Of a DNA stretch of 64,000 nt, positions 1 to 64,000 are shown one piece after another; within the stretch, counting starts at the first letter, position 1, and the number at the start of each line of letters is the position of its first letter. The notes beneath the pieces are model-generated. The model saw only the letters and a list, made by a program, of their open reading frames with translations. It was not told where the DNA came from and did no database searches. Source of the stretch: a virus; IMG/VR virus record IMGVR_UViG_3300009550_000010, positions 58,500-122,499 of that record; one strand, written 5' to 3'. Position numbers and translations under genes: made by a program.

Positions 1-235
1 TGATAAAAACATCTTCCTCAGACATTTTCATCCAAGGTTCAAATTTATATCCCAAAGGGATATTCGCTCCATGGGAGCGAACCTCTTGACAGGTAAGTGG
101 ATTATCTATGATTACAGTCTCTTCTTGAGCATCTTTATTAACTATAACTTTTGTGAGTATCTCTTCACCTGTAACAAGTTTGACGGATGCGACAAACTCA
201 TCGTAAGGTTCAGATTGTGATTTGGATGATGTCAT
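1..235 (-). CDS. Lsm/Sm-like phage protein, partial (C-terminus outside window)
   Basis: The frame opens at an ATG at 235 and runs off the window edge, so only the first 78 residues are visible. It reads MTSSKSQSEPYDEFVASVKL, then VTGEEILTKV, NPLTCQEV and FEPWMKMSEEDVF. The pattern 'F-V-x-V-K-L-x-T-G-E-E-I', then 'N-P-L' and 'F-x-P-W-M', resembles short Sm/Lsm-like proteins common in T4-like cyanophages; that match is from memory of the family. Its start overlaps the 3' end of uvsW by 26 nt, so it is probably translated from the same message. Function unknown; RNA binding would be inference only. Confidence 0.7.
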   Translation of the reverse strand, partial: MTSSKSQSEPYDEFVASVKLVTGEEILTKVIVNKDAQEETVIIDNPLTCQEVRSHGANIPLGYKFEPWMKMSEEDVFI

Positions 236-1658
236 AACTAAAATTTTCTTCGTTGTAGTATTTGATCCTTTCGATAAGATGGTTCAAGGTATAGTTTTGC
301 CTTGATCCTTTCTTACAATCATCAGCTACATCATAAAGAGTTGCTTTGAGTTTGTTTTGAGATTTACGTAAGACTCTACCTATGGACTGTAAGGTTCTAA
401 TTCTAGACTTACTAGGTGAAGCAAAGATAATGTTGTGGAGATTTTTGATATTGATCCCAGTTGAGAAAGTTCCGAATGAAGCAACTATGATTGCATTGGA
501 TTCCTCTTCTGTAATTCTCCTAACTTCTTCTCGCTCCTCTGTGTCCACACCTCCGTGAACAAAGAAAACTTTACGTTCGTTAGTATTTATGAGGTTATAT
601 AAGACCTCTCCGTGTGCTGCTACCCGACTAAACAAGATTAAAGTATTACCTTTCAAGTCCAGTGCTAGGTTTCTTATAAACTTATTTCTCTTTTCGTGTC
701 CTATCAAGTATTGAATTTCATCCTCATACACATCAAATTTTTGTGGATCATGCTTGAGTAGAAGCACTTTGATACTGAGTTTTGCTAGGAAACCCTTCTC
801 CTGTAATTGTTTAGTGTCCACGATTTTATAAGAGGGTCCGAATAGACCTTCAAGAACCCACTTATGAGTTTGAGTACCATCGAGTGTACCCGTAAATCCG
901 TACCTATACTTCGTGTCATACAGTTTTGTCATTATACTTACTAATGATTTAGACTTAAACTGATGTGCCTCGTCCCCAATTATTACAGAAAACCTCTCAA
1001 ACCACTTCTTAGGTAACTTGTAAATTGATTGCCAAGTTGATATAATAACATTCTTCTGACTCAACAGGTCTTTACCTGCATAGATTCTATGACAGTTCTC
1101 CTCGACATCCCATCCATAATCTATAAAGTCCTTATACATCTGTTCTACAAGAGACGTAGTAGGAACAACAATTAGTGTTGACCTATCATAAGATGCATGG
1201 TATCGTGTAATTGCATAGATCATCAAGGACTTACCAGATCCTGTTGGTGATATGATCAGTCTTCTATTCTTTTGTAATGCATCAAATACACCCTCAATCT
1301 GATAGTCTCTCGCCTTGTACTTCGAGATTGCCTTTAGATAGTCCTTTACCCCCTCATATGAAATTGATTCCGTCTCTTCGTATGGCAGTCCGTAGTACTT
1401 GGAGTTCTCAAATTCAAACTCGTAATTATATCTCTTGCAAAAAGAAGTAACCTTATCTAAGAGTCCAACATATATTTCTTGCTTCTGTAAATTATATAAT
1501 CTTATCTTACCATCCCAATACTTACTTCTGTACTGTGGCATGAACTTTGCACCAGGCACGTCAAATGTAAATTCATCTGACAATTCATGCCTAATATGTG
1601 GTTCACAATCTATGTGAAGAAAAACTTCGTTCTTCTTCTTTATAACAAGATCAGCCAT
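210..1658 (-). CDS. uvsW: UvsW-like ATP-dependent DNA/RNA helicase
   Basis: This is a superfamily 2 helicase. From the ATG at 1658 it has a small N-terminal domain (about residues 1-110), Walker A SPTGSGKS near residues 137-144, DEAH at 229-232, and a second RecA-like lobe containing SIGRVLRKS near the end. T4 UvsW unwinds branched DNA and R-loops and helps switch from origin-dependent to recombination-dependent replication. Length (482 aa) is close to the T4 protein. An upstream in-frame ATG at 1691 exists, but the start at 1658 gives an 8-nt overlap with the uvsY stop and begins MADLVIKKKNEV, so I prefer it. It lies directly downstream of uvsY, the usual cyanophage arrangement. Confidence 0.93.
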   Translation of the reverse strand: MADLVIKKKNEVFLHIDCEPHIRHELSDEFTFDVPGAKFMPQYRSKYWDGKIRLYNLQKQEIYVGLLDKVTSFCKRYNYEFEFENSKYYGLPYEETESISYEGVKDYLKAISKYKARDYQIEGVFDALQKNRRLIISPTGSGKSLMIYAITRYHASYDRSTLIVVPTTSLVEQMYKDFIDYGWDVEENCHRIYAGKDLLSQKNVIISTWQSIYKLPKKWFERFSVIIGDEAHQFKSKSLVSIMTKLYDTKYRYGFTGTLDGTQTHKWVLEGLFGPSYKIVDTKQLQEKGFLAKLSIKVLLLKHDPQKFDVYEDEIQYLIGHEKRNKFIRNLALDLKGNTLILFSRVAAHGEVLYNLINTNERKVFFVHGGVDTEEREEVRRITEEESNAIIVASFGTFSTGINIKNLHNIIFASPSKSRIRTLQSIGRVLRKSQNKLKATLYDVADDCKKGSRQNYTLNHLIERIKYYNEENFSYDIIQITI

Positions 1659-2109
1659 AACCTGATGAGAATCTACGCCACTCAATTGCATTCTTTATTT
1701 GGTAGGTTCTATTTGTGATCTGTCTCAGTATCTCTTCCAAGAACTTTAACATGGTATCGTAGTATTCAATCTTCAGTTTAGTCTTACTCAGTTTCTTATC
1801 TGAGTCAAGATATAACTTGAGGTCATCTTTATCTCTGACCTTGTAAGGAAAGGGTTCTTCAGCATATACTTGTGCTGTTGCTTTCCCTGTGTAATACTGT
1901 CTACGATCTAATAGCATAGAACTATACACCTGCTCATCACGCTTTCGCATGAGAAGTATTGTATTATATAGCTCGTAATACTTAGCGTGTAATTGTGGTA
2001 TTCTTAGCGACTCACTATCCAATTCATCTTGATTCATTTTGGAATCTGCATTCCACATGTCTTGTATCCCTTCTATAGATAAAGGATTAGACTTTCTTTC
2101 CATTGACAT
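1651..2109 (-). CDS. uvsY: UvsY-like recombination mediator
   Basis: A 152-aa mostly helical, charged protein, close in size to T4 UvsY (137 aa). T4 UvsY loads the recombinase UvsX onto single-stranded DNA covered by gp32. Segments such as LHAKYYELYNTILLMRKRDE and LKIEYYDTMLKFLEEILRQI fit the helical UvsY pattern, and it sits immediately upstream of uvsW as in T4 and cyanophages. Its start overlaps the end of the upstream tail gene by 23 nt, and its stop overlaps the uvsW start by 8 nt. A second ATG two codons in (2103) is equally possible. Confidence 0.85.
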   Translation of the reverse strand: MSMERKSNPLSIEGIQDMWNADSKMNQDELDSESLRIPQLHAKYYELYNTILLMRKRDEQVYSSMLLDRRQYYTGKATAQVYAEEPFPYKVRDKDDLKLYLDSDKKLSKTKLKIEYYDTMLKFLEEILRQITNRTYQIKNAIEWRRFSSGYG

Positions 2110-2662
2110 CGATCACATCATATATGGTATATTTGAAAGAAGCTTCAGCAGTATAGTATGTCTGCTCATCTGCAGTGGCATTAAAAGGAACACCAGATAA
2201 CTGATAGGGGAATAAATCCCTAAACTTTATACTTACTGTTGGGTTGAAGTTACTACTCAATACTTGTATTGTAGCATCAGATCTCTCATTTGAGGGATCA
2301 TTAGGGTTATCTACTTGTATTTTGTTATTTAATAACTCACTATATTGATTGATAGACTCAGGAAATCCCAGTGATGTCATCCACTGATATAACTGAAGAT
2401 AGTTTTCCATATCTTCATCAACCATAAAAGTAATTCTTAGATCATCATACTGTAACTTATCACCTGGTACAGGAATATCTCTTAGGTAGTTCGCTTGATT
2501 CGCTACACCTAGTGTAATCTGAGGTAGGTTAGCAGAATTGCAAAGGAAATCTACCTTTGGACATCTATTGAGGATAAATTTGAATCCAATAATAGATAAA
2601 AAATTTCTATTTGAAACCTGTTGCAGTTTCATTGGGTGTCCAACACCCTGTCGTACAGGCAT
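2087..2662 (-). CDS. Tail tube-fold protein, gp3-type tail completion protein by synteny
   Basis: 191 aa. The sequence looks like a tail-tube-fold protein: 'IGFKFILNRCPKVDFLC', 'LPQITLGVANQ', 'DIPVPGDKLQYDDLRITF', 'VDEDMENYLQLYQW', and a C-terminal 'FRDLFPYQLSGVPF' followed by an aromatic-rich strand. The gene next to uvsY in cyanomyoviruses is usually called gp3 (tail completion and sheath stabilizer); that assignment rests on remembered synteny, not on recognised T4 gp3 residues. A tube initiator or other tube-like baseplate component is the main alternative. The start at 2662 is ATG; an internal Met at residue 11 is possible. It probably acts late, in tail assembly. Confidence 0.6.
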   Translation of the reverse strand: MPVRQGVGHPMKLQQVSNRNFLSIIGFKFILNRCPKVDFLCNSANLPQITLGVANQANYLRDIPVPGDKLQYDDLRITFMVDEDMENYLQLYQWMTSLGFPESINQYSELLNNKIQVDNPNDPSNERSDATIQVLSSNFNPTVSIKFRDLFPYQLSGVPFNATADEQTYYTAEASFKYTIYDVIDVNGKKV

Positions 2663-2684
2663 TATTATAATTACTTTCTTCTAT

Positions 2685-2849
2685 TTATTGCCAATATTCG
2701 TCTAGTATATCAAAAGTTTTATTGAGGTATTCGTCTGCACCTCTGCATTCCCACTCTCCTTTCTCTCCAATCTCACACTTGTAGTGTAATTCTCTTTTGA
2801 GTTGCATGAGTTTACTGGTCATAGCAACCTTGTCTAGTCTGCCATTCAT
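2685..2849 (-). CDS. Small conserved phage protein, 54 aa
   Basis: A short frame beginning MNGRLDKVAMTSKLMQLKRE and ending ADEYLNKTFDILDEYWQ. Its ATG overlaps the TGA of the next gene upstream (2846-2849, ATGA), and its stop leaves about 22 nt before the tail gene, so it fits the tightly packed operon. It is charged and probably helical, with Cys at residues 25 and 35 and no membrane segment. I believe similar small proteins occur beside gp23 in cyanophages, but I cannot name a function. Confidence 0.72.
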   Translation of the reverse strand: MNGRLDKVAMTSKLMQLKRELHYKCEIGEKGEWECRGADEYLNKTFDILDEYWQ

Positions 2850-3049
2850 CTTCTTTTAGTTTTGACGTATTCCAGAACATCTTCCCTAATTTGCATTAGT
2901 TCATAAAAGCAGTGTTGATTGTGTGCACAACTTCTAAGTGTATGATCTGGTTTGTGTACTGATTCTATGTATAAATCCAGTGCACGATTGAATTTTTCTG
3001 TTTTTGTTTCCTGATTTATAATACTGTTTTGATCTTTCATTGCTGACAT
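2846..3049 (-). CDS. Small hypothetical protein
   Basis: 67 aa from the ATG at 3049; a longer frame from a TTG at 3058 is possible, and so is an ATG at 3040. It contains ALDLYIESVHKPDHTLRSCA and ELMQIREDVLEYVKTKRR, giving a likely helical, basic C-terminus. Its stop overlaps the next start (ATGA). It is the last gene before the gp23 terminator on the upstream side, so it may be transcribed separately from the capsid genes or reached by read-through. Function unknown. Confidence 0.7.
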   Translation of the reverse strand: MSAMKDQNSIINQETKTEKFNRALDLYIESVHKPDHTLRSCAHNQHCFYELMQIREDVLEYVKTKRR

Positions 3050-3071
3050 TGCTTTCAATATAATTTAGCAT

Positions 3072-3100
3072 AAAAAAAACCCACCTGCAAGAGGTGGGTT
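3072..3100 (-). terminator. Rho-independent terminator after the capsid gene
   Basis: On the minus strand AACCCACC (3100-3093) pairs with GGTGGGTT (3085-3078) around a 7-nt loop, followed by a run of eight T. It lies 22 nt past the gp23 stop and upstream of the small genes, so it ends or attenuates the highly expressed capsid transcript. Confidence 0.9.
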
Positions 3101-3121
3101 CTGAGTATATAAGCGACTCGC

Positions 3122-4528
3122 TTACATTAGGTTGAGTACCTTTACTCTTCTGTAGTATCTATTGCTGTTAGCAGTGATTCTACCAAGACCTTGAGTTGTA
3201 CCTTCAGCAAATGGGTTGGCGACCATACCATATCTGGTCTTGAAGCCAATCTTGGGCTGGAAGGTGTCTTGTCCAACTGCTCTTACCATTTGTAGAGGAA
3301 CATATGGGCAATAGAATAAACCAGCGTCATAAGGTGAAGTACCTTTGTAACCCATAACGTAGTACTGGTTAGCGTCTAAGTTAGCAGCGAAAGGATCGAT
3401 GTAAACTTTGTATCTACCGTTTAATGTACCAGCGAATGTGTTACCTGTGTCATCAACAGTCAAGTTGCTGTTTAGTGCAGGTGTATAATCTAACTGACCT
3501 GCTGCTGTTAGTGCTGATGCTACGTCTGCAGAACATAGGATGATGTTACCCTTTCCACGACGAGTTCTTTGTGCGATTGCGTTAGCATCTCTTTCAAGTT
3601 GGAAGATCATTCCTTTGAACTTCTCAACCATCCATCTTCCGTTTGAGTCTGTGTCTAGGTCAAACGCACCAGTGTTTGCTGTGTTTGTTTGTGCACCAGC
3701 TTCAGCAGACTTGTAGATAGTTCTAATGATCTCTCTATTGATCTCAGCAAGGATCTCAGTAGATAAGATATTAGCAAGTTCTGCTTCTGCATCTAGACCA
3801 TGAATTGCCTTCAAGTCTTGTGCTAGTTCTAGACTGTACTCTGCCTTGAGAGCTCTTGACTTTGCAGTCACAGATATCTTCTCAATGCTGAATGCCATCT
3901 CACGGAAGTCGTTAGATGCACCGTCTCCGAGTGTCTCTAAGTTCTGTGTCTTGAAACCTTGTCCTGTGCTGTATGCATTGTTAGCACCACCGTTCAAGAT
4001 AGATGGGTTTGAACCGCCTTGTGCAGTTGTACCGAAACCAACGTCGCTATCTCCATCAGTTGCTCCTGTGTAGTCACCCTGTGTGAGTGATGCAGCAGAG
4101 TTCTGAGCAGAGAATGCTGAATCTGGTTCGTTGAATAATGCTTCTGTTCCGTTCTGATTATCGAAGCGACTTCTCATCGCAAAGATAAGACCAGTAGGTC
4201 CGTTCATTGGTTGTACACCAGCAAGGTCGTATGCCACCAAGTTAGGCATAGATCTTCTGATCAATGAAATTAGAACTGGGTCGAAACCAGCAACAGGTCC
4301 ACCTGTAGCAGCAGAACCAGAGAAACCTGGATTACCTGTGCCTGATGGGTCTGTGTTTACTGTAGGAGGTGCTTCTGATAAGAATGCTCTCTCCTCTCTT
4401 AAAAATCTTTCTTGGTTTTCTAGAAGTTGTGCAGTAACCGCTTTTCTATGAGTGTCCTGAATCTTATCGATTCCTTCTGCTTCTAAAAGTGGTGCCCACT
4501 TCTTCTGGAGTTGTCCAGAATTAAACAT
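3122..4528 (-). CDS. 23: Major capsid protein gp23
   Basis: The 468-aa precursor of the T4-type hexameric capsid protein, HK97 fold. The N-terminus MFNSGQLQKKWAPLL and the region after about residue 52 match the cyanophage gp23 pattern. 'AFLSE|APP' at about residue 52 fits the prohead protease rule (cut after L/I-x-E), so residues 1-52 are probably removed by gp21 during head maturation. The Gly/Ala/Ser-rich loop (residues 60-190) and the C-terminal 'GFKTRYGMVANPFAEG' are typical. An AAGGA ribosome site precedes the ATG, and a strong terminator follows the gene. No late octamer is seen in the short gap to gp22. Confidence 0.97.
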   Translation of the reverse strand: MFNSGQLQKKWAPLLEAEGIDKIQDTHRKAVTAQLLENQERFLREERAFLSEAPPTVNTDPSGTGNPGFSGSAATGGPVAGFDPVLISLIRRSMPNLVAYDLAGVQPMNGPTGLIFAMRSRFDNQNGTEALFNEPDSAFSAQNSAASLTQGDYTGATDGDSDVGFGTTAQGGSNPSILNGGANNAYSTGQGFKTQNLETLGDGASNDFREMAFSIEKISVTAKSRALKAEYSLELAQDLKAIHGLDAEAELANILSTEILAEINREIIRTIYKSAEAGAQTNTANTGAFDLDTDSNGRWMVEKFKGMIFQLERDANAIAQRTRRGKGNIILCSADVASALTAAGQLDYTPALNSNLTVDDTGNTFAGTLNGRYKVYIDPFAANLDANQYYVMGYKGTSPYDAGLFYCPYVPLQMVRAVGQDTFQPKIGFKTRYGMVANPFAEGTTQGLGRITANSNRYYRRVKVLNLM

Positions 4529-4565
4529 GATTGTTATTCCTTAATTGGATGTGGTTTTAGTTAAT

Positions 4566-5642
4566 CTATTGGAACTTAGTCAGTGCCTGAATGTAAGCAT
4601 CCATTGCTGGAGTTGTCTCTACTACAGGTGCTTCTTCAGAAATGACTTCTGGGTTCTCTGTCGCTGCAGGTTTGGTGAAATAACCTTCCTTCAACGTTGA
4701 GAGTTTGTCCCTGTACTGTTCTTCGCTTTCAAACTCAACACCTTTAGCAAGATCAGCAAGTTTCTCTTTCTGAGAAAGTGCTAGTCCATTACTTACTTCA
4801 TCAAGGATGTTGTCGGAGACAGATGCAGATAGACGCTGAGTTAGAGCGACGTTGCTGTCAATCTGTTCGTTGAGTTTATTCTCCATTTCATCAAGTTTAG
4901 TGACCATTGCCTCAAGTACATCATATTTCTCTTCAGGGATTGATACATAATGTTCTTCAAAAAGTCCTTTGAGACCTGTCATGAAGGATTCAGAGAGTTC
5001 CCCTCTGATTCCTGTTTCGACTTGTAACGCATTCTCGTTGATCCATTCGTTTGAAACGTACTCTAGATAGGAATCAACACGTTCAGTCAACTCTGTACGA
5101 ATATTGCTAACTTCTTCAGTTAGTTTATCTTCGTACTGAGTTTCTAGATTGCTTTTGACTGCTTCAATTTTTGATTTGATTGCTGCCTCAAAAATTGTTT
5201 TTGTCTTTTCTTTGAATTCTGCAGATAGTTCCTCACCTTCTAATAATGCTTTAACATCATCGTCAAGGTTGAGTTCTAATTCTTGAACTTCTGCAACGAT
5301 AGGTTCTTCGGAAACTACTTCCTCACCTTCTGGCTGTGTCTCTTCGTTAGCACCACGACCATATCCTGTGCTCTTCAAAGCAGCAGGTCCAGGTAACTGA
5401 ACTGTACCAGCAGTTCCCTTAGTTACAGGATTACCTGCTTGACTAAACTCTTTTGATGGAGTTTTTAACTTATTGGAGTCATCTGTTGGTGAATTGTTGG
5501 TAGGTGTTGGACCTCCTAAGTCCTCTACACTCGCACTACCAGCATCGGGTACATAATTTGGAGCCTTTGGCATTGGGTCTGCTTTCGCTGCACCCTTAGT
5601 AACCTGGTTCTCCATTTCATGTAGTTGTTTTTTCGCAGCCAT
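4566..5642 (-). CDS. 22: Prohead core scaffold protein gp22
   Basis: 358 aa, very acidic, with a long central predicted coiled coil (about residues 110-300) and Pro/Thr-rich ends, as expected for the T4 scaffolding core protein that is degraded by gp21. It lies between gp21 and gp23, the conserved position. The N-terminal 100 residues are low in complexity and contain two similar stretches, 'NQVTKGAAKAD' and 'NPVTKGTAGTV'. A late-promoter-like motif lies 39 nt upstream of the start. Confidence 0.9.
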   Translation of the reverse strand: MAAKKQLHEMENQVTKGAAKADPMPKAPNYVPDAGSASVEDLGGPTPTNNSPTDDSNKLKTPSKEFSQAGNPVTKGTAGTVQLPGPAALKSTGYGRGANEETQPEGEEVVSEEPIVAEVQELELNLDDDVKALLEGEELSAEFKEKTKTIFEAAIKSKIEAVKSNLETQYEDKLTEEVSNIRTELTERVDSYLEYVSNEWINENALQVETGIRGELSESFMTGLKGLFEEHYVSIPEEKYDVLEAMVTKLDEMENKLNEQIDSNVALTQRLSASVSDNILDEVSNGLALSQKEKLADLAKGVEFESEEQYRDKLSTLKEGYFTKPAATENPEVISEEAPVVETTPAMDAYIQALTKFQ

Positions 5643-5680
5643 TGGTTAATTCCGTATTTTTCCTTAGAATTTTCTGTTAT

Positions 5681-5687
5681 TATTTAG
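5681..5687 (-). promoter_or_regulatory. Late-promoter-like motif before gp22
   Basis: Minus-strand CTAAATA, about 39 nt upstream of the gp22 ATG in the gap between genes 21 and 22. T4-like late promoters use TATAAATA-type octamers read by a gp55-type sigma factor. Confidence 0.5.
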
Positions 5688-5691
5688 ACAA

Positions 5692-6339
5692 TTATAGATC
5701 TGACAAGAACTTTTGGAATAATCTTAGTCGATTTTCTTGAAGTGTCCTTGAATCTACGAGGGTATTTATCTCCTTTTTAATCGCCTCAGTTTTCTTTTCA
5801 CGCAAAACTGATCCTTCCCATACCCACTCTTTACCTTCCATCACACCATCTACAAAAGCGTCTGGTGCACTGGGATCTGCAACTATGTCTGCAGCAGTAG
5901 CAAGCATAAAATCTTCGCCAACATAAGAAATACCTTCTTTGTTCACGATGGATCCCATACCTCTTGATGATACACCAAGTTTTACTCCATCTGCTAAGAG
6001 AGATTCAGCAATTTTTCCCATCGGTGTGCTCAAGATTTGTGCCTTACCTATAAAGTTATTACCTTCCTGTGTAAGAGCGACAATCTTGTGAGATACTCTG
6101 TCAAGATTTATCTGTGGTCCGTCTGGATGTCCTAGTTCTCCTAGTGCACGTCCTTTAGATACAAATGCCTCATTATATCTCTTGACCTCATTCATCATGG
6201 TATTGATAGGATAGCAACGTTTGTTGCGGTTCACTACCTCTGCCTGTAAGAAAGGACCTTGAATATAAAGGGTCTTCTTGCCATCTTTTTCTTCAGTAAG
6301 AATATCTACTGATTCAATTTCTTCAGAAATTAACTTCAT
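5692..6339 (-). CDS. 21: Prohead maturation protease gp21
   Basis: 215 aa from the ATG at 6339, which overlaps the stop of the upstream gene (ATGA); the longer reading from 6372 is less likely. It is a serine protease of the herpes/T4 prohead family. The likely catalytic His is in GELGHPDG (His71) and the Ser in LGVSSRGMG (Ser124 or Ser125), both in the family order. It cleaves gp23, gp22 and other head proteins after L/I-x-E. Context between gp22 and the head genes agrees. Confidence 0.94.
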   Translation of the reverse strand: MKLISEEIESVDILTEEKDGKKTLYIQGPFLQAEVVNRNKRCYPINTMMNEVKRYNEAFVSKGRALGELGHPDGPQINLDRVSHKIVALTQEGNNFIGKAQILSTPMGKIAESLLADGVKLGVSSRGMGSIVNKEGISYVGEDFMLATAADIVADPSAPDAFVDGVMEGKEWVWEGSVLREKKTEAIKKEINTLVDSRTLQENRLRLFQKFLSDL

Positions 6340-6902
6340 CCTATCCCTACCTCCTTTAGATGTAATGTGCATCCTGATGCTGTCTCAGGTGCTAATCTGA
6401 ATATCACAGATTTAGATAGCACTGCTGCTCCTGTAAAATCTGCTAGTGATGATGTGTCAGCATTGACTGTAAGAGTTGTCTTATAGTCATTGTTCCTTTG
6501 AGGATCTGACTTTGCTGTAACTTCTACATGTGCGATTGTACTATTGTATGTACCAACTGCAGATCCAGAGAGAGTTACGAAGTCTCCTACTCTAATCTTT
6601 GTATCTGTATGGTCAACAGTAATAACTGCAGATGCTGCTTTACTTATAGCTGATACTGGTGCGTTTGCTGGATGTCCGTAACGATATAGGAATGAATCCC
6701 CTTTCGCTACATGAAATGATCCAACACCTGCTTGGTTAGCGGTATTGCAAACTGCAATATCACCTGCTGCTTTCGCATCTGAACAAACAACGTAAAGTAC
6801 ACCTGTCTTCACAGTTTGAGCAGACGTTACAGCAGAAGTTGCGTTTGCACTACTTACCGTTCCAATATCTGTTACTAATTTAAGTGGTTGTGATGCACTC
6901 AT
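6336..6902 (-). CDS. Probable head-associated structural protein
   Basis: 188 aa, Ala/Ser/Thr/Val-rich and predicted beta-rich ('GVLYVVCSDAKAAGDIAVC', 'KIRVGDFVTLSG', 'ASGCTLHLKEVGIG'). It is linked to its neighbours by 4-nt ATGA overlaps on both sides, between the gp67-like gene and gp21. This position in the head operon suggests a virion or decoration protein. I recognise no T4 counterpart and no catalytic motif. Confidence 0.8.
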   Translation of the reverse strand: MSASQPLKLVTDIGTVSSANATSAVTSAQTVKTGVLYVVCSDAKAAGDIAVCNTANQAGVGSFHVAKGDSFLYRYGHPANAPVSAISKAASAVITVDHTDTKIRVGDFVTLSGSAVGTYNSTIAHVEVTAKSDPQRNNDYKTTLTVNADTSSLADFTGAAVLSKSVIFRLAPETASGCTLHLKEVGIG

Positions 6903-7147
6903 TCTTCTTCCTGTTCAGTTTCTTGATCTATTGAAGCGTCCACTTCTGTTTCTGCCTGTGCCACTGGTTCCTCTGCTTCTACTTCTGGTTCTTCTGGTTG
7001 GTCACCAAATAATCCAGCCGCAACATCAGGTGTCAGGGCATCAACTCTCGCTGCCGATTTAACAAGGAGTGCTTGCTTGATAGCATCAGATACTTCCGAT
7101 GAAGGTGCATCTGTACCTACAAGGTCTACAATTTCAGACGGTTCCAT
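6899..7147 (-). CDS. Small acidic prohead core protein, gp67-like
   Basis: 82 aa. The N-terminal half is helical (EIVDLVGTDAPSSEVSDAIK, then ALTPDVAAGLFG), and the C-terminal 35 residues are almost only Glu, Asp, Gln, Ala and Val. The size, acidity and place between gp20 and gp21 fit the T4 gp67/gp68 core proteins, which shape the scaffold and are cut by gp21. The name is inferred from position and composition. A perfect TATAAATA motif lies about 30 nt upstream of the start. Confidence 0.72.
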   Translation of the reverse strand: MEPSEIVDLVGTDAPSSEVSDAIKQALLVKSAARVDALTPDVAAGLFGDQPEEPEVEAEEPVAQAETEVDASIDQETEQEEE

Positions 7148-7175
7148 AAAATAATTTTAAATAAACACTTAGTGT

Positions 7176-7183
7176 TATTTATA
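7176..7183 (-). promoter_or_regulatory. Late promoter TATAAATA
   Basis: Perfect minus-strand TATAAATA that contains the TAA stop of gp20. It lies about 30 nt upstream of the gp67-like start and would drive the 67-like/21/22/23 head genes. Confidence 0.7.
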
Positions 7184-8858
7184 TCTTCGCCTTCTTGATA
7201 TCTATTCCTGGTGCTTCAGTTGCCCCTTCTCCTTTGGCATTTGCCACATCTGGTTCTTTTGGAGTCTTACCTAATGCTTTGGCTGCTTCTATATCAGCGT
7301 CGATTCTACCTTGAACCATTTGGTTCTGCGTATCTAATGGGACTCCAATTCCTGATGCATTTTCTTCCTCCATCTCTTGTGTCATTTCTTCTATCTCTTC
7401 ATCTGTCTGACGTAAGACTTTACGCTTGACGTAATCTCTAGAATAGTATGTGCCGATGTAAGGTTCGATTGCAACCATGATGTTCAATCTTTCAGTCATC
7501 AACTCATGATCTTTGAGTTCTGCAAAATGATTATCATACTTATAATCAAACTGTATGTGCTCTGCCATCTTCTCGAAATCTTCGGGAGTGACAATGTTCT
7601 TGAGTATAAGTTGAGTCTTGAGTAGATCAATGAATAAACCACTGAATCTCTTTCTCAGTCTACCAACAAACTTACTGAACATAAGTTCGTCTCTTAGTAT
7701 CTCTGATGATCTACCTAGATTGAATCCATCATTAGCACCAATACGTGACTCAGGTACGTTTAGTGAACGATATAATTTCTTCTGGAAGTAATCAATATCA
7801 GTCAGTTCACCTAAGTTCTGTCCACCAGGCAGTGTAGTAATCTCAGTTCCTCTTCCACCCTCTCTTCTAGGTAACCAGAAATCTTCAAGCATAGACATGA
7901 ACTTCTTGTCATCCTTGATCTCACCAGTGTTAGCATCATATACTAACTTGTTTCTATAGCGAGACATTACATCACGAAGGTATTGCTCTGCCTTTACCTT
8001 TGGTAGATTACCAACGTCAATATAAAATATTCTTCTTTCTGGTGCTCTCGATAATCTGTAGATAACAAGAGAGTCCTCAATCATACGTAACTGATTAAGT
8101 CCTTTGATTGCCTTGTGAAGATAAGAGAGAGTAAGTTTTTTATTCCTATCTACTAATCCAGAATGTACATGAGTTATAGAATCTTTTGCTATTTTTATAC
8201 CTTTACCTGCAACTGAACCATACTTCTGTGCCATACCTTGAGGATAGTATGTGTAGAATTCTTTTACTTCAGCATCTCTGACAGCAGTTGTCTCACCTGC
8301 GTATGGTAAAACAGGTATGCCTTGTGTGCCTTTAGGTCCTCTATCTTTCTTCTGTACTCTCATCAACTTGAGTTTGAGAGAGTCAATATATCTTACTTCC
8401 TGTATACCTTCGTCTGGTTTTTGTACGTCAATTACCTTATGATAATATAATCTACCATCTACATACCAGTTTCTGAATATCTCATGTGCTTTTTTATCGA
8501 ACTGCAATAAGTCCTTGACTCCCTTAAACTCTTCTCTTATAACCTTTCTCATGTTTTCACTAACAGGAAGATTATCAAGATTGATTTCTACAGGACTATC
8601 ATTACTGTCAGATACAATCGCCTCATTTACAACATGCTCAATCGCTGTGTCACACTCTGGATGAAGTGACATATCACGATATCTTTTTATTACATCAAAC
8701 TCTGTACGGAATACTCCTTCTATATCTACATACTGACCATAAAAACCACTGGACAGAAAATAATCAGCCCCGTCCTCATTATTCTGAGGAACAGGACTGA
8801 CAATATTCTTATTCTCTTTGTTGGGTTCGGGTAGCCCAAACCCAAAAAGTTTTGCCAT
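7179..8858 (-). CDS. 20: Portal vertex protein gp20
   Basis: 559 aa, the T4-type portal that forms the dodecameric ring at the head vertex through which gp17 packages DNA. Recognisable cyanophage gp20 segments include 'RTEFDVIKRYRDMSLHPECD', 'YHKVIDVQKPDEGIQEVRYI', 'AVRDAEVKEFYTYYP' and 'TTLPGGQNLGELTDIDYF', the last being the classic marker-gene region. Length is normal for cyanophages. The C-terminal 60 residues are low in complexity. Its own upstream gap holds a late-promoter-like AATAAATA. Confidence 0.97.
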   Translation of the reverse strand: MAKLFGFGLPEPNKENKNIVSPVPQNNEDGADYFLSSGFYGQYVDIEGVFRTEFDVIKRYRDMSLHPECDTAIEHVVNEAIVSDSNDSPVEINLDNLPVSENMRKVIREEFKGVKDLLQFDKKAHEIFRNWYVDGRLYYHKVIDVQKPDEGIQEVRYIDSLKLKLMRVQKKDRGPKGTQGIPVLPYAGETTAVRDAEVKEFYTYYPQGMAQKYGSVAGKGIKIAKDSITHVHSGLVDRNKKLTLSYLHKAIKGLNQLRMIEDSLVIYRLSRAPERRIFYIDVGNLPKVKAEQYLRDVMSRYRNKLVYDANTGEIKDDKKFMSMLEDFWLPRREGGRGTEITTLPGGQNLGELTDIDYFQKKLYRSLNVPESRIGANDGFNLGRSSEILRDELMFSKFVGRLRKRFSGLFIDLLKTQLILKNIVTPEDFEKMAEHIQFDYKYDNHFAELKDHELMTERLNIMVAIEPYIGTYYSRDYVKRKVLRQTDEEIEEMTQEMEEENASGIGVPLDTQNQMVQGRIDADIEAAKALGKTPKEPDVANAKGEGATEAPGIDIKKAKI

Positions 8859-8881
8859 AATTATATTTTACTGTGTTGACC

Positions 8882-8889
8882 TATTTATT
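8882..8889 (-). promoter_or_regulatory. Late-promoter-like motif before gp20
   Basis: Minus-strand AATAAATA, one mismatch from TATAAATA, overlapping the gp19 stop codon and about 25 nt upstream of the gp20 ATG. Confidence 0.5.
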
Positions 8890-9523
8890 ATACTACAGAA
8901 TCGTTAGAATTGCCATCATATGCTTCCCACCACTGGACTTGGAGGGTAACTTGGAATTCTTCGATTACATCTGCTGTATCGTATGATAGTTCTACAGGAC
9001 TTACCTGACTTGGCCAGCAACCATGCATTTGATATCTTCTGAGCACTGGTAGTGTAGCACCACTATTTTCTCCTCTTGTATTGAGGTCAGTAGATGCACG
9101 ACCTAATTGGTTTACAATCCAGTCTGCAAAATAATCAGATGGGTTGATTGTACCAGATCCGTCGGATACTTTGATGATGAAGTTTGACCATCTTTCAAAT
9201 GCTTCTCTAAGTTTGAAGTCTCCATCGTTGATGACTGTAATTGTCCATGGGTCGAATCTTCTGTCACCTGCCACCTTGAGTTGTCTTCCTCTAAAAGGAA
9301 CGACTACTTCAGCGATGTTTGATGCGGGTAACTGTGCACCCTTGATCATCATTCTGTGTCTTGTATTCTCAATCTCTTCATCGAAAATACCTACACCTGA
9401 AGGGAAGTCCATCTCAACCTCAAAGAGGTTTGGACGAGCACCACCCTGTACCAACCTTGATTTGAAAGAGTCAATTGACCTCTCATTATTTGGTATGGAA
9501 AAAATGTTTCTGTCTAATGCCAT
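8888..9523 (-). CDS. 19: Tail tube protein gp19
   Basis: 211 aa, the monomer of the inner tail tube. 'RPNLFEVEMDFP', 'MIKGAQLPASNIAEVVVPFR', 'KVAGDRRFDPWTITVINDGD' and the C-terminal 'EEFQVTLQVQWWEAYDG' line up with T4 gp19 ('RPNLFQVEI', 'INVAGDRTFDDWTVTVMNDE', 'IQTFEVTLALDYWE'). It is about 45 aa longer than T4 gp19 (163 aa). It lies 18 nt downstream of gp18 with no promoter-like motif in between, so the two are probably co-transcribed. Confidence 0.96.
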   Translation of the reverse strand: MALDRNIFSIPNNERSIDSFKSRLVQGGARPNLFEVEMDFPSGVGIFDEEIENTRHRMMIKGAQLPASNIAEVVVPFRGRQLKVAGDRRFDPWTITVINDGDFKLREAFERWSNFIIKVSDGSGTINPSDYFADWIVNQLGRASTDLNTRGENSGATLPVLRRYQMHGCWPSQVSPVELSYDTADVIEEFQVTLQVQWWEAYDGNSNDSVV

Positions 9524-9541
9524 AATTGTGTGGGTCTCCTA

Positions 9542-11746
9542 TTACACAGTTCCTACAACTTCACTGAAGGAAACTCCAGTTCTTGTAGCAACAAATGTTA
9601 GACCAATGAAGTTAATTGATCTTGCTGGTTTGATGAATATGTCAGCAAGGAACTCATTGCGGTCTATTACATCAGGTGTGTTGTTTGTATCGTCACAAAC
9701 AAGTAAGAAGTCTTGAATACCTCTCTTTGCTTGTACGTCACGTAAGAATGGTTCAACGATATTGACAAAGTTTTGTCTAGTTCCAGCATCGTTGAGTTCA
9801 AAGAGCACTGACTTAGCAGCGTTCTCTATTGATTTCTCAAGTGTGATAAACAATCTTCTAACGTTGATTCTATCGAATGCACTCTCAACTGCCATTGCAG
9901 TCTTGTCACCGAATAGAATTACACCGTCGCCAGGTCTTGAGATAACTGGGTTGATTCTTTGTGAATACAACTGATCTCTCGCATCTTGGCCAGGATTGAA
10001 TGCCAACTTGACTGTGAAGTTTAGTCCACCTCTTACCAAACCTGCTGGTGAGAACCAAGGGAACTGATCTCTATCTGTTCTTACACATAGACCTGCTATG
10101 TCTGCTGATATTGGGATGTAAACAAACTTCTTATTGAACCTATCGTAAACGTACTGGTAACCAGTATCGAATATTGCATAAGATGATGCTGTGACAGGAC
10201 CAAAGAAACCTAATACATTTTTGAGTTGATCTGCAGGGTCAGCAACGTTGACTGTTGACGCTCTGTTTGGTGAGATGAATGTAATACAATCTTTTCTCAA
10301 CTCACAGATCGAAATCAATTTGTTTGCTTTCGCCTGTTCTTCTGCTTGACTTCCGTGTGCACTACCTTGTAATAAGAATCTGATGTCGCTGTTTACGTCA
10401 TCATTGAACTTATCATATGCATTTAGAATATCTCCTAGTGGAGGATTGTAAAGACCAATTCCAGTGTAGTCTCTGCCTGATTCTAACTTATAACCTGCAT
10501 TACCTATTGAGGAGAACTTATTGTTTCTTGCTTCTTGTCCCCATGAACCAGCTGCGTCTGTAACTGCTGTGAATCCAGAAGAATAACCTGATGCTGTAAC
10601 GACTGTACCATGATGTGCATCGTCTGCAGCAGTTACATGTTGTCCAGACCAGATGTACTCTGAGTTGGATGCAAGGAAGTTCTTATAGTAGATTGGTGCT
10701 CCACCTATTCCTTGAGCATCAGATGCTTTGGATAGATTTCCAAACTTCTCTACGATAGATCCTGGTTCCTCTGTGAGTTTACCATCAACATCTACAACCA
10801 CAACGTTTACTGCGTCGTTTCTACCGTTTCTAGATCTTGTAAAATTACTGTCTTTCGGCTTGTTGAGTACTGCTCTCCATTTTACTGTGGTTAGGTCTGT
10901 TCCACCATCTGCCACACTTGTAAGAATGTTCTGCTGATCGTACCAATCAACCACTACATGTGAAGGAGATCCACCTGCTGATGAAGCAACGTTTGTTCCT
11001 GAAGCGTTAGTAAAGTAAATACCAGTTCCGTCTTTGAACTCGAACTGTGAGTTTGATTGATAGTCAACCAAGGTCTCTGTACCACCAATAACTGTACTTA
11101 CAACCTTGACATCAACTGTAGTTCCAGACTTACCAGCAACAATTCCTTTTAGAATTCCGCTTGCAGCAGCAGTAGTACCAACACCGACTGTGACTCCAGT
11201 CAATGCTTGAGTAATACCTGCTCCAACAACAACATCAGAAATGTCACCACCTGTAAATGTTGGTGTGACTGTCTGGTCAGCGAAGTTGTCAATGATCGCT
11301 ACCTTGACTCCGTTATTGTAGTCGCCAGGATATTTACCTGCGAAATACCAAGTTGTGTCGTCTTGTTTGTTGTTGTTCCAATCATCGTAGTTCTCAACTT
11401 TAAGTGAACTACCGTAGATACCACCCAATGCAGAGGTGTTCACACCAGCGTTTGCATTGTTTAGATCTCCACCTGCTGATCTTACTACGTCTAATTTTCC
11501 ACCGTATGAAAGAAAATTTGCTGCAGAATACCAGCACTCGTAATGCCTATCAGTTGTTCCGACACCAGGTGTGCCGAATACATCTATTAATTCTTTCTCG
11601 TTGTTTATTCTAGTAATTTCATTGACAGGTCCTCTTTTAAAAGGAGCAGCTAAACCCGCAACGACGTTTAGACTGAAATCCACAGCCCCACGGGTTAAAT
11701 CAACTTCTCTTACTGAAATACCTGGAGATGCTAATCGAAGTGCCAT
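9542..11746 (-). CDS. 18: Contractile tail sheath protein gp18
   Basis: 734 aa. The N-terminal 'SPGISVREVDLTRGAV' and 'GLAAPFKRGPVNEITRINNE' are the common start of myovirus sheath proteins. The C-terminal 'SIENAAKSVLFELNDAGTRQ', 'FVNIVEPFLRDVQAKRGIQD' and 'RSINFIGLTFVATRTGVSF' form the conserved core. The middle (about residues 150-330) is the variable protruding domain. It polymerises around the gp19 tube and contracts on infection. Two late-promoter-like motifs lie within 60 nt upstream. Confidence 0.97.
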   Translation of the reverse strand: MALRLASPGISVREVDLTRGAVDFSLNVVAGLAAPFKRGPVNEITRINNEKELIDVFGTPGVGTTDRHYECWYSAANFLSYGGKLDVVRSAGGDLNNANAGVNTSALGGIYGSSLKVENYDDWNNNKQDDTTWYFAGKYPGDYNNGVKVAIIDNFADQTVTPTFTGGDISDVVVGAGITQALTGVTVGVGTTAAASGILKGIVAGKSGTTVDVKVVSTVIGGTETLVDYQSNSQFEFKDGTGIYFTNASGTNVASSAGGSPSHVVVDWYDQQNILTSVADGGTDLTTVKWRAVLNKPKDSNFTRSRNGRNDAVNVVVVDVDGKLTEEPGSIVEKFGNLSKASDAQGIGGAPIYYKNFLASNSEYIWSGQHVTAADDAHHGTVVTASGYSSGFTAVTDAAGSWGQEARNNKFSSIGNAGYKLESGRDYTGIGLYNPPLGDILNAYDKFNDDVNSDIRFLLQGSAHGSQAEEQAKANKLISICELRKDCITFISPNRASTVNVADPADQLKNVLGFFGPVTASSYAIFDTGYQYVYDRFNKKFVYIPISADIAGLCVRTDRDQFPWFSPAGLVRGGLNFTVKLAFNPGQDARDQLYSQRINPVISRPGDGVILFGDKTAMAVESAFDRINVRRLFITLEKSIENAAKSVLFELNDAGTRQNFVNIVEPFLRDVQAKRGIQDFLLVCDDTNNTPDVIDRNEFLADIFIKPARSINFIGLTFVATRTGVSFSEVVGTV

Positions 11747-11783
11747 CCTAACTCCCTACAGTACCATAACTTTTGACTGAAAC

Positions 11784-11807
11784 TATTTAGAAAAACCAGT
11801 ATTTATG
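11784..11807 (-). promoter_or_regulatory. Tandem late-promoter-like motifs before gp18
   Basis: Minus-strand CATAAATA (11807-11800) and CTAAATA (11790-11784), about 54 and 38 nt upstream of the gp18 ATG. The first overlaps the stop codon of the radical-SAM gene. Confidence 0.55.
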
Positions 11808-12414
11808 TATAGTTTCTAACGGAAACTCCACTTATATCTGAATAGTTTTTAGAAGGTTGTAAAGATTTCAAAACCTCGGTTCCCCACCTACCCGATGTTA
11901 TCTGTAAAAATTTTATACCGTGCTCTTTAGCAATACGCTTACAATGATCAACATCCTTTTCATTATAATTGAACACAATGTATTGCCACTGTGTCTTGAC
12001 ACCAAAAGAAGCACACCTCAACATAATATCGTATAATTTTTTTCCATCTTGATTTACTCTGTACTTGTTACTATCCTGTGGCAGACCATCAATAGCAAAT
12101 ATCCACTCTACATTTTTACCCATAGACATCATGAAAGATTTTGTCCACCATATTTTTGGTTTGACTGCCACAGCAGTCTGCACTACTACTTTTCTATTCT
12201 TCCTTATGCATATTGCTAACAACTCATGAAACTTTGGATGTAGTGTGGGATCTGACACCTGACCACAAAATGTTATTGCTTCAAAAAAGTCTGCAATCTT
12301 CTCCATGTCAGATAGAGTAATATCAAAACCAGGTACATGTTTGAATTTTTCTCTAGCACAACCAGGACATTTATTAGTGCATCTATTAGATATATCTAAG
12401 TTGATTCCGTACAT
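11803..12414 (-). CDS. Radical SAM domain protein (short, without SPASM domain)
   Basis: 203 aa from the ATG at 12414. 'LDISNRCTNKCPGCAREKF' carries the CX3CX2C [4Fe-4S] cluster motif (Cys12, Cys16, Cys19), after a short first beta strand as in radical SAM enzymes. Further strands such as 'ITFCGQVSDPTLHPKF' (glycine-rich SAM-binding region) and 'VEWIFAIDGLPQDSNKYRVN' fit the partial TIM barrel. These enzymes make a 5'-deoxyadenosyl radical from SAM. At 203 aa it is much shorter than SPASM-type enzymes, but the gene just upstream encodes a separate SPASM-like domain that overlaps it by 19 nt. It lies between genes 17 and 18; substrate unknown. Confidence 0.85.
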   Translation of the reverse strand: MYGINLDISNRCTNKCPGCAREKFKHVPGFDITLSDMEKIADFFEAITFCGQVSDPTLHPKFHELLAICIRKNRKVVVQTAVAVKPKIWWTKSFMMSMGKNVEWIFAIDGLPQDSNKYRVNQDGKKLYDIMLRCASFGVKTQWQYIVFNYNEKDVDHCKRIAKEHGIKFLQITSGRWGTEVLKSLQPSKNYSDISGVSVRNYT

Positions 12415-12665
12415 GATCCACAATAATGATGACAAACATTAGGAGCATTTTTTGGATTGTTTTTTATAGTATCAAAAAAAGATTGCCACTCCTCTGATTG
12501 TATTATATCATTAATTGAATCTATATTCTCTACCTTGAATTTTTCCTGAACAAGTTCTGGTATGAGATCCATATTTTCATGATCCATCCAACAGCATGGC
12601 AGTAAGTACCCAGTAGCACTCCACCCCAAGAACCCCCACTTATCTAAACACTTAGGTGTAATCAT
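12396..12665 (-). CDS. Free-standing SPASM/twitch-like Fe-S domain protein
   Basis: 89 aa with six cysteines: Cys6, the pair Cys24-Cys25 in 'GYLLPCCWMDHEN', and Cys78, Cys82, Cys85 in 'NVCHHYCGSC'. The pattern of an aromatic/Gly strand ending in 'P-C-C-W', then 'IQSEEWQSFFDTI', then a terminal Cys cluster is what is seen at the C-terminus of SPASM radical SAM enzymes, where it binds an auxiliary [4Fe-4S] cluster. Here it is a separate gene placed before the radical SAM gene. Its ATG overlaps the gp17 stop by 4 nt, and its end overlaps the radical SAM start by 19 nt. I infer that the two products work as one enzyme. Confidence 0.75.
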   Translation of the reverse strand: MITPKCLDKWGFLGWSATGYLLPCCWMDHENMDLIPELVQEKFKVENIDSINDIIQSEEWQSFFDTIKNNPKNAPNVCHHYCGSCTEST

Positions 12666-14317
12666 CCATTATATTCCCACATGTAGGATCTATCTCCATA
12701 CTCATCTGCCTTCTTCCATCTGTCACCTTCGGCATCTACCACCTCGTCATCCTCAAGTCCATCAAGCACAAAACCAAATGGTGCCATGTCTTGTTCTATA
12801 GCATTCTTTTGTTCTTCATATATTCTCTTTCTCACATCAGAATCAGTCATCTCTTTAAAATAGTCTTGTGCAACTAACCACGAGAATATAACCAGACACA
12901 TAGCAAGGTCATCGTTACATCCATCTTCAGCCTCAAATGATTGTTTCTTAGAAATAAACGTAGTAAGTTCACTTATGATATTATAATCACAGAACGTCAG
13001 TTTGTCCTCTTCTATCAAGGTCTTCAGGTTTGAACAACCTATCTTCTTGGTTGTTGTGCTCATCTTGACACCCAACTGTGTTTTTACACCAGAGAATCCT
13101 GATCCTACAATCTGACCAGCACGTCCTCTCATTGCAACCATGAGTAAGTTTTCATACTCTAAGTCATAGAATAATATAGAAGCAACCTGATCACCAATAT
13201 CATTTACCTCACATAGTACATAAGCATCGTTGTACGCTTTACCTACATCTTGAATGATAGAGGGAAAAAGCATGGGTTTGACTTGATTGTCTCTATAGGT
13301 AGCAACGACTCTATAAGGAAACTCTGTAATGTCAGCTACTATAAAAGCACTGTAATCTTTTCCTACACCTCGTGCTACGTCAACAGTAACAATATAATCT
13401 CTACCCTTGAATGGTCTTTCGTATACTGATAATTTACCATTTTGTTCTACAGGTGTCTCATACACCAGTGCCTTTAATTTTGCTGCACTGATTAATGTAT
13501 CAACAGATCCTAAAAATTCACACTCGAACTCAATAGCAAACTGTTGTTTACTTGTGTTTCTTATTGTTTGTTCTTTCCACTTAGCATCTCTACCTGGCAC
13601 TTCAGACCAGTGAACTTCAGTTGCGACATATTCGTTGTTTCCTCTTTCAGCATCGTGCCACATTCTATAGAAGTGATTCATACCATGTGGTGTAGATACT
13701 ATTATGACCTTGGTCGATTTACCAGAAGATATAGTGGGATATACAGACGCAAAGAAATCATCTGCCAGATGGTTCTGCACGAAAGCAAATTCATCAAGGA
13801 AGATAATGTTGAATGACATACCTCGAACTGCTGATGCTGATGTAGAAGCAGCAATAATTTTAGAACCGTTCTCTAGTTCTAATGAACCCTTGTTCCATGC
13901 AACAATTCCCTGTTGCATCCACCTCGGCAAGTTCTCATATGCCATCTGTAATCTTCCGAGCAAATCTCTAGCAGTTGCTGCCTTGTTTGCGAGGATACCG
14001 ATGTTGACATTATCATTGAATATTGCATAGTGCAAAAGATATGATACCACTGTCGTTGACTTACCAGTCTGACGTGGCATTTTACAAATGTTGAATCTGT
14101 GTTTATGGAAATTCTTGATTAACTTCTTCTGATACTTGTACATGTCAAAGGATACCAATCCCTCGTCCACGTTTACAATTTTTATATGTTTCTCAGTAAA
14201 ATATACTGGGTCACTCTTACATTTCAAGAACTCTACAATATGTTCTTCAGTAAATTCTTGAGTTGTGTTTGCCTTTTTTAGATTCGGATTACCAAGATAG
14301 ATGTCACTTGTAGGCAT
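12662..14317 (-). CDS. 17: Terminase large subunit gp17
   Basis: 551 aa packaging motor. ATPase domain: Walker A 'MPRQTGKSTT' (about residues 80-89) and Walker B 'NIIFLDEFAF' (170-179), followed by 'IIVSTPHGMNHFYRMWHD', the coupling motif. RNase H-like nuclease domain: 'IVTVDVARGVGKDYSAF' and 'EAEDGCNDDLAMCLVIFSW' supply acidic residues. It cuts concatemeric DNA and pumps it into the gp20 portal. Length is close to the family norm (about 550-610). Confidence 0.97.
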   Translation of the reverse strand: MPTSDIYLGNPNLKKANTTQEFTEEHIVEFLKCKSDPVYFTEKHIKIVNVDEGLVSFDMYKYQKKLIKNFHKHRFNICKMPRQTGKSTTVVSYLLHYAIFNDNVNIGILANKAATARDLLGRLQMAYENLPRWMQQGIVAWNKGSLELENGSKIIAASTSASAVRGMSFNIIFLDEFAFVQNHLADDFFASVYPTISSGKSTKVIIVSTPHGMNHFYRMWHDAERGNNEYVATEVHWSEVPGRDAKWKEQTIRNTSKQQFAIEFECEFLGSVDTLISAAKLKALVYETPVEQNGKLSVYERPFKGRDYIVTVDVARGVGKDYSAFIVADITEFPYRVVATYRDNQVKPMLFPSIIQDVGKAYNDAYVLCEVNDIGDQVASILFYDLEYENLLMVAMRGRAGQIVGSGFSGVKTQLGVKMSTTTKKIGCSNLKTLIEEDKLTFCDYNIISELTTFISKKQSFEAEDGCNDDLAMCLVIFSWLVAQDYFKEMTDSDVRKRIYEEQKNAIEQDMAPFGFVLDGLEDDEVVDAEGDRWKKADEYGDRSYMWEYNG

Positions 14318-14320
14318 TAG

Positions 14321-14902
14321 TTACTCTTGTAAAGGTATGGATAAAATAAAGTCTGTAAATGTTTTCTGTTCTTTGACACTGAATGATGTTTTTCCATATG
14401 CCTTATCAATTGCTTCGATACCATCTTTTATGCGATTTTTTCCTTTCTTCTTTTCTTTAGGTACGTCTTTCTTAGGTTCATCTTTTGGTTTATCTGCTTC
14501 TGGATTTTTCTGTGGGTCAACTTGACTCTTACCCTTATTTGTTATCTCATCACCCTTAGATTTTTTAGGATACTTTACACTTGGTGTGCTTGACTTAGAA
14601 GTCATTGTAGACTTTTTAGATTTAGCAATATCTCCACCAACTTCTGTTGCCTTTACGTCAATAGTAGGACCTGATTTTGGTTTTACTTTCTTTGCTACCT
14701 GTGCAGATTTCTTTACCTCACCACCCATGACTTTAGGGTTGACAACTTTTGAACCAGACTTTGCAACCTTGCTACCTGCTTTTACAACCTTACCAGCACC
14801 TTTTGCTACTGCCATCGCTGCCTTTCCAACAACAGCAAGAGCACCTTCTTTCATCTCTTTTTTCTTCTTTATCCTCTTTAATGCTGAGTCTAGTCTGTCC
14901 AT
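14321..14902 (-). CDS. Lysine-rich, histone H1-like low-complexity protein
   Basis: 193 aa. The central 130 residues are dominated by Lys, Ala, Ser, Gly and Pro with repeats such as 'KGAGKVVKAGSKVAKSGSKV' and 'KKSKGDE', like the tails of histone H1 or HC1-type proteins. The N-terminal 'MDRLDSALKRIKKKKEMKEG' and C-terminal 'EQKTFTDFILSI' are more normal. It lies 3 nt upstream of gp17 in the terminase operon and has its own late motif. Nucleic-acid binding is inferred from charge only; it could instead be an intrinsically disordered virion or packaging factor. Confidence 0.75.
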   Translation of the reverse strand: MDRLDSALKRIKKKKEMKEGALAVVGKAAMAVAKGAGKVVKAGSKVAKSGSKVVNPKVMGGEVKKSAQVAKKVKPKSGPTIDVKATEVGGDIAKSKKSTMTSKSSTPSVKYPKKSKGDEITNKGKSQVDPQKNPEADKPKDEPKKDVPKEKKKGKNRIKDGIEAIDKAYGKTSFSVKEQKTFTDFILSIPLQE

Positions 14903-14906
14903 GTCA

Positions 14907-15542
14907 CTATGATTCCTTACCTATATTTAGTGAGATGTGATCTGCGATTATTTTATGTCCTTGTTTATTTGGATGACCACCAGATCTCGTATCACTTTTT
15001 TTGTATTTTCCTTGACAATAGTTTTCTGGGTTTTTTATTCTTGTGCCAATTAAATCAGTCAAGCATGTGAGTGGTTTCTTATCCATGTTGCGATACCATG
15101 ATGATTCTATTTTCATGACTTCTCTTTTGATTGTCACAAAATAATATTTTATATTTTTTGATTTGAAATAATTTTCAAGTAAAAATTTATTTTTATGAAA
15201 ATTTGCCACATGTAAATTATCATTATGTAGATGCTCATAATATATTTTTGACAATTGCTTTGTATAACCATTTTTTAATACGTTACCTATACTAAGGTAA
15301 TCATAAGCATCTCGTGATGACTGACGTATCTCTGTTCTTGATGGTTTTGTAAATTGTATTACTGCTAAATCAACCTTATTATTCTCACAATGATCTAATG
15401 TCGTACGTAAAATACTATCATTTGATTTACCATTTTTACCCAAATTGATATGGTCTTTACCTATCAATGTAGAAAATCTATCTTTCTCAGGATTATCAAG
15501 TTCGTCACCATAAGTCCAAGAACATCCATCAAATAAGATCAT
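14907..15542 (-). CDS. SGNH/GDSL-like hydrolase-fold protein (family member 1)
   Basis: 211 aa. The N-terminal strand ends in 'LFDGCSWTYGDEL' with the likely nucleophile Ser8, followed by 'GKSNDSILRTTLDH', 'LAVIQFTKPSRTEI' and the C-terminal 'GGHPNKQGHKIIADH'. These are the blocks of the SGNH fold (Gly-x-Ser, Gly/Asn, late His). The Asp three residues before the His, usual in DxxH, is not present. It is very similar to the protein at 56669-57283, a recent duplication by appearance. Unusually, it lies inside the terminase operon, between genes 16 and 17. Substrate unknown; esterase, O-acetylhydrolase or acyltransferase are the options. Confidence 0.8.
   Translation of the reverse strand: MILFDGCSWTYGDELDNPEKDRFSTLIGKDHINLGKNGKSNDSILRTTLDHCENNKVDLAVIQFTKPSRTEIRQSSRDAYDYLSIGNVLKNGYTKQLSKIYYEHLHNDNLHVANFHKNKFLLENYFKSKNIKYYFVTIKREVMKIESSWYRNMDKKPLTCLTDLIGTRIKNPENYCQGKYKKSDTRSGGHPNKQGHKIIADHISLNIGKES
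14924..14930 (-). promoter_or_regulatory. Late-promoter-like motif before the Lys-rich gene
   Basis: Minus-strand CTAAATATA inside the end of the SGNH gene, 22-28 nt upstream of the ATG at 14902. It would drive the Lys-rich gene and gp17. Confidence 0.5.
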
Positions 15543-15551
15543 TCATTATTT

Positions 15552-15959
15552 TTATTCTTTATTATCTAGTATACCTTTCTTGAGCATCTTTTGAAGATCT
15601 GATGTGCTACCCACAAACATGGTATTGTTGGTTACATTTTTAGGACCTTGATCTTCTTCTAATGCCTTCATTTTTTTCTGTAGATCTACTATCTTATCAG
15701 TGACATCTCCAACATGCTTTATTAATTGACCTGCAACTTCATATGCTCTTGGATGCTGTGAGTCCTGACATACATCAAGAATACCGTTCACTGCCTCCTG
15801 TCCTTTCTCTACAAGATTATATAACTGTGCACGACTATACTCATAGTCTTGTTGTGGTGCATCCCCACTAACTTGCACAACCTTCTTTTTAGGTTTGATG
15901 CGTTCTGTAATTTCTGCTTTGACTTCTAGTGCTTTGTCAATAGCGTCATAGTTTTCCAT
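15552..15959 (-). CDS. 16: Terminase small subunit gp16
   Basis: 135 aa, helical and charged. 'EYSRAQLYNLVEKGQEAVNG' and 'RAYEVAGQLIKHVGDVTDKI' match the cyanophage gp16 pattern. It regulates gp17 and recognises DNA to start packaging. Its ATG overlaps the gp15 stop (TAATG). In this genome gp16 and gp17 are separated by two extra genes (SGNH-like and Lys-rich). Confidence 0.9.
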   Translation of the reverse strand: MENYDAIDKALEVKAEITERIKPKKKVVQVSGDAPQQDYEYSRAQLYNLVEKGQEAVNGILDVCQDSQHPRAYEVAGQLIKHVGDVTDKIVDLQKKMKALEEDQGPKNVTNNTMFVGSTSDLQKMLKKGILDNKE

Positions 15960-17014
15960 TAGTTATTCTCTACATCCTGTCCTTGTTGAGGACTGAAGGT
16001 TTGACCATCTTCACCGAAGAACGATCTGGTTTCACTGAATCCAAAATCATCACCGACTTCAATAAGACCTGAGTCAACAGCATCTACCTGACTTACAACA
16101 GCACCATCAAAGTGCTCTGTAATCGCAGATCCATACTGTCCTCTCTTGACGATAATGTTATTACCATCGATCTCTGTAATAAACATTACTTCCTTATCTA
16201 TCTCAATATATGTCTTAGTAGAGAGAGATGCAGCAGAATTGACTCTGACAAGAGTTTTCGTTTTATCCACACTTGCAGTTATATTTGTTGCTGTATCATC
16301 ATTATAATCTTTAGTTGCTGTAGGTGTAACAGTATATCTTTGTGCTCTAGGTGCTCTGATATTAGTTGAGTAGTCGATTTGTACTTTCTTGATTACACCC
16401 TGCTCATCAGTCGGAACCTCTTGATAAAAATATGTCTTACATACGAAGTCTAGATCATACTGTATAAATCTACGAGTAGAAAAATCTCCTTCATACTCAT
16501 CAACAAACGATACATTTCTAAGAGTGAATGGTATATCTCTTTTCTCATCAGCACCCTCAAGCATATTAACAGTAACCTGATAAGATGGTTGAAAGAATGG
16601 TAGTATCTGTTCAATTATTTGTAGTGCATCATCTTGCAACTTACATGCAAAACTCATTCTAAAACCTATGTCATATGGCACAGGTAAAAACATTTTCTTT
16701 ACTTTCTTTTTATCACCTGGTGTTGCAAAGAAAAACTTTTGTATAGGCGATGCTTTTCTTGATGAATCGTAAGTATATGATTGCAACTCAAATGATATTC
16801 TAGGTAATGTTATGGCAACATTATCATCAAAGTTTCCTTGCTGTTCAATACGTGCCAAAAATCTTTGCATAGGTCCGTATGCAATCGGAACCTTTACTGT
16901 GCTGATAGATCTTCCATCAGAAGCAAATTTTTTGATATTAATATTATTGAATAACGTACCGAATGCTATTACTGACTTTCGGATAGTTTCATTGTAGAAA
17001 AAATTACCTAACAT
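15959..17014 (-). CDS. 15: Tail sheath stabiliser / tail terminator gp15
   Basis: 351 aa, compared with 272 in T4. The conserved part is residues 1-225 ('MLGNFFYNETIRKSVIAFGT', 'PIAYGPMQRFLARI', 'LPRISFELQSYTYDSSRK', 'MFLPVPYDIGFRMSF', 'YQVTVNMLEGADEKRDIPF'). gp15 caps the tail tube and sheath and joins the tail to the neck. The C-terminal 110 residues are an extension carrying 'YIEIDKEVMFIT' and 'VKRGQYGSAITEH', a module also found in the baseplate proteins of this genome. Coupled by TAATG to genes 14 and 16. Confidence 0.93.
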   Translation of the reverse strand: MLGNFFYNETIRKSVIAFGTLFNNINIKKFASDGRSISTVKVPIAYGPMQRFLARIEQQGNFDDNVAITLPRISFELQSYTYDSSRKASPIQKFFFATPGDKKKVKKMFLPVPYDIGFRMSFACKLQDDALQIIEQILPFFQPSYQVTVNMLEGADEKRDIPFTLRNVSFVDEYEGDFSTRRFIQYDLDFVCKTYFYQEVPTDEQGVIKKVQIDYSTNIRAPRAQRYTVTPTATKDYNDDTATNITASVDKTKTLVRVNSAASLSTKTYIEIDKEVMFITEIDGNNIIVKRGQYGSAITEHFDGAVVSQVDAVDSGLIEVGDDFGFSETRSFFGEDGQTFSPQQGQDVENN

Positions 17015-18402
17015 TATACTTCACCAAATGGGTTGATCTCTGTAAAGTCTAAGATTGAACTATCTGAGAAAGTTTGAATCTCATCACCAGAGTTTACAAC
17101 GTCGTCATCGTCATAATTGATATTATTTAGAACGTATGCAGCACCTGCTGTATTAGTAACTGTTTCACCAACAGAGAACTTATCAGATAGGTTACGTGCA
17201 AGGAGTTTTCCAGTAGTAACATTCCAGTCTGTAACGAATGCTGTGGTGAGAGATGATTGCCCAGTAATAACATCTCCGTAATGATATGTACCAGATCCGA
17301 TTGTAGATGCAGCACCGATTGTAATTGTTGGTGCGACTGTGTATCCAAAACCACTGTTGCTGACTTCGATTCTTGAAACTTGTTTTGTAGTTGTATTGAT
17401 AAACGCTGTACCAATAGCAGTTGTACCACCTGTAGGTGCAGGGCTGAATGTGACTGGAGGATTCATTGAGTACTGAGATCCAGCAGATGTGAGGGTTATA
17501 ATACCAACACTACCTGTTGTGGCAATACCTGCAGAACCTACTGCTCCTGAACCATTTCCATCATCGGTTAAGAATTGTACCGTTGGAGACATAGTATAAC
17601 CAAAACCTGGATCAGTTATCTTGATAGATGTTACTGATAAAGTCTTGAAGTTTGATGTTCCGAAGGAAGTTGTCAATGCAACTGCTGTTGCGGTTCTACC
17701 AGTACCTACTGGTGCAGCTATCTGTATAGTTGGTGCATTTGTATAACCTGTACCACCAGATACAACATCGATCTTATGAATACTTCCTGATGCTAAACTG
17801 GTAATTGCTGTAGCAGTTGAACCAGCAGCAACCAATGTCATTGTGACATTATAACCTGCAGTTCTAAAGTCATCATCAACTGTATCTAATCCAGTATTGA
17901 TTTCTTCTTCCCCATACTCGAATGGTTCGAGTGTCAATTGATAGGTGTAATTCTTTCTAAGTTGATAGAAGTCTACAACGTCATCTACGTACTTAATTTC
18001 AAATAAAATATCTCTCAGTGGAAAATATAAAAGATCGCCCTCCAAGGGTCTCTCAGGATCTTTAGAGAGTCCTGTCACTCCATCTAACAATGGCATGATG
18101 TACTCTTTATATCTTTCTTGCGATATCAACACTTCCATATTGGCTGTTGATCTTACACCAAATTTTGTTAGTAAATTATATCCCGAATCAAATCCTTCGT
18201 ATGATTTTATATACCCTTCAATTGGAAATGCTCTGTCAAACTTTGATGTTGTAACCTCTCTTAAGATAGTTTTTGTATTCACAAAGATACGTGGCATATA
18301 GACAAACTCTATGCCATGTATAGCAATAGTCTCGTTTGCAAGATCCTGTAAGAGTCTTTGCTCACCTTGACTACCTTGTAAAAAGAACGGGTTTAATGCC
18401 AT
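17014..18402 (-). CDS. 14: Neck protein gp14 with inserted GxGY repeats
   Basis: 462 aa, against about 256 in T4. The N-terminal 170 residues ('QDLANETIAIHGIEFVYMPR', 'PLEGDLLYFPLRDILFEIKY', 'NYTYQLTLEPFEYGEEEI') are the conserved gp14 part, which with gp13 forms the head-tail neck. Residues about 190-375 consist of four imperfect copies of 'G-x-G-Y-x3-P-x-V/I', namely 'SGGTGYTNAPTI', 'DPGFGYTMSPTV', 'SAGSQYSMNPPV' and 'NSGFGYTVAPTI'. The C-terminus returns to normal gp14-type sequence ('INYDDDDVVNSGDEIQTF'). The insert accounts for the extra length. Confidence 0.93.
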   Translation of the reverse strand: MALNPFFLQGSQGEQRLLQDLANETIAIHGIEFVYMPRIFVNTKTILREVTTSKFDRAFPIEGYIKSYEGFDSGYNLLTKFGVRSTANMEVLISQERYKEYIMPLLDGVTGLSKDPERPLEGDLLYFPLRDILFEIKYVDDVVDFYQLRKNYTYQLTLEPFEYGEEEINTGLDTVDDDFRTAGYNVTMTLVAAGSTATAITSLASGSIHKIDVVSGGTGYTNAPTIQIAAPVGTGRTATAVALTTSFGTSNFKTLSVTSIKITDPGFGYTMSPTVQFLTDDGNGSGAVGSAGIATTGSVGIITLTSAGSQYSMNPPVTFSPAPTGGTTAIGTAFINTTTKQVSRIEVSNSGFGYTVAPTITIGAASTIGSGTYHYGDVITGQSSLTTAFVTDWNVTTGKLLARNLSDKFSVGETVTNTAGAAYVLNNINYDDDDVVNSGDEIQTFSDSSILDFTEINPFGEV

Positions 18403-18581
18403 TAGACTCCTTTCAGAGGATTACTTTTACCCATACGGATTCCTCTCAACTGTCTCTTGAGAGGATTGGTTTCAGTGTCGTCAATAATTTTCAAACCTTT
18501 TACCATATCTCCTATGCTAATCGGTTCTCCAACCCTTTTGACGAATCCACTGCCTTCCATGAATTGCTTGAATGTTTTCAT
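18402..18581 (-). CDS. Small basic protein with MKTFKQF N-terminus
   Basis: 59 aa, reading MKTFKQFMEGSGFVKRVGEP and ending GIRMGKSNPLKGV. Its ATG overlaps the gp13 stop (TAATG) and its stop overlaps the gp14 start (TAATG), so translation is coupled on both sides. Another small protein of this window (29820-29957) starts with the same MKTFKQF. Possibly a short structural or assembly peptide; function unknown. Confidence 0.82.
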   Translation of the reverse strand: MKTFKQFMEGSGFVKRVGEPISIGDMVKGLKIIDDTETNPLKRQLRGIRMGKSNPLKGV

Positions 18582-19432
18582 TATCCTATAAAGTCTAGTG
18601 GTGGTAATTCGTATTCTGTAGTCATCTTATCTTCAAGTGCTTGTATTTCAGCAACACCATCCTCGTATATCTGTCTACCATTCAGTTCAACACCACCTGG
18701 TAATTTGACTCCTTGGAATTTTATAAGATTCTGACCCCATTGCTTTTTCAATTTTGCAGTAAAATATCTTTTAACCCATCTATCGTTGTAAACCTTTGGA
18801 TAATCATTAGGATCTAATACCCTATAACATTCTATGATAAGATAGTCATCATTTTTCATACTACTATAATCACTATCGATGTATAATCTATTCTGTCTTC
18901 TGTTAAATCTTATCTGTTTATCTGGGTGTAATATAAAATCTATATCCTCAAGATATCTCTTTGTCTGAGTGTAACTCAATAACTCCATAGAACTAAAGTA
19001 ATATATCTCGTTCAAAAATAACTGATATGTTATGTTGAACATGTTAGATGCTATCGCACGACTATCTACTTTCCATACTTTCTCAATGCCTATAATACTA
19101 TCTGGTACTTGTATAAAGTTCTGTGTCTCTTCAAATGAAAATACGGTAGTGCCTATACCTGTTATGTTTACACTTGGAGATGTAGTTGTAGTGAGACCTA
19201 TTGATGTTTCTTTACCCTCTGCACTGGTTGCCTGTATAGTATCTGTAAAATTCTCTGTTATCTTGTGCTTTAGATACATCTTCTCTACACCGTCCATATG
19301 GCGATCTTGATAGAGAGTGAAAACATCGTCTAAGTTATCTTCTATCTGTTCATCAGCTACATTGATCTCTAAGACAGGATAACCCAACTGCCTCTTGCCA
19401 TATTCAATTAATTCCTGTCTAGTGCTTGGCAT
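18581..19432 (-). CDS. 13: Neck protein gp13
   Basis: 283 aa. 'MPSTRQELIEYGKRQLGYPV', 'NVADEQIEDNLDDVFTLYQD', 'NFIQVPDSIIGIEKVW', 'FDFILHP'-type strand and 'YNDRWVKRYFTAKLKKQWGQ' are typical of T4-like gp13. It joins the filled head to gp14 and the tail. A late motif precedes the gene. Confidence 0.95.
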   Translation of the reverse strand: MPSTRQELIEYGKRQLGYPVLEINVADEQIEDNLDDVFTLYQDRHMDGVEKMYLKHKITENFTDTIQATSAEGKETSIGLTTTTSPSVNITGIGTTVFSFEETQNFIQVPDSIIGIEKVWKVDSRAIASNMFNITYQLFLNEIYYFSSMELLSYTQTKRYLEDIDFILHPDKQIRFNRRQNRLYIDSDYSSMKNDDYLIIECYRVLDPNDYPKVYNDRWVKRYFTAKLKKQWGQNLIKFQGVKLPGGVELNGRQIYEDGVAEIQALEDKMTTEYELPPLDFIG

Positions 19433-19449
19433 TTCTATCTACTTTTTTG

Positions 19450-19457
19450 TATTTATG
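19450..19457 (-). promoter_or_regulatory. Late promoter-like CATAAATA before gp13
   Basis: Minus-strand CATAAATA overlapping the stop codon of the upstream fibre gene, 18-25 nt before the gp13 ATG. It would drive genes 13, 14, 15 and 16. Confidence 0.6.
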
Positions 19458-21024
19458 CAGTACGTCTGATACAAACATCGACCTCATCACCCACGGTGAG
19501 ACCAGTTGCATCAGTAAATGTTACAGATGGACTTCCAATTGAATAATCAATTCCACTGAATAATTGGATACCGTTGACATATACTTGCATATTGTCCTCA
19601 CTTATATCAGTTGAGGTAGGAGTAAAGTTTGTTTGTTGATCTGTAGCAACAAAGGCATCTTCAGCATTATCACAAACTATTTCTACATGTGCTCCCTCTG
19701 CACATGGCACCACCAGAGTTACAGGAGCAGCAACACCAAAGTCAGACCCGACTCTTTGTTTTACACCATTGACGAATACTCTAAAGTTTTTCTGGGCTGA
19801 TAAACTTCCTGAGAGAGGAAATAGTACTTGACCCTGTGTCGCTGTAAAGTATTCCTCATCAATCGTATGACCGAAGTAAACAATTGATACAACCTCAGTA
19901 CCTGCAGTTATTCCTTCCTCAAATGTGATTGTGGAGTTACTTGATGTTGTAAAGTCTTTTGACGCATTGCCAGCACCTTGTGGTCTTTGCTTTACACCAT
20001 TTACAAAGACTTGAGTGCTATATGTGCTTGTGCCATCATTGTGTGGGTGTGGAGTGCTGAACGCTGTTTGTCCTTGTGTTGCTGTTTGAATACCTGCAGA
20101 GATTGTTGTTGCAGCACCTGTAGCACCACCCCCACCACCTGATAAAGTCTTGAATGAGAGAGAACCCGATCCATCCGTGACAAGAGCTTGGTCTTCATCC
20201 CCGTCAGATGTGGGAAATCTGAATCCAGATATCGTTGATATACCAGTCGAATATATGTTTGCATGTATAGCATTATTAGAAAATGTAGCGATACCAACTG
20301 ATTTTAGATTATCCACCTCAGTGTGACCGTCTACATCAAGACCAGCTGAGAATGTTGCATCCTCACCAACAGTTAAGGCATCTAATGTAGTTGTGCCATC
20401 TACATCTAAGTTTCCATTAGCGTCAATGTTACCTGCTATTGTTAGTGAAGATGCCATATCAACAGCACCATCTATATCAACAGCATCTAAATTTGTTGTA
20501 CCATCAACATCAATATTACCACTTATATCTAAACCTACAGCTGTTATAATTCCTGATAAATTTGCACCTGCTCCTGTGATACCTGCATTGTGAACAAACG
20601 TGTTACCTACGTTGTATCCAGTTGAGTGAACAAATACCCCATTACCACCTATCTGAAATCCAGTGGTGGTAATTGTTGTTGCTGACCCTACATTTATTGT
20701 ATCAGTTGATTCGTCAAGAGTTATACTACCACTACCAACAGTAAGAACACCGACTACTCTGCAATCTCCTCTTACTAATAAACTTGTTGTTGCACCACCT
20801 ACGACTACTGCAGTAGAACCTGATCCAAATGTTGATATTCCAGTCGCTGCTAAATGCTTTAGATGTCCACCTATCTCTACTATTGATGTGGTGCCATCGT
20901 TAATTTCTGTGAAGAGTTTACCGTCATACGTGTTTAGAGCTAATTCACCTAGTTCTAATTGTGCTGCGGTAGGAGCGTTGTTCTGTACAGACGAACGCTT
21001 AATTTTTATAACAGGAGATGCCAT
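19453..21024 (-). CDS. Tail-fibre-like virion protein (523 aa)
   Basis: N-terminal module MASPVIKIKRSSVQ, then 'LELGELALNTYDGKLFTEIN', the usual start of cyanophage fibre-like proteins. The middle (residues about 60-260) is a run of short 'DVDGTTNLDAVDIDGAVDM'-type beta repeats. The C-terminus has three copies of a roughly 65-residue unit built on 'ATxGQxxF...V[FY]VNG[VI][KQ]xxx...DF/DY...VTF', ending 'VGDEVDVCIRR'. Likely trimeric and exposed; receptor binding is an inference. It shares its N-terminal module with the 1062-aa protein at 25495-28683. Confidence 0.85.
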   Translation of the reverse strand: MASPVIKIKRSSVQNNAPTAAQLELGELALNTYDGKLFTEINDGTTSIVEIGGHLKHLAATGISTFGSGSTAVVVGGATTSLLVRGDCRVVGVLTVGSGSITLDESTDTINVGSATTITTTGFQIGGNGVFVHSTGYNVGNTFVHNAGITGAGANLSGIITAVGLDISGNIDVDGTTNLDAVDIDGAVDMASSLTIAGNIDANGNLDVDGTTTLDALTVGEDATFSAGLDVDGHTEVDNLKSVGIATFSNNAIHANIYSTGISTISGFRFPTSDGDEDQALVTDGSGSLSFKTLSGGGGGATGAATTISAGIQTATQGQTAFSTPHPHNDGTSTYSTQVFVNGVKQRPQGAGNASKDFTTSSNSTITFEEGITAGTEVVSIVYFGHTIDEEYFTATQGQVLFPLSGSLSAQKNFRVFVNGVKQRVGSDFGVAAPVTLVVPCAEGAHVEIVCDNAEDAFVATDQQTNFTPTSTDISEDNMQVYVNGIQLFSGIDYSIGSPSVTFTDATGLTVGDEVDVCIRRTA

Positions 21025-21052
21025 CAGTTACATTCGGTATATACCTAAAGTC

Positions 21053-21070
21053 TGACTGTATATACAGTCA
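21053..21070. repeat. Perfect 18-bp palindrome in divergent intergenic region
   Basis: TGACTGTATATACAGTCA reads the same on both strands. It lies where the minus-strand late transcript should begin and covers the -35 position of the plus-strand promoter. A related TGACTATACAGTCA occurs at 28735-28748 before the other fibre gene. It could be an operator or a transcript-end hairpin. Confidence 0.75.
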
Positions 21071-21089
21071 AGGATATTTATGTTATAAT
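21061..21089 (+). promoter_or_regulatory. Sigma70-like promoter for the plus-strand P-loop genes
   Basis: TATACA (21061-21066), a 17-nt spacer, then consensus TATAAT (21084-21089), 23 nt before the ATG at 21112. The -35 matches 4 of 6 bases and lies inside the palindrome. Confidence 0.6.
21075..21082 (-). promoter_or_regulatory. Late-promoter-like CATAAATA before the 523-aa fibre gene
   Basis: Minus-strand CATAAATA, 51-58 nt upstream of the fibre ATG at 21024. The predicted transcript start falls in the 18-bp palindrome. Confidence 0.6.
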
Positions 21090-21111
21090 TAGTCTGTAGG
21101 GATTATTATGT

Positions 21112-21822
21112 ATGAAGAGAACACTTGTCGTGCTCACGGGACCTCAAGGGTCGGGCAACCACCTATGGTCAAAGATCTTATCACTTCACCAAGATGTTTT
21201 CGGTTGGAAAACGCTGCTTGACAATTATTGGGAAGCACATCGTTTTAGCGAACCCTTTGCAGAGTATTGGAGAAATCCAGAAACACTGCATAAATTCGAC
21301 TGGTCGCAAAGTCAATATTTTTTTACTTCGATTAGTATCCCGCTTGGCATAGAAAGTAAAGGGACAAAATGGTGTCCAAACGTGGTGCAGTTTTGCACGA
21401 ATGCAAAGGACTTGGGTATAGATACCAAAGTCTTAGTCATAGGAAGGGATCAAAACATACTAAGGAATCAGCAAAGTAGAATTAGAGAAGAAGCTACTAC
21501 CAGACATTTCTTAGATCAATTACCTAAATTTGAGAATCCAACATTCTTAAGTTACGAGTTGTTATATTTGTACAAACAAGAGTATTTGAAAACATTAGAC
21601 ATAGGAATACCAATTGCATGGTATGATAAAAGAGTAAATGAAATATTAGAACTTGATGCTAACTCAAAGTATATCGAATATGTTAAAGACAATCCTCTTG
21701 ATGATGGTAATAAGACTGGAGTTCCCTTTCCATGGAACCCAAACCACCCAGACGCAAAAAAACCTATACTAAAAGATACTGATCATGCGTACGATGAAGG
21801 ATCGAATGGAAAATGCTGCTAG
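21112..21822 (+). CDS. P-loop sulfotransferase-like protein, GPQGSGNH type (copy 1)
   Basis: 236 aa. 'TLVVLTGPQGSGNHLWSKIL' is a P-loop at the N-terminus, as in sulfotransferases, where it holds the 5'-phosphate of PAPS. 'DTKVLVIGRDQNILRNQQSR' would correspond to the R-D element of the second PAPS-binding region. Residues such as 'VFGWKTLLDNYW' and 'EPFAEYWRNPE' are shared with the next P-loop gene (21972-22589). The C-terminal 40 residues are Pro/Asp/Lys-rich. A kinase-like P-loop protein is the main alternative. It opens a plus-strand insertion in an otherwise minus-strand region. Confidence 0.7.
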   Translation: MKRTLVVLTGPQGSGNHLWSKILSLHQDVFGWKTLLDNYWEAHRFSEPFAEYWRNPETLHKFDWSQSQYFFTSISIPLGIESKGTKWCPNVVQFCTNAKDLGIDTKVLVIGRDQNILRNQQSRIREEATTRHFLDQLPKFENPTFLSYELLYLYKQEYLKTLDIGIPIAWYDKRVNEILELDANSKYIEYVKDNPLDDGNKTGVPFPWNPNHPDAKKPILKDTDHAYDEGSNGKCC

Positions 21823-22078
21823 GATTTGGAAATATGCACTCGGATCATTCTCAGACGACAGAACAAAAGAATATGACAATCACATACTTGTCGTACGGTC
21901 TGTTATATTTTTTACCTACCTTATTACTAATTGCTTTATTATTAGCGGAGTAATCCGACACTGGAACGCCAATGAAAAAACTACTGATTGTAACAGGACC
22001 TCAAGGATCGGGGAATCACCTATTCGCTCGACTCTTTTCGATGCACCCGAACGTGATAGGTTGGGAGAGTCTACATGA
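21806..22078 (+). CDS. Small membrane protein with out-of-frame extension
   Basis: 90 aa from the ATG at 21806, which has GAAGGA just upstream; an earlier ATG is at 21785. 'IWKYALGSFSDD' and 'TKEYDN' precede a hydrophobic stretch 'SVIFFTYLITNCFIISGVI' and 'RHW', resembling a small membrane protein I recall from cyanophages. After RHW the frame has no stop and runs 107 nt into the next gene in another frame. A competing frame, 21813-21953, gives 46 aa ending 'YGLLYFLPTLLLIALLLAE', also membrane-like and with a neat stop. I favour the first because of the WKYALGSFSD segment, but only one may be real. Confidence 0.5.
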   Translation: MENAARIWKYALGSFSDDRTKEYDNHILVVRSVIFFTYLITNCFIISGVIRHWNANEKTTDCNRTSRIGESPIRSTLFDAPERDRLGEST

Positions 22079-22589
22079 TAATTATTGGGTGCCTAGTGAC
22101 GAAGAACCATTTGCAAGATACTGGGTATATCCCGAAGAACTAAAGTTTCCAGAGGGAAACTTTTTTTGTGCTAATGTTAGTGTGCCTTTCTTCTATGATG
22201 GAGTAAGACAAACACCCAAAATAAAAGAGGTTGCATACGAAGCAATCAAGCAAGGTGTACAACCTATTATTGCAGTTATTGTTAGAGATAGAAATATAAA
22301 CGAGTTACAACAAGTAAGAGTTGGTGGTGAATGTACATTGGATATTGCTACAGAATATTACAAAGACATCGCATGCCACTTTATAGATCATGAAGCATTC
22401 TTCTTATACAAAGAAAAGTATATTGAGTATCTTGGTCGTTTGTTAGAATTTCCAGTCATAAAAGAAGGCATCGACAACTTTATAAGCGTCGATGCCAACC
22501 ATAAGTATGTCTTTCCCTGCAAGAAGCATTGGTTAGACGATGAGATCCGTAAGGGTCGTAAGACCTTTAAACAACGGCTAGAGGAGTAG
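21972..22589 (+). CDS. P-loop sulfotransferase-like protein, GPQGSGNH type (copy 2)
   Basis: 205 aa. 'KLLIVTGPQGSGNHLFARLF' and 'PIIAVIVRDRNINELQQVRV' parallel the first copy at 21112, as does 'VIGWESLHDNYWVPSDEEPF'. The two are clearly paralogues. Its 3' end overlaps the ferritin-like gene on the opposite strand by 23 nt with no terminator seen between them, so the two transcripts converge. Function is inferred only from the P-loop and the R-D element. Confidence 0.7.
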   Translation: MKKLLIVTGPQGSGNHLFARLFSMHPNVIGWESLHDNYWVPSDEEPFARYWVYPEELKFPEGNFFCANVSVPFFYDGVRQTPKIKEVAYEAIKQGVQPIIAVIVRDRNINELQQVRVGGECTLDIATEYYKDIACHFIDHEAFFLYKEKYIEYLGRLLEFPVIKEGIDNFISVDANHKYVFPCKKHWLDDEIRKGRKTFKQRLEE

Positions 22590-23241
22590 CAGTGTTCTTA
22601 TTGCTGATCTCTATAAGATCTTCTCTCATTCTCTCAACAAGTGAAAGTACACGAGACTGAAGTTCTGCACTACCTTCAACTAATTTTGAAAGTGCACGTC
22701 CACCTAAGTTTGAGTGGAAACCTTCGTCTTTAGCAATAGTTGCATATCTTGTGGAGATGAATCTATCTTCTACACAGTCTGCCATTTCGTTCCATACTGC
22801 TTCTGCTCTTCCTTCTGCTACCAACTGGTATGCAGCAAGTGCAGCAGGGTCTTCTGATGCTTCATACTTCTCAAGAAGTGATGCACCTTTCGCCTGAGGC
22901 TTTTCTGCCTCTGCAGCGAATGCAGCAGCAACGTCAAGCTTTTCGCCTGTGATGTGCTCGATTACTTCCTTTACCATACGGAAGTGCTTTGCTTCGTCCA
23001 AAGCTTGCTTGCTTAGTAATTCTAAGTCTTTTACGTCTGTAGAAGGATCTGCAGAAGCGACCTGACCAGCGATAGCATACATGTTTTGAGCTTCGTTGAC
23101 CATGCGTCCACGGAAGTGCTCAACTAGATACTTATCACTTGGGTTGGAAGCGAAAAAACGACGAACATTTGATTTGGATGTTTCAAATAGTTCTTTGTTT
23201 CCTTCTTTGATCTTCTTTACGAAATCTGTTCCAGAAAGCAT
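22567..23241 (-). CDS. Ferritin-like diiron protein
   Basis: 224 aa from the ATG at 23241, which has AAAGG upstream; a TTG-started frame from 23283 is less likely. Helical throughout. Two E-x-x-H motifs, 'DEAKHF' (Glu83, His86) and 'DEGFHS' (Glu173, His176), with Glu50 ('VNEAQNMY') and Glu143 ('VAEGRAEAVW') make a complete set of diiron ligands in the ferritin/oxygenase order. Such proteins oxidise substrates or store iron. The family cannot be narrowed further by eye. Accessory gene beside the methyltransferase and P-loop genes. Confidence 0.72.
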   Translation of the reverse strand: MLSGTDFVKKIKEGNKELFETSKSNVRRFFASNPSDKYLVEHFRGRMVNEAQNMYAIAGQVASADPSTDVKDLELLSKQALDEAKHFRMVKEVIEHITGEKLDVAAAFAAEAEKPQAKGASLLEKYEASEDPAALAAYQLVAEGRAEAVWNEMADCVEDRFISTRYATIAKDEGFHSNLGGRALSKLVEGSAELQSRVLSLVERMREDLIEISNKNTATPLAVV

Positions 23242-23266
23242 TGTTAATTTACCTTTATCTACGTTG

Positions 23267-23779
23267 TTATTTAGCATAAACAAAAAAGAGTCGTTTATGA
23301 CCCTGTTTCACATGTTCAGTTTCAATACACTTTACAGTATAATTGAAACGTGATGCAATATTATTTATCTTTTTTTCTGTCCATGGATACCAAACTATGT
23401 CACCATAGTCTGCCCAATCATGTGGTATACCAGGATTAACTCTAAATATTGCTTCTTTCCGAAATAATTTATCTATAATTTCCATCTGATTGTCAATCAC
23501 GCTTTCATCACCAAAATTTATAGACCCAAGAGCAAGCACTATATCAAACTTCATAGTGGTACTAAGTTCTTCAAGGGGTAACTTTATGTCAGCACTATTG
23601 TTATATGGATCTACACCTATGAGTTTATGAATTTTTCCTTTGAATTTATTATACCCACATCCAACATCTAAGACACTAGAAGGTTTCTGAGCATTAACAT
23701 AATCGACCAACTGATAGCCAGAATACTCAAGAGATTCAAAATTTTGGTCTTTCCAGATTCCACTAAAATAAGATTCCAT
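23267..23779 (-). CDS. SAM-dependent methyltransferase
   Basis: 170 aa from the ATG at 23779, which overlaps the upstream stop (TAATG). 'PSSVLDVGCGYNKFKGKIHK' is the SAM-binding motif I (D-x-G-C-G), 'LIGVDPYNNSADI' the acidic end of strand 2, and 'FDIVLALGSINFGDE' motif IV. C-terminal strands 'EAIFRVNPGIPHDW' and 'KRLFFVYAK' complete a class I Rossmann fold. The acceptor is not evident. It belongs to a minus-strand group with two P-loop genes, so it may act on the same substrate. Confidence 0.85.
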   Translation of the reverse strand: MESYFSGIWKDQNFESLEYSGYQLVDYVNAQKPSSVLDVGCGYNKFKGKIHKLIGVDPYNNSADIKLPLEELSTTMKFDIVLALGSINFGDESVIDNQMEIIDKLFRKEAIFRVNPGIPHDWADYGDIVWYPWTEKKINNIASRFNYTVKCIETEHVKQGHKRLFFVYAK

Positions 23780-24561
23780 TATGCAAAGTCTATAATATCC
23801 TGACAATTATAAAAACCTATTGAGGTGTCCCAACTAGGTGCTAGTGTCAATGCAGGTCCTATGCAATAGTTTCTTATGTATGCAAGATACTCCTTCTGCC
23901 CATTTGCATCCCACTCAAACCCTAACTTATCTAAGAAGTGTCTAGTTGGACAAGTTATAAAATTTGGTTTTATTGCTTTTCTGAAAAATTGTCTCATTGA
24001 TAGATTATGTTTCTTATTATATTCTTTGAAACTCTCAACATTACGTGGATCATGTTTACCAATCTCCTCATCAGGATCATCCACAACCTGCCATGCTGTG
24101 TACTTAGGATAATTCTTAGCAAATGTCATAGATGTCAACCATCTATCATCACATAGATCTTTATCTCTTAATACAAAGATCATTTTATTATTAGGAAATG
24201 TTTTATCTAACCATTCTAAGTTCTGTTTCTCACAAAAGAAATGGCACTTGACCATATAATTTTGTTCATTATTCACCTCTGCATATGGTTTCAATGCTTC
24301 TTCAATAAAACTTTCTTTGGTATGGTATTTTGGTAGGTCTTGAAATCCTTCACCAAATTCACAACCAGGTCCGCTGAAATGACCTTTGTGTTCAACATAA
24401 TACTTTGTTTGTACTCTCTCCCACCTTTCATCATTGAAATCTGATGTACTGAAATTGAATTTCTTACAACACCTCAATAGAGAATCTATTTTTGCCCACC
24501 CCGAACCAGGTATACCAATAAAGAATACTAATTTTTCAGGATTGAATTGAGAAGATGTCAT
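23779..24561 (-). CDS. P-loop sulfotransferase-like protein, IPGSGWAK type (copy 1)
   Basis: 260 aa from the ATG at 24561. N-terminal 'KLVFFIGIPGSGWAKIDSLL' is a P-loop-like turn, and 'NKMIFVLRDKDLCDDRW' gives the R-D element with a Cys and Trp shared with the next gene. 'GEGFQDLPKYHTKESF' and 'VKCHFFCEKQNLEWL' align by eye with the paralogue at 24536-25282. Similar to sulfotransferases in layout; donor and acceptor unknown. Confidence 0.72.
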   Translation of the reverse strand: MTSSQFNPEKLVFFIGIPGSGWAKIDSLLRCCKKFNFSTSDFNDERWERVQTKYYVEHKGHFSGPGCEFGEGFQDLPKYHTKESFIEEALKPYAEVNNEQNYMVKCHFFCEKQNLEWLDKTFPNNKMIFVLRDKDLCDDRWLTSMTFAKNYPKYTAWQVVDDPDEEIGKHDPRNVESFKEYNKKHNLSMRQFFRKAIKPNFITCPTRHFLDKLGFEWDANGQKEYLAYIRNYCIGPALTLAPSWDTSIGFYNCQDIIDFA

Positions 24562-25282
24562 TACAATTATGAAAAACAAATGGTGCGTCGAACATTGGTA
24601 CTTCTGATTTGAAAAATTGATGTACCATAATCAATTTATCATATTCCTCTTTCCCTTCATCATCCCATCTATAATCTAATAGATCTAAGAAGGTCTTATT
24701 AGGTTGAATTATAAGACACTCATGATCTCTTACAAATTCTCTAATCATTTTATCATGTCTTTTCATAAATGACCACATCTTATTATAATTTTCAGGATGA
24801 TCTCGTATGAATGTATATTTCATCCAAGCCTTGTATGATGGGTATCGACCAGTAAAATTCATGGCAGCATTCCATCCTTCCCAACATAACTTGGTGTCTC
24901 TTAGTACCAAGATAATTTTATTATTAGGAAAATTCTTTTTCAACCAATTAAGGTTCTTTGTCTCTGCAAAGAAATGTGACCTAATAAGATAGTTCTGATG
25001 ATTGATCTCAGTGAATGGTCTGAGGCACTCTGCCTTGAAAGATTCTTTAGTGTGATTCTTTTCAAGATCATCAAACCCATCACCAAATTCCATCATAGGA
25101 TCCCAGAATGCTCCCTTATGGTGAACACACCCAACCCCTTGTTTTCCTGTCTCTTGTCTGTCTTCTCTTCTGTCAGTATTATTGAGATTCAATTTACCAC
25201 AACAACCTAGTAGTAGTGACAGTTTTGCCCATCCACTACCAGGTATTGCAACATAAAAAATCAACTGCTCGTCAGAAATCAC
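24536..25282 (-). CDS. P-loop sulfotransferase-like protein, IPGSGWAK type (copy 2)
   Basis: 248 aa with a GTG start that overlaps the stop of the upstream gene (GTGA). 'QLIFYVAIPGSGWAKLSLLL', 'MEFGDGFDDLEKNHTKESF', 'IRSHFFAETKNLNWLKK' and 'IILVLRDTKLCWEGW' match the downstream copy; the two genes overlap by 26 nt. A tandem duplication that has since diverged. Confidence 0.72.
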   Translation of the reverse strand: MISDEQLIFYVAIPGSGWAKLSLLLGCCGKLNLNNTDRREDRQETGKQGVGCVHHKGAFWDPMMEFGDGFDDLEKNHTKESFKAECLRPFTEINHQNYLIRSHFFAETKNLNWLKKNFPNNKIILVLRDTKLCWEGWNAAMNFTGRYPSYKAWMKYTFIRDHPENYNKMWSFMKRHDKMIREFVRDHECLIIQPNKTFLDLLDYRWDDEGKEEYDKLIMVHQFFKSEVPMFDAPFVFHNCNDIFSIQS

Positions 25283-25464
25283 TTCTTAGCAGTTGATTTT
25301 GGTTTTGGTATTGAAGCCTCTTTGAATTCCTCTTGAGGGGAGGAGAGTGCTTCTATTTGAGATTGCATCACTTGAAGTTTTGCTTCAAGTGAAATATTCA
25401 TAGCAGTGAGCTGACTTACTTTTGCTTGATAAACCCGTAGAAGAGCGTTGACCTCTTCATTCAT
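25279..25464 (-). CDS. Small coiled-coil protein
   Basis: 61 aa. 'VNALLRVYQAKVSQLTAMNI' and 'LEAKLQVMQSQIEAL' have hydrophobic heptad spacing over about 40 residues, and the C-terminus is Pro/Lys-rich. It follows the 1062-aa fibre gene and is preceded by a late motif, so it may be a virion or fibre-assembly protein. No named family recognised. Confidence 0.75.
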   Translation of the reverse strand: MNEEVNALLRVYQAKVSQLTAMNISLEAKLQVMQSQIEALSSPQEEFKEASIPKPKSTAKK

Positions 25465-25484
25465 AATTCATTATATAACTGGTT

Positions 25485-25491
25485 TATTTAG
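25485..25491 (-). promoter_or_regulatory. Late-promoter-like motif before the coiled-coil gene
   Basis: Minus-strand CTAAATAAA just past the stop of the fibre gene and about 21-27 nt upstream of the ATG at 25464. It would drive the coiled-coil, P-loop and methyltransferase genes as late genes. Confidence 0.5.
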
Positions 25492-25494
25492 TGT

Positions 25495-28400
25495 TTAAAA
25501 AGTGCCCCCATCTATGTTTATATTTTCGATTGAACGAGTTGTTCCAGAACAGGATATTACTTGTGATGTACCTGCACAGTCATTGACGTAAAGTGATCCG
25601 ACTTCCATTCCACCTGCTGTGGAGTTTGTCATAACACCTGAACTTTCTGTAGCAACTGCAGAAACTACAAACCTTGCAGTGCTATCATCCCAGTAGAACG
25701 CTGCTTTCTTAGCAGATCCACTGTAGTAGTTCATAACAAGACCAACGTCTTTGTTAGTATCAGAACTAAGGTTACCACCATCAACCTTTTGAAGTTCCAA
25801 CATGGTGTCTTCAATGGTTGTGTTTGTGGTATTGATCTGTGAGGTTGTACCGTTGACTGTTAGATTTCCACTAACTGTGACGTTTGCAGAAGCAGTAATG
25901 TTACCTGTAACTGCTAATGTCGATCCGTCAAATTGTAGGTTGTTGCTATCTTCTAAAGCACCTGATGTACCAGCAATAACAACACGGTTGTCTGTTAGGT
26001 CACTTACTGTGGCAGAAGAGAGTGTTGTCTCTGCTCCAGTAATTGTTGCACCGTTATTTGCAGTTATGTTACCAGTAACAGCAAGAGTAGATCCGTTGAA
26101 TGTTAGATTTCCAGAATCTTCTAAAGCACCTGATGTACCAGCGATAACAACACGGTTGTCTGTCAAGTCAGATACAGTTGCAGAACTTAGAACTGTTTCT
26201 CCACCAGAGATGTTTGCTCCACCATTAGCATCGAATGCACCACCAACTGTTGTAATACCTGTGACGTTTACAGCAGCGAATGTAGCACCACCAGATCCAC
26301 CTAAGATTGACTCAGATAATTTCTCGAATGTCACCTTACGGTTTGTACCACCTGCACCATCATCAACGATGAATAAATCAGCGTCGGCTAGTGTTGTGGT
26401 AGCAGTTCCTCCATCAATATCTAATGAAGTAATTGGCACTGTTCCAGCAGTAAGTCCACTACCAGATCCAGTAAATGCACCACTGGATAGAGTGACTCCA
26501 CCTGATGTGGTAACTCCTGTAACGCTTAGATTCTCTACTACGTTTACAGAGTTAATGTTTACAATGTCACCTAATGACTTCCATGCAACTGACTCAATCT
26601 CATCACCTACTGTTGCTCCTGAAGCAAGAGTAATTGTGTTTGAGTTTGTTTGAGTGTAGTCAGTGCCTGTAATTAGACGAACACCGTTTTGGTATACATC
26701 TACAAATCCGTTTGTGTATCCAGCAGAAACTGTGAATGCAGTCTGACCTTGAGTAGCAACAGTTGTTTGAGATGTTTGGAATGTTGTTGCAGCAACACCA
26801 GTTGTAGCAACGTGTGCTACACCATCTGCAACTGTGTACGAGTCAATACCATTTCCAGTAAATTTGAATGCAGTAACAAGACCAGCAGAACCAGTATTTT
26901 TTATGGCACCAACACCAGCAATCAGACCAGCACCAGTTGAATTTCTTAGTGGTGCAGCACTTGTAATTTGACCATCAACATCAAGTGTACCACCGATGTT
27001 TGCGTTCTTGACGATACCAACACCACCGTCTACCTTCAATGCACCAGTAGTATTACTGGTTGATTGAGTAGTATCATTGATGTCTACATCACCTGTTACA
27101 TCTAAGTCTGTTAGTGTTCCTACTGATGTAAGAGAACTTGCTACAACACTTGATCCAAGAGTAGTTGCATTTAGAACTGATGCGTTATTAATCTTATATG
27201 CTTTACCAGATGCAATGTTTAGGTTCTCAGAAGATCCTAAGTTATCACCTGTTGCTTCAAATTGGAATGTTTTATTTCCGTCTCCTGATACGATTGTGAT
27301 ACCACCACCGTTTGCAGCAGCGTCATCAGCAGCACCTGTACCTAATTCTAAGTTCTTGTCATCCACTGACATTGTAGTGGAGTTGACAATTGTTTGGGTG
27401 CCGTTGACTGTTAAGTTACCAGAAATTATGGTATCATCAGCAATCGTTGTTGTACCACCTGCAGAATCAAGTGTGAGGTTGCCTGAAGTTGTTGTTACAG
27501 TATTTCCATTCAATGAAAGATTGTCTACTGTAGCAGCACCTGTGACCGCTAGTGTAGTACCATCAAATGTTAGATTTCCTGAATCCTCTAGTGCACCAGA
27601 TGAACCTGCAATAACAACTCTGTTGTCAGTAAGGTCTGAAACTGTGGCAGAAGAAAGAACTGTCTCACCACCTGCAATGTTAGCACCACCGTCAGCATCT
27701 ATTGCTCCGTTGATATCAACTGTTCCAGTAAATGTTGAGATACCAGAAACTTTTAGTGTTGTAGCATCAACCTGACCACCTGTTGTGATACCAGATACTG
27801 CGATTGAACTAAAGTTAGCACCTTGCCCACCACCAAGAACATAATTCTTAATTCTTGAGGCAGCAGTCTTTTTGTTAGCACCACCTGCACCATCATCTAC
27901 TAAGAAGAGGTCAGCATCTACGATTGCTCCTCCAATATCTGTAGCACCATCAAGGTCAATTGCTAATGCTGGAAGTGAACCTGCTGTTGCTCCTGATAGA
28001 GATCCAGTGTGAGTACCGTTTGTATTACCTGTTACGTTACCTGTAAGGTTACCGTTTATAACTCCTGTAAATGTCGATATACCAGAGACTTTTAGGGTTG
28101 TTGCGTCGAGTTCCCCTGCAGTTGTTATACCAGAAACATTTATTGCTGTAAAGTTAGCACCTGCACCACCACCAAGGAAGTATGACTTCATCCTTGAAGC
28201 AGTAGTCTTCCTATTTGTGCCACCTGCACCATCATCTACTAAGAAGAGGTCAGCGTCAGCAATAGCAGCACCAATATCAGTTGCACCGTCTATGTCTAAT
28301 GCATCTATATCAAGTGCACCAGCATTGAATCCAGATCCTGTGTCCCAAGTTAGTGTTCCACTACCATCACTTCTAAGAAAACCACCACTCGTTGCAGAAG

Positions 28401-28683
28401 CAGGGAATGTGTAAGTTTGGTTACCGCCTATGTTTGCAGGGGCACTAAGGGTGATGTGATTGGCACCATTATTGGAACCTTCAACAAGGTTTACACCAGA
28501 ACCACTGGTTGCTGTCTCAACCGTCCAAAAACGCTGTGACCCTATGAACTTATTATTTGATGTAGTAGAGTCTATACCAATGTATAGATCAAACTTATCG
28601 ACTGTTAGAGCAGGTTCACCAGCTTGTAAACCAGGTAAATTAGAGAAATTACCTCTCTTAAACTTCAGGATTGGAGAAGCCAT
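25495..28683 (-). CDS. Long repetitive tail-fibre-like protein (1062 aa)
   Basis: N-terminus MASPILKFKRGNF and 'LQAGEPALTVDKFDLYIGID' match the 523-aa fibre protein and should anchor it to the virion. Then 'FWTVETATSGSGVNLVEG'. The body is built of long repeats: 'DADLFLVDDGAGG' units (three, each followed by 'LGG' and a 'VSGITT' turn) and 'SSATVSDLTDNRVVIAG' units (three). One 'TQGQTAFTVSAGY' to 'DVYQNGVRL' unit is like those in the 523-aa protein. DNA copies of the second repeat lie near 25975, 26140 and 27610. A fibrous receptor-binding or fibre-shaft role is inferred. Confidence 0.85.
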   Translation of the reverse strand: MASPILKFKRGNFSNLPGLQAGEPALTVDKFDLYIGIDSTTSNNKFIGSQRFWTVETATSGSGVNLVEGSNNGANHITLSAPANIGGNQTYTFPASATSGGFLRSDGSGTLTWDTGSGFNAGALDIDALDIDGATDIGAAIADADLFLVDDGAGGTNRKTTASRMKSYFLGGGAGANFTAINVSGITTAGELDATTLKVSGISTFTGVINGNLTGNVTGNTNGTHTGSLSGATAGSLPALAIDLDGATDIGGAIVDADLFLVDDGAGGANKKTAASRIKNYVLGGGQGANFSSIAVSGITTGGQVDATTLKVSGISTFTGTVDINGAIDADGGANIAGGETVLSSATVSDLTDNRVVIAGSSGALEDSGNLTFDGTTLAVTGAATVDNLSLNGNTVTTTSGNLTLDSAGGTTTIADDTIISGNLTVNGTQTIVNSTTMSVDDKNLELGTGAADDAAANGGGITIVSGDGNKTFQFEATGDNLGSSENLNIASGKAYKINNASVLNATTLGSSVVASSLTSVGTLTDLDVTGDVDINDTTQSTSNTTGALKVDGGVGIVKNANIGGTLDVDGQITSAAPLRNSTGAGLIAGVGAIKNTGSAGLVTAFKFTGNGIDSYTVADGVAHVATTGVAATTFQTSQTTVATQGQTAFTVSAGYTNGFVDVYQNGVRLITGTDYTQTNSNTITLASGATVGDEIESVAWKSLGDIVNINSVNVVENLSVTGVTTSGGVTLSSGAFTGSGSGLTAGTVPITSLDIDGGTATTTLADADLFIVDDGAGGTNRKVTFEKLSESILGGSGGATFAAVNVTGITTVGGAFDANGGANISGGETVLSSATVSDLTDNRVVIAGTSGALEDSGNLTFNGSTLAVTGNITANNGATITGAETTLSSATVSDLTDNRVVIAGTSGALEDSNNLQFDGSTLAVTGNITASANVTVSGNLTVNGTTSQINTTNTTIEDTMLELQKVDGGNLSSDTNKDVGLVMNYYSGSAKKAAFYWDDSTARFVVSAVATESSGVMTNSTAGGMEVGSLYVNDCAGTSQVISCSGTTRSIENINIDGGTF

Positions 28684-28734
28684 ATTAGCTGTTTAAATTC
28701 TTTTTTGTTTTACTTCACATTAACATAGGTATTA

Positions 28735-28761
28735 TGACTATACAGTCAAAATATATTTATC
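28735..28761 (-). promoter_or_regulatory. Late motif plus palindrome before the 1062-aa fibre gene
   Basis: Minus-strand GATAAATA (28761-28754) is followed five bases later by TGACTGTATAGTCA (28748-28735), an imperfect palindrome. The same arrangement, octamer then TGACTGTATA, precedes the 523-aa fibre gene. Confidence 0.55.
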
Positions 28762-29077
28762 AAAAATCACCTGCATCTAGATTAATTTTATCGTCTAGAG
28801 CAACGTCTAATTCTTCAATAGTTTCGGTGGATAAACCATCAGAAGCAGCAGCATTCACCACCTCATCAGGGTTTACGAACTTAAATGCAGAAGTAACTGC
28901 ATCAAAAACCAACACAAATCTATCACCGATTCCTTGTCGATCTACGTCGTTTAGTTCTGATAAATTCTGTGCCAAAGTTCCTGTACCTCCTCCTCCTTGT
29001 TGTACTTTCAATGACGATCCAGCTCCCAACTTTACGCTGAAAGATGATGAACTTGTCAGTGAAACTTTATATCCCAT
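28760..29077 (-). CDS. Small virion-associated protein, fibre-gene neighbour
   Basis: 105 aa. 'YKVSLTSSSSFSVKLGAGSS' and 'VQQGGGGTGTLAQNLSELND' suggest beta strands with Gly-rich turns, followed by 'DRFVLVFDAVTSAFKFVNPD', a motif frequent in marine phage fibre proteins. It is coupled by TAATG to the gene upstream. Probably a structural component; function not known. Confidence 0.75.
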   Translation of the reverse strand: MGYKVSLTSSSSFSVKLGAGSSLKVQQGGGGTGTLAQNLSELNDVDRQGIGDRFVLVFDAVTSAFKFVNPDEVVNAAASDGLSTETIEELDVALDDKINLDAGDF

Positions 29078-29415
29078 TAGGTTATAGTTGGATTGACTAA
29101 TGCTTGACCACTGATTACTTTTTCTTTTTTACCAGTGACATCATTAGTAACTATTACATCATAATTATATCTACCTGCAGTTATAATACCACTTTGAGTA
29201 TCAGTCAATGATATAGTAATCTCACCGTTTGATGGAGTAGTACCAAACGTAACACCAAATCCAATAGAACCTGCAGAAGTATGATGCTTACGCATTTTCG
29301 CTGCTATAGATCTATTAGTTAGATTCAACGCTGACCCATCAGTCTGAGTTATGTCGAACTGAGCTTCAAAGTCAGTTCCCTGTTCAATTTCTATGTTAAA
29401 GACAGGAACTGCCAT
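29077..29415 (-). CDS. Small beta-rich virion protein
   Basis: 112 aa. 'FNIEIEQGTDFEAQFDITQT', 'LTNRSIAAKMRKHHTS' and 'SGIITAGRYNYDVIVTNDVT' fit a small beta-sandwich of the kind found beside fibre and baseplate genes in cyanophages (Ig-like or BppU-N-like). The assignment is by pattern only. A late motif lies 23-30 nt upstream. Confidence 0.75.
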   Translation of the reverse strand: MAVPVFNIEIEQGTDFEAQFDITQTDGSALNLTNRSIAAKMRKHHTSAGSIGFGVTFGTTPSNGEITISLTDTQSGIITAGRYNYDVIVTNDVTGKKEKVISGQALVNPTIT

Positions 29416-29436
29416 ATTTACCTACTTGTATCAATG

Positions 29437-29643
29437 TTATTTATCACGTATCATGTTTTTCAACTCCTCAATCTGCTGACGGAGTGAGTCTATCTCGTTT
29501 TGTTGCCTATTCCTTACATCCTTTTCATTCATATATCTCTCATAGGCAGACGAGTCAGTGTTTACTATCGCCCTTGTCTTCACATCCCTCTTCAGATTTG
29601 GGTGATCCTCCACCTTGATCTTTTTTGATGGGGTATGTTTCAT
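29437..29643 (-). CDS. Small coiled-coil phage protein
   Basis: 68 aa. 'VEDHPNLKRDVKTRAIVNTD' is a motif I recall from small cyanophage baseplate-region proteins, followed by a basic coiled coil 'NEIDSLRQQIEELKNMI'. An out-of-frame ORF (29557-29694) overlaps its 5' end. Function unknown. Confidence 0.78.
   Translation of the reverse strand: MKHTPSKKIKVEDHPNLKRDVKTRAIVNTDSSAYERYMNEKDVRNRQQNEIDSLRQQIEELKNMIRDK
29438..29445 (-). promoter_or_regulatory. Late-promoter-like GATAAATA
   Basis: Minus-strand GATAAATA containing the stop of the 68-aa gene, 23-30 nt before the ATG at 29415. Confidence 0.45.
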
Positions 29644-29694
29644 CTAAAGTTCCCTCCAGAATTTCTGCTGCTAAAGAATATGCGTTGATCATGA
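29557..29694 (-). CDS. Uncertain 45-aa ORF overlapping the 68-aa gene
   Basis: Starts ATG at 29694, 6 nt inside the end of the Cys-rich gene, and reads MINAYSLAAEILEGTLDETY before entering the 68-aa gene in another frame. The first 20 residues look protein-like (helical 'SLAAEILEGTLDE'); the rest is Lys/Gly/Glu-rich. Either a real overlapping micro-gene or the N-terminus of the 68-aa protein separated by a frame change. Confidence 0.3.
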
Positions 29695-29823
29695 TGCACA
29701 AGCACAGTCATCACAGTCATAACATTCACAGTGAGTGGGGCACTTACAACCACATCCAATACAAGGTTCTTGTATCTTTTGGTGTTGATGTGCTGCTAGG
29801 TTGTCTAAAAAATCGTTTATCAT
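29689..29823 (-). CDS. Cysteine-rich 44-aa protein
   Basis: MINDFLDNLAAHQHQKIQEP is followed by 24 residues containing nine Cys (positions 21, 24, 26, 28, 32, 34, 37, 40, 42) in C-x-C, C-x2-C and C-x3-C spacing, plus His31. It resembles a small metallothionein or a double zinc knuckle. Its start overlaps the stop of the upstream micro-gene (ATGA), so it is embedded in the baseplate/fibre operon. Metal binding is inferred from composition. Confidence 0.75.
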   Translation of the reverse strand: MINDFLDNLAAHQHQKIQEPCIGCGCKCPTHCECYDCDDCACAS

Positions 29824-29957
29824 AATTTTTTGGGGTCTTCACCAGGTACTTGTGTGTAAGGTTTGTCGCCAGGTAACTTTTTCATTTTCTTATCTATTTT
29901 TTTAAGAATGTCCTTTATAGGAGTAAGTTCCTCTTGAAATTGTTTGAATGTTTTCAT
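29820..29957 (-). CDS. Small basic protein with MKTFKQF N-terminus (second copy)
   Basis: 45 aa: MKTFKQFQEELTPIKDILKK, then Lys-rich and Pro/Gly-rich residues. The ATG overlaps the stop of the 2361-aa gene (TAATG), and its TGA overlaps the next ATG. The first seven residues are identical to those of the 59-aa protein at 18402-18581. Confidence 0.75.
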   Translation of the reverse strand: MKTFKQFQEELTPIKDILKKIDKKMKKLPGDKPYTQVPGEDPKKL

Positions 29958-32900
29958 TATGCCAGAGAGATAGCCCTAAAGTCAAGTAATTCGGGTGATT
30001 GTGCTTGATTAGATGATGAAAAGACAACTTTGACTTGGAATCCATTATAAGCAGGTAAATTTTCTGCAGTAAAAGTATAGTCATTGAATTGACCTTCTAA
30101 ACTTGCAGGTATCTTTCTGTCAGGTTTACCATTATTATTCTTACCATTTATAAGGAATCCACCAGAGTCTAAGTTTTCAAAACCAGGCATCAACTCAAAC
30201 ACTTTGTCAGTTTCACCACCACCATCAACTCTTTGAAGTCGATACAATACTCTAACATCACCAGCTCCAGTTATATTTGCACCAAATATGACTTTGAGAC
30301 TTGTAGCAGGGTTTTCTAGTTTGATTAGTTTAGTAACATATGCCTGATCATGAGGATCTTCAAGTAAATTAGATCTTCTGTCACTGATGTAGTTTACAAC
30401 AGGTTTGTTGACTCTTGATGATTTGGTATTCAACGAACTATTGAATACGTTGACAACAGGAGATACATTCTTATCTGATGTACTCAATGCAACATCCATT
30501 GTAAGTGATTTACCACCAGGTAATTGTTTCAATGCATTCTGATTTGCCTCATTGACAAGAGATGCAACTAATCTAGGTGATTTGTATTTTGTCTCTTTAG
30601 TGAGAGATAATGGAGCATAACCTTTGTCAATAAATGAAGTTTCATTACCACCAATACTTGTTCCACTACATGTTCTTAGATTTGCCTCAACCTTTGTATT
30701 TTCAGGAGCACTAAAGTTTATAGTTGGTTCAATTGATTCAAATTGAATATTAGATGAACCTCTACCAGATTCTCCACCACCATGCTTATCTCTATCAAAT
30801 AGTACATCACCAGTGATTCTTACATGATAATCATCAAGAGTTATCTTACCAACAATGTTACTAGACACATCAGCAAGACTGTGTTCTGTGTTGATTTTCC
30901 TAAGTGATACACCAGATAATTCATACTTTTGTATTGGATCACCAACTGCATATGTACGTGTAAATGTATTATCTACACCTCTTGATATAGTACCACTTAA
31001 TTGATTTGTACCTACAGCTGTGTAACTTATAACTTCTTCTCCAATTATGGCATAGCCAGGATTACTTGCAGTAACTTGTGCACCCTCAAAGAAGTTGAAT
31101 CCTAAACTACTACCAACACTGATTAGACTTGTTGCACTCACAGCATATCCTACTGTCAATGTTGTAGGAACAGCATCTCCAGTAATACCTGAGATAGCAA
31201 CTCTGTTTTGACCAGAGTGTAAGTTATGATTTGCATGAGTCACCTTGAAGTGCTTACCATCAAACTTACCACTATTAGTAGTAACTGATGCTGGAATTAT
31301 GCTTGGTATTGTAACTCCATAACCAAGATTAGTATCTTGAACTTGTATCAAATCAGTTGTATTGAAATCTGTTCCAGAAACGTTTGTAAGTTCAATAGCA
31401 TTGACACCTGTTGTTACACCAACAGTCACTAATAAGTTCTTTCCTAAACCCCTAGCACCAATCGCACCAGTTATAGTATCTCCAACTCTATATCCTGATC
31501 CAGTATTATTGACTGTAATTTGTGTTATGACACCACCTGAAACTGTGGCAATACCAGTTGCACCAGTTCCATTACCTGTGACAGCGTTGAAAGTGATTGC
31601 TTGAGCAGCACCATCTTCATATCCTGTACCCTCATTTGTAATAATAAGTGAGGTTCCAGAAGCACCACCACCAATATGTGCAAGAAGATTAGATACAAAA
31701 CCAGTTGAACTTGTATTATTCTGTTTGACTTGTGATCCCACATGTATAACAGAACCAGAACCACCAACTATAGATGAGTTCAATCCCACAGTTACTCTCT
31801 TAGAGAATGTCTCAATTGGATTTGATGACAATCTATTTCTAGAAGCGTTAGTACCCAAATCAGGGTTGAAGAATCTTAATGTTCCAACCTCTGTTGTAAA
31901 TTCTGCCTTATATGCCTTATACTTTAAGTCTTCTAACTGAGATGGAGTCCAAGTAGATCCGTTTTGACCTTTGAATAATGAACCTTGAGTAGGTTGTTTT
32001 GATACAATAACCTTACCTAATTCAGGAGAAGCAGCAGTTGAAATATCCTCTTCACCTATCTGACATATCCATGTCTGATAGTCTGCATCAGCAGATCCAA
32101 TTACAAATGCATACTCACCCTGTACACAATATACTGGATTAGTAAATCTAAAGTTTGTAGCAACTGTACCATCTGATGATACATTCACCTGATCAGGAGT
32201 TAGAATAACTCTCGCATGCTTCAATACTTTATTAGTTGGATATCCATTCTCTACAGATACGATTCTTACATCAACTGGTAATGATTCAGATTTTGTTAGG
32301 AAGTAGAAATCTACAGATGTCAAGAATATACCTGTGTCTTCCTCAACAAAGAAACTCTGTGCTAATGGATCGTCATCATGATCTCTTGCAGGTTCTACAA
32401 TAACTCTTTCAGTAGTTCTCTCAATAATCTCTGTATGATGAATAATTACAGGAGGTGGAATAATAGGAGGTGCTGGTTCAACTCTAGTAATTGTTGTTTC
32501 AGTGACCTCAAATCCTTCAGAGAAGTGATCTGCACCTGCAGATGTAAAGTTCTGACCTGTTATTACATCTTGTGGTCTTATGCTTGTTACAGAAGCAGTG
32601 TTAGTACCATTTTGGAATGTTCCCTCTGGGATATAATAACAACCTTGGAGTGCACCATACTCATCAGAAATAAGTCTTATTTGAGTCACATCTGCCTCTG
32701 CACCACTTGTCTCACCAACAAGTCTCATTCCTGTTGTAACGAATCCAAAATAGTTTCCATCTGATTTTTGATTCAAACTATCAATATCTACATTAATGAT
32801 GGTGGAAGTTTCTGTATAAGAAGATGATATACCTAATGATGGGGTATATGGATTAGATGGATATGTAATTATTGGATTATTGAACGGACCAAACTTATGA

Positions 32901-35900
32901 TTGGGTTGACATACACGGAATCTAATGTCAGCACTCTGACTATTATTCTGTGTAGAAACTGCTAAACCACGCACAGTTTCACCTATTTGGAAAGCACCTT
33001 GTACAGGTGTAACTTCTAAAAGTTTTGGTATAGTACGAACATTATTTTCAATCATGTCAATACCAGACCAATATGTCAACATATTAGTATTGGGTTTTAA
33101 TCTTGACGCTGTGAAGGCAATGTTCTGCTCTCTCATTTGAGGAACAGGTTCTGTCTCAGAAATAAAATCATTACTGAATCCTATTCCACCATCTTCTGTA
33201 AAGAAGACTCTATTGACAAATATATCTGAGTCTGGATTGAGTGTCATTACACCACCCCAATCTCTGAAGGCATAAGGGTTTACACTTTCAACTCTTGTCG
33301 CAAATGGTTGCTCTCTATCTACAACCTCAGTATAATCCAAGGTTACATAATCACCAGTTTTTCTAATATTAGGAGAACCAAGATCATCTGTAAAACGAGC
33401 GTCCACAGTAGGATCTGCAGCACCATTTGTTCCGACTACTGACTCTGATCCTAGAAGAAGATCAATACTATCATGGAATTTTCTTGCTACTAATTTACCA
33501 TCTTTGATATCATACTTTAGTGAATCAATTGTTTTGTCAGCTACTTCAAATGAATTGAATGGATCAACAACAAAACCGTTTTTGAATCTATCTAAACCTG
33601 TAGCAGGGTCTTTAATTACAAGACTATCTGTTTTAGATTCTAATAATGATAATGCTGTTACTTCTTCTACGTTCGCTATTCTAGTTTCTAATTTACCAAT
33701 ATCCTTCATAGTATAACGTTTATTGGCACGGAATTCTAACTTGACATCCTTGGTTGCATTGTAAACGTAAGGTGCATAGTCAATTCTTGCTAATTCAAAA
33801 GACTCGCTTATTGGATCTGGTTCTACTGGATTCTCAGCAGGTACACCTTCCTTTATAGTAAATGTTTTATCCTTATTGACATATAATCTATCAATTCTAC
33901 CAAGATAGAAATTATAGTCAAAAGTTATATTCTCATCAGAAACTAATACAGACGCTGATTGACCACCTGCACTAAAATCTCTTGCATCAAATTCAAACGG
34001 GGATCTTGATCCTGAATATGGAGCGACTCTTGGTCGTGCATCAATAGTATCAACGTTCCTAATATCTTCAAATGCTGGCGAGATATCGTAATATTGTTGT
34101 GGATAACTACTTGCAGTAACAATATCACCAGAGTCTTCTGAGTTCACAACATAATGATCAAAATAAACTTTGAGTTGACCCTGTGGTTCTGGGAAGTTTG
34201 CTTTTCTTACTAATCTACCAAAATCATAGAACTCAGCTCGCTGACCCGAATCCAGAATAAAATTGTTTCTGATGTTAGGATCACCAGCAGAAGAAGAAGA
34301 AAGATTTGCAGTAACGCCACTCTCTGAGAACGTAACCTCTTCAGTATCTTGGAACTTATTACCATTTGTGAAAATTACCTCTACTTTGTTTGCAGATTTT
34401 CTATCAAGAATAAGTGCAGAAGCACCAGAACTCTTACCTACACCAACTTCACCAATAATAAGATCAGAGTTATTGCCTGTAGGTCCATTAAAAGATGCTA
34501 GAGTTAGAGTAGGAACTGTTGGAGCACCAGAACCCGAAGATTCAAATACTGCAGTTACTCTTACAACATCAGGAACCCCAAGAGATATCTCTCTATCTTG
34601 AACTCTAAGTCCAAATACCTCACTTGGTGTTAGACCGTCAGTGATTGATGAACTTACACCAGAATATGATCTATTTGATTTTGTTATCAAAGTAGTTTGA
34701 TTTCTTGTGAGAGATTTTTGCTTTGATTTTACCTTACTCTTTTGATGTGTACTTTGTACTACAACATTACCTGATTGACTTGCAGTCAATCCAGAAATTG
34801 TAACTGATTTACTACCTGTTGCAATAACAACTTGATCAGATGTAAGTGCCTGTACTGATCCATCATTGTAAGTTACGTTATATCTTTCTTCATCAAATGG
34901 AGCATACACCAAATCAGTTCCAGTTAATGATGGAAGAGTCAATTGACCATTACCATCAGTGCTCTGTGATGTATCTTCTTTTCTGAGAAATAAAGTTGAG
35001 TCTGTCAAGTCAACTGATTCTATATTGGTATTGGGCATTTGTGCATACAAGAACCCAGCTGTAGAATTTTTTATTTTAGATGATAATATCTGTAGACCAC
35101 TTACAGTGACAGTAGAACTTGGTAATGCCTTGTGACATATTCCAGAAATAGTATCTGGTGCAGCGACAAGAGTTATGGTATTACCAGATGTGCTTATAGC
35201 ACTCACCACATTATATGTGATGTCATTATTAGCAGCTATCTTATAAGAAACAACATCACCAACTTTGAAGTCAGGCACCCAACCAGTTGTACCACTTGTT
35301 ACTGCACCACCATTTGTAATAGTAAATGATCTTCCACCAAAATCTTTTTTAGTTTCTAATACTACATCAGCAGCAAAAGTTCTACTTGCTGCAGTTGATC
35401 TAACCGATTTTACATCTGAAAGATCAAACTCAGTTACAGAGGTAATTATCCTACCATCCTGAACACCATTGATAATTATTGCTTCGTCAATAATAAACTT
35501 ACCTTGTGTCTGATTCAAGGTTACTGATGTAGAATTGCTGACAGCACTTCTTATGTAACCTTTAGCACCACTTGATGCACCTTCAACAATCGCAGGGACA
35601 GATATAGTATGTTCTTTATTAAGAACTAATTGTGTATCTGTTTGTATGTCCATCAAATATAATTCATATACTGATGTGTCGCCTGTGTATCCAGCGTTTT
35701 GAAGTTTGTAATCATATATTCTAGCTCTTCCTATACTATTACCTGCAGCAGATGACTTAGTAGATCCTAGTCTAGCACTTCTAAGGTCAAGAAAATCGGA
35801 GGTAGCAGCAGCAAGATTTATTCTTGCAGCACTTAATACATTATTAACTCTTAGTCTATTACCTGCTTGAAATGGAACTGCAGAGTTTTCAATTTTTTGT

Positions 35901-37042
35901 GTGGTTCTTGGTTTCTTTACATCTAAGTAAGCGTGACCAGATGTTTGTACCTCAAATCCTCTTACATATGCTTTACCTGGTCCTACTCTAATATTCAATA
36001 GATCTTTACTTGGAGTATTTCCTTCTTCTGTTTTTTGATTTCCGTAGTATGTTCCGAAATAATCAAACCTATCATTCAATGATTCTTTCGCCTCTAAGTC
36101 AAACTTAGTTACAAAATAATTACCACTCTCATCAAATGTTCTTCTTGCAAACTCGTCAGCAATGTGATTATAAACAGTTCTATCTACAATTAATTTTTCC
36201 TGACCTGCATCAGTTCTGAACAGTTCGATAAAGTTCTCATCCTGAAAGTCTGTTAGACCTTTTTTAGTAAGAGATAAACTAACCTTGAGCCTATCAGCAC
36301 CTGGAGCAGTAAAATTGGAGAATCCAGCAGCATTATCGTATAGACTAGGATCATCAACAGCAGTGACAACATCCTCCTTGACAAAGAAACCCACTCTGTA
36401 CGAGGGAGTATTGGAATATTGATCGAGAATAAGTGTCTCATTAGCAACCTCCACGAATGCACCACGAGCAAAGAAGACACCTCTATTCATAGTAAATGAA
36501 CTAGCAGTGCCAGTTGCATTTGATAGAATACAGGTAGCAAAGTCACTACCATTTGTTATAGTAGTAGATCCGTATGTAAAATCAGTAAGAGTGACTAAGT
36601 TTTCACCATCTAAAAAATATTGATTTTCTAAATCATTAGAAGTGCTTTCAAACTTAATGTATAATGTTGTGCTACTTGTCGTTGATTTTGTTGATGATAA
36701 TACCTGAAGAACTTTCGCCTTGATACCAGATGTCTTTCCCTTTATTCTAAGACCAATTAGTTTATCGTAATATGACTCTACAGGAACACCAAAAAATGTA
36801 GACTCAATTTTAACAAACGTATATGCTGGATCGTAGTTGAATTTACCAGGAATCACCATAGATCCCTCTTTGAATATATGCTTACCAAACTTCTCAATCT
36901 GCCCTTGTAGGATAGATTGTAGTGTGGTTAGTTCTCTTGCTTGTACAGGAGTGCCAGGTTTGAATAAGACTCTATTGAAATTCTTTGCTGAATCAAAGTC
37001 ATCAAAATATGGGCTGACATTTAGGTTGGTGTTCTGTGGCAT
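29957..37042 (-). CDS. Giant baseplate/fibre-associated structural protein, DUF4815-like
   Basis: 2361 aa. The N-terminal 'LNVSPYFDDFDSAKNFNRVL' and 'PGTPVQARELTTLQSILQGQ' are the hallmark of the DUF4815 family of marine T4-like phages. Later segments include 'AQSFFVEEDTGIFLTSVDFY', two 'G-x-G-Y' repeats ('NEGTGYEDGAAQ', 'NTGSGYRVGDTI'), an 'EEVISYTAVG...RGVDNTF' module, and a beta-rich C-terminus 'YNGFQVKVVFSSSNQ'. It ends in TAATG coupled to a micro-gene. Likely a baseplate-periphery or long-fibre attachment protein; the exact T4 equivalent is unclear. Confidence 0.82.
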   Translation of the reverse strand: MPQNTNLNVSPYFDDFDSAKNFNRVLFKPGTPVQARELTTLQSILQGQIEKFGKHIFKEGSMVIPGKFNYDPAYTFVKIESTFFGVPVESYYDKLIGLRIKGKTSGIKAKVLQVLSSTKSTTSSTTLYIKFESTSNDLENQYFLDGENLVTLTDFTYGSTTITNGSDFATCILSNATGTASSFTMNRGVFFARGAFVEVANETLILDQYSNTPSYRVGFFVKEDVVTAVDDPSLYDNAAGFSNFTAPGADRLKVSLSLTKKGLTDFQDENFIELFRTDAGQEKLIVDRTVYNHIADEFARRTFDESGNYFVTKFDLEAKESLNDRFDYFGTYYGNQKTEEGNTPSKDLLNIRVGPGKAYVRGFEVQTSGHAYLDVKKPRTTQKIENSAVPFQAGNRLRVNNVLSAARINLAAATSDFLDLRSARLGSTKSSAAGNSIGRARIYDYKLQNAGYTGDTSVYELYLMDIQTDTQLVLNKEHTISVPAIVEGASSGAKGYIRSAVSNSTSVTLNQTQGKFIIDEAIIINGVQDGRIITSVTEFDLSDVKSVRSTAASRTFAADVVLETKKDFGGRSFTITNGGAVTSGTTGWVPDFKVGDVVSYKIAANNDITYNVVSAISTSGNTITLVAAPDTISGICHKALPSSTVTVSGLQILSSKIKNSTAGFLYAQMPNTNIESVDLTDSTLFLRKEDTSQSTDGNGQLTLPSLTGTDLVYAPFDEERYNVTYNDGSVQALTSDQVVIATGSKSVTISGLTASQSGNVVVQSTHQKSKVKSKQKSLTRNQTTLITKSNRSYSGVSSSITDGLTPSEVFGLRVQDREISLGVPDVVRVTAVFESSGSGAPTVPTLTLASFNGPTGNNSDLIIGEVGVGKSSGASALILDRKSANKVEVIFTNGNKFQDTEEVTFSESGVTANLSSSSAGDPNIRNNFILDSGQRAEFYDFGRLVRKANFPEPQGQLKVYFDHYVVNSEDSGDIVTASSYPQQYYDISPAFEDIRNVDTIDARPRVAPYSGSRSPFEFDARDFSAGGQSASVLVSDENITFDYNFYLGRIDRLYVNKDKTFTIKEGVPAENPVEPDPISESFELARIDYAPYVYNATKDVKLEFRANKRYTMKDIGKLETRIANVEEVTALSLLESKTDSLVIKDPATGLDRFKNGFVVDPFNSFEVADKTIDSLKYDIKDGKLVARKFHDSIDLLLGSESVVGTNGAADPTVDARFTDDLGSPNIRKTGDYVTLDYTEVVDREQPFATRVESVNPYAFRDWGGVMTLNPDSDIFVNRVFFTEDGGIGFSNDFISETEPVPQMREQNIAFTASRLKPNTNMLTYWSGIDMIENNVRTIPKLLEVTPVQGAFQIGETVRGLAVSTQNNSQSADIRFRVCQPNHKFGPFNNPIITYPSNPYTPSLGISSSYTETSTIINVDIDSLNQKSDGNYFGFVTTGMRLVGETSGAEADVTQIRLISDEYGALQGCYYIPEGTFQNGTNTASVTSIRPQDVITGQNFTSAGADHFSEGFEVTETTITRVEPAPPIIPPPVIIHHTEIIERTTERVIVEPARDHDDDPLAQSFFVEEDTGIFLTSVDFYFLTKSESLPVDVRIVSVENGYPTNKVLKHARVILTPDQVNVSSDGTVATNFRFTNPVYCVQGEYAFVIGSADADYQTWICQIGEEDISTAASPELGKVIVSKQPTQGSLFKGQNGSTWTPSQLEDLKYKAYKAEFTTEVGTLRFFNPDLGTNASRNRLSSNPIETFSKRVTVGLNSSIVGGSGSVIHVGSQVKQNNTSSTGFVSNLLAHIGGGASGTSLIITNEGTGYEDGAAQAITFNAVTGNGTGATGIATVSGGVITQITVNNTGSGYRVGDTITGAIGARGLGKNLLVTVGVTTGVNAIELTNVSGTDFNTTDLIQVQDTNLGYGVTIPSIIPASVTTNSGKFDGKHFKVTHANHNLHSGQNRVAISGITGDAVPTTLTVGYAVSATSLISVGSSLGFNFFEGAQVTASNPGYAIIGEEVISYTAVGTNQLSGTISRGVDNTFTRTYAVGDPIQKYELSGVSLRKINTEHSLADVSSNIVGKITLDDYHVRITGDVLFDRDKHGGGESGRGSSNIQFESIEPTINFSAPENTKVEANLRTCSGTSIGGNETSFIDKGYAPLSLTKETKYKSPRLVASLVNEANQNALKQLPGGKSLTMDVALSTSDKNVSPVVNVFNSSLNTKSSRVNKPVVNYISDRRSNLLEDPHDQAYVTKLIKLENPATSLKVIFGANITGAGDVRVLYRLQRVDGGGETDKVFELMPGFENLDSGGFLINGKNNNGKPDRKIPASLEGQFNDYTFTAENLPAYNGFQVKVVFSSSNQAQSPELLDFRAISLA

Positions 37043-37044
37043 CT

Positions 37045-38580
37045 TTAGAATTCTAAGACGATTTTAATATCTTCACGTTGATTGGTTGCCCTTGTTACTT
37101 CTGGTCTATTGTCTATGTAAACAATGTCTCCAGAATATTTTTTGATCTCAGGGTTGGCAAGACCATTTGTATAAGATTGACCAAAGTAATACTTCTTGTT
37201 ACTTACATCGGTTGATACACCTGTGAATGACGTATCAATAGATAAGGTCTCTGTACCAGTTGTTGTTTCTACAACTATGTTGGTGTTACCACCTGTACCT
37301 GGTGAGGACGTGAATCTATTTAGACTGAAACCGTAACGGGGAACTGAGGATCCAGCTCCTATGGTAGCAAGCGATCTATCTTGCCAATACTGTAAGGTTT
37401 TTGTTAATGGATCATATCCAACAATCTTACCAATAGCGGTAGAACCTGTACTAACAGTCTGTAAAATTTCTCCATCAGTTTTTACTGATATACTTGTAGT
37501 AGCAGCACCTGTCAACCTCAGACCATATAGACCTGATGCAGAAGGTGTATCCAATATATTTGTACTATCAAATACTTGTGGATTTTTTACTATTCCAATA
37601 CGAGCAAACTGGTTACCTGTTGGGAAATCTGGGTTTGTTATATCGCTATTTTCTATTCTTGAATAGATCAATACTTTGTTTGATCCTAATTCTCTGTATA
37701 CATCAGCACCATGTCCACCTGCAGGTGGGATGATTACTGAGAATGATGCACCTGCACCAGTTACCACTGAGTCTACGTCTAAAGTTGCAAACGAATATCC
37801 ACTTCCACCATTAGTGACCTGAACAGAAGAAGCTTTACCATCAATAAAGGTGACAGAAGCAAGAGCACCTGTGCCATCACCTTTTATAGGAACATTATTT
37901 TTTGTGCCAGTTATTTGATATCCTGTACCACCATTTTCTATCACTACAGTCTCTATTTTACCATCAACAGCATTACCTCTTACATCTGACACATCGGTAT
38001 TAGATGCCCAATCAGATGGGAGTGGTATAAAGTCAGCACTATCAAATTTTACGATGTCACTTGGTTTGATTGTATACAAATACTTCCAAACATATCCATC
38101 AGATTCTAATCTTGGTTCTAAATCAGTATGTATTGGTTCGTCCAGCGAAACGATACCATTACCACCATTTGAAGGACTAGCTCCATTTGATATACAAAGA
38201 TATACTCTGAAATCTTTGTTCATCACATAATAATTAGAATTATATAAATTAGATGCACTTGTTTGTGGTGTCAATTTATTGATGCTATAGTCGTGTCTAT
38301 ACATCTCATAAATTGTACCTGATGACCAAGTAATTTTTGTAACTACTCTGAGTACATCAGATGAATTAATTTTTTTAGCAGATATTAGAGTATCATATAT
38401 GTCATCATGCTGATCGAAATTGTCAATCGGGGATGGAGTGCTTGTATTCCAATCCGAAGCTTTCTCTGTAGCATTTGGTAGACCAATAAAAACGTAAAAA
38501 CTATTGCTGGCGTTTCCTATTCCGCTAACAAAGTTTGACGCATTCAAGACTCTTATCTGATCAGTAATGATCGCTGGCAT
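37045..38580 (-). CDS. 8: Baseplate wedge protein gp8
   Basis: 511 aa, against 334 in T4. 'LESDGYVWKYLYTIKPSD' and the C-terminal 'YSGDIVYIDNRPEVTRATNQ' then 'REDIKIVLEF' match T4 gp8 ('GDGYVWEYLFEI', 'HSGEMIYMENRPPIIMAMDQ', 'INILFTF'). Two G-x-G-Y repeats ('ENGGTGYQITGT', 'TNGGSGYSFATL') lie at residues about 210-270 and explain part of the extra length. gp8 bridges gp6/gp7 in each of the six wedges. A late motif lies 24 nt upstream. Confidence 0.9.
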   Translation of the reverse strand: MPAIITDQIRVLNASNFVSGIGNASNSFYVFIGLPNATEKASDWNTSTPSPIDNFDQHDDIYDTLISAKKINSSDVLRVVTKITWSSGTIYEMYRHDYSINKLTPQTSASNLYNSNYYVMNKDFRVYLCISNGASPSNGGNGIVSLDEPIHTDLEPRLESDGYVWKYLYTIKPSDIVKFDSADFIPLPSDWASNTDVSDVRGNAVDGKIETVVIENGGTGYQITGTKNNVPIKGDGTGALASVTFIDGKASSVQVTNGGSGYSFATLDVDSVVTGAGASFSVIIPPAGGHGADVYRELGSNKVLIYSRIENSDITNPDFPTGNQFARIGIVKNPQVFDSTNILDTPSASGLYGLRLTGAATTSISVKTDGEILQTVSTGSTAIGKIVGYDPLTKTLQYWQDRSLATIGAGSSVPRYGFSLNRFTSSPGTGGNTNIVVETTTGTETLSIDTSFTGVSTDVSNKKYYFGQSYTNGLANPEIKKYSGDIVYIDNRPEVTRATNQREDIKIVLEF

Positions 38581-38603
38581 TATACTATTAGACTTTTGTT
38601 GTT

Positions 38604-38610
38604 TATTTAG
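38604..38610 (-). promoter_or_regulatory. Late-promoter-like motif before gp8
   Basis: Minus-strand CTAAATAAA containing the stop codon of the 1047-aa gene, 24-30 nt before the gp8 ATG. Confidence 0.5.
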
Positions 38611-41600
38611 GTGTAATCAAGAAGTAATTTATTCGTTCTTTGGATTTCTGGAGCAGTTGAAAGTCCAGTCAGACCCTCAAGTGTATTCACTGTAAATGAT
38701 GTGCCGATTGTTCCTGTGGTAAATTTTGCCCAACTAAACTCTCCGTAGAACGCACCTACACCTGATGTAAGACCCGTAAAGTTCAGTTGATGATTAGTTT
38801 CAATATTTGCAATTACTCGCATAGTTTCACCTATACCAGCAAGAGGTTGTACGTGACCCACTTGATAAACACCGTCTATAAATGAGTTACCCACACCAAC
38901 TGTTGATCCTCTTGTTTGTGATAATGCTGTGACACCACCACCAACTGCACCAACATTTGAACGACTGACGACAAAGTAATCACCTGTTCCTATTCCTGTT
39001 TTAGTGATAGAACCAAATTGATTTTCTCTGAGTGGTGAATTTTTAGGTATGAAAAATTCAAATGTGATCGCCTGTGCAGATACACCAATACCTACAATCT
39101 TACCTTCATCACCAGAACAATTAACACCCTCAATATCTTTTATAGGCATGACAAAACCTGTTGTTCCAAAACCAGTATTATCTTGAGTGTCAATAATCCT
39201 TATATTGAATTCAGTATCATCAGGCTCCTCAGTTTTTCTAAATCCAAGACTACCACCATCAGTGTAGACTGATGTATGATTAGAGGCGATACTTCTTATG
39301 ATTTTTGCTGCAGGGAATATTCTTCCAGCATACACAAGTCTTGATTTAGGTATGACCTCACCGTTGATCATAAGATCCTCTTGCTGCTTACTCCATACAA
39401 TAGGGCGAACAGTAGATCCATTTGCTCCAGTAATTCCTTGACCTTTATAAACGTTTGTTTGTAAAGTATCTCTTGCTATTGTATCAGTTATAATTCTTTG
39501 ATCCTGACTCAAGAATGATGGGTTGGATGGTGTTTTTAGTATTTGTATACCATCACCTTTCTTTATACTTTCTGGTGCAGTCAGTAGTGATATATCTGCA
39601 TCAGTTCCTCTGTAAAATAATACTTGTAGACTGGATCCTGATCTTGGTGCTTCTGTGAACTCTATCTGAGTTCCTCCATTGAAGGTATATGCCTCATTTG
39701 GTTTCTGTAATACATCATCAATGAATATTAGAAGAACTTGATCAAGGTCAATCAAACTTCCCGTATCGGATTCTATACTTATTGGTTCATTATCCTCAGT
39801 AAGAGTAAATACACGTCTCTGATCATTGAATTGATTTGAAAAATTATCTAAAACCTGCAACTTACCAAATACCCATCCAGCAAATTCATCATCTTGAGTT
39901 TCACTTACAGTAAATGTGGCGTTTCTGAATGTACTTCCTATACCCACGTTGGTTGGTATACCTACAATCTGCAATTGCTCACCAGCAGTATATCCATAAC
40001 CTGTGTTTATAAGATTACTACCTATAATACTAAGACCAACTCCTACTGACACAGAGACTGATGCACCAATACCTGTTCCTGAACTTACTAATTTGAGATC
40101 ATCATATGGAACTGGATCATCAAAATCAATCTTAGGTACATCTGTAAAGGTATATCCTACACCTGGTGTATTCATGAATATATTTTCTATATGACCTGCT
40201 CTTACTGTAAAAGTTCCAGCAGCACCTGTAGTAGGACTACCACCCCTTACATATACTTGATACGTTGAAGGTCCGTTAATATATCCTGTACCCGTAAATG
40301 CCATAGACACTGTAACCGTGCCAAATCCTGACACCACTGCTGTTGCAATACCTGCTCTTTGGTCTTGATATCCATAACCTTGTGTGTTTCCGATTGATAT
40401 TATTATACCTTTCCTTGGTAAGTTGTTAGCATTTACATCTGAGATACTATAAGATTCTGAAACAAAATCTTGATTAGCATTACCAGTAAACCTAACCGAT
40501 GTTATACCAGGAGCAGAACTACTTATAAAGTCATAATCTATGTCTGGTTTTTGGAATATATTATTTACGAGTATGGCACCAAAATCACTTGTGATACCAG
40601 TGGTGTTTGATCCGTCAGAAGTTATTGTAAATGTTTTACCAATACCAGTAAAGTTGGGAGAAATATCATCCAATATAAGGTTACCATCATAATCTGATCT
40701 GATGAATGTTCTTCCTTGAAATCCTGATCCAACTGGTATATCAGATAAAATTAATTGATGTGTACCAATACCTGCATTGACTAAGGTTATACCAATACCT
40801 ACAAGTGCCTCACCTTTTGTTTCTGCAAATCTGAATGTGTTAGGGGCATCTTGAATTATAAAAAAGTCATTATTTGCAAGTAGAGGAACTGGTGGGTTAA
40901 GTGATCTTATTTTTACCTTTGTTCCAGTTGGTAATATTTCTGACAGGGCAAAGAAAGAACTACCTGCAAAGTTTTCAGATGAAACTCCAACTGATTCTCT
41001 ATTACCACCAAAAGGCACATCAGCAAAAGTAATCTTATCGTTTATAATATTATAATCACCAAGTTTTAATTGTACTGCTGTATTTGCTGCATGGGATCCT
41101 TTCTTAGTTCCCATCCATTCACGATCAACTAATAGATTATTAGCATTTCCATTATATCCAACAACCTGTATTCTCATAATCTCCTCATCTATCTGAATCA
41201 GATCATATGCTTTCAAGAAAGAAGCATCACCTACAAGTATTTCTCTATTAACTGCTGTTACAATAGTGGTTGCAGCACCCACTCTTGTATAGAGGGGAGA
41301 TTGTATTACATTATCAAGAGCAATGATAGCCTTTGTTAGTTTTTTTGCAGCAGTAAATGAATGTGTTAGTCCAACACCAACTGTAGTGAGACCAATTACT
41401 GTTCCAGATTTTGCATTTGCTTTACTTGATGCTAATTGTATTTCAGTTTCACTTTTCTTTATTGCAAATACAGATAATGGCATTGTTGTAGCTGCTCCTA
41501 CACCACCACTTCCATGTTGTATACCTATCGCATCTCCACCAGTTGCATCATATGTTAATTCTTCTCCAGTAATATAAAAATGATTTGGTATAACAATCGT

Positions 41601-41750
41601 ATCGGATGAAACTATAACCACACTGGTACTAGACCCGTCAAATCTTTTCGTAAAAATTGAGTCACTCTTATGTGTCAGATTGAAAGTTTGTTGAAAACTT
41701 TCTGTCTCTGAGTTAAACGTTTTATTGATTGACGATAATGTAAATGACAT
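38607..41750 (-). CDS. Modular baseplate-region structural protein (1047 aa)
   Basis: Beta-rich. N-terminal 'LSSINKTFNSETESFQQTFN', then repeated units: 'NHFYITGEELTYDATGGDAI' (HGL-type), 'IQIDEEIMRIQVVGYNG' with 'REWMGTKKGSHA' (IDxE-type), three G-x-G-Y units ('FTGTGYINGP', 'TPGVGYTFTD', 'NTGYGYTAGE'), and 'LIFIDDVLQKPNEAYTF' of the fibre-repeat type. The C-terminal 250 residues ('LMINGEVIPKSRLVYAGRIF') are less repetitive. It lies between gp7-like and gp8, so a baseplate wedge role is likely. No T4 protein recognised. Confidence 0.78.
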   Translation of the reverse strand: MSFTLSSINKTFNSETESFQQTFNLTHKSDSIFTKRFDGSSTSVVIVSSDTIVIPNHFYITGEELTYDATGGDAIGIQHGSGGVGAATTMPLSVFAIKKSETEIQLASSKANAKSGTVIGLTTVGVGLTHSFTAAKKLTKAIIALDNVIQSPLYTRVGAATTIVTAVNREILVGDASFLKAYDLIQIDEEIMRIQVVGYNGNANNLLVDREWMGTKKGSHAANTAVQLKLGDYNIINDKITFADVPFGGNRESVGVSSENFAGSSFFALSEILPTGTKVKIRSLNPPVPLLANNDFFIIQDAPNTFRFAETKGEALVGIGITLVNAGIGTHQLILSDIPVGSGFQGRTFIRSDYDGNLILDDISPNFTGIGKTFTITSDGSNTTGITSDFGAILVNNIFQKPDIDYDFISSSAPGITSVRFTGNANQDFVSESYSISDVNANNLPRKGIIISIGNTQGYGYQDQRAGIATAVVSGFGTVTVSMAFTGTGYINGPSTYQVYVRGGSPTTGAAGTFTVRAGHIENIFMNTPGVGYTFTDVPKIDFDDPVPYDDLKLVSSGTGIGASVSVSVGVGLSIIGSNLINTGYGYTAGEQLQIVGIPTNVGIGSTFRNATFTVSETQDDEFAGWVFGKLQVLDNFSNQFNDQRRVFTLTEDNEPISIESDTGSLIDLDQVLLIFIDDVLQKPNEAYTFNGGTQIEFTEAPRSGSSLQVLFYRGTDADISLLTAPESIKKGDGIQILKTPSNPSFLSQDQRIITDTIARDTLQTNVYKGQGITGANGSTVRPIVWSKQQEDLMINGEVIPKSRLVYAGRIFPAAKIIRSIASNHTSVYTDGGSLGFRKTEEPDDTEFNIRIIDTQDNTGFGTTGFVMPIKDIEGVNCSGDEGKIVGIGVSAQAITFEFFIPKNSPLRENQFGSITKTGIGTGDYFVVSRSNVGAVGGGVTALSQTRGSTVGVGNSFIDGVYQVGHVQPLAGIGETMRVIANIETNHQLNFTGLTSGVGAFYGEFSWAKFTTGTIGTSFTVNTLEGLTGLSTAPEIQRTNKLLLDYT

Positions 41751-41758
41751 GAGGATAT

Positions 41759-44700
41759 TTAGATGGTTATTGTTGTATCACTAGGGACGTTATCAGGTTT
41801 ATCAATTCTGATTTCAGATGTTCTCACAATATATGCTTTGTTCGCTAAAGGTAAAAATGTCATAATAACATTGCCACTACTTAGTATGATTTCAGTATTA
41901 CGAACATCACGTTTCTCATCAGCAGCATTTGATATATTATTGTATTTGTTAAAGTTGGCATTACCACCAAATGAGTTAGCAGATACTTTGAACACTGATC
42001 GTTTATTATCAGTTGTGTTCTCTATCTCTACCGTATATCTCATTGATGTGTAATTACTGAATGATTTTGTAGAAACAATTGCTGCACTTGGAGATGCACT
42101 TGCACCAATAGTTGTTCTAGTTGCATTCAACTCACTATCACCAACTTCAAGGTTCATAATATTACTTGATACAGATGAAACAGTTGTAGCAATACCAACA
42201 AGTGTTGAAAGTGTTTGTATTGTTACACCTATACCTGAAACTGGTGTATATTTGAATTGAATTATACCACCTGATATATCAAGATCAAAATTGCCTTGTG
42301 TCACTCCTGTTCCAATATTAGTGTAATCAGTAAAGTCAATATCACCTGTACCGTCACATAAGAAACTGTACTCCTCGATTTCTTTTTGACCTGATCCATT
42401 GTGAACTACAAGTATGTCGCCACTTTGGAATTTGGTAGAATCAACCTCAAAGAAAACCACAGTAGATGGTGATCCAGATGCAGCAAACGCTGATGATACA
42501 CCAACCTTCTCTACATGTGCGAAAGCAGTTGTACCTGTACTTACACTATTTGGTATACCTTCTTTATGGAAGGTTACATCATAAGTGAATGATGCGTTGA
42601 AAGGTTTGAAAGATACTGATACACTGGTTCCAGATATTGTAGCAGTAAATTCACCTAAATCAAAAGCATCAGATAGATCTGCATACTGGTTTATATAAAC
42701 CTTCGCAGTATCATGAGTTACTATAAATTCACAGTATTGTGTAGCATTGTAGGTAACCCCAAGTGATGAATCAAGAACTACCTGTGCATAATATTTTACA
42801 GCAGAGAAAGAAGCAATACTAAATGTATCAATTTCAACTTCTCTTATCTTGTCAGGATCACTATAGAACTGAGGACTGATATCATCTATCTCAAGAACTC
42901 TATTAGTCTTACATAATAATGAGTCACCGAATCTACTATGCCTGAATACTACCTCATCACTGATTGTTTCTGCAGCGTTTGGTAATTCATATCCAGTATC
43001 ATGATCATGTCTTTCATAAATTTTTGCTTTATTGTCAATCAATATAACTGAAGTACCTGCAGTTCCCACTGCTGTAATTTGAGAAGTTGTTCCAATTCCA
43101 GTTGGTGCAGATGATATAAGAAGATCTGAGTGTTTTTTGAATCCACCAATATGTGCTAAAGAATCAACAGGCTCACTCCAAGAACTTATACCAACAAAAC
43201 TCTTGAGTGAATAAGCAAAGTTCTGATAATAGTCACTATCCTGAATTCTTTGATTAAACTGATTGAGTTTACCAGTATCTTTCTCCCAACCATATATTTT
43301 CTCTACAGATACACCTGTATCAAAATCACCACCATAACTTTCAATACTCTCAATTGTTCCTCCACCATTAGATATCTTACCAACAATCTGATCACCAGTG
43401 TTAAATCCTACTATGGAGTTAACTCTCAATACATTGGTTGTTTTACCATCACCAAGTATAACTCTCGCCTCATTACTACCATTATAAATTATCTCATTAT
43501 TTACAAATACACTCTCTTTCAAAGTAAGATCAAATTGTGCAATATCTTTCTTATTCGTTACAGTTCCATAATTTCCATAATCATGTGTGCCAGGTGGGGT
43601 ATCCACGTCATAAGTAATAATTGCTTGATTGACTTGACCAGGATTAGTTGTCACACCTGTTAGTGTGAAGTATTGATAATTATAGTCTACTGAATTATAT
43701 CCAGTACCAGTCGTTACACCAGTGTTCTCCACAAAAACTTGATCACCCACAGCGAAGGGGAAACTCATTGATCCAAATCCTAATGGGGAAGGTGTTTTGA
43801 GTCTAAGGGTAACTGTTGGTTCAGCATATGTTGCACTTATAATACCAACACCGTTTGTATTATCTACTGCAAGAAGTTTACCATCTCCAGCTGATAAGTT
43901 ACCACCATTCTTGATTATCTTGACATTACCAACACTATTACCAGTCAATGTTGCAACAAATTGTGCCTGTGGATTTACTGTATTTGTTTTTGAGTTGAAT
44001 AGTACAAGGTTGGGAGTTGTTAGATAATTATTTCCAGTTGATGTAATTGCAACTGTATCAACTGCAAAATTATCCTTCAAGAACATTACTTGTGGCATCG
44101 CTGCCTGTGGTTTCAATGTTCTATCTGATGGATAGTCAAATCCAAAGTCAATAATATCAACCTTATCAATAGCACCTATATTTTGACCTACTGCTTTTAA
44201 GTCAACTGATGATCCAGTGGTTGATGCAACGGATACTCTTGGATTATCTTTATAACCTACACCACCAGAAGTAAGGAGAATCCTACCAATAGGTCCTGTA
44301 ACATTTTTAGAAGTTGTTGTATATCTAATGTCTGAAGTAGTAGTATAACCCACTCTCTCTGGTATTCTTGAGATATTGTATTTGAACGTATTTGATGTAA
44401 CTGTGATTATCCCAGTTCTTATATTAAATTTACTATCATTTACAGTAATTTTTCCATAATCAATAATTTGATCATCTATTTCAATAATCTTACTATTATC
44501 TTTACTTGAGAAGTTATAATACAATACATTAGGAACTTCCTTTGTAAATCTAACAGTCTTTGTAGCAAGAGCATCGCCAGGTACACCTGAATTTGTAATT
44601 TCAATTGCAGACTTACCAGATCCCACAAATTCTTTTTTGAAGTTCTGATCCTCATAGAAATCTAAGTTGACATCAGCAAGTGTTGATGAAGACAAATCAA

Positions 44701-47700
44701 AAGTTAATATATCACCAGTGGTTACACTGATAGGAGGATTAATGGATGAACCTACACTTACAAATCTTGTATTATCACTGTAAGTTGCAACTACAGTGCT
44801 AGTGGCAGCTGATACAACCGTTAGATCAATAGTATCTTTTGCTTCTAATGTGTGTGGTGCAAGAGTATGTACAGTGACCTCATTGATTCGTAAATCACCA
44901 TTCACATTGCTTCTTTGTGATACAAATGAGTGAGTGTTGCCAATTCCTAAAATCCCATCAAACATGACTTGTTGTAGGTCTGAACTAATACCTGCTAGAG
45001 TTGTTACTATACCAACTTTATTAGCGTCAATAACTTTGATGAATACATCTGGTGGTAATGGACGCTTGAATCCACCAGCCACACGCTTCATTGCATCTGT
45101 TTGATATGTAAGTGAAGTACCAGCACCTGGTGAATAAGTTACTTTTTCACCATCTCTAAATGGGTGCCTTGGTAAGAAGATTGTTCTATTTGGTATGAAC
45201 TGATCGCCAAAATCAAGTGTAGATACAGTTGATCCAATACCTACACCAAAAGTGAGACCAACTCCAACATCACCATCACCTCTGAAATATTGTGCCACCT
45301 CACCTTCTACAAGGGTATTATTTTTTGGTGTAAATTTGAATTCTTTTTCTAATCGTACAACCGAGCATCCATACGTGTGTGCTGCTGCAACTGTTCCATT
45401 TTGAGCACGAATTAGATCAAGTTCATTATGAAGAGTATCAATACCAAAGATAAGAAACTCTTCTGCCTCTATTTTTATAATATCATTGATACCAAATTTA
45501 TTGACAGACTCTTGCATTCTTACACTTGTTGTAAGACCCACACTCAACATTGCAGTTCCTAAACCAGAACTTACCTCTCTTACTTGGATCTTATGATTTC
45601 CATCAAATGTATTTGAAGCACTATGTATTATAACATTTGTAGAATTTGATAAACCATGAGCACCAGTAAATATACCAGTTGCATTTTTACCATCAGAAAT
45701 AAATTTTATATTACTATAATCAATGATTTCTGATGAAATAGAAGATATGCCTGGTCCAATAACTTCAGCAATCTCACCAAGGGCACCAAATCCTCTTGTG
45801 TCTGTATTATCAAATACGAGTTTATCTCCTACATTGAAATTTTCACCATCTCTTACAATAGTAATAGAGTCAATAGAACCCGTTTGAACAGATACTATTT
45901 TACTTGTTTCTTTTGTATTCTTATTAGAGTTTGATATAAACTCATAATTTTTTGTTTTATGTGGTGTGGTATTTCTTACTAATCCAAGTGCAACAGGATC
46001 AAGGTCTTGATTTGATGTAAGTGCATTATTGAATGTATCGTATTTTGAATTATATGTGTCACCAATTACATATGGGAATTGAGGTTCTCTGACACTGAAA
46101 AAAGGACTATTAGTGTTTCCATTAATTCCAGTCTCGACTGTTGTGTAATATGCATAGATTCCATTTGGATAATCAGGAGTAATTGCAAATCTGCCATTAT
46201 GCTCGTCAAGATCGCCCAATCCCTCAACATATACGTAATCCTCTATGAAAAATCCTGATGGGTATTGTAAAGTTGGAGGTCCGTCAACCCTAGTCAGTGG
46301 TTTATAACTTGATTGTATGTATGTAAGACCACCTGTACCATCTGCATTTTTGAAACAATGAGGACCGTAAATCGGGTGACCATCATACGCATATCCTAAA
46401 ATAGGTGAGTGTTCTACCCCTTTATCATTAAAGAAATCTCTCAGATTACGTGGAACAAAATAGTTTACATATGGATTACCAACAGAAGTAGCAGTTTCAT
46501 AGAAACCATCATCCTGTGACATATCGCCACTCTTTGCATATCTTGCTACTTGATTTACAGTCCAGTTATCAATGTTAGCAGAATAAATCGCACCAGAACC
46601 AGGTGTCTTTGCTGAGACAGTCGTTTTAGGTTGTGTATATCCAGCACCTTTATCAATCATCTCAATTGAGACTATCTGACCACCTGATACAATTGCCTTT
46701 GCTTTTGCTCCTATTCCATCACCAGCAATAGTGATGTCTGGTGTACTAAAGAAATTTTCTCCACCATACTTGATTATAATTTGATCAACATGACCATTTA
46801 CAATGAATGGTTGTAGGAAGGCATTTTTACCTTCTTGGGTATCAATACTTGGTTTGAAGTTATCGTTTACAACCGTAGAACCGTACTCAGAACCATCTCT
46901 AGAGACATGAACTGAATCAATGTTTCCTCTAATAACGGGGGTAGCGGTTGCGTTTGCTGTAGTAATACCTTGTCTTCCGTTGACTCGAACTTCAATAGGA
47001 GGATCCTGAAAAGTTTGTTCTCCGCTACCTGTAGATGTAAGATTGACATAATCTAATAAACTCGTTGAAATCGATACTCTAAAAGAGTTGTCTGATGTTT
47101 TTATGATATAGTATTGTGCTTGATTTGTCAATCCACCAATAGCACCTGCACCCTGTGAATATTTTACAATCTCACCAGAAGAAAATCCATGATTGTTTAT
47201 ATTAATAGTATCTGTAAATGTATTGATACCAGTAATAGTAGTTACAAGTCTATTATTAAATGTCGCATTCTTCTCAATAAGAATTTTATCGACTTTTTTT
47301 CTTGGAATAAAAGTAGAAAACTTATGTGTACCTCCACCACTACCAGATATAGGAATAACTCCAGTACCTGCTAATGCGTCTGTATCATTATCTGCTAACT
47401 GTATTTCATGCTCATTTACAAGTATTGTGAAGTACGATGCGTTATCTATAAGTTTGCCTGGTGTAGTTCCAATACCAATAGCGTCTGTATTGTTAGTATT
47501 ATAAATTATCTGCTCACCAGATTTCAATCCATGAGGTGTCTTGAATGAGAACTTGTTAAGTGAAGTATTGACCACACCACCAGTTGTAGTAGAGTCAAAT
47601 GAAACTACTTGTGGTGTAAGAACCATTTTTGGTTTTAGTATAGCACCATCACTATTACCACCAGTAATGGTAACATTAGGATCTTCTTGGTAATCAACAC

Positions 47701-49906
47701 CACTTGTATCTACAAGGACATCTATGATAGTTCCTGATAATTGAGATACAACTGATGCACCAATACCTGTATGACCTGTCTGAGTTACAGAGAGTCTTGG
47801 TCTATTGATTACGTCATATCCAGATCCAGTGTTTAGAACATCAACCGATTGCAGCGATCCATAATAAACCTTGTCTGTAGATTTATATGAATATATCTCG
47901 ACACCATTTGCAAATAAACCAACACCACCCTGCACAGTCTTTTCTTTAGATATATCATATTCGGGAACAGGAAACTTACGAAGTAATCTCTGACCACCTA
48001 TTGATGAATTATAAACTATCTGAGGAGTCAGGAAGTGGGTTGTAATACCTAAAAGGTCAGATCCTATTACAGAAGTAATATACTGCCCTCTACGTACGTT
48101 CTCAGGGGTGTATGCTAATGCTAGAGTATTCTGATCTATCTTCTTGACATAATATGATTGATTCTCAATTAGATTAGTTAATTTAGTTGAGTCTGAAGTG
48201 TAGTAAACTAATTCACCATCATTATAGTTGTGATCGGTTACAGTAAATTGACTTGTATCAGTGGTTATACCTGCAGTAGAAAATGTTCTGATTCTTTTCT
48301 TAGGATCAATCTGCCAATGAGGAAGACTGTTTGATGCTACGTATACTTCTTCACCTTTAGAGTAAGAGTTTTGTACGTCAACTGCCTGACCATCTTTAGT
48401 TTTGAGTTGTCTTCGTATAAAGTACGATTTTGTTATATCAATACTAGGTGCGTTTAGTCTTATTGTATTTGATAACGGTGTGCCTGTAATACTACCTTCA
48501 ATTACAACTTCGTCTTGATCTATGACATCCACAGTATCGCCTTGATATAAAGCATGGTCGCTGGTCAAAAGAATACTATAGTTATTTGGTGATATTTGAG
48601 TAATAGTATTGATTTCATATCTTGCAGCAGTATTTCCTATCCATGTAGACCATCTCTTATGGGATTGTTCAATCCCAAGAGTGCTTACATTAATTGAACT
48701 ACCTGTTTGCTGTGTTTTTGCAGATCCATTAAAGTTATTGACTACACCAAGTATCTTCAAGTTTACTGGTGAATTGATATCTCCGTCTTCATATGATACT
48801 GCTCCTCCACCCTGTGTCAAAGTAGATCCAATACTTACTGCAGTGGATAGAGTAGAAACACCTACAAACTGCGTATAATTCTTTGATGTGTATGGGAGAG
48901 TGGTCTCACCAAATACTAAATTACCAGCATTATCAAAACCAACTGTACTATCTACGTCAATTATGGTAGTGCTGATACCTGATGTTTTAGTTACGAAGGT
49001 CTTTGCAGTCTGAGTAAATGCACCAATCTGAGTTCCTTTTGATATACCTATCTGATAATAGTTTTTACCTGCTACAAATGATTTTTCTACACGGTATATT
49101 GAACCACTTACTTCACCTTGTGTAAGTGTCTGCCCTTCAATTTTCAAAGGATTTCCACTTATTGCCTCGCATAGAACTACATCTGCGACAACGTAATCCG
49201 CATCAGATGGTCTAATCATCTGTTTTGCGGGTTGAATCATCTCAACCTTCTCACCATATAGTCCACCAAATAATATCTTGAACGCTTCTTCTGTTCCTTT
49301 TGATTTGTAGAAGTCAGTTGACTGTCTTATAAAGTTTGGTTGATTTACTTGACTATTGAGTTTTCTTTCTGAGAAACCAGGTAATACCTGTTTCTTCAGT
49401 TTCTTCAAAAACTCAGTGAGGAAGACATTACTGAGATTAGTTACACGAGCATTTACTCCATGTGTTGATATTCCACTACTTGAAAAAGTAAGACTCTCTG
49501 GTTGATTAGTTTTACTATTATTTTCTATTCCACTAAAACCTCTAACACAACCAGTAAATGATGTAGTGCCTATTCCTGTGTATGTTATTATCTCATTGTC
49601 AATCTTCAGTAGACCGTAAGTTGATGGCCACCCCTTTGTAGAATCTACGAATATTGTATTACTTACATTATTGACTGCAGAAGTGAGTGAGGTAAATCCA
49701 GTCAGCACCTCATCGTTAAGAAAATCAAGACTCTTATATTCAACTATATTGTCAGCGATATCAACTGTTCCACCTTGAAATTCTTGAGAGATATAATACT
49801 GCTCTAAGAAATTCTCAAGGTTTGGATTTTCCGTTGCGATAGATTGGGGTATTTGACCCCTAACTACCTCATGGATTTTGACTTTAGTAATTGATGTGTT
49901 TATCAT
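41759..49906 (-). CDS. Giant baseplate wedge protein, gp7-like, with YHYH domain
   Basis: 2715 aa, over twice T4 gp7 (1032). It lies directly after gp6 (TAATG overlap), the gp7 position. The N-terminal 250 residues ('PNLENFLEQYYISQEFQGG', 'DFYKSKGTEEAFKILFGGLY', 'IQPAKQMIRPSDADYV') match the cyanophage gp7-type start as I recall it. About residues 1160-1260 hold 'ILGYAYDGHPIYGPHCF' and 'LDEHNGRFAITPDYPNGIYA', the signature of the YHYH domain. Eight G-x-G-Y-like units, two IDxE/RG modules and several HGL-type modules fill the rest. The name gp7 is by synteny. Confidence 0.75.
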   Translation of the reverse strand: MINTSITKVKIHEVVRGQIPQSIATENPNLENFLEQYYISQEFQGGTVDIADNIVEYKSLDFLNDEVLTGFTSLTSAVNNVSNTIFVDSTKGWPSTYGLLKIDNEIITYTGIGTTSFTGCVRGFSGIENNSKTNQPESLTFSSSGISTHGVNARVTNLSNVFLTEFLKKLKKQVLPGFSERKLNSQVNQPNFIRQSTDFYKSKGTEEAFKILFGGLYGEKVEMIQPAKQMIRPSDADYVVADVVLCEAISGNPLKIEGQTLTQGEVSGSIYRVEKSFVAGKNYYQIGISKGTQIGAFTQTAKTFVTKTSGISTTIIDVDSTVGFDNAGNLVFGETTLPYTSKNYTQFVGVSTLSTAVSIGSTLTQGGGAVSYEDGDINSPVNLKILGVVNNFNGSAKTQQTGSSINVSTLGIEQSHKRWSTWIGNTAARYEINTITQISPNNYSILLTSDHALYQGDTVDVIDQDEVVIEGSITGTPLSNTIRLNAPSIDITKSYFIRRQLKTKDGQAVDVQNSYSKGEEVYVASNSLPHWQIDPKKRIRTFSTAGITTDTSQFTVTDHNYNDGELVYYTSDSTKLTNLIENQSYYVKKIDQNTLALAYTPENVRRGQYITSVIGSDLLGITTHFLTPQIVYNSSIGGQRLLRKFPVPEYDISKEKTVQGGVGLFANGVEIYSYKSTDKVYYGSLQSVDVLNTGSGYDVINRPRLSVTQTGHTGIGASVVSQLSGTIIDVLVDTSGVDYQEDPNVTITGGNSDGAILKPKMVLTPQVVSFDSTTTGGVVNTSLNKFSFKTPHGLKSGEQIIYNTNNTDAIGIGTTPGKLIDNASYFTILVNEHEIQLADNDTDALAGTGVIPISGSGGGTHKFSTFIPRKKVDKILIEKNATFNNRLVTTITGINTFTDTININNHGFSSGEIVKYSQGAGAIGGLTNQAQYYIIKTSDNSFRVSISTSLLDYVNLTSTGSGEQTFQDPPIEVRVNGRQGITTANATATPVIRGNIDSVHVSRDGSEYGSTVVNDNFKPSIDTQEGKNAFLQPFIVNGHVDQIIIKYGGENFFSTPDITIAGDGIGAKAKAIVSGGQIVSIEMIDKGAGYTQPKTTVSAKTPGSGAIYSANIDNWTVNQVARYAKSGDMSQDDGFYETATSVGNPYVNYFVPRNLRDFFNDKGVEHSPILGYAYDGHPIYGPHCFKNADGTGGLTYIQSSYKPLTRVDGPPTLQYPSGFFIEDYVYVEGLGDLDEHNGRFAITPDYPNGIYAYYTTVETGINGNTNSPFFSVREPQFPYVIGDTYNSKYDTFNNALTSNQDLDPVALGLVRNTTPHKTKNYEFISNSNKNTKETSKIVSVQTGSIDSITIVRDGENFNVGDKLVFDNTDTRGFGALGEIAEVIGPGISSISSEIIDYSNIKFISDGKNATGIFTGAHGLSNSTNVIIHSASNTFDGNHKIQVREVSSGLGTAMLSVGLTTSVRMQESVNKFGINDIIKIEAEEFLIFGIDTLHNELDLIRAQNGTVAAAHTYGCSVVRLEKEFKFTPKNNTLVEGEVAQYFRGDGDVGVGLTFGVGIGSTVSTLDFGDQFIPNRTIFLPRHPFRDGEKVTYSPGAGTSLTYQTDAMKRVAGGFKRPLPPDVFIKVIDANKVGIVTTLAGISSDLQQVMFDGILGIGNTHSFVSQRSNVNGDLRINEVTVHTLAPHTLEAKDTIDLTVVSAATSTVVATYSDNTRFVSVGSSINPPISVTTGDILTFDLSSSTLADVNLDFYEDQNFKKEFVGSGKSAIEITNSGVPGDALATKTVRFTKEVPNVLYYNFSSKDNSKIIEIDDQIIDYGKITVNDSKFNIRTGIITVTSNTFKYNISRIPERVGYTTTSDIRYTTTSKNVTGPIGRILLTSGGVGYKDNPRVSVASTTGSSVDLKAVGQNIGAIDKVDIIDFGFDYPSDRTLKPQAAMPQVMFLKDNFAVDTVAITSTGNNYLTTPNLVLFNSKTNTVNPQAQFVATLTGNSVGNVKIIKNGGNLSAGDGKLLAVDNTNGVGIISATYAEPTVTLRLKTPSPLGFGSMSFPFAVGDQVFVENTGVTTGTGYNSVDYNYQYFTLTGVTTNPGQVNQAIITYDVDTPPGTHDYGNYGTVTNKKDIAQFDLTLKESVFVNNEIIYNGSNEARVILGDGKTTNVLRVNSIVGFNTGDQIVGKISNGGGTIESIESYGGDFDTGVSVEKIYGWEKDTGKLNQFNQRIQDSDYYQNFAYSLKSFVGISSWSEPVDSLAHIGGFKKHSDLLISSAPTGIGTTSQITAVGTAGTSVILIDNKAKIYERHDHDTGYELPNAAETISDEVVFRHSRFGDSLLCKTNRVLEIDDISPQFYSDPDKIREVEIDTFSIASFSAVKYYAQVVLDSSLGVTYNATQYCEFIVTHDTAKVYINQYADLSDAFDLGEFTATISGTSVSVSFKPFNASFTYDVTFHKEGIPNSVSTGTTAFAHVEKVGVSSAFAASGSPSTVVFFEVDSTKFQSGDILVVHNGSGQKEIEEYSFLCDGTGDIDFTDYTNIGTGVTQGNFDLDISGGIIQFKYTPVSGIGVTIQTLSTLVGIATTVSSVSSNIMNLEVGDSELNATRTTIGASASPSAAIVSTKSFSNYTSMRYTVEIENTTDNKRSVFKVSANSFGGNANFNKYNNISNAADEKRDVRNTEIILSSGNVIMTFLPLANKAYIVRTSEIRIDKPDNVPSDTTITI

Positions 49907-52035
49907 TAATACCCTGAACCAGAGCTGCTAGATGAATTTGATGATGTTGATGATGAAGATGATGTATATGTGGAACTTGAAGATCCAGAATCAGATAGAA
50001 TGTTCGGTGTTGATGTAATGAGTTTACTGGAGTCAGAGTGTGATGATCCTGTCATTTTCTGCCCATTGTTCATCGTATGGAAAGGTCCGAAGTATGGTTG
50101 ACCGTCAACATAACCTACCAGTTGAGTTGACCCAGTTGTGCTTGATATGATAGCACCCCTTACCTTAGATCCGTTTGAGTAACTTGATTGTACATCAAAT
50201 CTTGTGCCTGATGTATTTGCACCTGAAGCAATAGAGTCTTGCCTCATATAGAAATTACTCTGAGTAACATCAAACTGTAAATACAATTCCTTTCTTGCTA
50301 ATACATCATTAGACAACGGAATTGCTTGAACCTCCACAATATTGTTTGGTTGAACGGTAGATGTTATATTCACAGTATCTATAATGATTTCTCCCTTCTT
50401 ATAATCAATAGTACCAAAGGATTTAGAAAGAATTTTGATGTCAGCATCAGATACAATCTGGAAGAGTATCAAATTACCCTTATCAGTCCCTGCTATCTTC
50501 TCATCACTGAAGTAGACTGTACCCACTGTTCCTGAAATTGAGAATCCAGTTGACTTGATATTATAAGAACTTTCTGGTGCGTAGAATTCATTATCGTAAC
50601 ATAATTCATACTGTGCAAACTGATTGATCTTAGCGTTCAGGTTTCTTCTAATTCTTACAGTTGTAATGTTTGAAGTAATTGAAGTATTGACACTATCAAT
50701 CAATGATAGTATCTTACTATACTTGAATCTACCACCAAACTTATTTAACTCTGTACCGCCTGAGAATGATGCAATAGCACTGATAACTTCACTCTTCAGA
50801 TTATCAGGGTCACCAATAAAGTTTGCATTATAATAGACTGTACTATCAATCTCAACATACATGAACTTGAGGTCTACAAATTCAGGCACTATACCTGCAA
50901 CAGAATAACTTTTCAAAGAAGACAATATCTGCTTCTTAGTAAAGTCAGATAAGAAGTTACCATTTCTAGGTTTAGCTGCAATGAATACTCTTCCATACTG
51001 AGGAGGATCTAAATCTTCTCCACCGTATGCACTGACTGATTCAATGTTAGAGTATACAGTTGGTAGTATTGCTTCATAGTCAGATGCAGTAACTGCCCTG
51101 TGCTGTGAGGCATATCGCCTTGGAGCGTAGTATTTTACGCTCTGTAGGGATTCTATCTCATCACCATTATCAGACGGTTCATTGACTGTTAGTATAGGTG
51201 TGTAGTTCTGAAGAGTGGCACCTTCTTGATCTATTAGTTTACCAGAGAATGAGAAGTCTCTGACACCATTGCCATCAGAACCATTAGTACGGATATAGGA
51301 TATTTCAACAACGTTTCCTGAATCCAGTTTTTTTCCAAAGATGTTATCACCAAATAGAAGTTCATATTTTTCATCTGATGTTTCCTGTAGTAGATAAATG
51401 TTTGATGTAGAAGTAATACCAAGAATATTATCAACTAAACTAAATTGTGTCTCTGTAGTAGATGAAACATTATCCCTGACCTTGACTCTTATAGTAGATG
51501 TGTCTATACCATCATTAGGTAATACATATCTTTGATTTTTTTGACTACTATCAACAACAAAATTAGTTTCTAGATATTGACCTTGATATATCTCTAATGT
51601 ACCAACTGCCTCACCATTCTCTGCTGTACCAGTCACCTGCTCTGGAATAGAAAAAATATAACTTGTATTTGACACTCTACCATTTGATATAATACCAGGT
51701 TGAAACTTAATTTGTGTTACTGTACTTGATAAATCTGAAATATTATAATCTACCTTTGCCTTTGCTGCTCTTTTTGATCTAGGAACATAACCAATATTTC
51801 TCGCTAATGATACTACGTTTTCTCTTATTGTAGCACTGTCAATGAATGTCTCGTTCACTGCCATATTGGTATTGAACGCTGTAATATATGTGTTATATGC
51901 TAATAGATTGATTACTACAGATAAGTTAGAACCCTCAAAATCAAAATCAGTAAAGTTACTGTTTGATCGAAGATAATCCTTGATCGAGGTCTTTATATCC
52001 TCGTAATTGAGGTTTGTGTATTGTTGCAGTGCCAT
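49906..52035 (-). CDS. 6: Baseplate wedge protein gp6
   Basis: 709 aa. N-terminal 'YTNLNYEDIKTSIKDYLRSN', 'FEGSNLSVVINLLAYNTYIT' and 'SLARNIGYVPRSKRAAKAKV' are characteristic of cyanophage gp6, a baseplate-J-like protein whose dimers form the ring linking wedges. The domain after residue 290 ('PRRYASQHRAVTASDYEAIL', 'VYSNIESVSAYGGEDLDPPQ') is the conserved core. The last 40 residues are almost only Ser, Thr, Gly and Tyr, an unusual tail. Coupled by TAATG to gp25 and to the gp7-like gene. Confidence 0.95.
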   Translation of the reverse strand: MALQQYTNLNYEDIKTSIKDYLRSNSNFTDFDFEGSNLSVVINLLAYNTYITAFNTNMAVNETFIDSATIRENVVSLARNIGYVPRSKRAAKAKVDYNISDLSSTVTQIKFQPGIISNGRVSNTSYIFSIPEQVTGTAENGEAVGTLEIYQGQYLETNFVVDSSQKNQRYVLPNDGIDTSTIRVKVRDNVSSTTETQFSLVDNILGITSTSNIYLLQETSDEKYELLFGDNIFGKKLDSGNVVEISYIRTNGSDGNGVRDFSFSGKLIDQEGATLQNYTPILTVNEPSDNGDEIESLQSVKYYAPRRYASQHRAVTASDYEAILPTVYSNIESVSAYGGEDLDPPQYGRVFIAAKPRNGNFLSDFTKKQILSSLKSYSVAGIVPEFVDLKFMYVEIDSTVYYNANFIGDPDNLKSEVISAIASFSGGTELNKFGGRFKYSKILSLIDSVNTSITSNITTVRIRRNLNAKINQFAQYELCYDNEFYAPESSYNIKSTGFSISGTVGTVYFSDEKIAGTDKGNLILFQIVSDADIKILSKSFGTIDYKKGEIIIDTVNITSTVQPNNIVEVQAIPLSNDVLARKELYLQFDVTQSNFYMRQDSIASGANTSGTRFDVQSSYSNGSKVRGAIISSTTGSTQLVGYVDGQPYFGPFHTMNNGQKMTGSSHSDSSKLITSTPNILSDSGSSSSTYTSSSSSTSSNSSSSSGSGY

Positions 52036-52439
52036 TATAACCTAGTTGGTTCTAAAATAAAGTTTAGCGATTGAGAGGGAGTGGATAATCCTACAATGTC
52101 ATAATCTATAGTGATATCAATAGCATTTTGATCGGGGAAAGAATTCACATTTACTCTTTGAAGCAACACTCTTGGTTCAAAGTTAGTAATCACCGTTTCG
52201 ATCTCATTCTTTATAGGATCGACATAATCACTGTTTGCCAATTCAAAAAGAGCTTGTTCTACTCTTGTTCCAATTAAATCATTGAAGAAAACTTCTCCTA
52301 TTTGTGTCCTTACCAAATTCTGAACAGATCTCTTGATTGCATCCTCATTTTTTAGAGGAAGTATATCATTAGTGATTGGATGACGCTTGAATGAAAGCGA
52401 TATATCTTTAAAACCTTGAGATGTTCTTTGAACTGGCAC
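52035..52439 (-). CDS. 25: Baseplate wedge protein gp25
   Basis: 134 aa, the lysozyme-like wedge/sheath initiator of contractile tails. 'DISLSFKRHPITNDILPLKN', 'AIKRSVQNLVRTQIGEVFFN' and 'GTRVEQALFELANSDYV' match the GPW/gp25 family. Translation starts at GTG (52439). An in-frame stop lies close upstream, so no ATG is available. Tandem late motifs lie 21-35 nt upstream. Confidence 0.95.
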   Translation of the reverse strand: MPVQRTSQGFKDISLSFKRHPITNDILPLKNEDAIKRSVQNLVRTQIGEVFFNDLIGTRVEQALFELANSDYVDPIKNEIETVITNFEPRVLLQRVNVNSFPDQNAIDITIDYDIVGLSTPSQSLNFILEPTRL

Positions 52440-52459
52440 TATTTTACTACGATCTCGTG

Positions 52460-52474
52460 TATTTATCTATTTAG
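52460..52474 (-). promoter_or_regulatory. Tandem late-promoter-like motifs before gp25
   Basis: Minus-strand CTAAATA (52474-52468) followed at once by GATAAATA (52467-52460), 21-35 nt upstream of the GTG start and just downstream of a terminator. This is the likely start of the gp25-gp6-gp7 late transcript. Confidence 0.65.
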
Positions 52475-52481
52475 AGGCAAT

Positions 52482-52506
52482 AAAAAAGGGAGTCGTAAAA
52501 CTCCCT
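52482..52506 (-). terminator. Rho-independent terminator upstream of gp25
   Basis: Minus-strand AGGGAG pairs with CTCCCT across an 8-nt loop (one more T-A pair possible), followed by six T. It ends transcription from the glycosyltransferase/small-protein side before the baseplate operon. Confidence 0.88.
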
Positions 52507-52556
52507 GTTCTGAAAAAGACTAATAAACCCTCCGTAGCCAGTTGATCTGTCGGATT

Positions 52557-52730
52557 TCACTCGTCTTCTGTATCCTCGCCCAAATACTCAACTCGTACAT
52601 CATCAGGATGGGGAGTACCAATGGAATAAAAGTCGTCTGCAAAAGTTTGCGTAACGTCCATCATTTCCTCTTCTGTAATAGAAGAATGTACCTTTTCTTC
52701 CCCAACGTATATATCGTACTTTGCCACCAT
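52557..52730 (-). CDS. Small acidic conserved phage protein
   Basis: 57 aa from the ATG at 52730; an ATG at 52760 directly after the glycosyltransferase stop would add ten residues. 'KYDIYVGEEKVHSSITEEEM' is followed by 'FADDFYSIGTPHPDDVRVEY' and an acidic tail. A clear relative lies at 57876-58034 ('FDVYLDKKLVFDHLSEEEAE'), whose start supports 52730. The pattern is common in cyanophage genomes; function unknown. Confidence 0.75.
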   Translation of the reverse strand: MVAKYDIYVGEEKVHSSITEEEMMDVTQTFADDFYSIGTPHPDDVRVEYLGEDTEDE

Positions 52731-52760
52731 TGTTACATCCAATACACTATTTGTAACCAT

Positions 52761-53519
52761 TTATAAGATTCTTGTTTTCTCGTGACCGACTCTGCATTTA
52801 GGATCTATCCATATTTCATAACCTGCTTTGATTGCATCTAGACAGAAAGAAACGTCTTCACCACACATGTCTTGCACCTCTCCTGACTCAAATACTTGCA
52901 TCTGAGGAGCAAACCAAGGGTACTTCATTTCTTTATTCTCAAATACACCATTCTTAATAAGTAACCAACCAAACCCAGTATAATCAACTGTGAACGGTTT
53001 GCGTCTCTTGACAATTCCATCAACCATCTCATGATTCATGACTCCACCATTTTCTTTGAAATCATCTTCTTCCATCCAGTGTGCACATGATGTAGTACGT
53101 CCATCTTCAGTTACATACCATCCACCTGCTAGATCTTTATCCATCCATACAAGACGATAGAACTGTTCGATACCAAATACTATATCACTATCAATCCATA
53201 ACTGATAATCATACTTTAGTTTACCATCCCAAGGTATCTGATCAGGTCCTCGTAATACATTTGCACCAAGACACTTACATCTGGCAAAATTAACCATAGA
53301 TGAATAGTCTTGCGATATTTGAATACTTGCACCCTGCTGCACTAACTCGAAACAGAGAGATACAAAGTTTTTCAAATAGATGTATGATACTCCTCTACCT
53401 GGTAAACAGAAAACTATACTCTTCCCTTTGATAAGAGGTCTAGCATTCTCTATAGAAAATTCATTACTTGCTTCTTCTGGGTTAGGTGCAGAAGATACCA
53501 CCTTGAATCCTTTTGCCAT
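52761..53519 (-). CDS. GT-A type glycosyltransferase
   Basis: 252 aa. 'YQLWIDSDIVF' has a D-S-D metal/nucleotide-sugar motif (Asp110, Asp112), 'GADVLRG'-type loops precede it, and 'MCGEDVSFCLDAIKAGYEIW' with 'VGHEK' (His246) gives the late E-D and His typical of GT-A fold enzymes. 'CLPGRGVSYIYLKNFVSLCF' is the start of the fold. Related genes are found beside baseplate genes in cyanomyoviruses. The acceptor could be a virion protein or host glycan. Confidence 0.75.
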   Translation of the reverse strand: MAKGFKVVSSAPNPEEASNEFSIENARPLIKGKSIVFCLPGRGVSYIYLKNFVSLCFELVQQGASIQISQDYSSMVNFARCKCLGANVLRGPDQIPWDGKLKYDYQLWIDSDIVFGIEQFYRLVWMDKDLAGGWYVTEDGRTTSCAHWMEEDDFKENGGVMNHEMVDGIVKRRKPFTVDYTGFGWLLIKNGVFENKEMKYPWFAPQMQVFESGEVQDMCGEDVSFCLDAIKAGYEIWIDPKCRVGHEKTRIL

Positions 53520-53552
53520 TACAAATGATCGCTGTCAATTCATTATACTGAT

Positions 53553-54158
53553 TTATATAGTCGATGTCAATTTACCTATGATATAATCTGCGACTCTCTT
53601 ATGACCTTCAATATTGAAGTGGCAGAGCGACCTTTTCTTTGTATCGCTATAATAGTATTTTTTATTTTTTCTTCTACCTAATAATGTTTTTTCCCTATCC
53701 ATAATGTTGGAGTTGGCGATTGTCTGCAATTTACCTTTACAATTTCTACTCCAAATATTATCACCGTACACATTATAATATTGTAATAAGAGTAGAGGAA
53801 TATTTTTTTTCTCAAACTCCTGTTCTAAAATGTAACGATTCTTGTAAAAATTCAGTGCACCCACTTCATCATTATAATAATTTTCATAAAAAATAGAATC
53901 CTTAGTAGGGATTAGTTTTTTGTTAAAATGTACTCTCTCACAATGTGTCAACATTATAATTGCATGATCACATATATTATTTTCTAAAAATTCCAATGTT
54001 CGCATTGTAATTAAGTCATTACTTGCACAACCTATAGAGTCATTGAGATGATCTGCTTTGAAATGTTTACTTACTAATGTAGAAAACCTCTGACCCTTAC
54101 GATCATCTAACTCACCTCCAAATGTATAAGAGCAACCATTAAAATACAGAAACATCAT
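53553..54158 (-). CDS. SGNH-like protein (family member 2)
   Basis: 201 aa from the ATG at 54158, overlapping the carbamoyltransferase stop by 20 nt. 'LYFNGCSYTFGGELDDRKGQ' gives the Ser block, 'GCASNDLITMRTLEF' the Asn block and 'HFNIEGHKRVADYIIG' the late His. The 'IMLTHCERVHF' segment replaces the usual Q-x-T-x3-R-x-E. Basic, Tyr/Asn/Lys-rich, as in its relatives. Substrate unknown. Confidence 0.78.
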   Translation of the reverse strand: MMFLYFNGCSYTFGGELDDRKGQRFSTLVSKHFKADHLNDSIGCASNDLITMRTLEFLENNICDHAIIMLTHCERVHFNKKLIPTKDSIFYENYYNDEVGALNFYKNRYILEQEFEKKNIPLLLLQYYNVYGDNIWSRNCKGKLQTIANSNIMDREKTLLGRRKNKKYYYSDTKKRSLCHFNIEGHKRVADYIIGKLTSTI

Positions 54159-55530
54159 ACTTCTCCGAAAATAGTTCTGCATCTTCCCATGTATTCACCA
54201 TAGGTTTTCCCTTTATGTTTAATGAAGTATTCAACAATACAGGACAATCTGTTCTTCTATACCACTCCTCCAGTATGGGTCTCAGGATGCTCTCCGATGT
54301 CTCAGGTACCGTTTGTACTCTCGCACTATTATCAACGTGTATACAAGCAGGTATCGCCTTTGGTTGCTTACACTGATAGACATAGGACATGTATCTCGAA
54401 TGGGAAGGCATATCAAAGAAGTCCTGACAATGCTCCTCCAAAACCGCAGGTGCAAAGGGTCTGAACTTCTGTCTCTTTTTGATCTCATTTACTCTGTCTT
54501 TGTTTGCAATTTTCCTCGGATCCGCCAATAGACTTCGATTACCGAGAGCACGAGGACCAAACTCAGCACGGCCATTTGCAACGCCAGCGATTCCTTTTTC
54601 GATGAGGCAGTCAACTATTTCCCTTGGATTACAGTAATGTTGTATATTATATCCCAAGTAGGGAGAGAATTCAACCTTGCCACCATATGATAGCAATGCT
54701 GCTCCTAAAGCACCACCTGCGTCACCAGGATTCGGCATGATCCACATATTGTACATTTCCCTCAAACCAGTGTTGCAAACACAGTTGAGTGCCACTCCTC
54801 CACCATAACAAATGTTCTCACTGTACTTTGCTGCTCTTGCGAATATCTCATTGAGTTCTAATTGCAGTATACGCTCTGCACTCTTTGCAATATCAAACTT
54901 ATCGTAAGACTCAGGTATCTTTACACCCTTATGACAATTCTGATGCCTCAGTCTCTCCACCACGTTCATATAAACAGGATTACCATATGCTGCCATACCC
55001 ATAAAGATATATTCTTCATCTAAAGGTCTAAGACCTGCCCATTTGGTTAATGCACTATACCACAGTCCAATAGAGTTGGGATATCGCTGCGACCAGACTT
55101 TTTTATACTTCGCCTTACCTTCTACCATCTTTGCAGTCCATATAGACGTACAATCCCATTCTCCGATACTATCAATGACTACACATGCTGCTTCTTCAAA
55201 TAAAGATGTCTGAAACGCTGCTGCAGCGTGAGAAAGGTGATGTGGGAAATATTGAGTCGGTTTGAGTCCTAAATGTCGTTCACTGAAAGTTGTACTGTAT
55301 TGACCTGCATAAAACTGTCTTGTTTTCTTCAAAAGCGGTTTTTCGTAAAAAGCAATGTCATCATTACCTTCATGCATATTAAATATCTGTGCAGTGGCAG
55401 ATGCAGTGCAATCTAAGTTGCGATCATGTTTTTTCTTGGAATATCGTTCTGAATGTGTTGCAAAACGTATTTTGCCATCGTTTACAACAGCAATTGCAGA
55501 ATCGTGGAAACCTTCGCTAAAACCAATCAT
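54139..55530 (-). CDS. Carbamoyltransferase, NodU/CmcH/TobZ type
   Basis: 463 aa. The Kae1-like N-terminal domain has 'GFSEGFHDSAIAVVNDGKI', 'FPHHLSHAAAAF' (metal-binding His97, His98, His101), 'CVVIDSIGEWDCTSIWT' and 'CYGGGVALNC'. The C-terminal domain begins 'VANGRAEFGPRALGNRSLLA' (residues 318-337), the signature of O-carbamoyltransferases that use carbamoyl phosphate and ATP to carbamoylate sugars. It ends at 'GKPMVNT' plus 13 residues, shorter than bacterial NodU (about 560-600 aa). It is coupled to SGNH genes on both sides. Confidence 0.92.
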   Translation of the reverse strand: MIGFSEGFHDSAIAVVNDGKIRFATHSERYSKKKHDRNLDCTASATAQIFNMHEGNDDIAFYEKPLLKKTRQFYAGQYSTTFSERHLGLKPTQYFPHHLSHAAAAFQTSLFEEAACVVIDSIGEWDCTSIWTAKMVEGKAKYKKVWSQRYPNSIGLWYSALTKWAGLRPLDEEYIFMGMAAYGNPVYMNVVERLRHQNCHKGVKIPESYDKFDIAKSAERILQLELNEIFARAAKYSENICYGGGVALNCVCNTGLREMYNMWIMPNPGDAGGALGAALLSYGGKVEFSPYLGYNIQHYCNPREIVDCLIEKGIAGVANGRAEFGPRALGNRSLLADPRKIANKDRVNEIKKRQKFRPFAPAVLEEHCQDFFDMPSHSRYMSYVYQCKQPKAIPACIHVDNSARVQTVPETSESILRPILEEWYRRTDCPVLLNTSLNIKGKPMVNTWEDAELFSEKYDVSVF

Positions 55531-56171
55531 AATAACTTCATTATATCAGATGCAATCATGATATGCCCAAGTTTATTGGGGTGATTACCTTTTGCTCGTG
55601 GATATTTGGATTTATTCAACTGCAAATCAAAAGGCATCTTAGTTCTCTTGTTTATAGTCATCATTATGTGAGGAATCGACATATTTGTCAACTTGTTTTT
55701 TATAAGATGAAAAAATAGCATTTCATCAGACTCACCATACTTATCATGGTACAATTCCTCGTAATATCTAATCCACCACTCTTTTCCATCCATAATATTC
55801 CCAGTGCTCATATAATGTTCTTTATCAACCATAATACTGTCCCACTCTGACTGTATTTTTGGTTCTCTACGATATCTTACATTAGGATAAAGTTTTTTTT
55901 GTATATTTCTCTTATACCTTGTTGCTGTACCTCTTTTATCGTACCATTCAGTTCTACTAGGGTGTGTCATTTGGGCAAGGACTAAATCAAACTCTGAAAT
56001 ATCACTTTCTAAAAATCTTCTTGCAATACCGTGATTTGATAAACCATTCCAACCTAAATTTGTGACTTCTGCGTTTATTCTACGACCTACAAGAGTACTG
56101 AAACACTCTTTGGATCTATCATTCAGTTCATCACCATTTGTCCAACTACATCCTATTGTTAATAATTTCAT
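55527..56171 (-). CDS. SGNH-like protein (family member 3)
   Basis: 214 aa. 'KLLTIGCSWTNGDELNDRSK', 'GWNGLSNHGIARRFLE', 'LVLAQMTHPSRTEWY' and 'GNHPNKLGHIMIASDI' are the four family blocks. Its stop overlaps the carbamoyltransferase ATG (ATGA), so the two proteins are probably made together. Its start overlaps the next SGNH gene by 26 nt. Confidence 0.82.
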   Translation of the reverse strand: MKLLTIGCSWTNGDELNDRSKECFSTLVGRRINAEVTNLGWNGLSNHGIARRFLESDISEFDLVLAQMTHPSRTEWYDKRGTATRYKRNIQKKLYPNVRYRREPKIQSEWDSIMVDKEHYMSTGNIMDGKEWWIRYYEELYHDKYGESDEMLFFHLIKNKLTNMSIPHIMMTINKRTKMPFDLQLNKSKYPRAKGNHPNKLGHIMIASDIMKLL

Positions 56172-56685
56172 GAATCTTATTTGCGATGACTTTGTGCCCT
56201 ATTGTAGTCGGATGTCGAGTTTCATCCATTGGAAAATTCAAATCAAAGATATTCAGGTCAAATTTCTTTGATTTAGTGAACTTATCCGTTGTTACTATTA
56301 TACATGGTATATTGTTGATTGCAAAGTAATCTCGAAGTCCTTCAATAGCGAAATTTTCTTCACAGTCACCATATACATCATCATACATGTTCTCATACCA
56401 ATATTTCCATATCTTCTTTCTCTTTTCTGTCAATCTCTTATGATTGAGTGCAATACCAATCTCAACCCACTTTTTTTCGTCATGATACTCATGTCTTGAA
56501 CGGGATGTCAATTGTATAATCGCTAAATCGTAATTTTTAGGACTTTCTTCGATAGTTGTTCTCCATATAGAGCGATTACTATAACCAACCATAGCAATGT
56601 TGGTTAATTCGGCATTTAACCTACTTGCAAGAAATTTTGGATAGTCTCCAGCAGCAAATGACGAACCGTTAGAAAATATTTTCAT
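56146..56685 (-). CDS. SGNH-like protein (family member 4)
   Basis: 179 aa from the ATG at 56685; a TTG frame from 56700 is less likely. 'MKIFSNGSSFAAGDY' has G-S-S in place of G-C-S, then 'GYSNRSIWRTTIEE', 'LAIIQLTSRSRHEY' and 'TRHPTTIGHKVIANKI'. The 17-nt overlap with the upstream SGNH gene suggests coupled translation. Confidence 0.78.
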   Translation of the reverse strand: MKIFSNGSSFAAGDYPKFLASRLNAELTNIAMVGYSNRSIWRTTIEESPKNYDLAIIQLTSRSRHEYHDEKKWVEIGIALNHKRLTEKRKKIWKYWYENMYDDVYGDCEENFAIEGLRDYFAINNIPCIIVTTDKFTKSKKFDLNIFDLNFPMDETRHPTTIGHKVIANKIHEIINNRM

Positions 56686-57283
56686 AAACTTCTTTTGCAA
56701 TCATCTGATGACCCCTTTTATTAGGATGACCAGTAACATAGTTCTCAGGATGCCACCTTTTACCACCCAATAATTCTCTTACGTTCATTATTGGTTCTTT
56801 ATCGCATAATTCAGACCATGATGAATTATTATATGAACCCAATTTTTTTATATTCTGTATACAGAGGAAAAAGTATCTTATATTTCTTTTTTTAAAATAA
56901 TTCTCTAATAAAAATTTGTTTTTATGAAAATTTGCAAAATCATCATCAACATTTTGAAAATTCCTGTAATATTCCAATGATCCTTCGTCTTGATTTTCGG
57001 CAGTGATGTGAAAATACTTTTTTCTACCTTTTTTCAACAATTCTCTACGAGAAAATTTGGTAAATTGAATTACTGCAATAGATACTGGATTTTTTTCACA
57101 AAATTCTAAAGTAGTCCTTAATATTCCATCATTACTCTTACCGCATTCACCAATACTTTTATAAATGCGAGGTTTTGCACCATCCCTTAGTCCCATTCTG
57201 GCGACTAGATGAGGATAAGCGTCTTTTTCGGGATTTTCAAGTTCATCACCATAGGTAAATGAACATCCATCAAATAATATCAT
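56669..57283 (-). CDS. SGNH-like protein (family member 5)
   Basis: 204 aa. 'MILFDGCSFTYGDELENPEK', 'GKSNDGILRTTLEFCE', 'IAVIQFTKFSRREL', 'NFHKNKFLLENYFKKRNI' and 'TGHPNKRGHQMIAKEV'. It is very close to the SGNH protein at 14907-15542 in the terminase operon, including the 'FHKNKFLLENYFK' stretch, so one is probably a copy of the other. ATGA overlap with the gene upstream. Confidence 0.82.
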   Translation of the reverse strand: MILFDGCSFTYGDELENPEKDAYPHLVARMGLRDGAKPRIYKSIGECGKSNDGILRTTLEFCEKNPVSIAVIQFTKFSRRELLKKGRKKYFHITAENQDEGSLEYYRNFQNVDDDFANFHKNKFLLENYFKKRNIRYFFLCIQNIKKLGSYNNSSWSELCDKEPIMNVRELLGGKRWHPENYVTGHPNKRGHQMIAKEVYENIF

Positions 57284-57879
57284 CTAAATGACCTTTGTTT
57301 TATGTGATTGATAATGTCTTTCGCAAGAAGATTGTGTCCTAATGAATTTATATGCCCTCCACCATTGGGTTTTTCAGTCGGATATCCATCTATGACAAAA
57401 TCATAATCGATATCTATCTTTGAATTGGGTACAGAAAGAAAGATGAGAGGAACACCCTTTGATTTACAAATACTTTTGATATTATTATACACCATTCTCT
57501 CATAAGCGTTAGCTTGTGTCTCAGAATAGATATTCATGTAGTAGTCTTTCCAAAATCCTTGGTCTATAGAAGACCTATACTTTGGATTTCCAACATAACC
57601 AGGATTTACTTTCATCCACTTCTGTTTTTTGTCAGAATACCATTCAGTTCGATTGCGAAATGACATCTGAATGACCACTAGGTCACACTCATCCAAAAAA
57701 TTATAGTTATCAACAGAAATATTCCTAAGAATTCGTAAATTACTTGCCCCTGACCTCGAAAAATTATATTCTTCCGCTTGAAAATGCTCTGATACCTTTC
57801 TACTGTACCTTTGTGTCTCATAATCTCTCAAATATCCCTTTCCTTCAGTGAAAGAGCATCCATCAAAATAAAATTTCAT
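57280..57879 (-). CDS. SGNH-like protein (family member 6)
   Basis: 199 aa. 'MKFYFDGCSFTEGKGYLRDY', 'SGASNLRILRNISVDN', 'LVVIQMSFRNRTEWYSDKKQ' and 'GGGHINSLGHNLLAKDI'. The Q-M-S-x3-R-T-E-W segment and 'WMKVNPGYVG' resemble the protein at 58586-59134 ('NRTEYYIDGKWENINPG'). ATGA overlap with the upstream small gene. Confidence 0.8.
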   Translation of the reverse strand: MKFYFDGCSFTEGKGYLRDYETQRYSRKVSEHFQAEEYNFSRSGASNLRILRNISVDNYNFLDECDLVVIQMSFRNRTEWYSDKKQKWMKVNPGYVGNPKYRSSIDQGFWKDYYMNIYSETQANAYERMVYNNIKSICKSKGVPLIFLSVPNSKIDIDYDFVIDGYPTEKPNGGGHINSLGHNLLAKDIINHIKQRSFR

Positions 57880-58034
57880 TCAAAATGGGGTTTTACAATC
57901 ACTTGATCTACAGTATAGCACGATTTTACTCCTGCTTTGATCATTTGTTGAAATGTTACTCGTTTTTTTTCTGCTTCCTCTTCAGAAAGGTGATCAAAAA
58001 CGAGTTTTTTGTCTAAGTAAACGTCAAAATCCAT
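57876..58034 (-). CDS. Small conserved phage protein, paralogue of 52557-52730
   Basis: 52 aa from the ATG at 58034; a TTG start at 58070 is unlikely. 'MDFDVYLDKKLVFDHLSEEE' parallels 'KYDIYVGEEKVHSSITEEEM' of the gene at 52557, but the C-terminal half differs ('KSCYTVDQVIVKPHFE'). Overlaps the next ATG (ATGA). Function unknown. Confidence 0.7.
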   Translation of the reverse strand: MDFDVYLDKKLVFDHLSEEEAEKKRVTFQQMIKAGVKSCYTVDQVIVKPHFE

Positions 58035-58106
58035 GTTTTGCCAAAATTCGAGTAAACCTTGATGCCACAAACACCATTAAAGTCACTTTGTAGTCATCGG
58101 GGGTCT

Positions 58107-58505
58107 TCATTTACCATTACTAATTACAATTCGGGTCTTACAACCCTTAGAACCTCGTACTAAACGCTTTTTAGGACCTTCAGTCTTGACTCTTTGCCAC
58201 TCTTTTATTCTATCATAGCGATCTTCTGTGAAAAAGTACTGTTTGATGTACCATTCTTCCCAGTTTTTATGACCTTTATGACGATTACACTCTTCACAGC
58301 AACAAATACAGTTAGGTGTCTCGTGTCTGCCCCCTAGAACTTGGGGATGAATGTGATCTAAGGTCATTTGATCACGATGTTCTCCACAATATGCACAAAC
58401 ATGGTTCCATTTCCCCTTTATATCGTCCTTCCATCTCTTCTTTGCCTCTGATCTCGTTTGTGCCTTCATCTGATACAGGTATTCCTGTGGAGAAGCGAGT
58501 AGCAT
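58107..58505 (-). CDS. HNH endonuclease
   Basis: 132 aa. 'HVCAYCGEHRDQMTLDHIHP' holds the first zinc Cys pair (Cys37, Cys40) and the catalytic Asp50-His51; 'CCEECNRHKGHKNWEEW' supplies the second Cys pair (Cys70, Cys73) and the final Asn/His. A McrA-type HNH fold. It may be a homing endonuclease that helps spread the accessory genes around it, or act in DNA cutting. No clear Shine-Dalgarno is seen at 58505; an ATG at 58469 (MKAQTRSEAKKRW) is an alternative start. Confidence 0.9.
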   Translation of the reverse strand: MLLASPQEYLYQMKAQTRSEAKKRWKDDIKGKWNHVCAYCGEHRDQMTLDHIHPQVLGGRHETPNCICCCEECNRHKGHKNWEEWYIKQYFFTEDRYDRIKEWQRVKTEGPKKRLVRGSKGCKTRIVISNGK

Positions 58506-58585
58506 ATGTTCTATGTGTGTGTTCTAACTTATATATGCTCTACTCTTCGTAAATATATGGGTCTTCCCTACGTAATTTCCACATT

Positions 58586-59134
58586 TTATAGCGGAAACGT
58601 ATCGCTTTTATTAAACGTTTCATAGATTCGGTGTGTAAGTATTCGATGACCAACCCTGTCAGGGTGTTTTGTTGCACCTAAAGGGATGTCAGGAGTATTT
58701 AGTTGCACATCATAACCGTATTTTGAATCTTTAGAGTTTGTTAAGAGTAACAATTCTGTATTATTTGCTGCAAAATGATCGATGATTGCCTGTCGAAACA
58801 TAAATTCATCACTTTCGCCTAATTCTTCACTATAATAGTCTCTATAGTAGTCTAAAAACTTCCTTCCTTTGCCTCTACCAGGATTAATATTCTCCCATTT
58901 CCCATCAATATAGTATTCTGTTCGGTTTTTATACGTCATTTGTATGACTCCAAGTGAAATATTACTCAAATCTTGCTCAATTGTCTTTCGATATATCTTT
59001 CGATTGCTACAACCTGCCTCTGATATGTCTATATAATCTTCATTCCATCTCTTTGCAAGTAGGTTTGCAAACCTTTCGTCTCTATTTTCAAGATTAGCAC
59101 CGTATGTCCACGAGTCCCCATTAAATAAAATCAT
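58586..59134 (-). CDS. SGNH-like protein (family member 7)
   Basis: 182 aa. 'MILFNGDSWTYGANLENRDE' has the classical G-D-S, the only copy here with Asp in that place; then 'AGCSNRKIYRKTIEQD', 'LGVIQMTYKNRTEYYIDGKW' and 'ATKHPDRVGHRILTHRI'. A good ribosome site (AAGGGA) precedes the ATG. First gene of the minus-strand SGNH block, divergent from the plus-strand sulfotransferase genes. Confidence 0.82.
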   Translation of the reverse strand: MILFNGDSWTYGANLENRDERFANLLAKRWNEDYIDISEAGCSNRKIYRKTIEQDLSNISLGVIQMTYKNRTEYYIDGKWENINPGRGKGRKFLDYYRDYYSEELGESDEFMFRQAIIDHFAANNTELLLLTNSKDSKYGYDVQLNTPDIPLGATKHPDRVGHRILTHRIYETFNKSDTFPL

Positions 59135-59172
59135 TCGATCCCTTCATAGTATAATTAAGTAGAGGTTCTTTC

Positions 59173-59193
59173 AACGGTAACACCGTTATTTAG
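59173..59193 (-). promoter_or_regulatory. Hairpin and late-like motif in the divergent region
   Basis: AACGGT-AAC-ACCGTT (59173-59187) forms a 6-bp stem with a 3-nt loop. It abuts minus-strand CTAAATA (59193-59187), about 53 nt upstream of the SGNH ATG at 59134. There is no T run, so it is not a terminator; an operator or leader hairpin is possible. Confidence 0.5.
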
Positions 59194-59219
59194 ACTTCCA
59201 AATATTTCACAAATGTTTA

Positions 59220-59248
59220 TTGAATTTTTGTTTCAGTTATGCTATGAT
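59220..59248 (+). promoter_or_regulatory. Sigma70-like promoter of the plus-strand cluster
   Basis: TTGAAT (59220-59225), 17-nt spacer, TATGAT (59243-59248), about 52 nt before the ATG at 59301. Early-type promoter by host RNA polymerase. Confidence 0.7.
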
Positions 59249-59300
59249 AAAAATTTATCTATCTTTATAATCAAATGATACACCTTATAGTAAGATAACT

Positions 59301-60248
59301 ATGAAACCTAGATTCCACATGCATCCTGGTGTTGGATGGGCAGCAACCACGCCTTTCTATTACACATTACAGCATTTGAATCGCTATATGACAACAGGTG
59401 TCAATAAAGAAGTTCAATACTGGGCATTAGCATCAAGAGAAAATACATTTGACTTTCATAGGTATAAAGCAAAAAGAATATCGAATGCATTACACCAAAC
59501 TGGTTTAAAAATCAAGAAACCACCTCTTGCAAAAAAATTACATCAAAATGTCTTTACAAAATCGTGGTTAGAGAGATGGTATACCCCACCGTTTACTGTC
59601 GAAAATTACTTATCATATTATACTCTTCTCAATGACCATAAAGATGACTATGCTGCTGTTGGTGATTTTTCAACCAATAATGTTGATATACCTGATGTAT
59701 TCTTATGTTCGATTGCTGAGAAACTACTTGAACACTTTGATGTCAAAGTAACGATTACATTTGCAGACCCCATCACCCGTTTCTACTATGAAGTCGGTAG
59801 ATTATGTGGTATGAGGCAATATGGCACACTTGCTGCTCTTGGAAAACAACAGAAATTATTTAAGAGTTATATTGATAGTAAAAAATTTGAAAGCAGTGTC
59901 TTCGACAGACATAATGTAGACTATGCACAAACTTACAACAAATATTGCAAGGCATTTGGTAAAGATAATGTATTACCTATCATCATGGAAGAGTTTTGGG
60001 AACCAAAGAAAGAGAAAGAACAAAAAGAGAGACTATCAGAATTCATAAGTTATAGAATAGATAAAATATCACCAAATTTCTTTTGGCCACTGTCACATGC
60101 AGATGATACATATCTTTTAGATCAATCCAAAAGTGTCAATGAACCACTGACACCCGAACTGATTAAATATGCAAAAGAACCCATGAAACACTTTTATGAT
60201 GATTGGGCAAAAGTTCTTCCGATGCCAGAATCATGGAACTATGATTGA
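59301..60248 (+). CDS. Sulfotransferase-like protein, GWAATTP type
   Basis: 315 aa. 'HPGVGWAATTPFYYTLQHL' near residue 8 corresponds to the sulfotransferase P-loop that binds the PAPS 5'-phosphate. 'YAAVGDFSTNNVDIPD' and 'KVTITFADPITRFYYEVGRL' fit the later region where R-D-P-x2-R holds the 3'-phosphate; here Arg-Asp is replaced by Ala-Asp, which may weaken PAPS binding. 'NVLPIIMEEFW' and 'LSEFISYRIDKI' are shared with the two following copies. It overlaps the next gene by 8 nt. Confidence 0.78.
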   Translation: MKPRFHMHPGVGWAATTPFYYTLQHLNRYMTTGVNKEVQYWALASRENTFDFHRYKAKRISNALHQTGLKIKKPPLAKKLHQNVFTKSWLERWYTPPFTVENYLSYYTLLNDHKDDYAAVGDFSTNNVDIPDVFLCSIAEKLLEHFDVKVTITFADPITRFYYEVGRLCGMRQYGTLAALGKQQKLFKSYIDSKKFESSVFDRHNVDYAQTYNKYCKAFGKDNVLPIIMEEFWEPKKEKEQKERLSEFISYRIDKISPNFFWPLSHADDTYLLDQSKSVNEPLTPELIKYAKEPMKHFYDDWAKVLPMPESWNYD

Positions 60249-61194
60249 TTTCTTATTAAATGCAGGGACTGGTTGGTCTGCAACCACACCTTTTTATTTT
60301 ACTCTTGCTAAACAGCAAAAGTATTGTCATAGTGGGCATCAAAAGGAGATGGGTTATCTCAAACTCATGAGTAAGAAGTCAAAACAAGATATATCAACTT
60401 ATAAGCAAACTATACTTGATAGAACAAGATCTAATGAAGATTGGATCAAAATGGTTGACAATAGAGAGTTTGTATCAAGAGAAGAGACAGAAGAATTACT
60501 CAAACCTCCTTATACCATTGATAGGTATATTGATTACTACCTCAGACTACACGAAAAGACAAAAGGCACCTATCAGGCGGTGGCAGACTTCACAAACTAT
60601 AACTTTGAACTACCAGAAGAGTTTCTAATGGAGTGGAGAGATAAGATGTCTCAACACTTCAACGTAAAAGTCACCTTTCAGTTTCGTGACCCGATTCGTC
60701 GCTATTTCTCTGAGGTTGGTAAGTTTATTCAGCACCCTCTTATACTAACAGGTATTGATTCTCATAAGATCAAGCACAATGCCTATGTTAAGTCAAAGCA
60801 GCATATCAAACTCTTTCGTCACTACATCTCATCATATCCTATCTTCCCACCTGCATACTATACACAGAACATTCAGAAGTTTGTGAGAGTTTTCGGTCAA
60901 GAGAGAGTCTTGCCGATCATTATGGAGCAGTTTTGGAATCCAGAGAGACAAGCAGAACAATGTGAGAGACTTTCGAGATTCCTAGACTATAAGATTACAA
61001 AGATACATGAGAATGTCTATTACCCCGACAGAGGAACCAAAGCACCACATTACGTAGGTCTCAAAGATCAATCTGGTAGTGACTTCGAGGACATGACTCC
61101 TGAGTTATACGAATGGTCTAAACAGTATCTGGGTTTTGTATATTCAGACTGGGAGAAATGTTACGAAACCCTACCAGAGGAATGGAATCGTTGA
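60241..61194 (+). CDS. Sulfotransferase-like protein, GWSATTP type
   Basis: 317 aa from the ATG at 60241, which overlaps the upstream stop. 'LNAGTGWSATTPFYFTLAKQ' (P-loop), 'YQAVADFTNYNFELPEEFLM', 'KVTFQFRDPIRRYFSEVGKF' (complete R-D-P-x2-R with Ser/Glu following), 'ERVLPIIMEQFWNPERQAEQ' and 'DYKITKIHENVYYP' mark a full-length member. The stop lies in the -35 of the next promoter. Acceptor unknown. Confidence 0.82.
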   Translation: MIDFLLNAGTGWSATTPFYFTLAKQQKYCHSGHQKEMGYLKLMSKKSKQDISTYKQTILDRTRSNEDWIKMVDNREFVSREETEELLKPPYTIDRYIDYYLRLHEKTKGTYQAVADFTNYNFELPEEFLMEWRDKMSQHFNVKVTFQFRDPIRRYFSEVGKFIQHPLILTGIDSHKIKHNAYVKSKQHIKLFRHYISSYPIFPPAYYTQNIQKFVRVFGQERVLPIIMEQFWNPERQAEQCERLSRFLDYKITKIHENVYYPDRGTKAPHYVGLKDQSGSDFEDMTPELYEWSKQYLGFVYSDWEKCYETLPEEWNR

Positions 61195-61219
61195 CAGGTA
61201 GTAAAGAATACTTTATAAT
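61191..61219 (+). promoter_or_regulatory. Consensus sigma70 promoter
   Basis: TTGACA (61191-61196), 17-nt spacer, TATAAT (61214-61219): both hexamers match the consensus exactly. The -35 overlaps the TGA of the upstream gene. It starts a transcript at about 61226 with a leader of about 245 nt before the next ORF. Confidence 0.85.
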
Positions 61220-61225
61220 AAAAGA

Positions 61226-61387
61226 GTAACGACGGTTACGTCGGGAGTGACTGAATAATCTTTCTGGCAAATGCTGGATAAGGTGATGAGACACAGGTGG
61301 TGCTGCTTCGAGAGAAGAATCGATTTACCAATCGGGTCTCAGGCAAGAACGTTTTTACTCTGTAGTAATGCCCGTTCTTTATTGGTA
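61226..61387 (+). ncRNA. Candidate structured leader or small RNA
   Basis: No convincing gene lies between 61195 and 61469 (275 nt). Hand folding gives CGACG/CGTCG with a 4-nt loop (61230-61243); TGAGAC (61287-61292) closing with GTCTCA (61336-61341) around two inner hairpins, CTTC-GAGA-GAAG (61306-61317, GNRA loop) and CGATT-TACC-AATCG (61321-61334); then AAGAACG (61345-61351)/CGTTCTT (61373-61379) with inner TTACT/AGTAA. The TACC loop can pair with GGTA at 61384-61387, a pseudoknot. Candidates include cyanophage/marine RNAs such as wcaG, manA or Downstream-peptide motifs, not confirmed here. Confidence 0.55.
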
Positions 61388-61469
61388 TACAGGAACCCAA
61401 TCTCCCTTTTTTCCTCTTTTCATGATGGGACGTTGTTGATTAGAGGAACCCTTTTTTATTTGGAGAGTT

Positions 61470-61559
61470 ATGCCTTTATTTCTAATTGTACTCGGAGCAT
61501 CTGGATTGGGTGCTACTCTTGCACTATACATACTTCGTAAGTACGATCCTCACGCATGA
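61470..61559 (+). CDS. Small membrane peptide, 29 aa
   Basis: MPLFLIVLGASGLGATLALY, then ILRKYDPHA. One transmembrane segment with a positively charged end. GGAGAG lies 4 nt before the ATG, and its TGA overlaps the next ATG (ATGA), so it is coupled to the sulfotransferase gene. It is the first ORF after the structured leader. TCTCC at 61401-61405 could mask the ribosome site. Function unknown. Confidence 0.72.
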   Translation: MPLFLIVLGASGLGATLALYILRKYDPHA

Positions 61560-62683
61560 AGAAACCTACATTGTGTATGTTAGCAGGGCATGGTTGGTCT
61601 GCAACCAGTCCTTTATACTACACTTTGGCACACAACCATAATTATTGTCATGGTGGACACTATAAAGAAAATAAGTATCTAGAACATATCTATCATTATA
61701 ATAGAGGAGATGAAAAGTTACTAAATGAAAAAAGATTTAGATTTCGCCAACTCTTCAATGGTTTAAAGAGAGATCAAGAAGACGGTCCAAAAGCAATGAC
61801 ATTTGGTGAGAGAGATAGACCATCTACAGTATTACATACAGGTGGACCTAATGCTCATTGGGATCCAGAATTTGTAAATGATTTCTTTTCACTACCACAT
61901 ACCTTTGAAAAGTATATTACTTACTATAAGAAACACTACGAAGCAATCAAAGATACTTATTCAGCAGTTTCCGATTTTACTATCAATAATATCTACAAGC
62001 CTGAATCTTTTATAAACATAACTGCTAGGTATCTAAAACCACATTTTAATGTCAAGGTATTGATGATATATCGTGACCCTGTTCAAAGATTATGGTCAAA
62101 TATACAATTTACATGGTTTCAAAAAAATAAACATAGAGGATGTGTTGACCCATATCATATGTTCTGGAGAAAGATAGCACATCATTACGATGATCCGAAA
62201 GAAAAAGACTATGACTTAAATGTTATCGAAGCTTACACAGAAGGGTATCGAAGATGGAGTAATGCTTTTGGTAAAGAGAATGTTCATAACATAGTCATGG
62301 AAGAGTTGTGGAGTGAGGATAAAGATATCGCTCAAAAGTCAAAGAGAGAGTTATCAGACTTTTTAGAGTATGAAGTTACTGACCTGTTTGCAAACTGTTT
62401 TGTACCTGAACAGGGCTCTAAAGCACCTCATGTTGAACATCTCTCAGATCAATTTATGAGTAATCAAGTTGATCTGTCAGAAGAACAACTCAACACTGCT
62501 AGAGCTTTGATGGATAGAGCATATCTTAGATTTGAGGAAATGTATGGTTATATTCCAAAAACATGGACAGAACTCAAGAGTGTGGAAGTACCAGATCTAA
62601 CTAATCCAAATGATTATGATATCGAGGAGGTATTGAGAAGAGATCCATTATCAGGTCCTCAAAAACTTTCTGATTATAAATGA
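61556..62683 (+). CDS. Sulfotransferase-like protein, GWSATSP type
   Basis: 375 aa, the largest of the group. 'CMLAGHGWSATSPLYYTLAH' (P-loop), 'YSAVSDFTINNIYKPESFIN', 'KVLMIYRDPVQRLWSNIQFT' (R-D-P-x2-R, then Ser), 'VHNIVMEELWSEDKDIAQKS' and 'FLEYEVTDLFANCFVPEQGS' follow the same plan as the upstream copy. An insert after residue 70 and a C-terminal extension add length. ATGA overlap with the SGNH gene that follows. Confidence 0.83.
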   Translation: MKKPTLCMLAGHGWSATSPLYYTLAHNHNYCHGGHYKENKYLEHIYHYNRGDEKLLNEKRFRFRQLFNGLKRDQEDGPKAMTFGERDRPSTVLHTGGPNAHWDPEFVNDFFSLPHTFEKYITYYKKHYEAIKDTYSAVSDFTINNIYKPESFINITARYLKPHFNVKVLMIYRDPVQRLWSNIQFTWFQKNKHRGCVDPYHMFWRKIAHHYDDPKEKDYDLNVIEAYTEGYRRWSNAFGKENVHNIVMEELWSEDKDIAQKSKRELSDFLEYEVTDLFANCFVPEQGSKAPHVEHLSDQFMSNQVDLSEEQLNTARALMDRAYLRFEEMYGYIPKTWTELKSVEVPDLTNPNDYDIEEVLRRDPLSGPQKLSDYK

Positions 62684-63420
62684 AACTTATCACACTTGGA
62701 TGTAGTTGGACATTTGGTATCGGGTGTGGATATGAAAGAGGTGAGAATATAAAACAATACAAAGCACACTGTACAAGTGAAGAGAATGCTAACAAGTATT
62801 CTTTTCGTGCTCTATTATCAGAGAGACATGGGTACATTAACCATAATCTCTCAAGAGGTGGGTCAAGCAATCAAATGCAGTTTCGGAAAGCGACCAAGTA
62901 TTTCACAGAGCGTCCACAAGAAAAAACTATAGTCTTATGGGGAATCACTTCAACCGCCCGTAATGAAGTCTTTCTGGCGAAACATCATATACTCAAAAAT
63001 ATTGCTTATAATACCATGTATCGAAAGGTCAATGCAGTGGAGTATGCCGAGAACTTCTACAATCATGAACACGAGGTGAAGATACTCGCACAACGAATGC
63101 TTCACTGGAATCTCTTCTTTGAATCACTGGGTATAGAGAACTATTGGTTTGATACATTCAATACTCACAAGTACCCTTACGAAATACCAAGACTTCTACC
63201 AGTAGACCTACTCACTCGTATGACAGTTGAGGATCAGACATACCATGAGTCAACATGGCAACCAATAAACGAAATTACTGGAGAGACAAAGAAAACCACT
63301 GAAAGAAGAATACAACTGGGTGTTATCAAAAGTTTACTCAACCCTCACTCAAAACATCCTACCAAGAAGGGTCATGCTATGATAGCAGATATATTTGACA
63401 AATGTCTAAACCTAAGTTAA
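62680..63420 (+). CDS. SGNH-like protein (family member 8)
   Basis: 246 aa, the longest and most divergent SGNH copy and the only one on the plus strand. 'KLITLGCSWTFGIGCGYERG', 'RGGSSNQMQFRKATKYF', 'IVLWGITSTARNEVF' and 'SKHPTKKGHAMIADIF'. An insert lies at residues about 100-200. It is sandwiched between two sulfotransferase-like genes with overlaps on both sides (4 and 19 nt). Confidence 0.8.
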   Translation: MKLITLGCSWTFGIGCGYERGENIKQYKAHCTSEENANKYSFRALLSERHGYINHNLSRGGSSNQMQFRKATKYFTERPQEKTIVLWGITSTARNEVFLAKHHILKNIAYNTMYRKVNAVEYAENFYNHEHEVKILAQRMLHWNLFFESLGIENYWFDTFNTHKYPYEIPRLLPVDLLTRMTVEDQTYHESTWQPINEITGETKKTTERRIQLGVIKSLLNPHSKHPTKKGHAMIADIFDKCLNLS

Positions 63421-64000
63421 CTCTTATTGGTGGATATGGTTGGGCAGCAACTTCTCCTCTCATGTATACTCTTCAAAGGAATGCCAAGTATACTCATTTT
63501 GGTTATACAAAACATTTTAGATACTTAGGAAATCAATCAGACAAGGAAAAGAAGAAGGTATCTTATATCTACAACAAGGTTTGCAATGGGACTTGGGAAA
63601 ACTTCATGAGTGAAGAACCAGGCACTCATCGAATGAATCTAACGAGGGATCTTGAACCTCTTTATGATTTTCCTCGTAAACACTTTACTCAACTTATCAC
63701 TGGTAATCCTACTATCTCTAAGTACATGGATTACTATCATGCACTTCATGATCATGTCATCTCCAAGGGTTATAAGTCTGTAGGTGATGGTTACTCAGGT
63801 TATCAATACTACAGAAAAGAGTTTAGTCAATTCTATCGGATACTTATGTCTGAGTTTGATGTCAAGTTTCTCGTGATTGTCAGAGATCCTGTTCGTCGTG
63901 CTTTCTCAAATTATCTTGCTAAAGTTCAAAAGTCTACAGACCGAAAACGTAAAAATCTACCACTACCATTCAAAGTTAATGATTATATAAAAGATCTAAA
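63402..64000 (+). CDS. Sulfotransferase-like protein, GWAATSP type, partial
   Basis: Starts at the ATG at 63402, overlapping the SGNH gene by 19 nt, and runs off the window; 199 residues are seen. 'LTLIGGYGWAATSPLMYTLQ' (P-loop), 'YKSVGDGYSGYQYYRKEF' and 'KFLVIVRDPVRRAFSNYLAK' (R-D-P-x2-R, Ser, Tyr) match the sulfotransferase plan. C-terminal part outside the window. Confidence 0.8.
   Translation, partial: MSKPKLTLIGGYGWAATSPLMYTLQRNAKYTHFGYTKHFRYLGNQSDKEKKKVSYIYNKVCNGTWENFMSEEPGTHRMNLTRDLEPLYDFPRKHFTQLITGNPTISKYMDYYHALHDHVISKGYKSVGDGYSGYQYYRKEFSQFYRILMSEFDVKFLVIVRDPVRRAFSNYLAKVQKSTDRKRKNLPLPFKVNDYIKDL

Follow-up and report, generated by a model that had tools for sequence, protein, structure and literature searches.

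A radical SAM core and a SPASM/twitch-like protein encoded as a conserved pair of phage genes

Radical SAM–SPASM enzymes are usually built as a single chain. Here, we describe phage genes in which the two parts are encoded separately, as a conserved pair that is under strong purifying selection, with the two partners in constant company, natural fusions in some relatives, conserved cysteines in both proteins and a barrel fold in the model of a fused relative. The two products probably constitute one enzyme in two chains, namely, a twitch-type radical SAM enzyme with its one auxiliary Fe-S cluster supplied in trans. The pair is a member of a large, mostly uncultured virus family.

The gene pair between terminase and tail sheath

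The window, that is, the whole stretch of 64,000 nucleotides analysed, belongs to a virus record of 122,499 bp. On its minus strand, the genes follow one another in transcription in the order terminase large subunit, 89-aa protein, 203-aa protein and tail sheath. Both small ORFs, their 19-nt overlap and their place between gp17 and gp18 are as the original prediction had described. The relevant features are as follows:

12662..14317 (-): terminase large subunit, gp17-like (T4-type), upstream flank (Pfam Terminase_6N, 9.8e-23; PHROG 2)
12396..12665 (-): small SPASM/twitch-like protein, 89 aa, Cys 6, 24, 25, 78, 82 and 85 (ORF, Pfam, conservation, dN/dS)
12591..12611 (-): GYLLPCC, small-protein residues 19-25, first conserved Cys block (P23, C24 and C25 invariant, G19 in at least 90%)
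12420..12434 (-): CHHYC, small-protein residues 78-82, second conserved Cys block, CX3C (C78 and C82 invariant)
12396..12414 (-): 19-nt overlap of both genes, with the core start codon within the small gene (ORFs; kept in relatives)
11803..12414 (-): radical SAM core, 203 aa, CX3CX2C (ORF, PF04055, PHROG 21308, conservation, dN/dS)
12358..12381 (-): codons of the CX3CX2C motif (core residues 12-19), the predicted [4Fe-4S] site for SAM binding (invariant Cys; the cluster is predicted)
12247..12270 (-): FCGQVSDP, core residues 49-56, probable counterpart of the GGEP motif (conservation and profile alignment)
9542..11746 (-): tail sheath, gp18-like, downstream flank (PHROG 23, 1.4e-120)

The core ORF comprises 203 aa when counted from its ATG, or 210 aa if an upstream TTG is taken as the start, and is separated from the sheath gene by 56 nt. 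The window and all 19 close relatives inspected retain the overlap of 19 nt as well as the core ATG. Among 17 sequences (136 pairs, overlap region excluded), the small gene has a median dN/dS of 0.087, calculated from 132 usable pairs, and the core gene one of 0.077, from 120 usable pairs. The retention of the ATG and the overlap together with the low dN/dS of both genes argues that the pairing is not due to chance. A programmed frameshift yielding a fused product was considered and is not supported, given the conserved ATG with which the core starts and the fact that inspection of the overlap by eye showed no slippery run.

The window terminase is nearest to that of marine virus AG-345-D19 (81%) and stands at 75-78% to those of Synechococcus and Prochlorococcus T4-like phages. 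Only a short spacer lies between terminase and sheath in AG-345-D19, and S-T4 and S-SM2 carry a single short gene at this position, without the pair. Judging from these comparisons, the gp17–gp18 slot of this T4-like marine phage houses the pair as an accessory cassette. Outside the window, the same virus record encodes another radical SAM protein (474 aa; L027, G000:C1:41243-41755, minus strand), which does not match the core profile of the present family.

Cysteine motifs and predicted folds

The window core scores 26.4 bits (E = 9.1e-6) against the Radical_SAM profile PF04055, just under the cut-off of 29.5, which is exceeded by two relatives (L057, 30.7 bits; L156, 34.0 bits), and matches PHROG 21308, ‘radical SAM’, at 1.7e-14. 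The cysteines of the CX3CX2C motif (C12, C16 and C19) are invariant in 56 of 56 cores, as are G51, D55 and P56 of the FCGQVSDP stretch, which, according to a profile alignment with solved enzymes, is probably equivalent to GGEP in other members of the superfamily. The core falls below the cut-offs of the named NCBIfam radical SAM families (TIGR04038, TIGR04317, TIGR04321 and others), the best score being that for TIGR04038 (31.1 bits versus 129.7). Sequence searches for solved relatives gave none with query A2 and none meaningful with query A1; query A6 reached macrocyclic archaeol synthase (3.7e-5) and viperin (0.014). Near-threshold scores of this kind might also bear on a Baltic Sea survey reporting 261 ‘ahbD’ viral genes and only three contigs with both PF13186 and PF04055 (PMC9301287): cores just below the Pfam cut-off, as in the window, would yield such a result, although this is a guess.

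The small protein matches the Pfam SPASM domain (PF13186) with 25.5 bits, above the cut-off of 21.5. Together with CX3CX2C and PHROG 21308, this match bears out the expectation that a radical SAM core and a SPASM/twitch-like domain are encoded as separate genes in the late operon. Residues P23, C24, C25, C78 and C82 never vary across 46 diverse small proteins, and at least 90% of these have C6 and G19; C85 is not conserved. The full SPASM motif contains seven cysteines, CX9-15GX4C followed by CX2CX5CX3C and a last C. The small protein retains its start (C6, G19, C24), the remainder being reduced to the conserved CX3C (C78, C82), so that with five conserved cysteines it does not display the seven-Cys, two-cluster pattern. 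The five (C6, C24, C25, C78 and C82) are sufficient for the approximately four that a twitch domain uses to hold one [4Fe-4S] cluster, the cluster itself being predicted. The twitch domain is described as a shortened SPASM with one auxiliary cluster (PMC9012708). Given that the second Cys set of the two-cluster SPASM is absent, the small protein is, on its motifs, nearer to a one-cluster twitch domain than to a full SPASM. Of the six-Cys SPASM-like domain initially proposed, the six cysteines and the SPASM match stand, whereas the sixth cysteine is not conserved and the pattern is not that of a full SPASM.

The connection to SPASM is made, at the level of sequence, by this one Pfam match plus the fused relatives of the window pair. 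When the small-protein profile was aligned with the C-terminal part of the fused relative L057 using hhalign, the probability was 99.9, the two alignments sharing rows and hence not being independent. Five fused relatives were compared with Pfam SPASM, of which one scored above the cut-off, three below it and one had no listed match.

For L057 (287 aa), a structural model was obtained with a pLDDT of 87 and a pTM of 0.66, with a linker below pLDDT 50. The model supports a partial TIM barrel well for this fused relative, as distinct from the window protein, and the pTM and the poor linker suggest that the arrangement of the barrel and SPASM domains is loosely defined. The best match in the PDB is BlsE (Z 15.8, rmsd 3.2, 192 residues, 12% identity), with SuiB, Mmp10, SkfB, NifB and MoaA within about 1.5 Z of it; PqqE and DesII also appear below BlsE, and many radical SAM enzymes exceed Z 12. 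With several enzymes this close to BlsE, the nearest function is not indicated. BlsE is a glycoside decarboxylase of blasticidin S biosynthesis that acts on a sugar moiety (PMC3715490); it is a single chain, the likeness lies mainly in the barrel, and a shared fold shows no shared substrate. The window small protein modelled alone reached a pLDDT of 83.5 and had no match among solved structures (best Foldseek E 4.0, no chain with Z of 2 or more).

In enzymes of the BtrN/MoaA type, the twitch domain is described as a C-terminal extension of the same chain (PMC9012708). These enzymes share with the window pair a radical SAM barrel and a shortened SPASM with one auxiliary cluster, predicted in our case, and differ in that the window encodes the domain in a separate upstream gene (core and domain form one chain in 16 of 138 copies). 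MoaA is found among the fold matches of L057; BtrN is not among the matches listed. The first two cluster ligands of BtrN are presumably spaced CX17C, the same as C6 and C24 of the small protein. The SPASM enzymes SuiB, SkfB, PqqE and anSME resemble the pair in its Pfam SPASM match above the cut-off and in the barrel fold of the L057 model, but carry a seven-Cys, two-cluster SPASM compared with the five conserved cysteines here. A further parallel, to be taken as a lead only (17.2 bits versus a cut-off of 170), is provided by the NCBIfam family NF033640 (N_Twi_rSAM), made up of radical SAM proteins with a twitch domain: of the 398 positions of its profile, 15-68 are matched by the small protein of L170 and 112-268 by the radical SAM core of L179, placing the twitch region before the core, albeit in one chain rather than two genes.

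Family size and gene order

In an annotated phage collection (50,697 records), both parts were found only in Pelagibacter phage Mosig EXVC030M (small protein, E = 7e-5; core, E = 2e-36), and the records of Campylobacter phages CP220 and F379 showed a core match alone. In Mosig, the pair is likewise split (Mosig_00084/Mosig_00085; core 39% and small protein 30% identical to those of the window) and annotated as ‘molybdenum cofactor biosynthesis enzyme’ and ‘hypothetical protein’, but the core comes first, unlike in the window, and the genes lie in a cluster with an aminotransferase, a carbamoyltransferase, a methyltransferase and a nitroreductase. Uncultured virus contigs yielded 87 relatives with the core profile, 105 with the small profile and 391 with a broader small profile, of which the best 80 were kept in each case. 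The open frames of 134 non-contained loci were scanned with both profiles.

Among the 138 copies of the small domain recovered, 72 follow a core gene, 49 precede one as in the window, 16 are fused in the order core–SPASM, one lies at a contig end and none stands alone; paired copies include 104 distinct small sequences. The set is biased toward relatives of the window pair and includes overlapping pieces of single contigs, such that the copies are not all independent, and the first small copy of a tandem core-small-core-small array (L045) was counted as preceding a core even though it also follows one. In 35 further virus copies, obtained with the broader small profile, the small gene comes first in 28 and second in 6, with one copy at a locus edge and, again, none alone. 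The case that would have spoken against the original prediction, a small protein without a radical SAM gene, was thus found in 0 of 138 and 0 of 35 copies, each set including the single edge copy mentioned. Conversely, no partner was counted for three strong-scoring cores, of which L007 and L031 begin where their contigs end and the third belongs to the tandem L045.

After removal of identical cores and short domains, 103 pairs were available for the tree, and cores more than 93% alike were then dropped, leaving 77. On this tree, the three arrangements require eight changes, and the starred branches alone call for at least three changes for the small-first order and at least two for fusion. 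The group of the window consists of 21 rows, all with the small gene first (support 98). Consequently, the split and the position of the domain before the core are real in the window, but the reversed order pointed out in the original prediction varies among relatives and was rejected as the key feature. Distances between cores correlate with those between small proteins (r = 0.655, 77 pairs), more strongly among the 30 small-first pairs (r = 0.915), and none of 999 shuffles was as high, which suggests that the two proteins have been inherited together.

The family seems to extend to cellular genomes. A first genome scan gave no cellular relatives, and a second one gave 158, of which the best 80 were taken and overlapping loci then removed; this set contains 17 fused loci, 10 core-first pairs and 68 cores without a small domain at E 1e-3. 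Eight of the ten core-first loci (L170-L177) show 39-44% identity, the other two (L178 and L195) being distant (26%). Six of the eight are probably viral contigs in MAGs, because their neighbours resemble those of the virus loci. The remaining two, L170:3932-4899 and L173:3947-4899, lie in Hyphomicrobiales MAG contigs with bacterial-looking genes on both sides and look chromosomal. As L170 and L173 carry the pair among different bacterial genes, core and small gene appear to form a unit complete in itself. A plasmid search with the fused L057 returned three Nocardia records with a core match at 25%.

In L170, the pair is located just downstream of ORFs that resemble, by eye, guaB and guaA. This location could be taken to indicate that the core, like viperin or MoaA, has a nucleotide or nucleoside as its substrate; viperins and MoaA stand high in the fold list, and the fused L052 weakly matches a viperin-like profile (16 bits versus a cut-off of 180). 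All such matches are, however, far under the family cut-offs and common to many radical SAM barrels, and we know of no twitch domain in viperins, so that a nucleotide substrate appears quite improbable.

Proposed enzyme and its substrate

From the conserved pair with its radical SAM and twitch-like motifs we infer the complex, the clusters, the electron role and the timing, and hence every further step of the following scheme. The 203-aa chain would form the radical SAM barrel, binding SAM on the [4Fe-4S] cluster of CX3CX2C and generating the 5'-deoxyadenosyl radical. The 89-aa chain, a detached twitch-type domain with one auxiliary [4Fe-4S] cluster, would dock on this barrel and either accept an electron from the substrate radical or position the substrate, like the in-chain domain of BtrN and MoaA. 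The gene overlap would keep the two chains in step, with both made together late in infection.

Several relatives carry genes for Fe-S supply next to the pair. In L006:5499-5750 (78.7 bits) and L021:639-875 (79.5 bits), a NifU-like gene (PF01106) stands between the terminase and the small gene, immediately upstream of the latter; close to the pair, L068 encodes a FeS_assembly_P protein and L071 an A-type carrier. That three different supply genes adjoin the pair fits an enzyme of high Fe-S demand, and a published survey describes a T4-like marine virus genome that combines 12 radical SAM genes with an A-type carrier and PaaD (PMC5332604). The same neighbours could instead mean that the small protein, rather than being a subunit, serves the core as an Fe-S carrier or electron donor, loading or reducing it. 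The lack of a structural match for the small protein alone would agree with such a role, as would the intermolecular electron transfer reportedly required by the auxiliary-cluster enzyme PapB (PMC10470005). Nevertheless, a general carrier would be expected also without a core, and the one-to-one pairing with no orphans, the natural core–SPASM fusions in the usual order and the Pfam SPASM match make a carrier improbable.

With regard to the substrate of the proposed two-chain enzyme, the pair could be a maturase of a late phage peptide or protein, either RiPP-like or modifying a virion protein such as that of the adjoining sheath. The peptide-acting SPASM enzymes SuiB and SkfB are among the best fold matches, and the pair resides in a structural operon: of the 76 small-first pairs, 45 have the terminase upstream and the sheath downstream, 11 have the terminase upstream and run off the contig end, two are cut at the upstream edge and 18 are elsewhere. 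Yet, the fold matches reflect the general barrel, other copies occupy different places in the phage genome with neighbourhoods devoid of the sheath, and the two bacterial MAG contigs hold the pair with no phage-like genes in view. A nearby precursor peptide, which had been suggested as a possible substrate, was not seen in the 56 nt between core and sheath, which leaves the peptide substrate unsupported. A maturase is thus unlikely. A gene of 72-75 aa that comes after the core in sister phages (cluster 20) was also considered as a precursor and rejected, because S-T4 and S-SM2, which lack the pair, have a counterpart, equated by place and size rather than by alignment and annotated as endonuclease VII or hypothetical protein.

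The favoured substrate, if a somewhat doubtful one, is a sugar or glycan belonging to the host envelope or to the virion, with a protein target not far behind, the guess being prompted by one clade in which the small domain is fused to a glycosyltransferase. In L151, the small domain runs on into a glycosyltransferase in one chain (PHROG 1962, 4.1e-13), and L146 and L152 resemble it by eye; a similar fusion in L046 was not confirmed, with Pfam giving the SPASM match only and PHROGs nothing. DegT aminotransferases and carbamoyltransferases occur near the pair in other phages, and radical SAM cassettes of pelagimyophages are reported from a host-recognition region that also holds glycosyltransferases (PMC7029224). 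The guess is weakened by L170 and L173, which carry the pair without visible sugar genes nearby, and by the possibility that, in other phages, the tailoring clusters belong to variable regions where genes of this kind abound in any case (PMC7029224). In a Pfam tally of 73 neighbour families, 2OG oxygenases are the commonest (4 of 73) and no glycosyltransferase is among the 25 families listed, the neighbour evidence as a whole stemming from few clades without a background comparison.

Other genes accompany the pair or share its phage. Downstream of the core, seven loci (L013, L015, L018, L019, L021, L022 and L023) encode a protein of 276-287 aa that looks sulfotransferase-like by its P-loop; Pfam gave no sulfotransferase match and a PDB search just one (0.34). 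Longer radical SAM proteins with cysteines before the core (cluster 9, e.g. L148:5230-6588) are encoded within three genes of the pair at 20 loci and might form another family, with the cluster domain at the N-terminus. Elsewhere in the window, a carbamoyltransferase gene (54139-55530, minus strand; Carbam_trans_C, 5e-51) lies amid a row of short SGNH-like ORFs, possibly another set for small-molecule or sugar tailoring in the same phage. About eight SGNH hydrolase-like ORFs were noted by eye (53553-59134 and 14907-15542 on the minus strand, 62680-63420 on the plus strand), with weak matches for those tested (57280-57879, Lipase_GDSL_2, 0.019; 14907-15542, DUF6071, 0.0033). Three consecutive sulfotransferase-like ORFs follow at 59301-62683 (plus strand), two of them recognized by eye only and the third (61556-62683) just under the Sulfotransfer_1 cut-off (2.7e-4).

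Literature searches that covered few subscription papers returned nothing relevant on stand-alone, discrete or split SPASM domains in radical SAM enzymes and no report of a split pair in work on radical SAM, SPASM or twitch proteins in phages. In its widest form, which we regard as rather doubtful, the two-chain enzyme would represent an obligate two-subunit radical SAM class spread by viruses, with an exchangeable auxiliary-cluster protein, free to change order, split and fuse, joining, for instance, a glycosyltransferase, moving between phages and bacterial chromosomes and modifying surface glycans late in infection. The role of the auxiliary cluster of SPASM/twitch enzymes has been called long elusive (PMC9012708) and largely enigmatic (PMC10470005). 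A natural enzyme with this cluster on a separate small protein would make the role testable by adding, omitting or swapping the subunit, and the family offers a reading for genes now annotated, as in Mosig, as a molybdenum cofactor biosynthesis enzyme and a hypothetical protein.

Follow-up and report, generated by a model that had tools for sequence, protein, structure and literature searches.

What would a marine virus do with tandem arrays of SGNH-like and sulfotransferase-like genes set beside its baseplate genes? The arrays lie at 53.5-64 kb of the stretch of DNA analysed (the window, 64,000 nucleotides), back to back and beside a carbamoyltransferase gene, in a segment that we call the island. 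The source is an uncultured marine T4-like cyanomyovirus (Kyanoviridae): its gp23 matches that of AG-345-D19 at 87.6% and those of Synechococcus and Prochlorococcus myoviruses at 74-76%, and its T4-like core is closest to cyanophages. The island occupies a fixed genome site, is common to many relatives as well, and is mostly unannotated. The ORF positions proposed in an earlier, sequence-only reading are correct, including the start at 60241; the ORF caller gave 60196, but orthologues carry a stop ahead of 60241, which is therefore the true start. The short overlaps between neighbouring genes are also real, for example the 4 nt at 55527/55530, 57280/57283 and 62680/62683. The features of the island and of the related genes elsewhere in the window are as follows, with the evidence in brackets.

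52761..53519, minus strand: T4-GC102 / phrog_1574, a core cyanomyovirus gene at the border of the island, probably for a GT-A-like glycosyltransferase (phrog_1574, E 6e-114)
53542..53570, minus strand: sigma-70-like promoter of 52761, TTGACA-17-TATAAT (12/12 match)
53553..54182, minus strand: SGNH-like enzyme (paralogy; profile E 8e-49)
54139..55530, minus strand: O-carbamoyltransferase of NodU/TobZ/NovN type (Pfam and PDB profile matches)
55527..56171, minus strand: SGNH-like enzyme (paralogy; profile)
56146..56700, minus strand: SGNH-like enzyme (paralogy; profile)
56669..57283, minus strand: SGNH-like enzyme (paralogy; profile)
57280..57879, minus strand: SGNH-like enzyme (paralogy; profile; weak Pfam Lipase_GDSL_2)
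58107..58505, minus strand: HNH endonuclease within the island, probably homing-type (phrog_2214, E 4e-29)
58586..59134, minus strand: SGNH-like enzyme heading the minus-strand array (paralogy; profile; Lipase_GDSL_2 E 0.011)
59301..60248, plus strand: family A sulfotransferase homologue (paralogy; dN/dS 0.22)
60241..61194, plus strand: predicted family A sulfotransferase (paralogy; profile E 3e-114)
61556..62683, plus strand: predicted family A sulfotransferase (paralogy; profile; Pfam Sulfotransfer_1 E 2.7e-4)
62680..63420, plus strand: SGNH-like enzyme, plus-strand copy (paralogy; profile)
63402..64000, plus strand: predicted family A sulfotransferase, truncated where the contig stops (paralogy; profile)
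14907..15542, minus strand: isolated SGNH-like paralogue amid virion genes, upstream of terminase (E 2e-55 with 56669; profile)
21112..21822, plus strand: family B P-loop protein, probably sulfotransferase-like, at a separate locus (model of its paralogue 21972)
21972..22589, plus strand: family B paralogue (paralogy; AlphaFold model)
23779..24579, minus strand: family C P-loop protein, possibly sulfotransferase-like, at a separate locus (paralogy; model)
24536..25282, minus strand: family C paralogue (Sulfotransfer_3 below cut-off, E 1.2e-4; model)

The eight genes described as SGNH-like do form one paralogous family, being mutual homologues in BLASTP (E down to 2e-55). Their profile matches a GDSL protein, peptidoglycan O-acetyltransferase B (PatB) and thioesterase I in the PDB; the collection scan was run with a closer subset of the alignment. 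Block I, a G-x-S near the N-terminus, is invariant in the window copies, and its catalytic Ser is kept in 204/210 family sequences; the catalytic His of block V, ahead of a G-H near the C-terminus, is kept in 192/210. The canonical GxND of block III is absent and replaced by Q-x-T-x3-R-x-E, and we therefore name the proteins SGNH-like rather than canonical SGNH hydrolases. DUF6071 (PF19547) matches 13 of 64 family members, and dN/dS is 0.11-0.34, leaving out one pair so alike that hardly any changes separate its members. An esterase or acyltransferase role is predicted.

The eight genes read as sulfotransferases, on the other hand, are not one family but three (A, B and C), which could not be joined: BLAST, HMM and hhalign comparisons give no significant relation among them. 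The four genes within 59301-64000 are mutual homologues, and this family A can confidently be predicted to consist of PAPS-dependent sulfotransferases. An hmmsearch of its profile (A6) against the PDB gives a single significant match, sulfotransferase 3rnl (E 3.5e-8), followed by heparan-sulfate 3-O-sulfotransferases at E 0.009-0.016; Pfam Sulfotransfer_1 is found at E 1.4e-6 in family A relatives, and the window proteins have no Pfam match above cut-off. The 3'-phosphate motif, Arg-x7-Ser, is widely kept (Arg in 202/207, Ser in 198/207), and dN/dS is 0.15-0.26. In 59301 the two residues are Ala and Tyr, and this protein is possibly an inactive or altered enzyme. The 5'-phosphosulfate loop is GxGW[SA]AT[ST]P, with Trp/Phe where the usual Lys/Arg would be expected; some other features of the sulfotransferase fold are present, so "works like" a sulfotransferase fits better than strict membership. 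Because family A lacks the 5'-loop Lys/Arg and the SGNH-like proteins lack GxND, the chemistry of both could differ.

Families B (21112/21972) and C (23779/24536) are two further pairs of paralogues, sited between tail-fibre-like genes away from the island. The AlphaFold model of 21972 (pLDDT 88) has as its best PDB match a tyrosylprotein sulfotransferase (E 4e-5, TM about 0.50), with kinases also listed; that of 24536 (pLDDT 86) best matches TPST2, weakly (E 9e-3, TM 0.40). None of the P-loop proteins is placed outside the sulfotransferase fold, but the placement is secure for A only.

The carbamoyltransferase (54139..55530) was identified correctly. Both Carbam_trans domains are present (N domain, E 1e-33; Pfam Carbam_trans_C, E 5e-51), dN/dS is 0.05-0.08, and the nearest relatives in the PDB, NovN (1e-46), GdmN and TobZ, are sugar and natural-product O-carbamoyltransferases. 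Published cyanophage annotation puts carbamoyltransferase in nucleotide synthesis (PMC9146016), a label that these solved relatives leave unsupported for the island gene. The other assignments are softer: the glycosyltransferase at 52761 shows weak similarity to a glycosyltransferase PHROG (E 1.5e-4) but no PDB profile match, and the methyltransferase at 23267 gives a weak match (E 0.038). T4-GC102 / phrog_1574 occurs in 104 phage records, among them isolates that lack the island, and the HNH endonuclease in 11 of 52 related loci.

How are these genes arranged in other phages? The sequence-only reading saw a paired expansion of SGNH and sulfotransferase genes, some of which alternate. As a general pattern this did not survive comparison of 52 non-redundant loci, in which the families form separate tandem runs: 93 tandem couplings join genes of one family and 12 join genes of different families, while label shuffling predicts about 50 of the latter. 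Nor is there a correlation between the copy numbers of the two families, a result that weakens the case for a strictly joint pathway. The arrays are not products of recent tandem duplication either, which is ruled out by the age of the paralogues: median identity is about 31-35% between paralogues within a locus, as against 75-86% for best relatives in other loci.

The co-occurrence of the two families proved real for SGNH-like genes and family A, both among other phages and in the genome of a single virus particle, but did not extend to B and C, which are found with SGNH-like genes at 1/49 and 0/15 loci respectively; lying at another locus and without this co-occurrence, B and C may be part of a different system. 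SGNH density around family A genes is 2.06 per 10 kb, compared with 0.02 and 0.00 at same-phage control loci, and the co-localisation holds in both search directions. Among the 52 non-redundant loci holding both families, the carbamoyltransferase is a fixed neighbour in 44 and the baseplate genes gp25-gp6 adjoin in 41. The site is next to T4-GC102-gp25-gp6, and the single-particle virus genome AG-345-D19 has the same layout. Both families are absent from five cultured cyanophages (P-SSM2, S-SSM7, Sf-CH5, S-T4 and S-SRM01), and pattern scans, a weak negative, found no relatives in cellular genomes. Two phage protein families, SGNH-like and family A, are named here; for the window proteins that were tested, neither PHROGs nor NCBIfam recognised them.

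As to expression and supply, the promoter of 52761 is matched at 11/12 or better in 32/44 relatives (shuffled mean, 8.3), and strong sigma-70 promoters are rare at island genes (5/310). The late motif NATAAATA is found in 10/310 island upstream regions as against 34/41 for gp25; late-promoter control of the island is unsupported, and the island is not clearly co-expressed with virion genes. Island proteins carry no N-terminal hydrophobic segment or signal peptide. No phage APS kinase was found by a search that did find the enzyme in 11/14 control genomes, including a cyanobacterium, and the idea that the phage makes its own PAPS was dropped; PAPS would therefore come from the host. A separate cluster of nucleotide-sugar and glycosyltransferase genes lies on the same contig at 1.4-17.7 kb, outside the island.

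On balance we think it somewhat probable that the island is a cytoplasmic glycan-tailoring cassette, applying sulfate, carbamate and acyl chemistry. Host PAPS would provide sulfate for the family A sulfotransferases, the carbamoyltransferase would place carbamoyl groups on sugar hydroxyls, and the SGNH-like proteins would either cleave off O-acyl groups or transfer them. A glycan or glycoconjugate built by host and phage enzymes would be the most likely acceptor. Each paralogue probably acts on acceptors of its own, and phages would exchange diverged copies at the fixed site. The family assignments, the active-site residues kept in all but 59301, purifying selection, the fixed location, co-localisation and the absence of signal peptides are observed; the enzyme activities, the common acceptor and its place on either the virion or the host surface are inferred.

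Were the products to sit on the virion, modified glycans on baseplate or tail-fibre proteins would alter adsorption or protect the particles. The adjoining baseplate genes (gp25, gp6, gp7), the fixed site beside them in 41/52 loci, and the position of B and C between tail-fibre-like genes, with protein-tyrosine sulfotransferases as best match, point that way; the adjacency, however, may reflect merely a tolerated insertion site, and with the late motif missing from the island genes we consider virion decoration rather unlikely. It is conceivable but doubtful that the enzymes change LPS or exopolysaccharide intermediates of the infected host and in this way block either superinfection or defence: cytoplasmic enzymes, absent late promoters, the glycan cluster on the same contig and the large LPS clusters known in cyanophages (PMC3037559) are consistent with it, but a lytic phage would profit just briefly from a changed host surface.

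Two further readings we regard as improbable. The genes might be "stuffer" or selfish cargo piled up at a tolerated site without a coherent pathway, as the HNH endonuclease inside the island, the variable content and the uncorrelated copy numbers would suggest, but purifying selection, retained active sites, conservation of the carbamoyltransferase and SGNH-like genes across loci, and co-localisation far above same-phage controls argue against this. Equally, the SGNH and sulfotransferase genes might tailor a small diffusible molecule such as a lipid or natural product rather than a polysaccharide; lipids are often substrates of sulfotransferases and SGNH enzymes, and the carbamoyltransferase relatives of known structure act on small antibiotics, but the island has no synthase gene and the contig carries genes of polysaccharide type.

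If the glycan-tailoring reading is right, ocean viruses build sulfated glycans, which would have consequences for how hosts are recognised, for superinfection and for the marine pool of sulfated polysaccharides; a conserved, selected island with predictable chemistry (sulfate, carbamate, acyl) is directly testable by mass spectrometry. More speculatively, the arrays of diverged enzymes, swapped at the fixed gp25-adjacent site, may amount to a modular sulfation-carbamoylation-acylation code by which every phage acquires a decorated glycan different from that of others, whether on the particle or on the host. By analogy, and just as tentatively, such a code might be to viruses what the tailoring of O-antigens or Nod factors is to bacteria.

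Compared with known enzymes, family A shares its profile match and 3'-phosphate motif with PAPS-dependent carbohydrate sulfotransferases (Sulfotransfer_1/3, heparan-sulfate 3-OST, PDB 3rnl), but lacks their usual 5'-loop Lys/Arg, and its window members fall below the Pfam cut-off. The SGNH-like proteins have the Ser and His motifs of SGNH/GDSL hydrolases, DUF6071 (PF19547) and PatB, but differ from SGNH/GDSL hydrolases in lacking the block III GxND and in being stand-alone, cytoplasmic proteins of 180-260 aa in tandem arrays. In Nod-factor tailoring the carbamoyltransferase NodU, the sulfotransferase NodH and the acetyltransferase NodL act on one glycan; the trio of chemistries is alike, but this is an analogy only, and no Nod backbone genes were seen. 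We found no paper in the open-access literature describing the combination of SGNH, sulfotransferase and carbamoyltransferase genes. Between g15 and g18, cyanomyoviruses have a hyperplastic region (Millard et al. 2009, as described in PMC2984593) that likewise holds variable cargo inside the structural module, but it differs from the island in position and gene content. Sugar-modifying clusters have long been known in cyanophages, their working unproven, as "functional or stuffer DNA" (PMC3037559). The LPS/glycan clusters of P-SSM2, S-SSM7 and S-SM2, near hli03 or phoH (Sullivan et al. 2010, PMC3037559), also belong to T4-like cyanomyoviruses and consist of clustered, variable sugar-modification genes including NodU/Nol-like carbamoyltransferases, whereas the island lies beside T4-GC102-gp25 and is made of SGNH and family A arrays; relative to the P-SSM2 cluster it has different genes in a different place. 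Sugar-modification genes of this kind are already known in cyanophages, and the SGNH/family A island is a different variant.

All-against-all BLASTP of the contig's proteins bore out the proposal that eight SGNH-like genes form one family (14907 matches 56669 at E 2e-55), and grouped 59301, 60241, 61556 and 63402 as a second (family A), which shares an island at 53.5-64 kb of the window with SGNH-like genes and a carbamoyltransferase (54139..55530, minus strand). The other P-loop genes, 21112/21972 (family B) and 23779/24536 (family C), are pairs of clear paralogues. Among all contig proteins neither B nor C matched A, nor B C, and profile-profile comparison of the three gave probabilities all <3%. 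The "eight sulfotransferases" of the sequence-only reading are therefore four plus two plus two rather than one family. The window's SGNH and family A proteins tested had no PHROG or NCBIfam match.

The top PDB match of the SGNH profile was a GDSL protein (E 3.6e-4), with a phage tail-associated lysin, peptidoglycan O-acetyltransferase B and thioesterase I also among the top matches; the nucleophile Ser is present in 204/210 and His in 192/210, and other residues replace canonical block III. The family A profile, built from 59 sequences, gave a single significant PDB match, a sulfotransferase (E 3.5e-8), heparan-sulfate 3-O-sulfotransferases ranking next (E 0.009-0.016). Its 3'-phosphate site retains Arg in 202/207 and Ser in 198/207, spaced eight residues as in known sulfotransferases. 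Judged by its Ala and Tyr at these positions, 59301 may be inactive despite purifying selection (dN/dS 0.22). AlphaFold models of families B (pLDDT 88) and C (pLDDT 86) both had a tyrosylprotein sulfotransferase as best PDB match (E 4e-5, TM 0.50 and E 9e-3, TM 0.40), with kinases listed too; on these scores B are probable and C possible sulfotransferases. Outside the island lie:

14907-15542, minus strand: lone SGNH paralogue in the virion gene block, distant from all family A genes; kept in relatives at 64-99% identity.
22567-23283, minus strand: helical protein between the B and C pairs, adjoining a methyltransferase-like gene; weakly similar to the PaaA_PaaC diiron family.

Four de-replicated sets of IMG/VR loci, centred on families A, B, C and SGNH, were each run with all four profiles. 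The predicted co-occurrence of SGNH and sulfotransferase genes in other phages holds for family A in both directions: SGNH is present in 37/45 family A loci (34/38 of those >=9 kb), and family A in 28/50 SGNH loci (22/29 of those >=9 kb). It does not extend to the same-phage control regions, only 1/49 family B and 0/15 family C loci having SGNH; its density per 10 kb is 2.06 around family A versus 0.02 and 0.00 around B and C.

The 52 non-redundant loci holding SGNH and family A mostly share a site: the carbamoyltransferase is found in 44, as is T4-GC102 (gene 52761, bordering the island), and the neighbouring baseplate genes gp25 and gp6 in 41. In S-SSM7, P-SSM2 and Sf-FS3 the GC102-gp25-gp6 block is present and the island's position is taken by small ORFs or oxygenases, and the profiles found neither family in the five cultured cyanophages examined. 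T4-GC102 is a core cyanomyovirus gene and, from a weak PHROG match, a putative glycosyltransferase; NovN, GdmN and TobZ are closest to the carbamoyltransferase. Other features noted are:

53542-53570, minus strand: near-perfect sigma-70 promoter 5' of T4-GC102, just ahead of the late gp25 promoter; conserved in 32/44 relatives.
L205:5897-6853 (related locus): fourth sulfotransferase family, seen in these islands at five loci; exceeds the Pfam cut-off for Sulfotransfer_2 and matches a galactose-3-O-sulfotransferase PHROG.
L256:690-1451 (related locus): HpcH/HpaI aldolase, recurrent in islands (9 loci), absent from the window.
L071:8966-10015 (related locus): 350-aa protein with no family assigned, recurrent in islands (20 loci), absent from the window.
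11803-12435 and 12396-12665, minus strand: overlapping radical-SAM-like and SPASM-like ORFs between tail sheath and terminase genes.
L198:6671-7771 (related locus): radical SAM/SPASM protein inside an island, homologous to these two ORFs.

Within the loci, the two families form separate, mostly divergent tandem arrays. Coupled neighbours (gap <60 bp) number 39 SGNH-SGNH, 54 sulfotransferase-sulfotransferase and 12 mixed, against ~50 mixed expected from label shuffles; so few, in either order, arose in 0/2,000 shuffles, and copy numbers of the two families are uncorrelated (Spearman 0.08). "Paired expansion" is therefore unsupported, and the direct alternation 61556-62680-63402, though present in the window, is unusual. 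Median identity is 31-35% among copies of one locus versus 75-86% to best relatives in other loci, which rules out recent duplication; the arrays are an old, diverged enzyme repertoire exchanged between phage loci.

The window is positions 58,500-122,499 of a linear 122.5 kb IMG/VR phage contig. Its major capsid protein, with 87.6% identity to that of Marine virus AG-345-D19 and 74-76% to those of Synechococcus and Prochlorococcus myoviruses, places the phage as a cyanomyovirus-like T4 relative. The sort gate used for plate AG-345 was "extracellular" (PMC6122165), so AG-345-D19 is treated as one sorted virus particle. It carries a carbamoyltransferase followed by two SGNH genes and then by a divergent block with a family A gene, which speaks against an artefact of metagenome assembly. 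Two small hli-like genes and a talC-like gene, at contig 52.9-53.5 kb (L003-L004) and in L002 near 17 kb (stretches outside the window), are consistent with a cyanobacterial host.

Low dN/dS (SGNH 0.11-0.34, ignoring one near-identical pair; family A 0.15-0.26; carbamoyltransferase 0.05-0.08) indicates that these genes are maintained. Of the late motif NATAAATA (PMC2984593) the window has 12 copies, all on the minus (late) strand and mostly directly 5' of virion genes, with none in 52.5-64 kb, a stretch that takes in the island; in relatives it precedes gp25 in 34/41 cases and island genes in 10/310. From this scarcity, island expression does not appear plainly late.

The reading that fits best is that these enzymes tailor a glycan in the cytoplasm through sulfate, carbamate and acyl changes. 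No island protein has an N-terminal hydrophobic segment, so the enzymes would act in the cytoplasm. A search of these phage records for APS kinase found none, so the host would supply PAPS. The product could be destined for virions or the host surface. A separate glycan cluster on the contig holds GT2, GT11 and GT25 glycosyltransferases, epimerases, an aminotransferase and a mannose-6-phosphate isomerase-like gene. It opens with four tandem paralogues (L002:1450-4656, contig positions), probably glycosyltransferases; the one searched had no Pfam match.

Cyanophage glycan clusters and Nol-like carbamoyltransferases have already been described (PMC3037559). Our literature search returned no report of the island beside gp25, of the two families that make up its arrays, or of how widely the island is conserved in uncultured phages.
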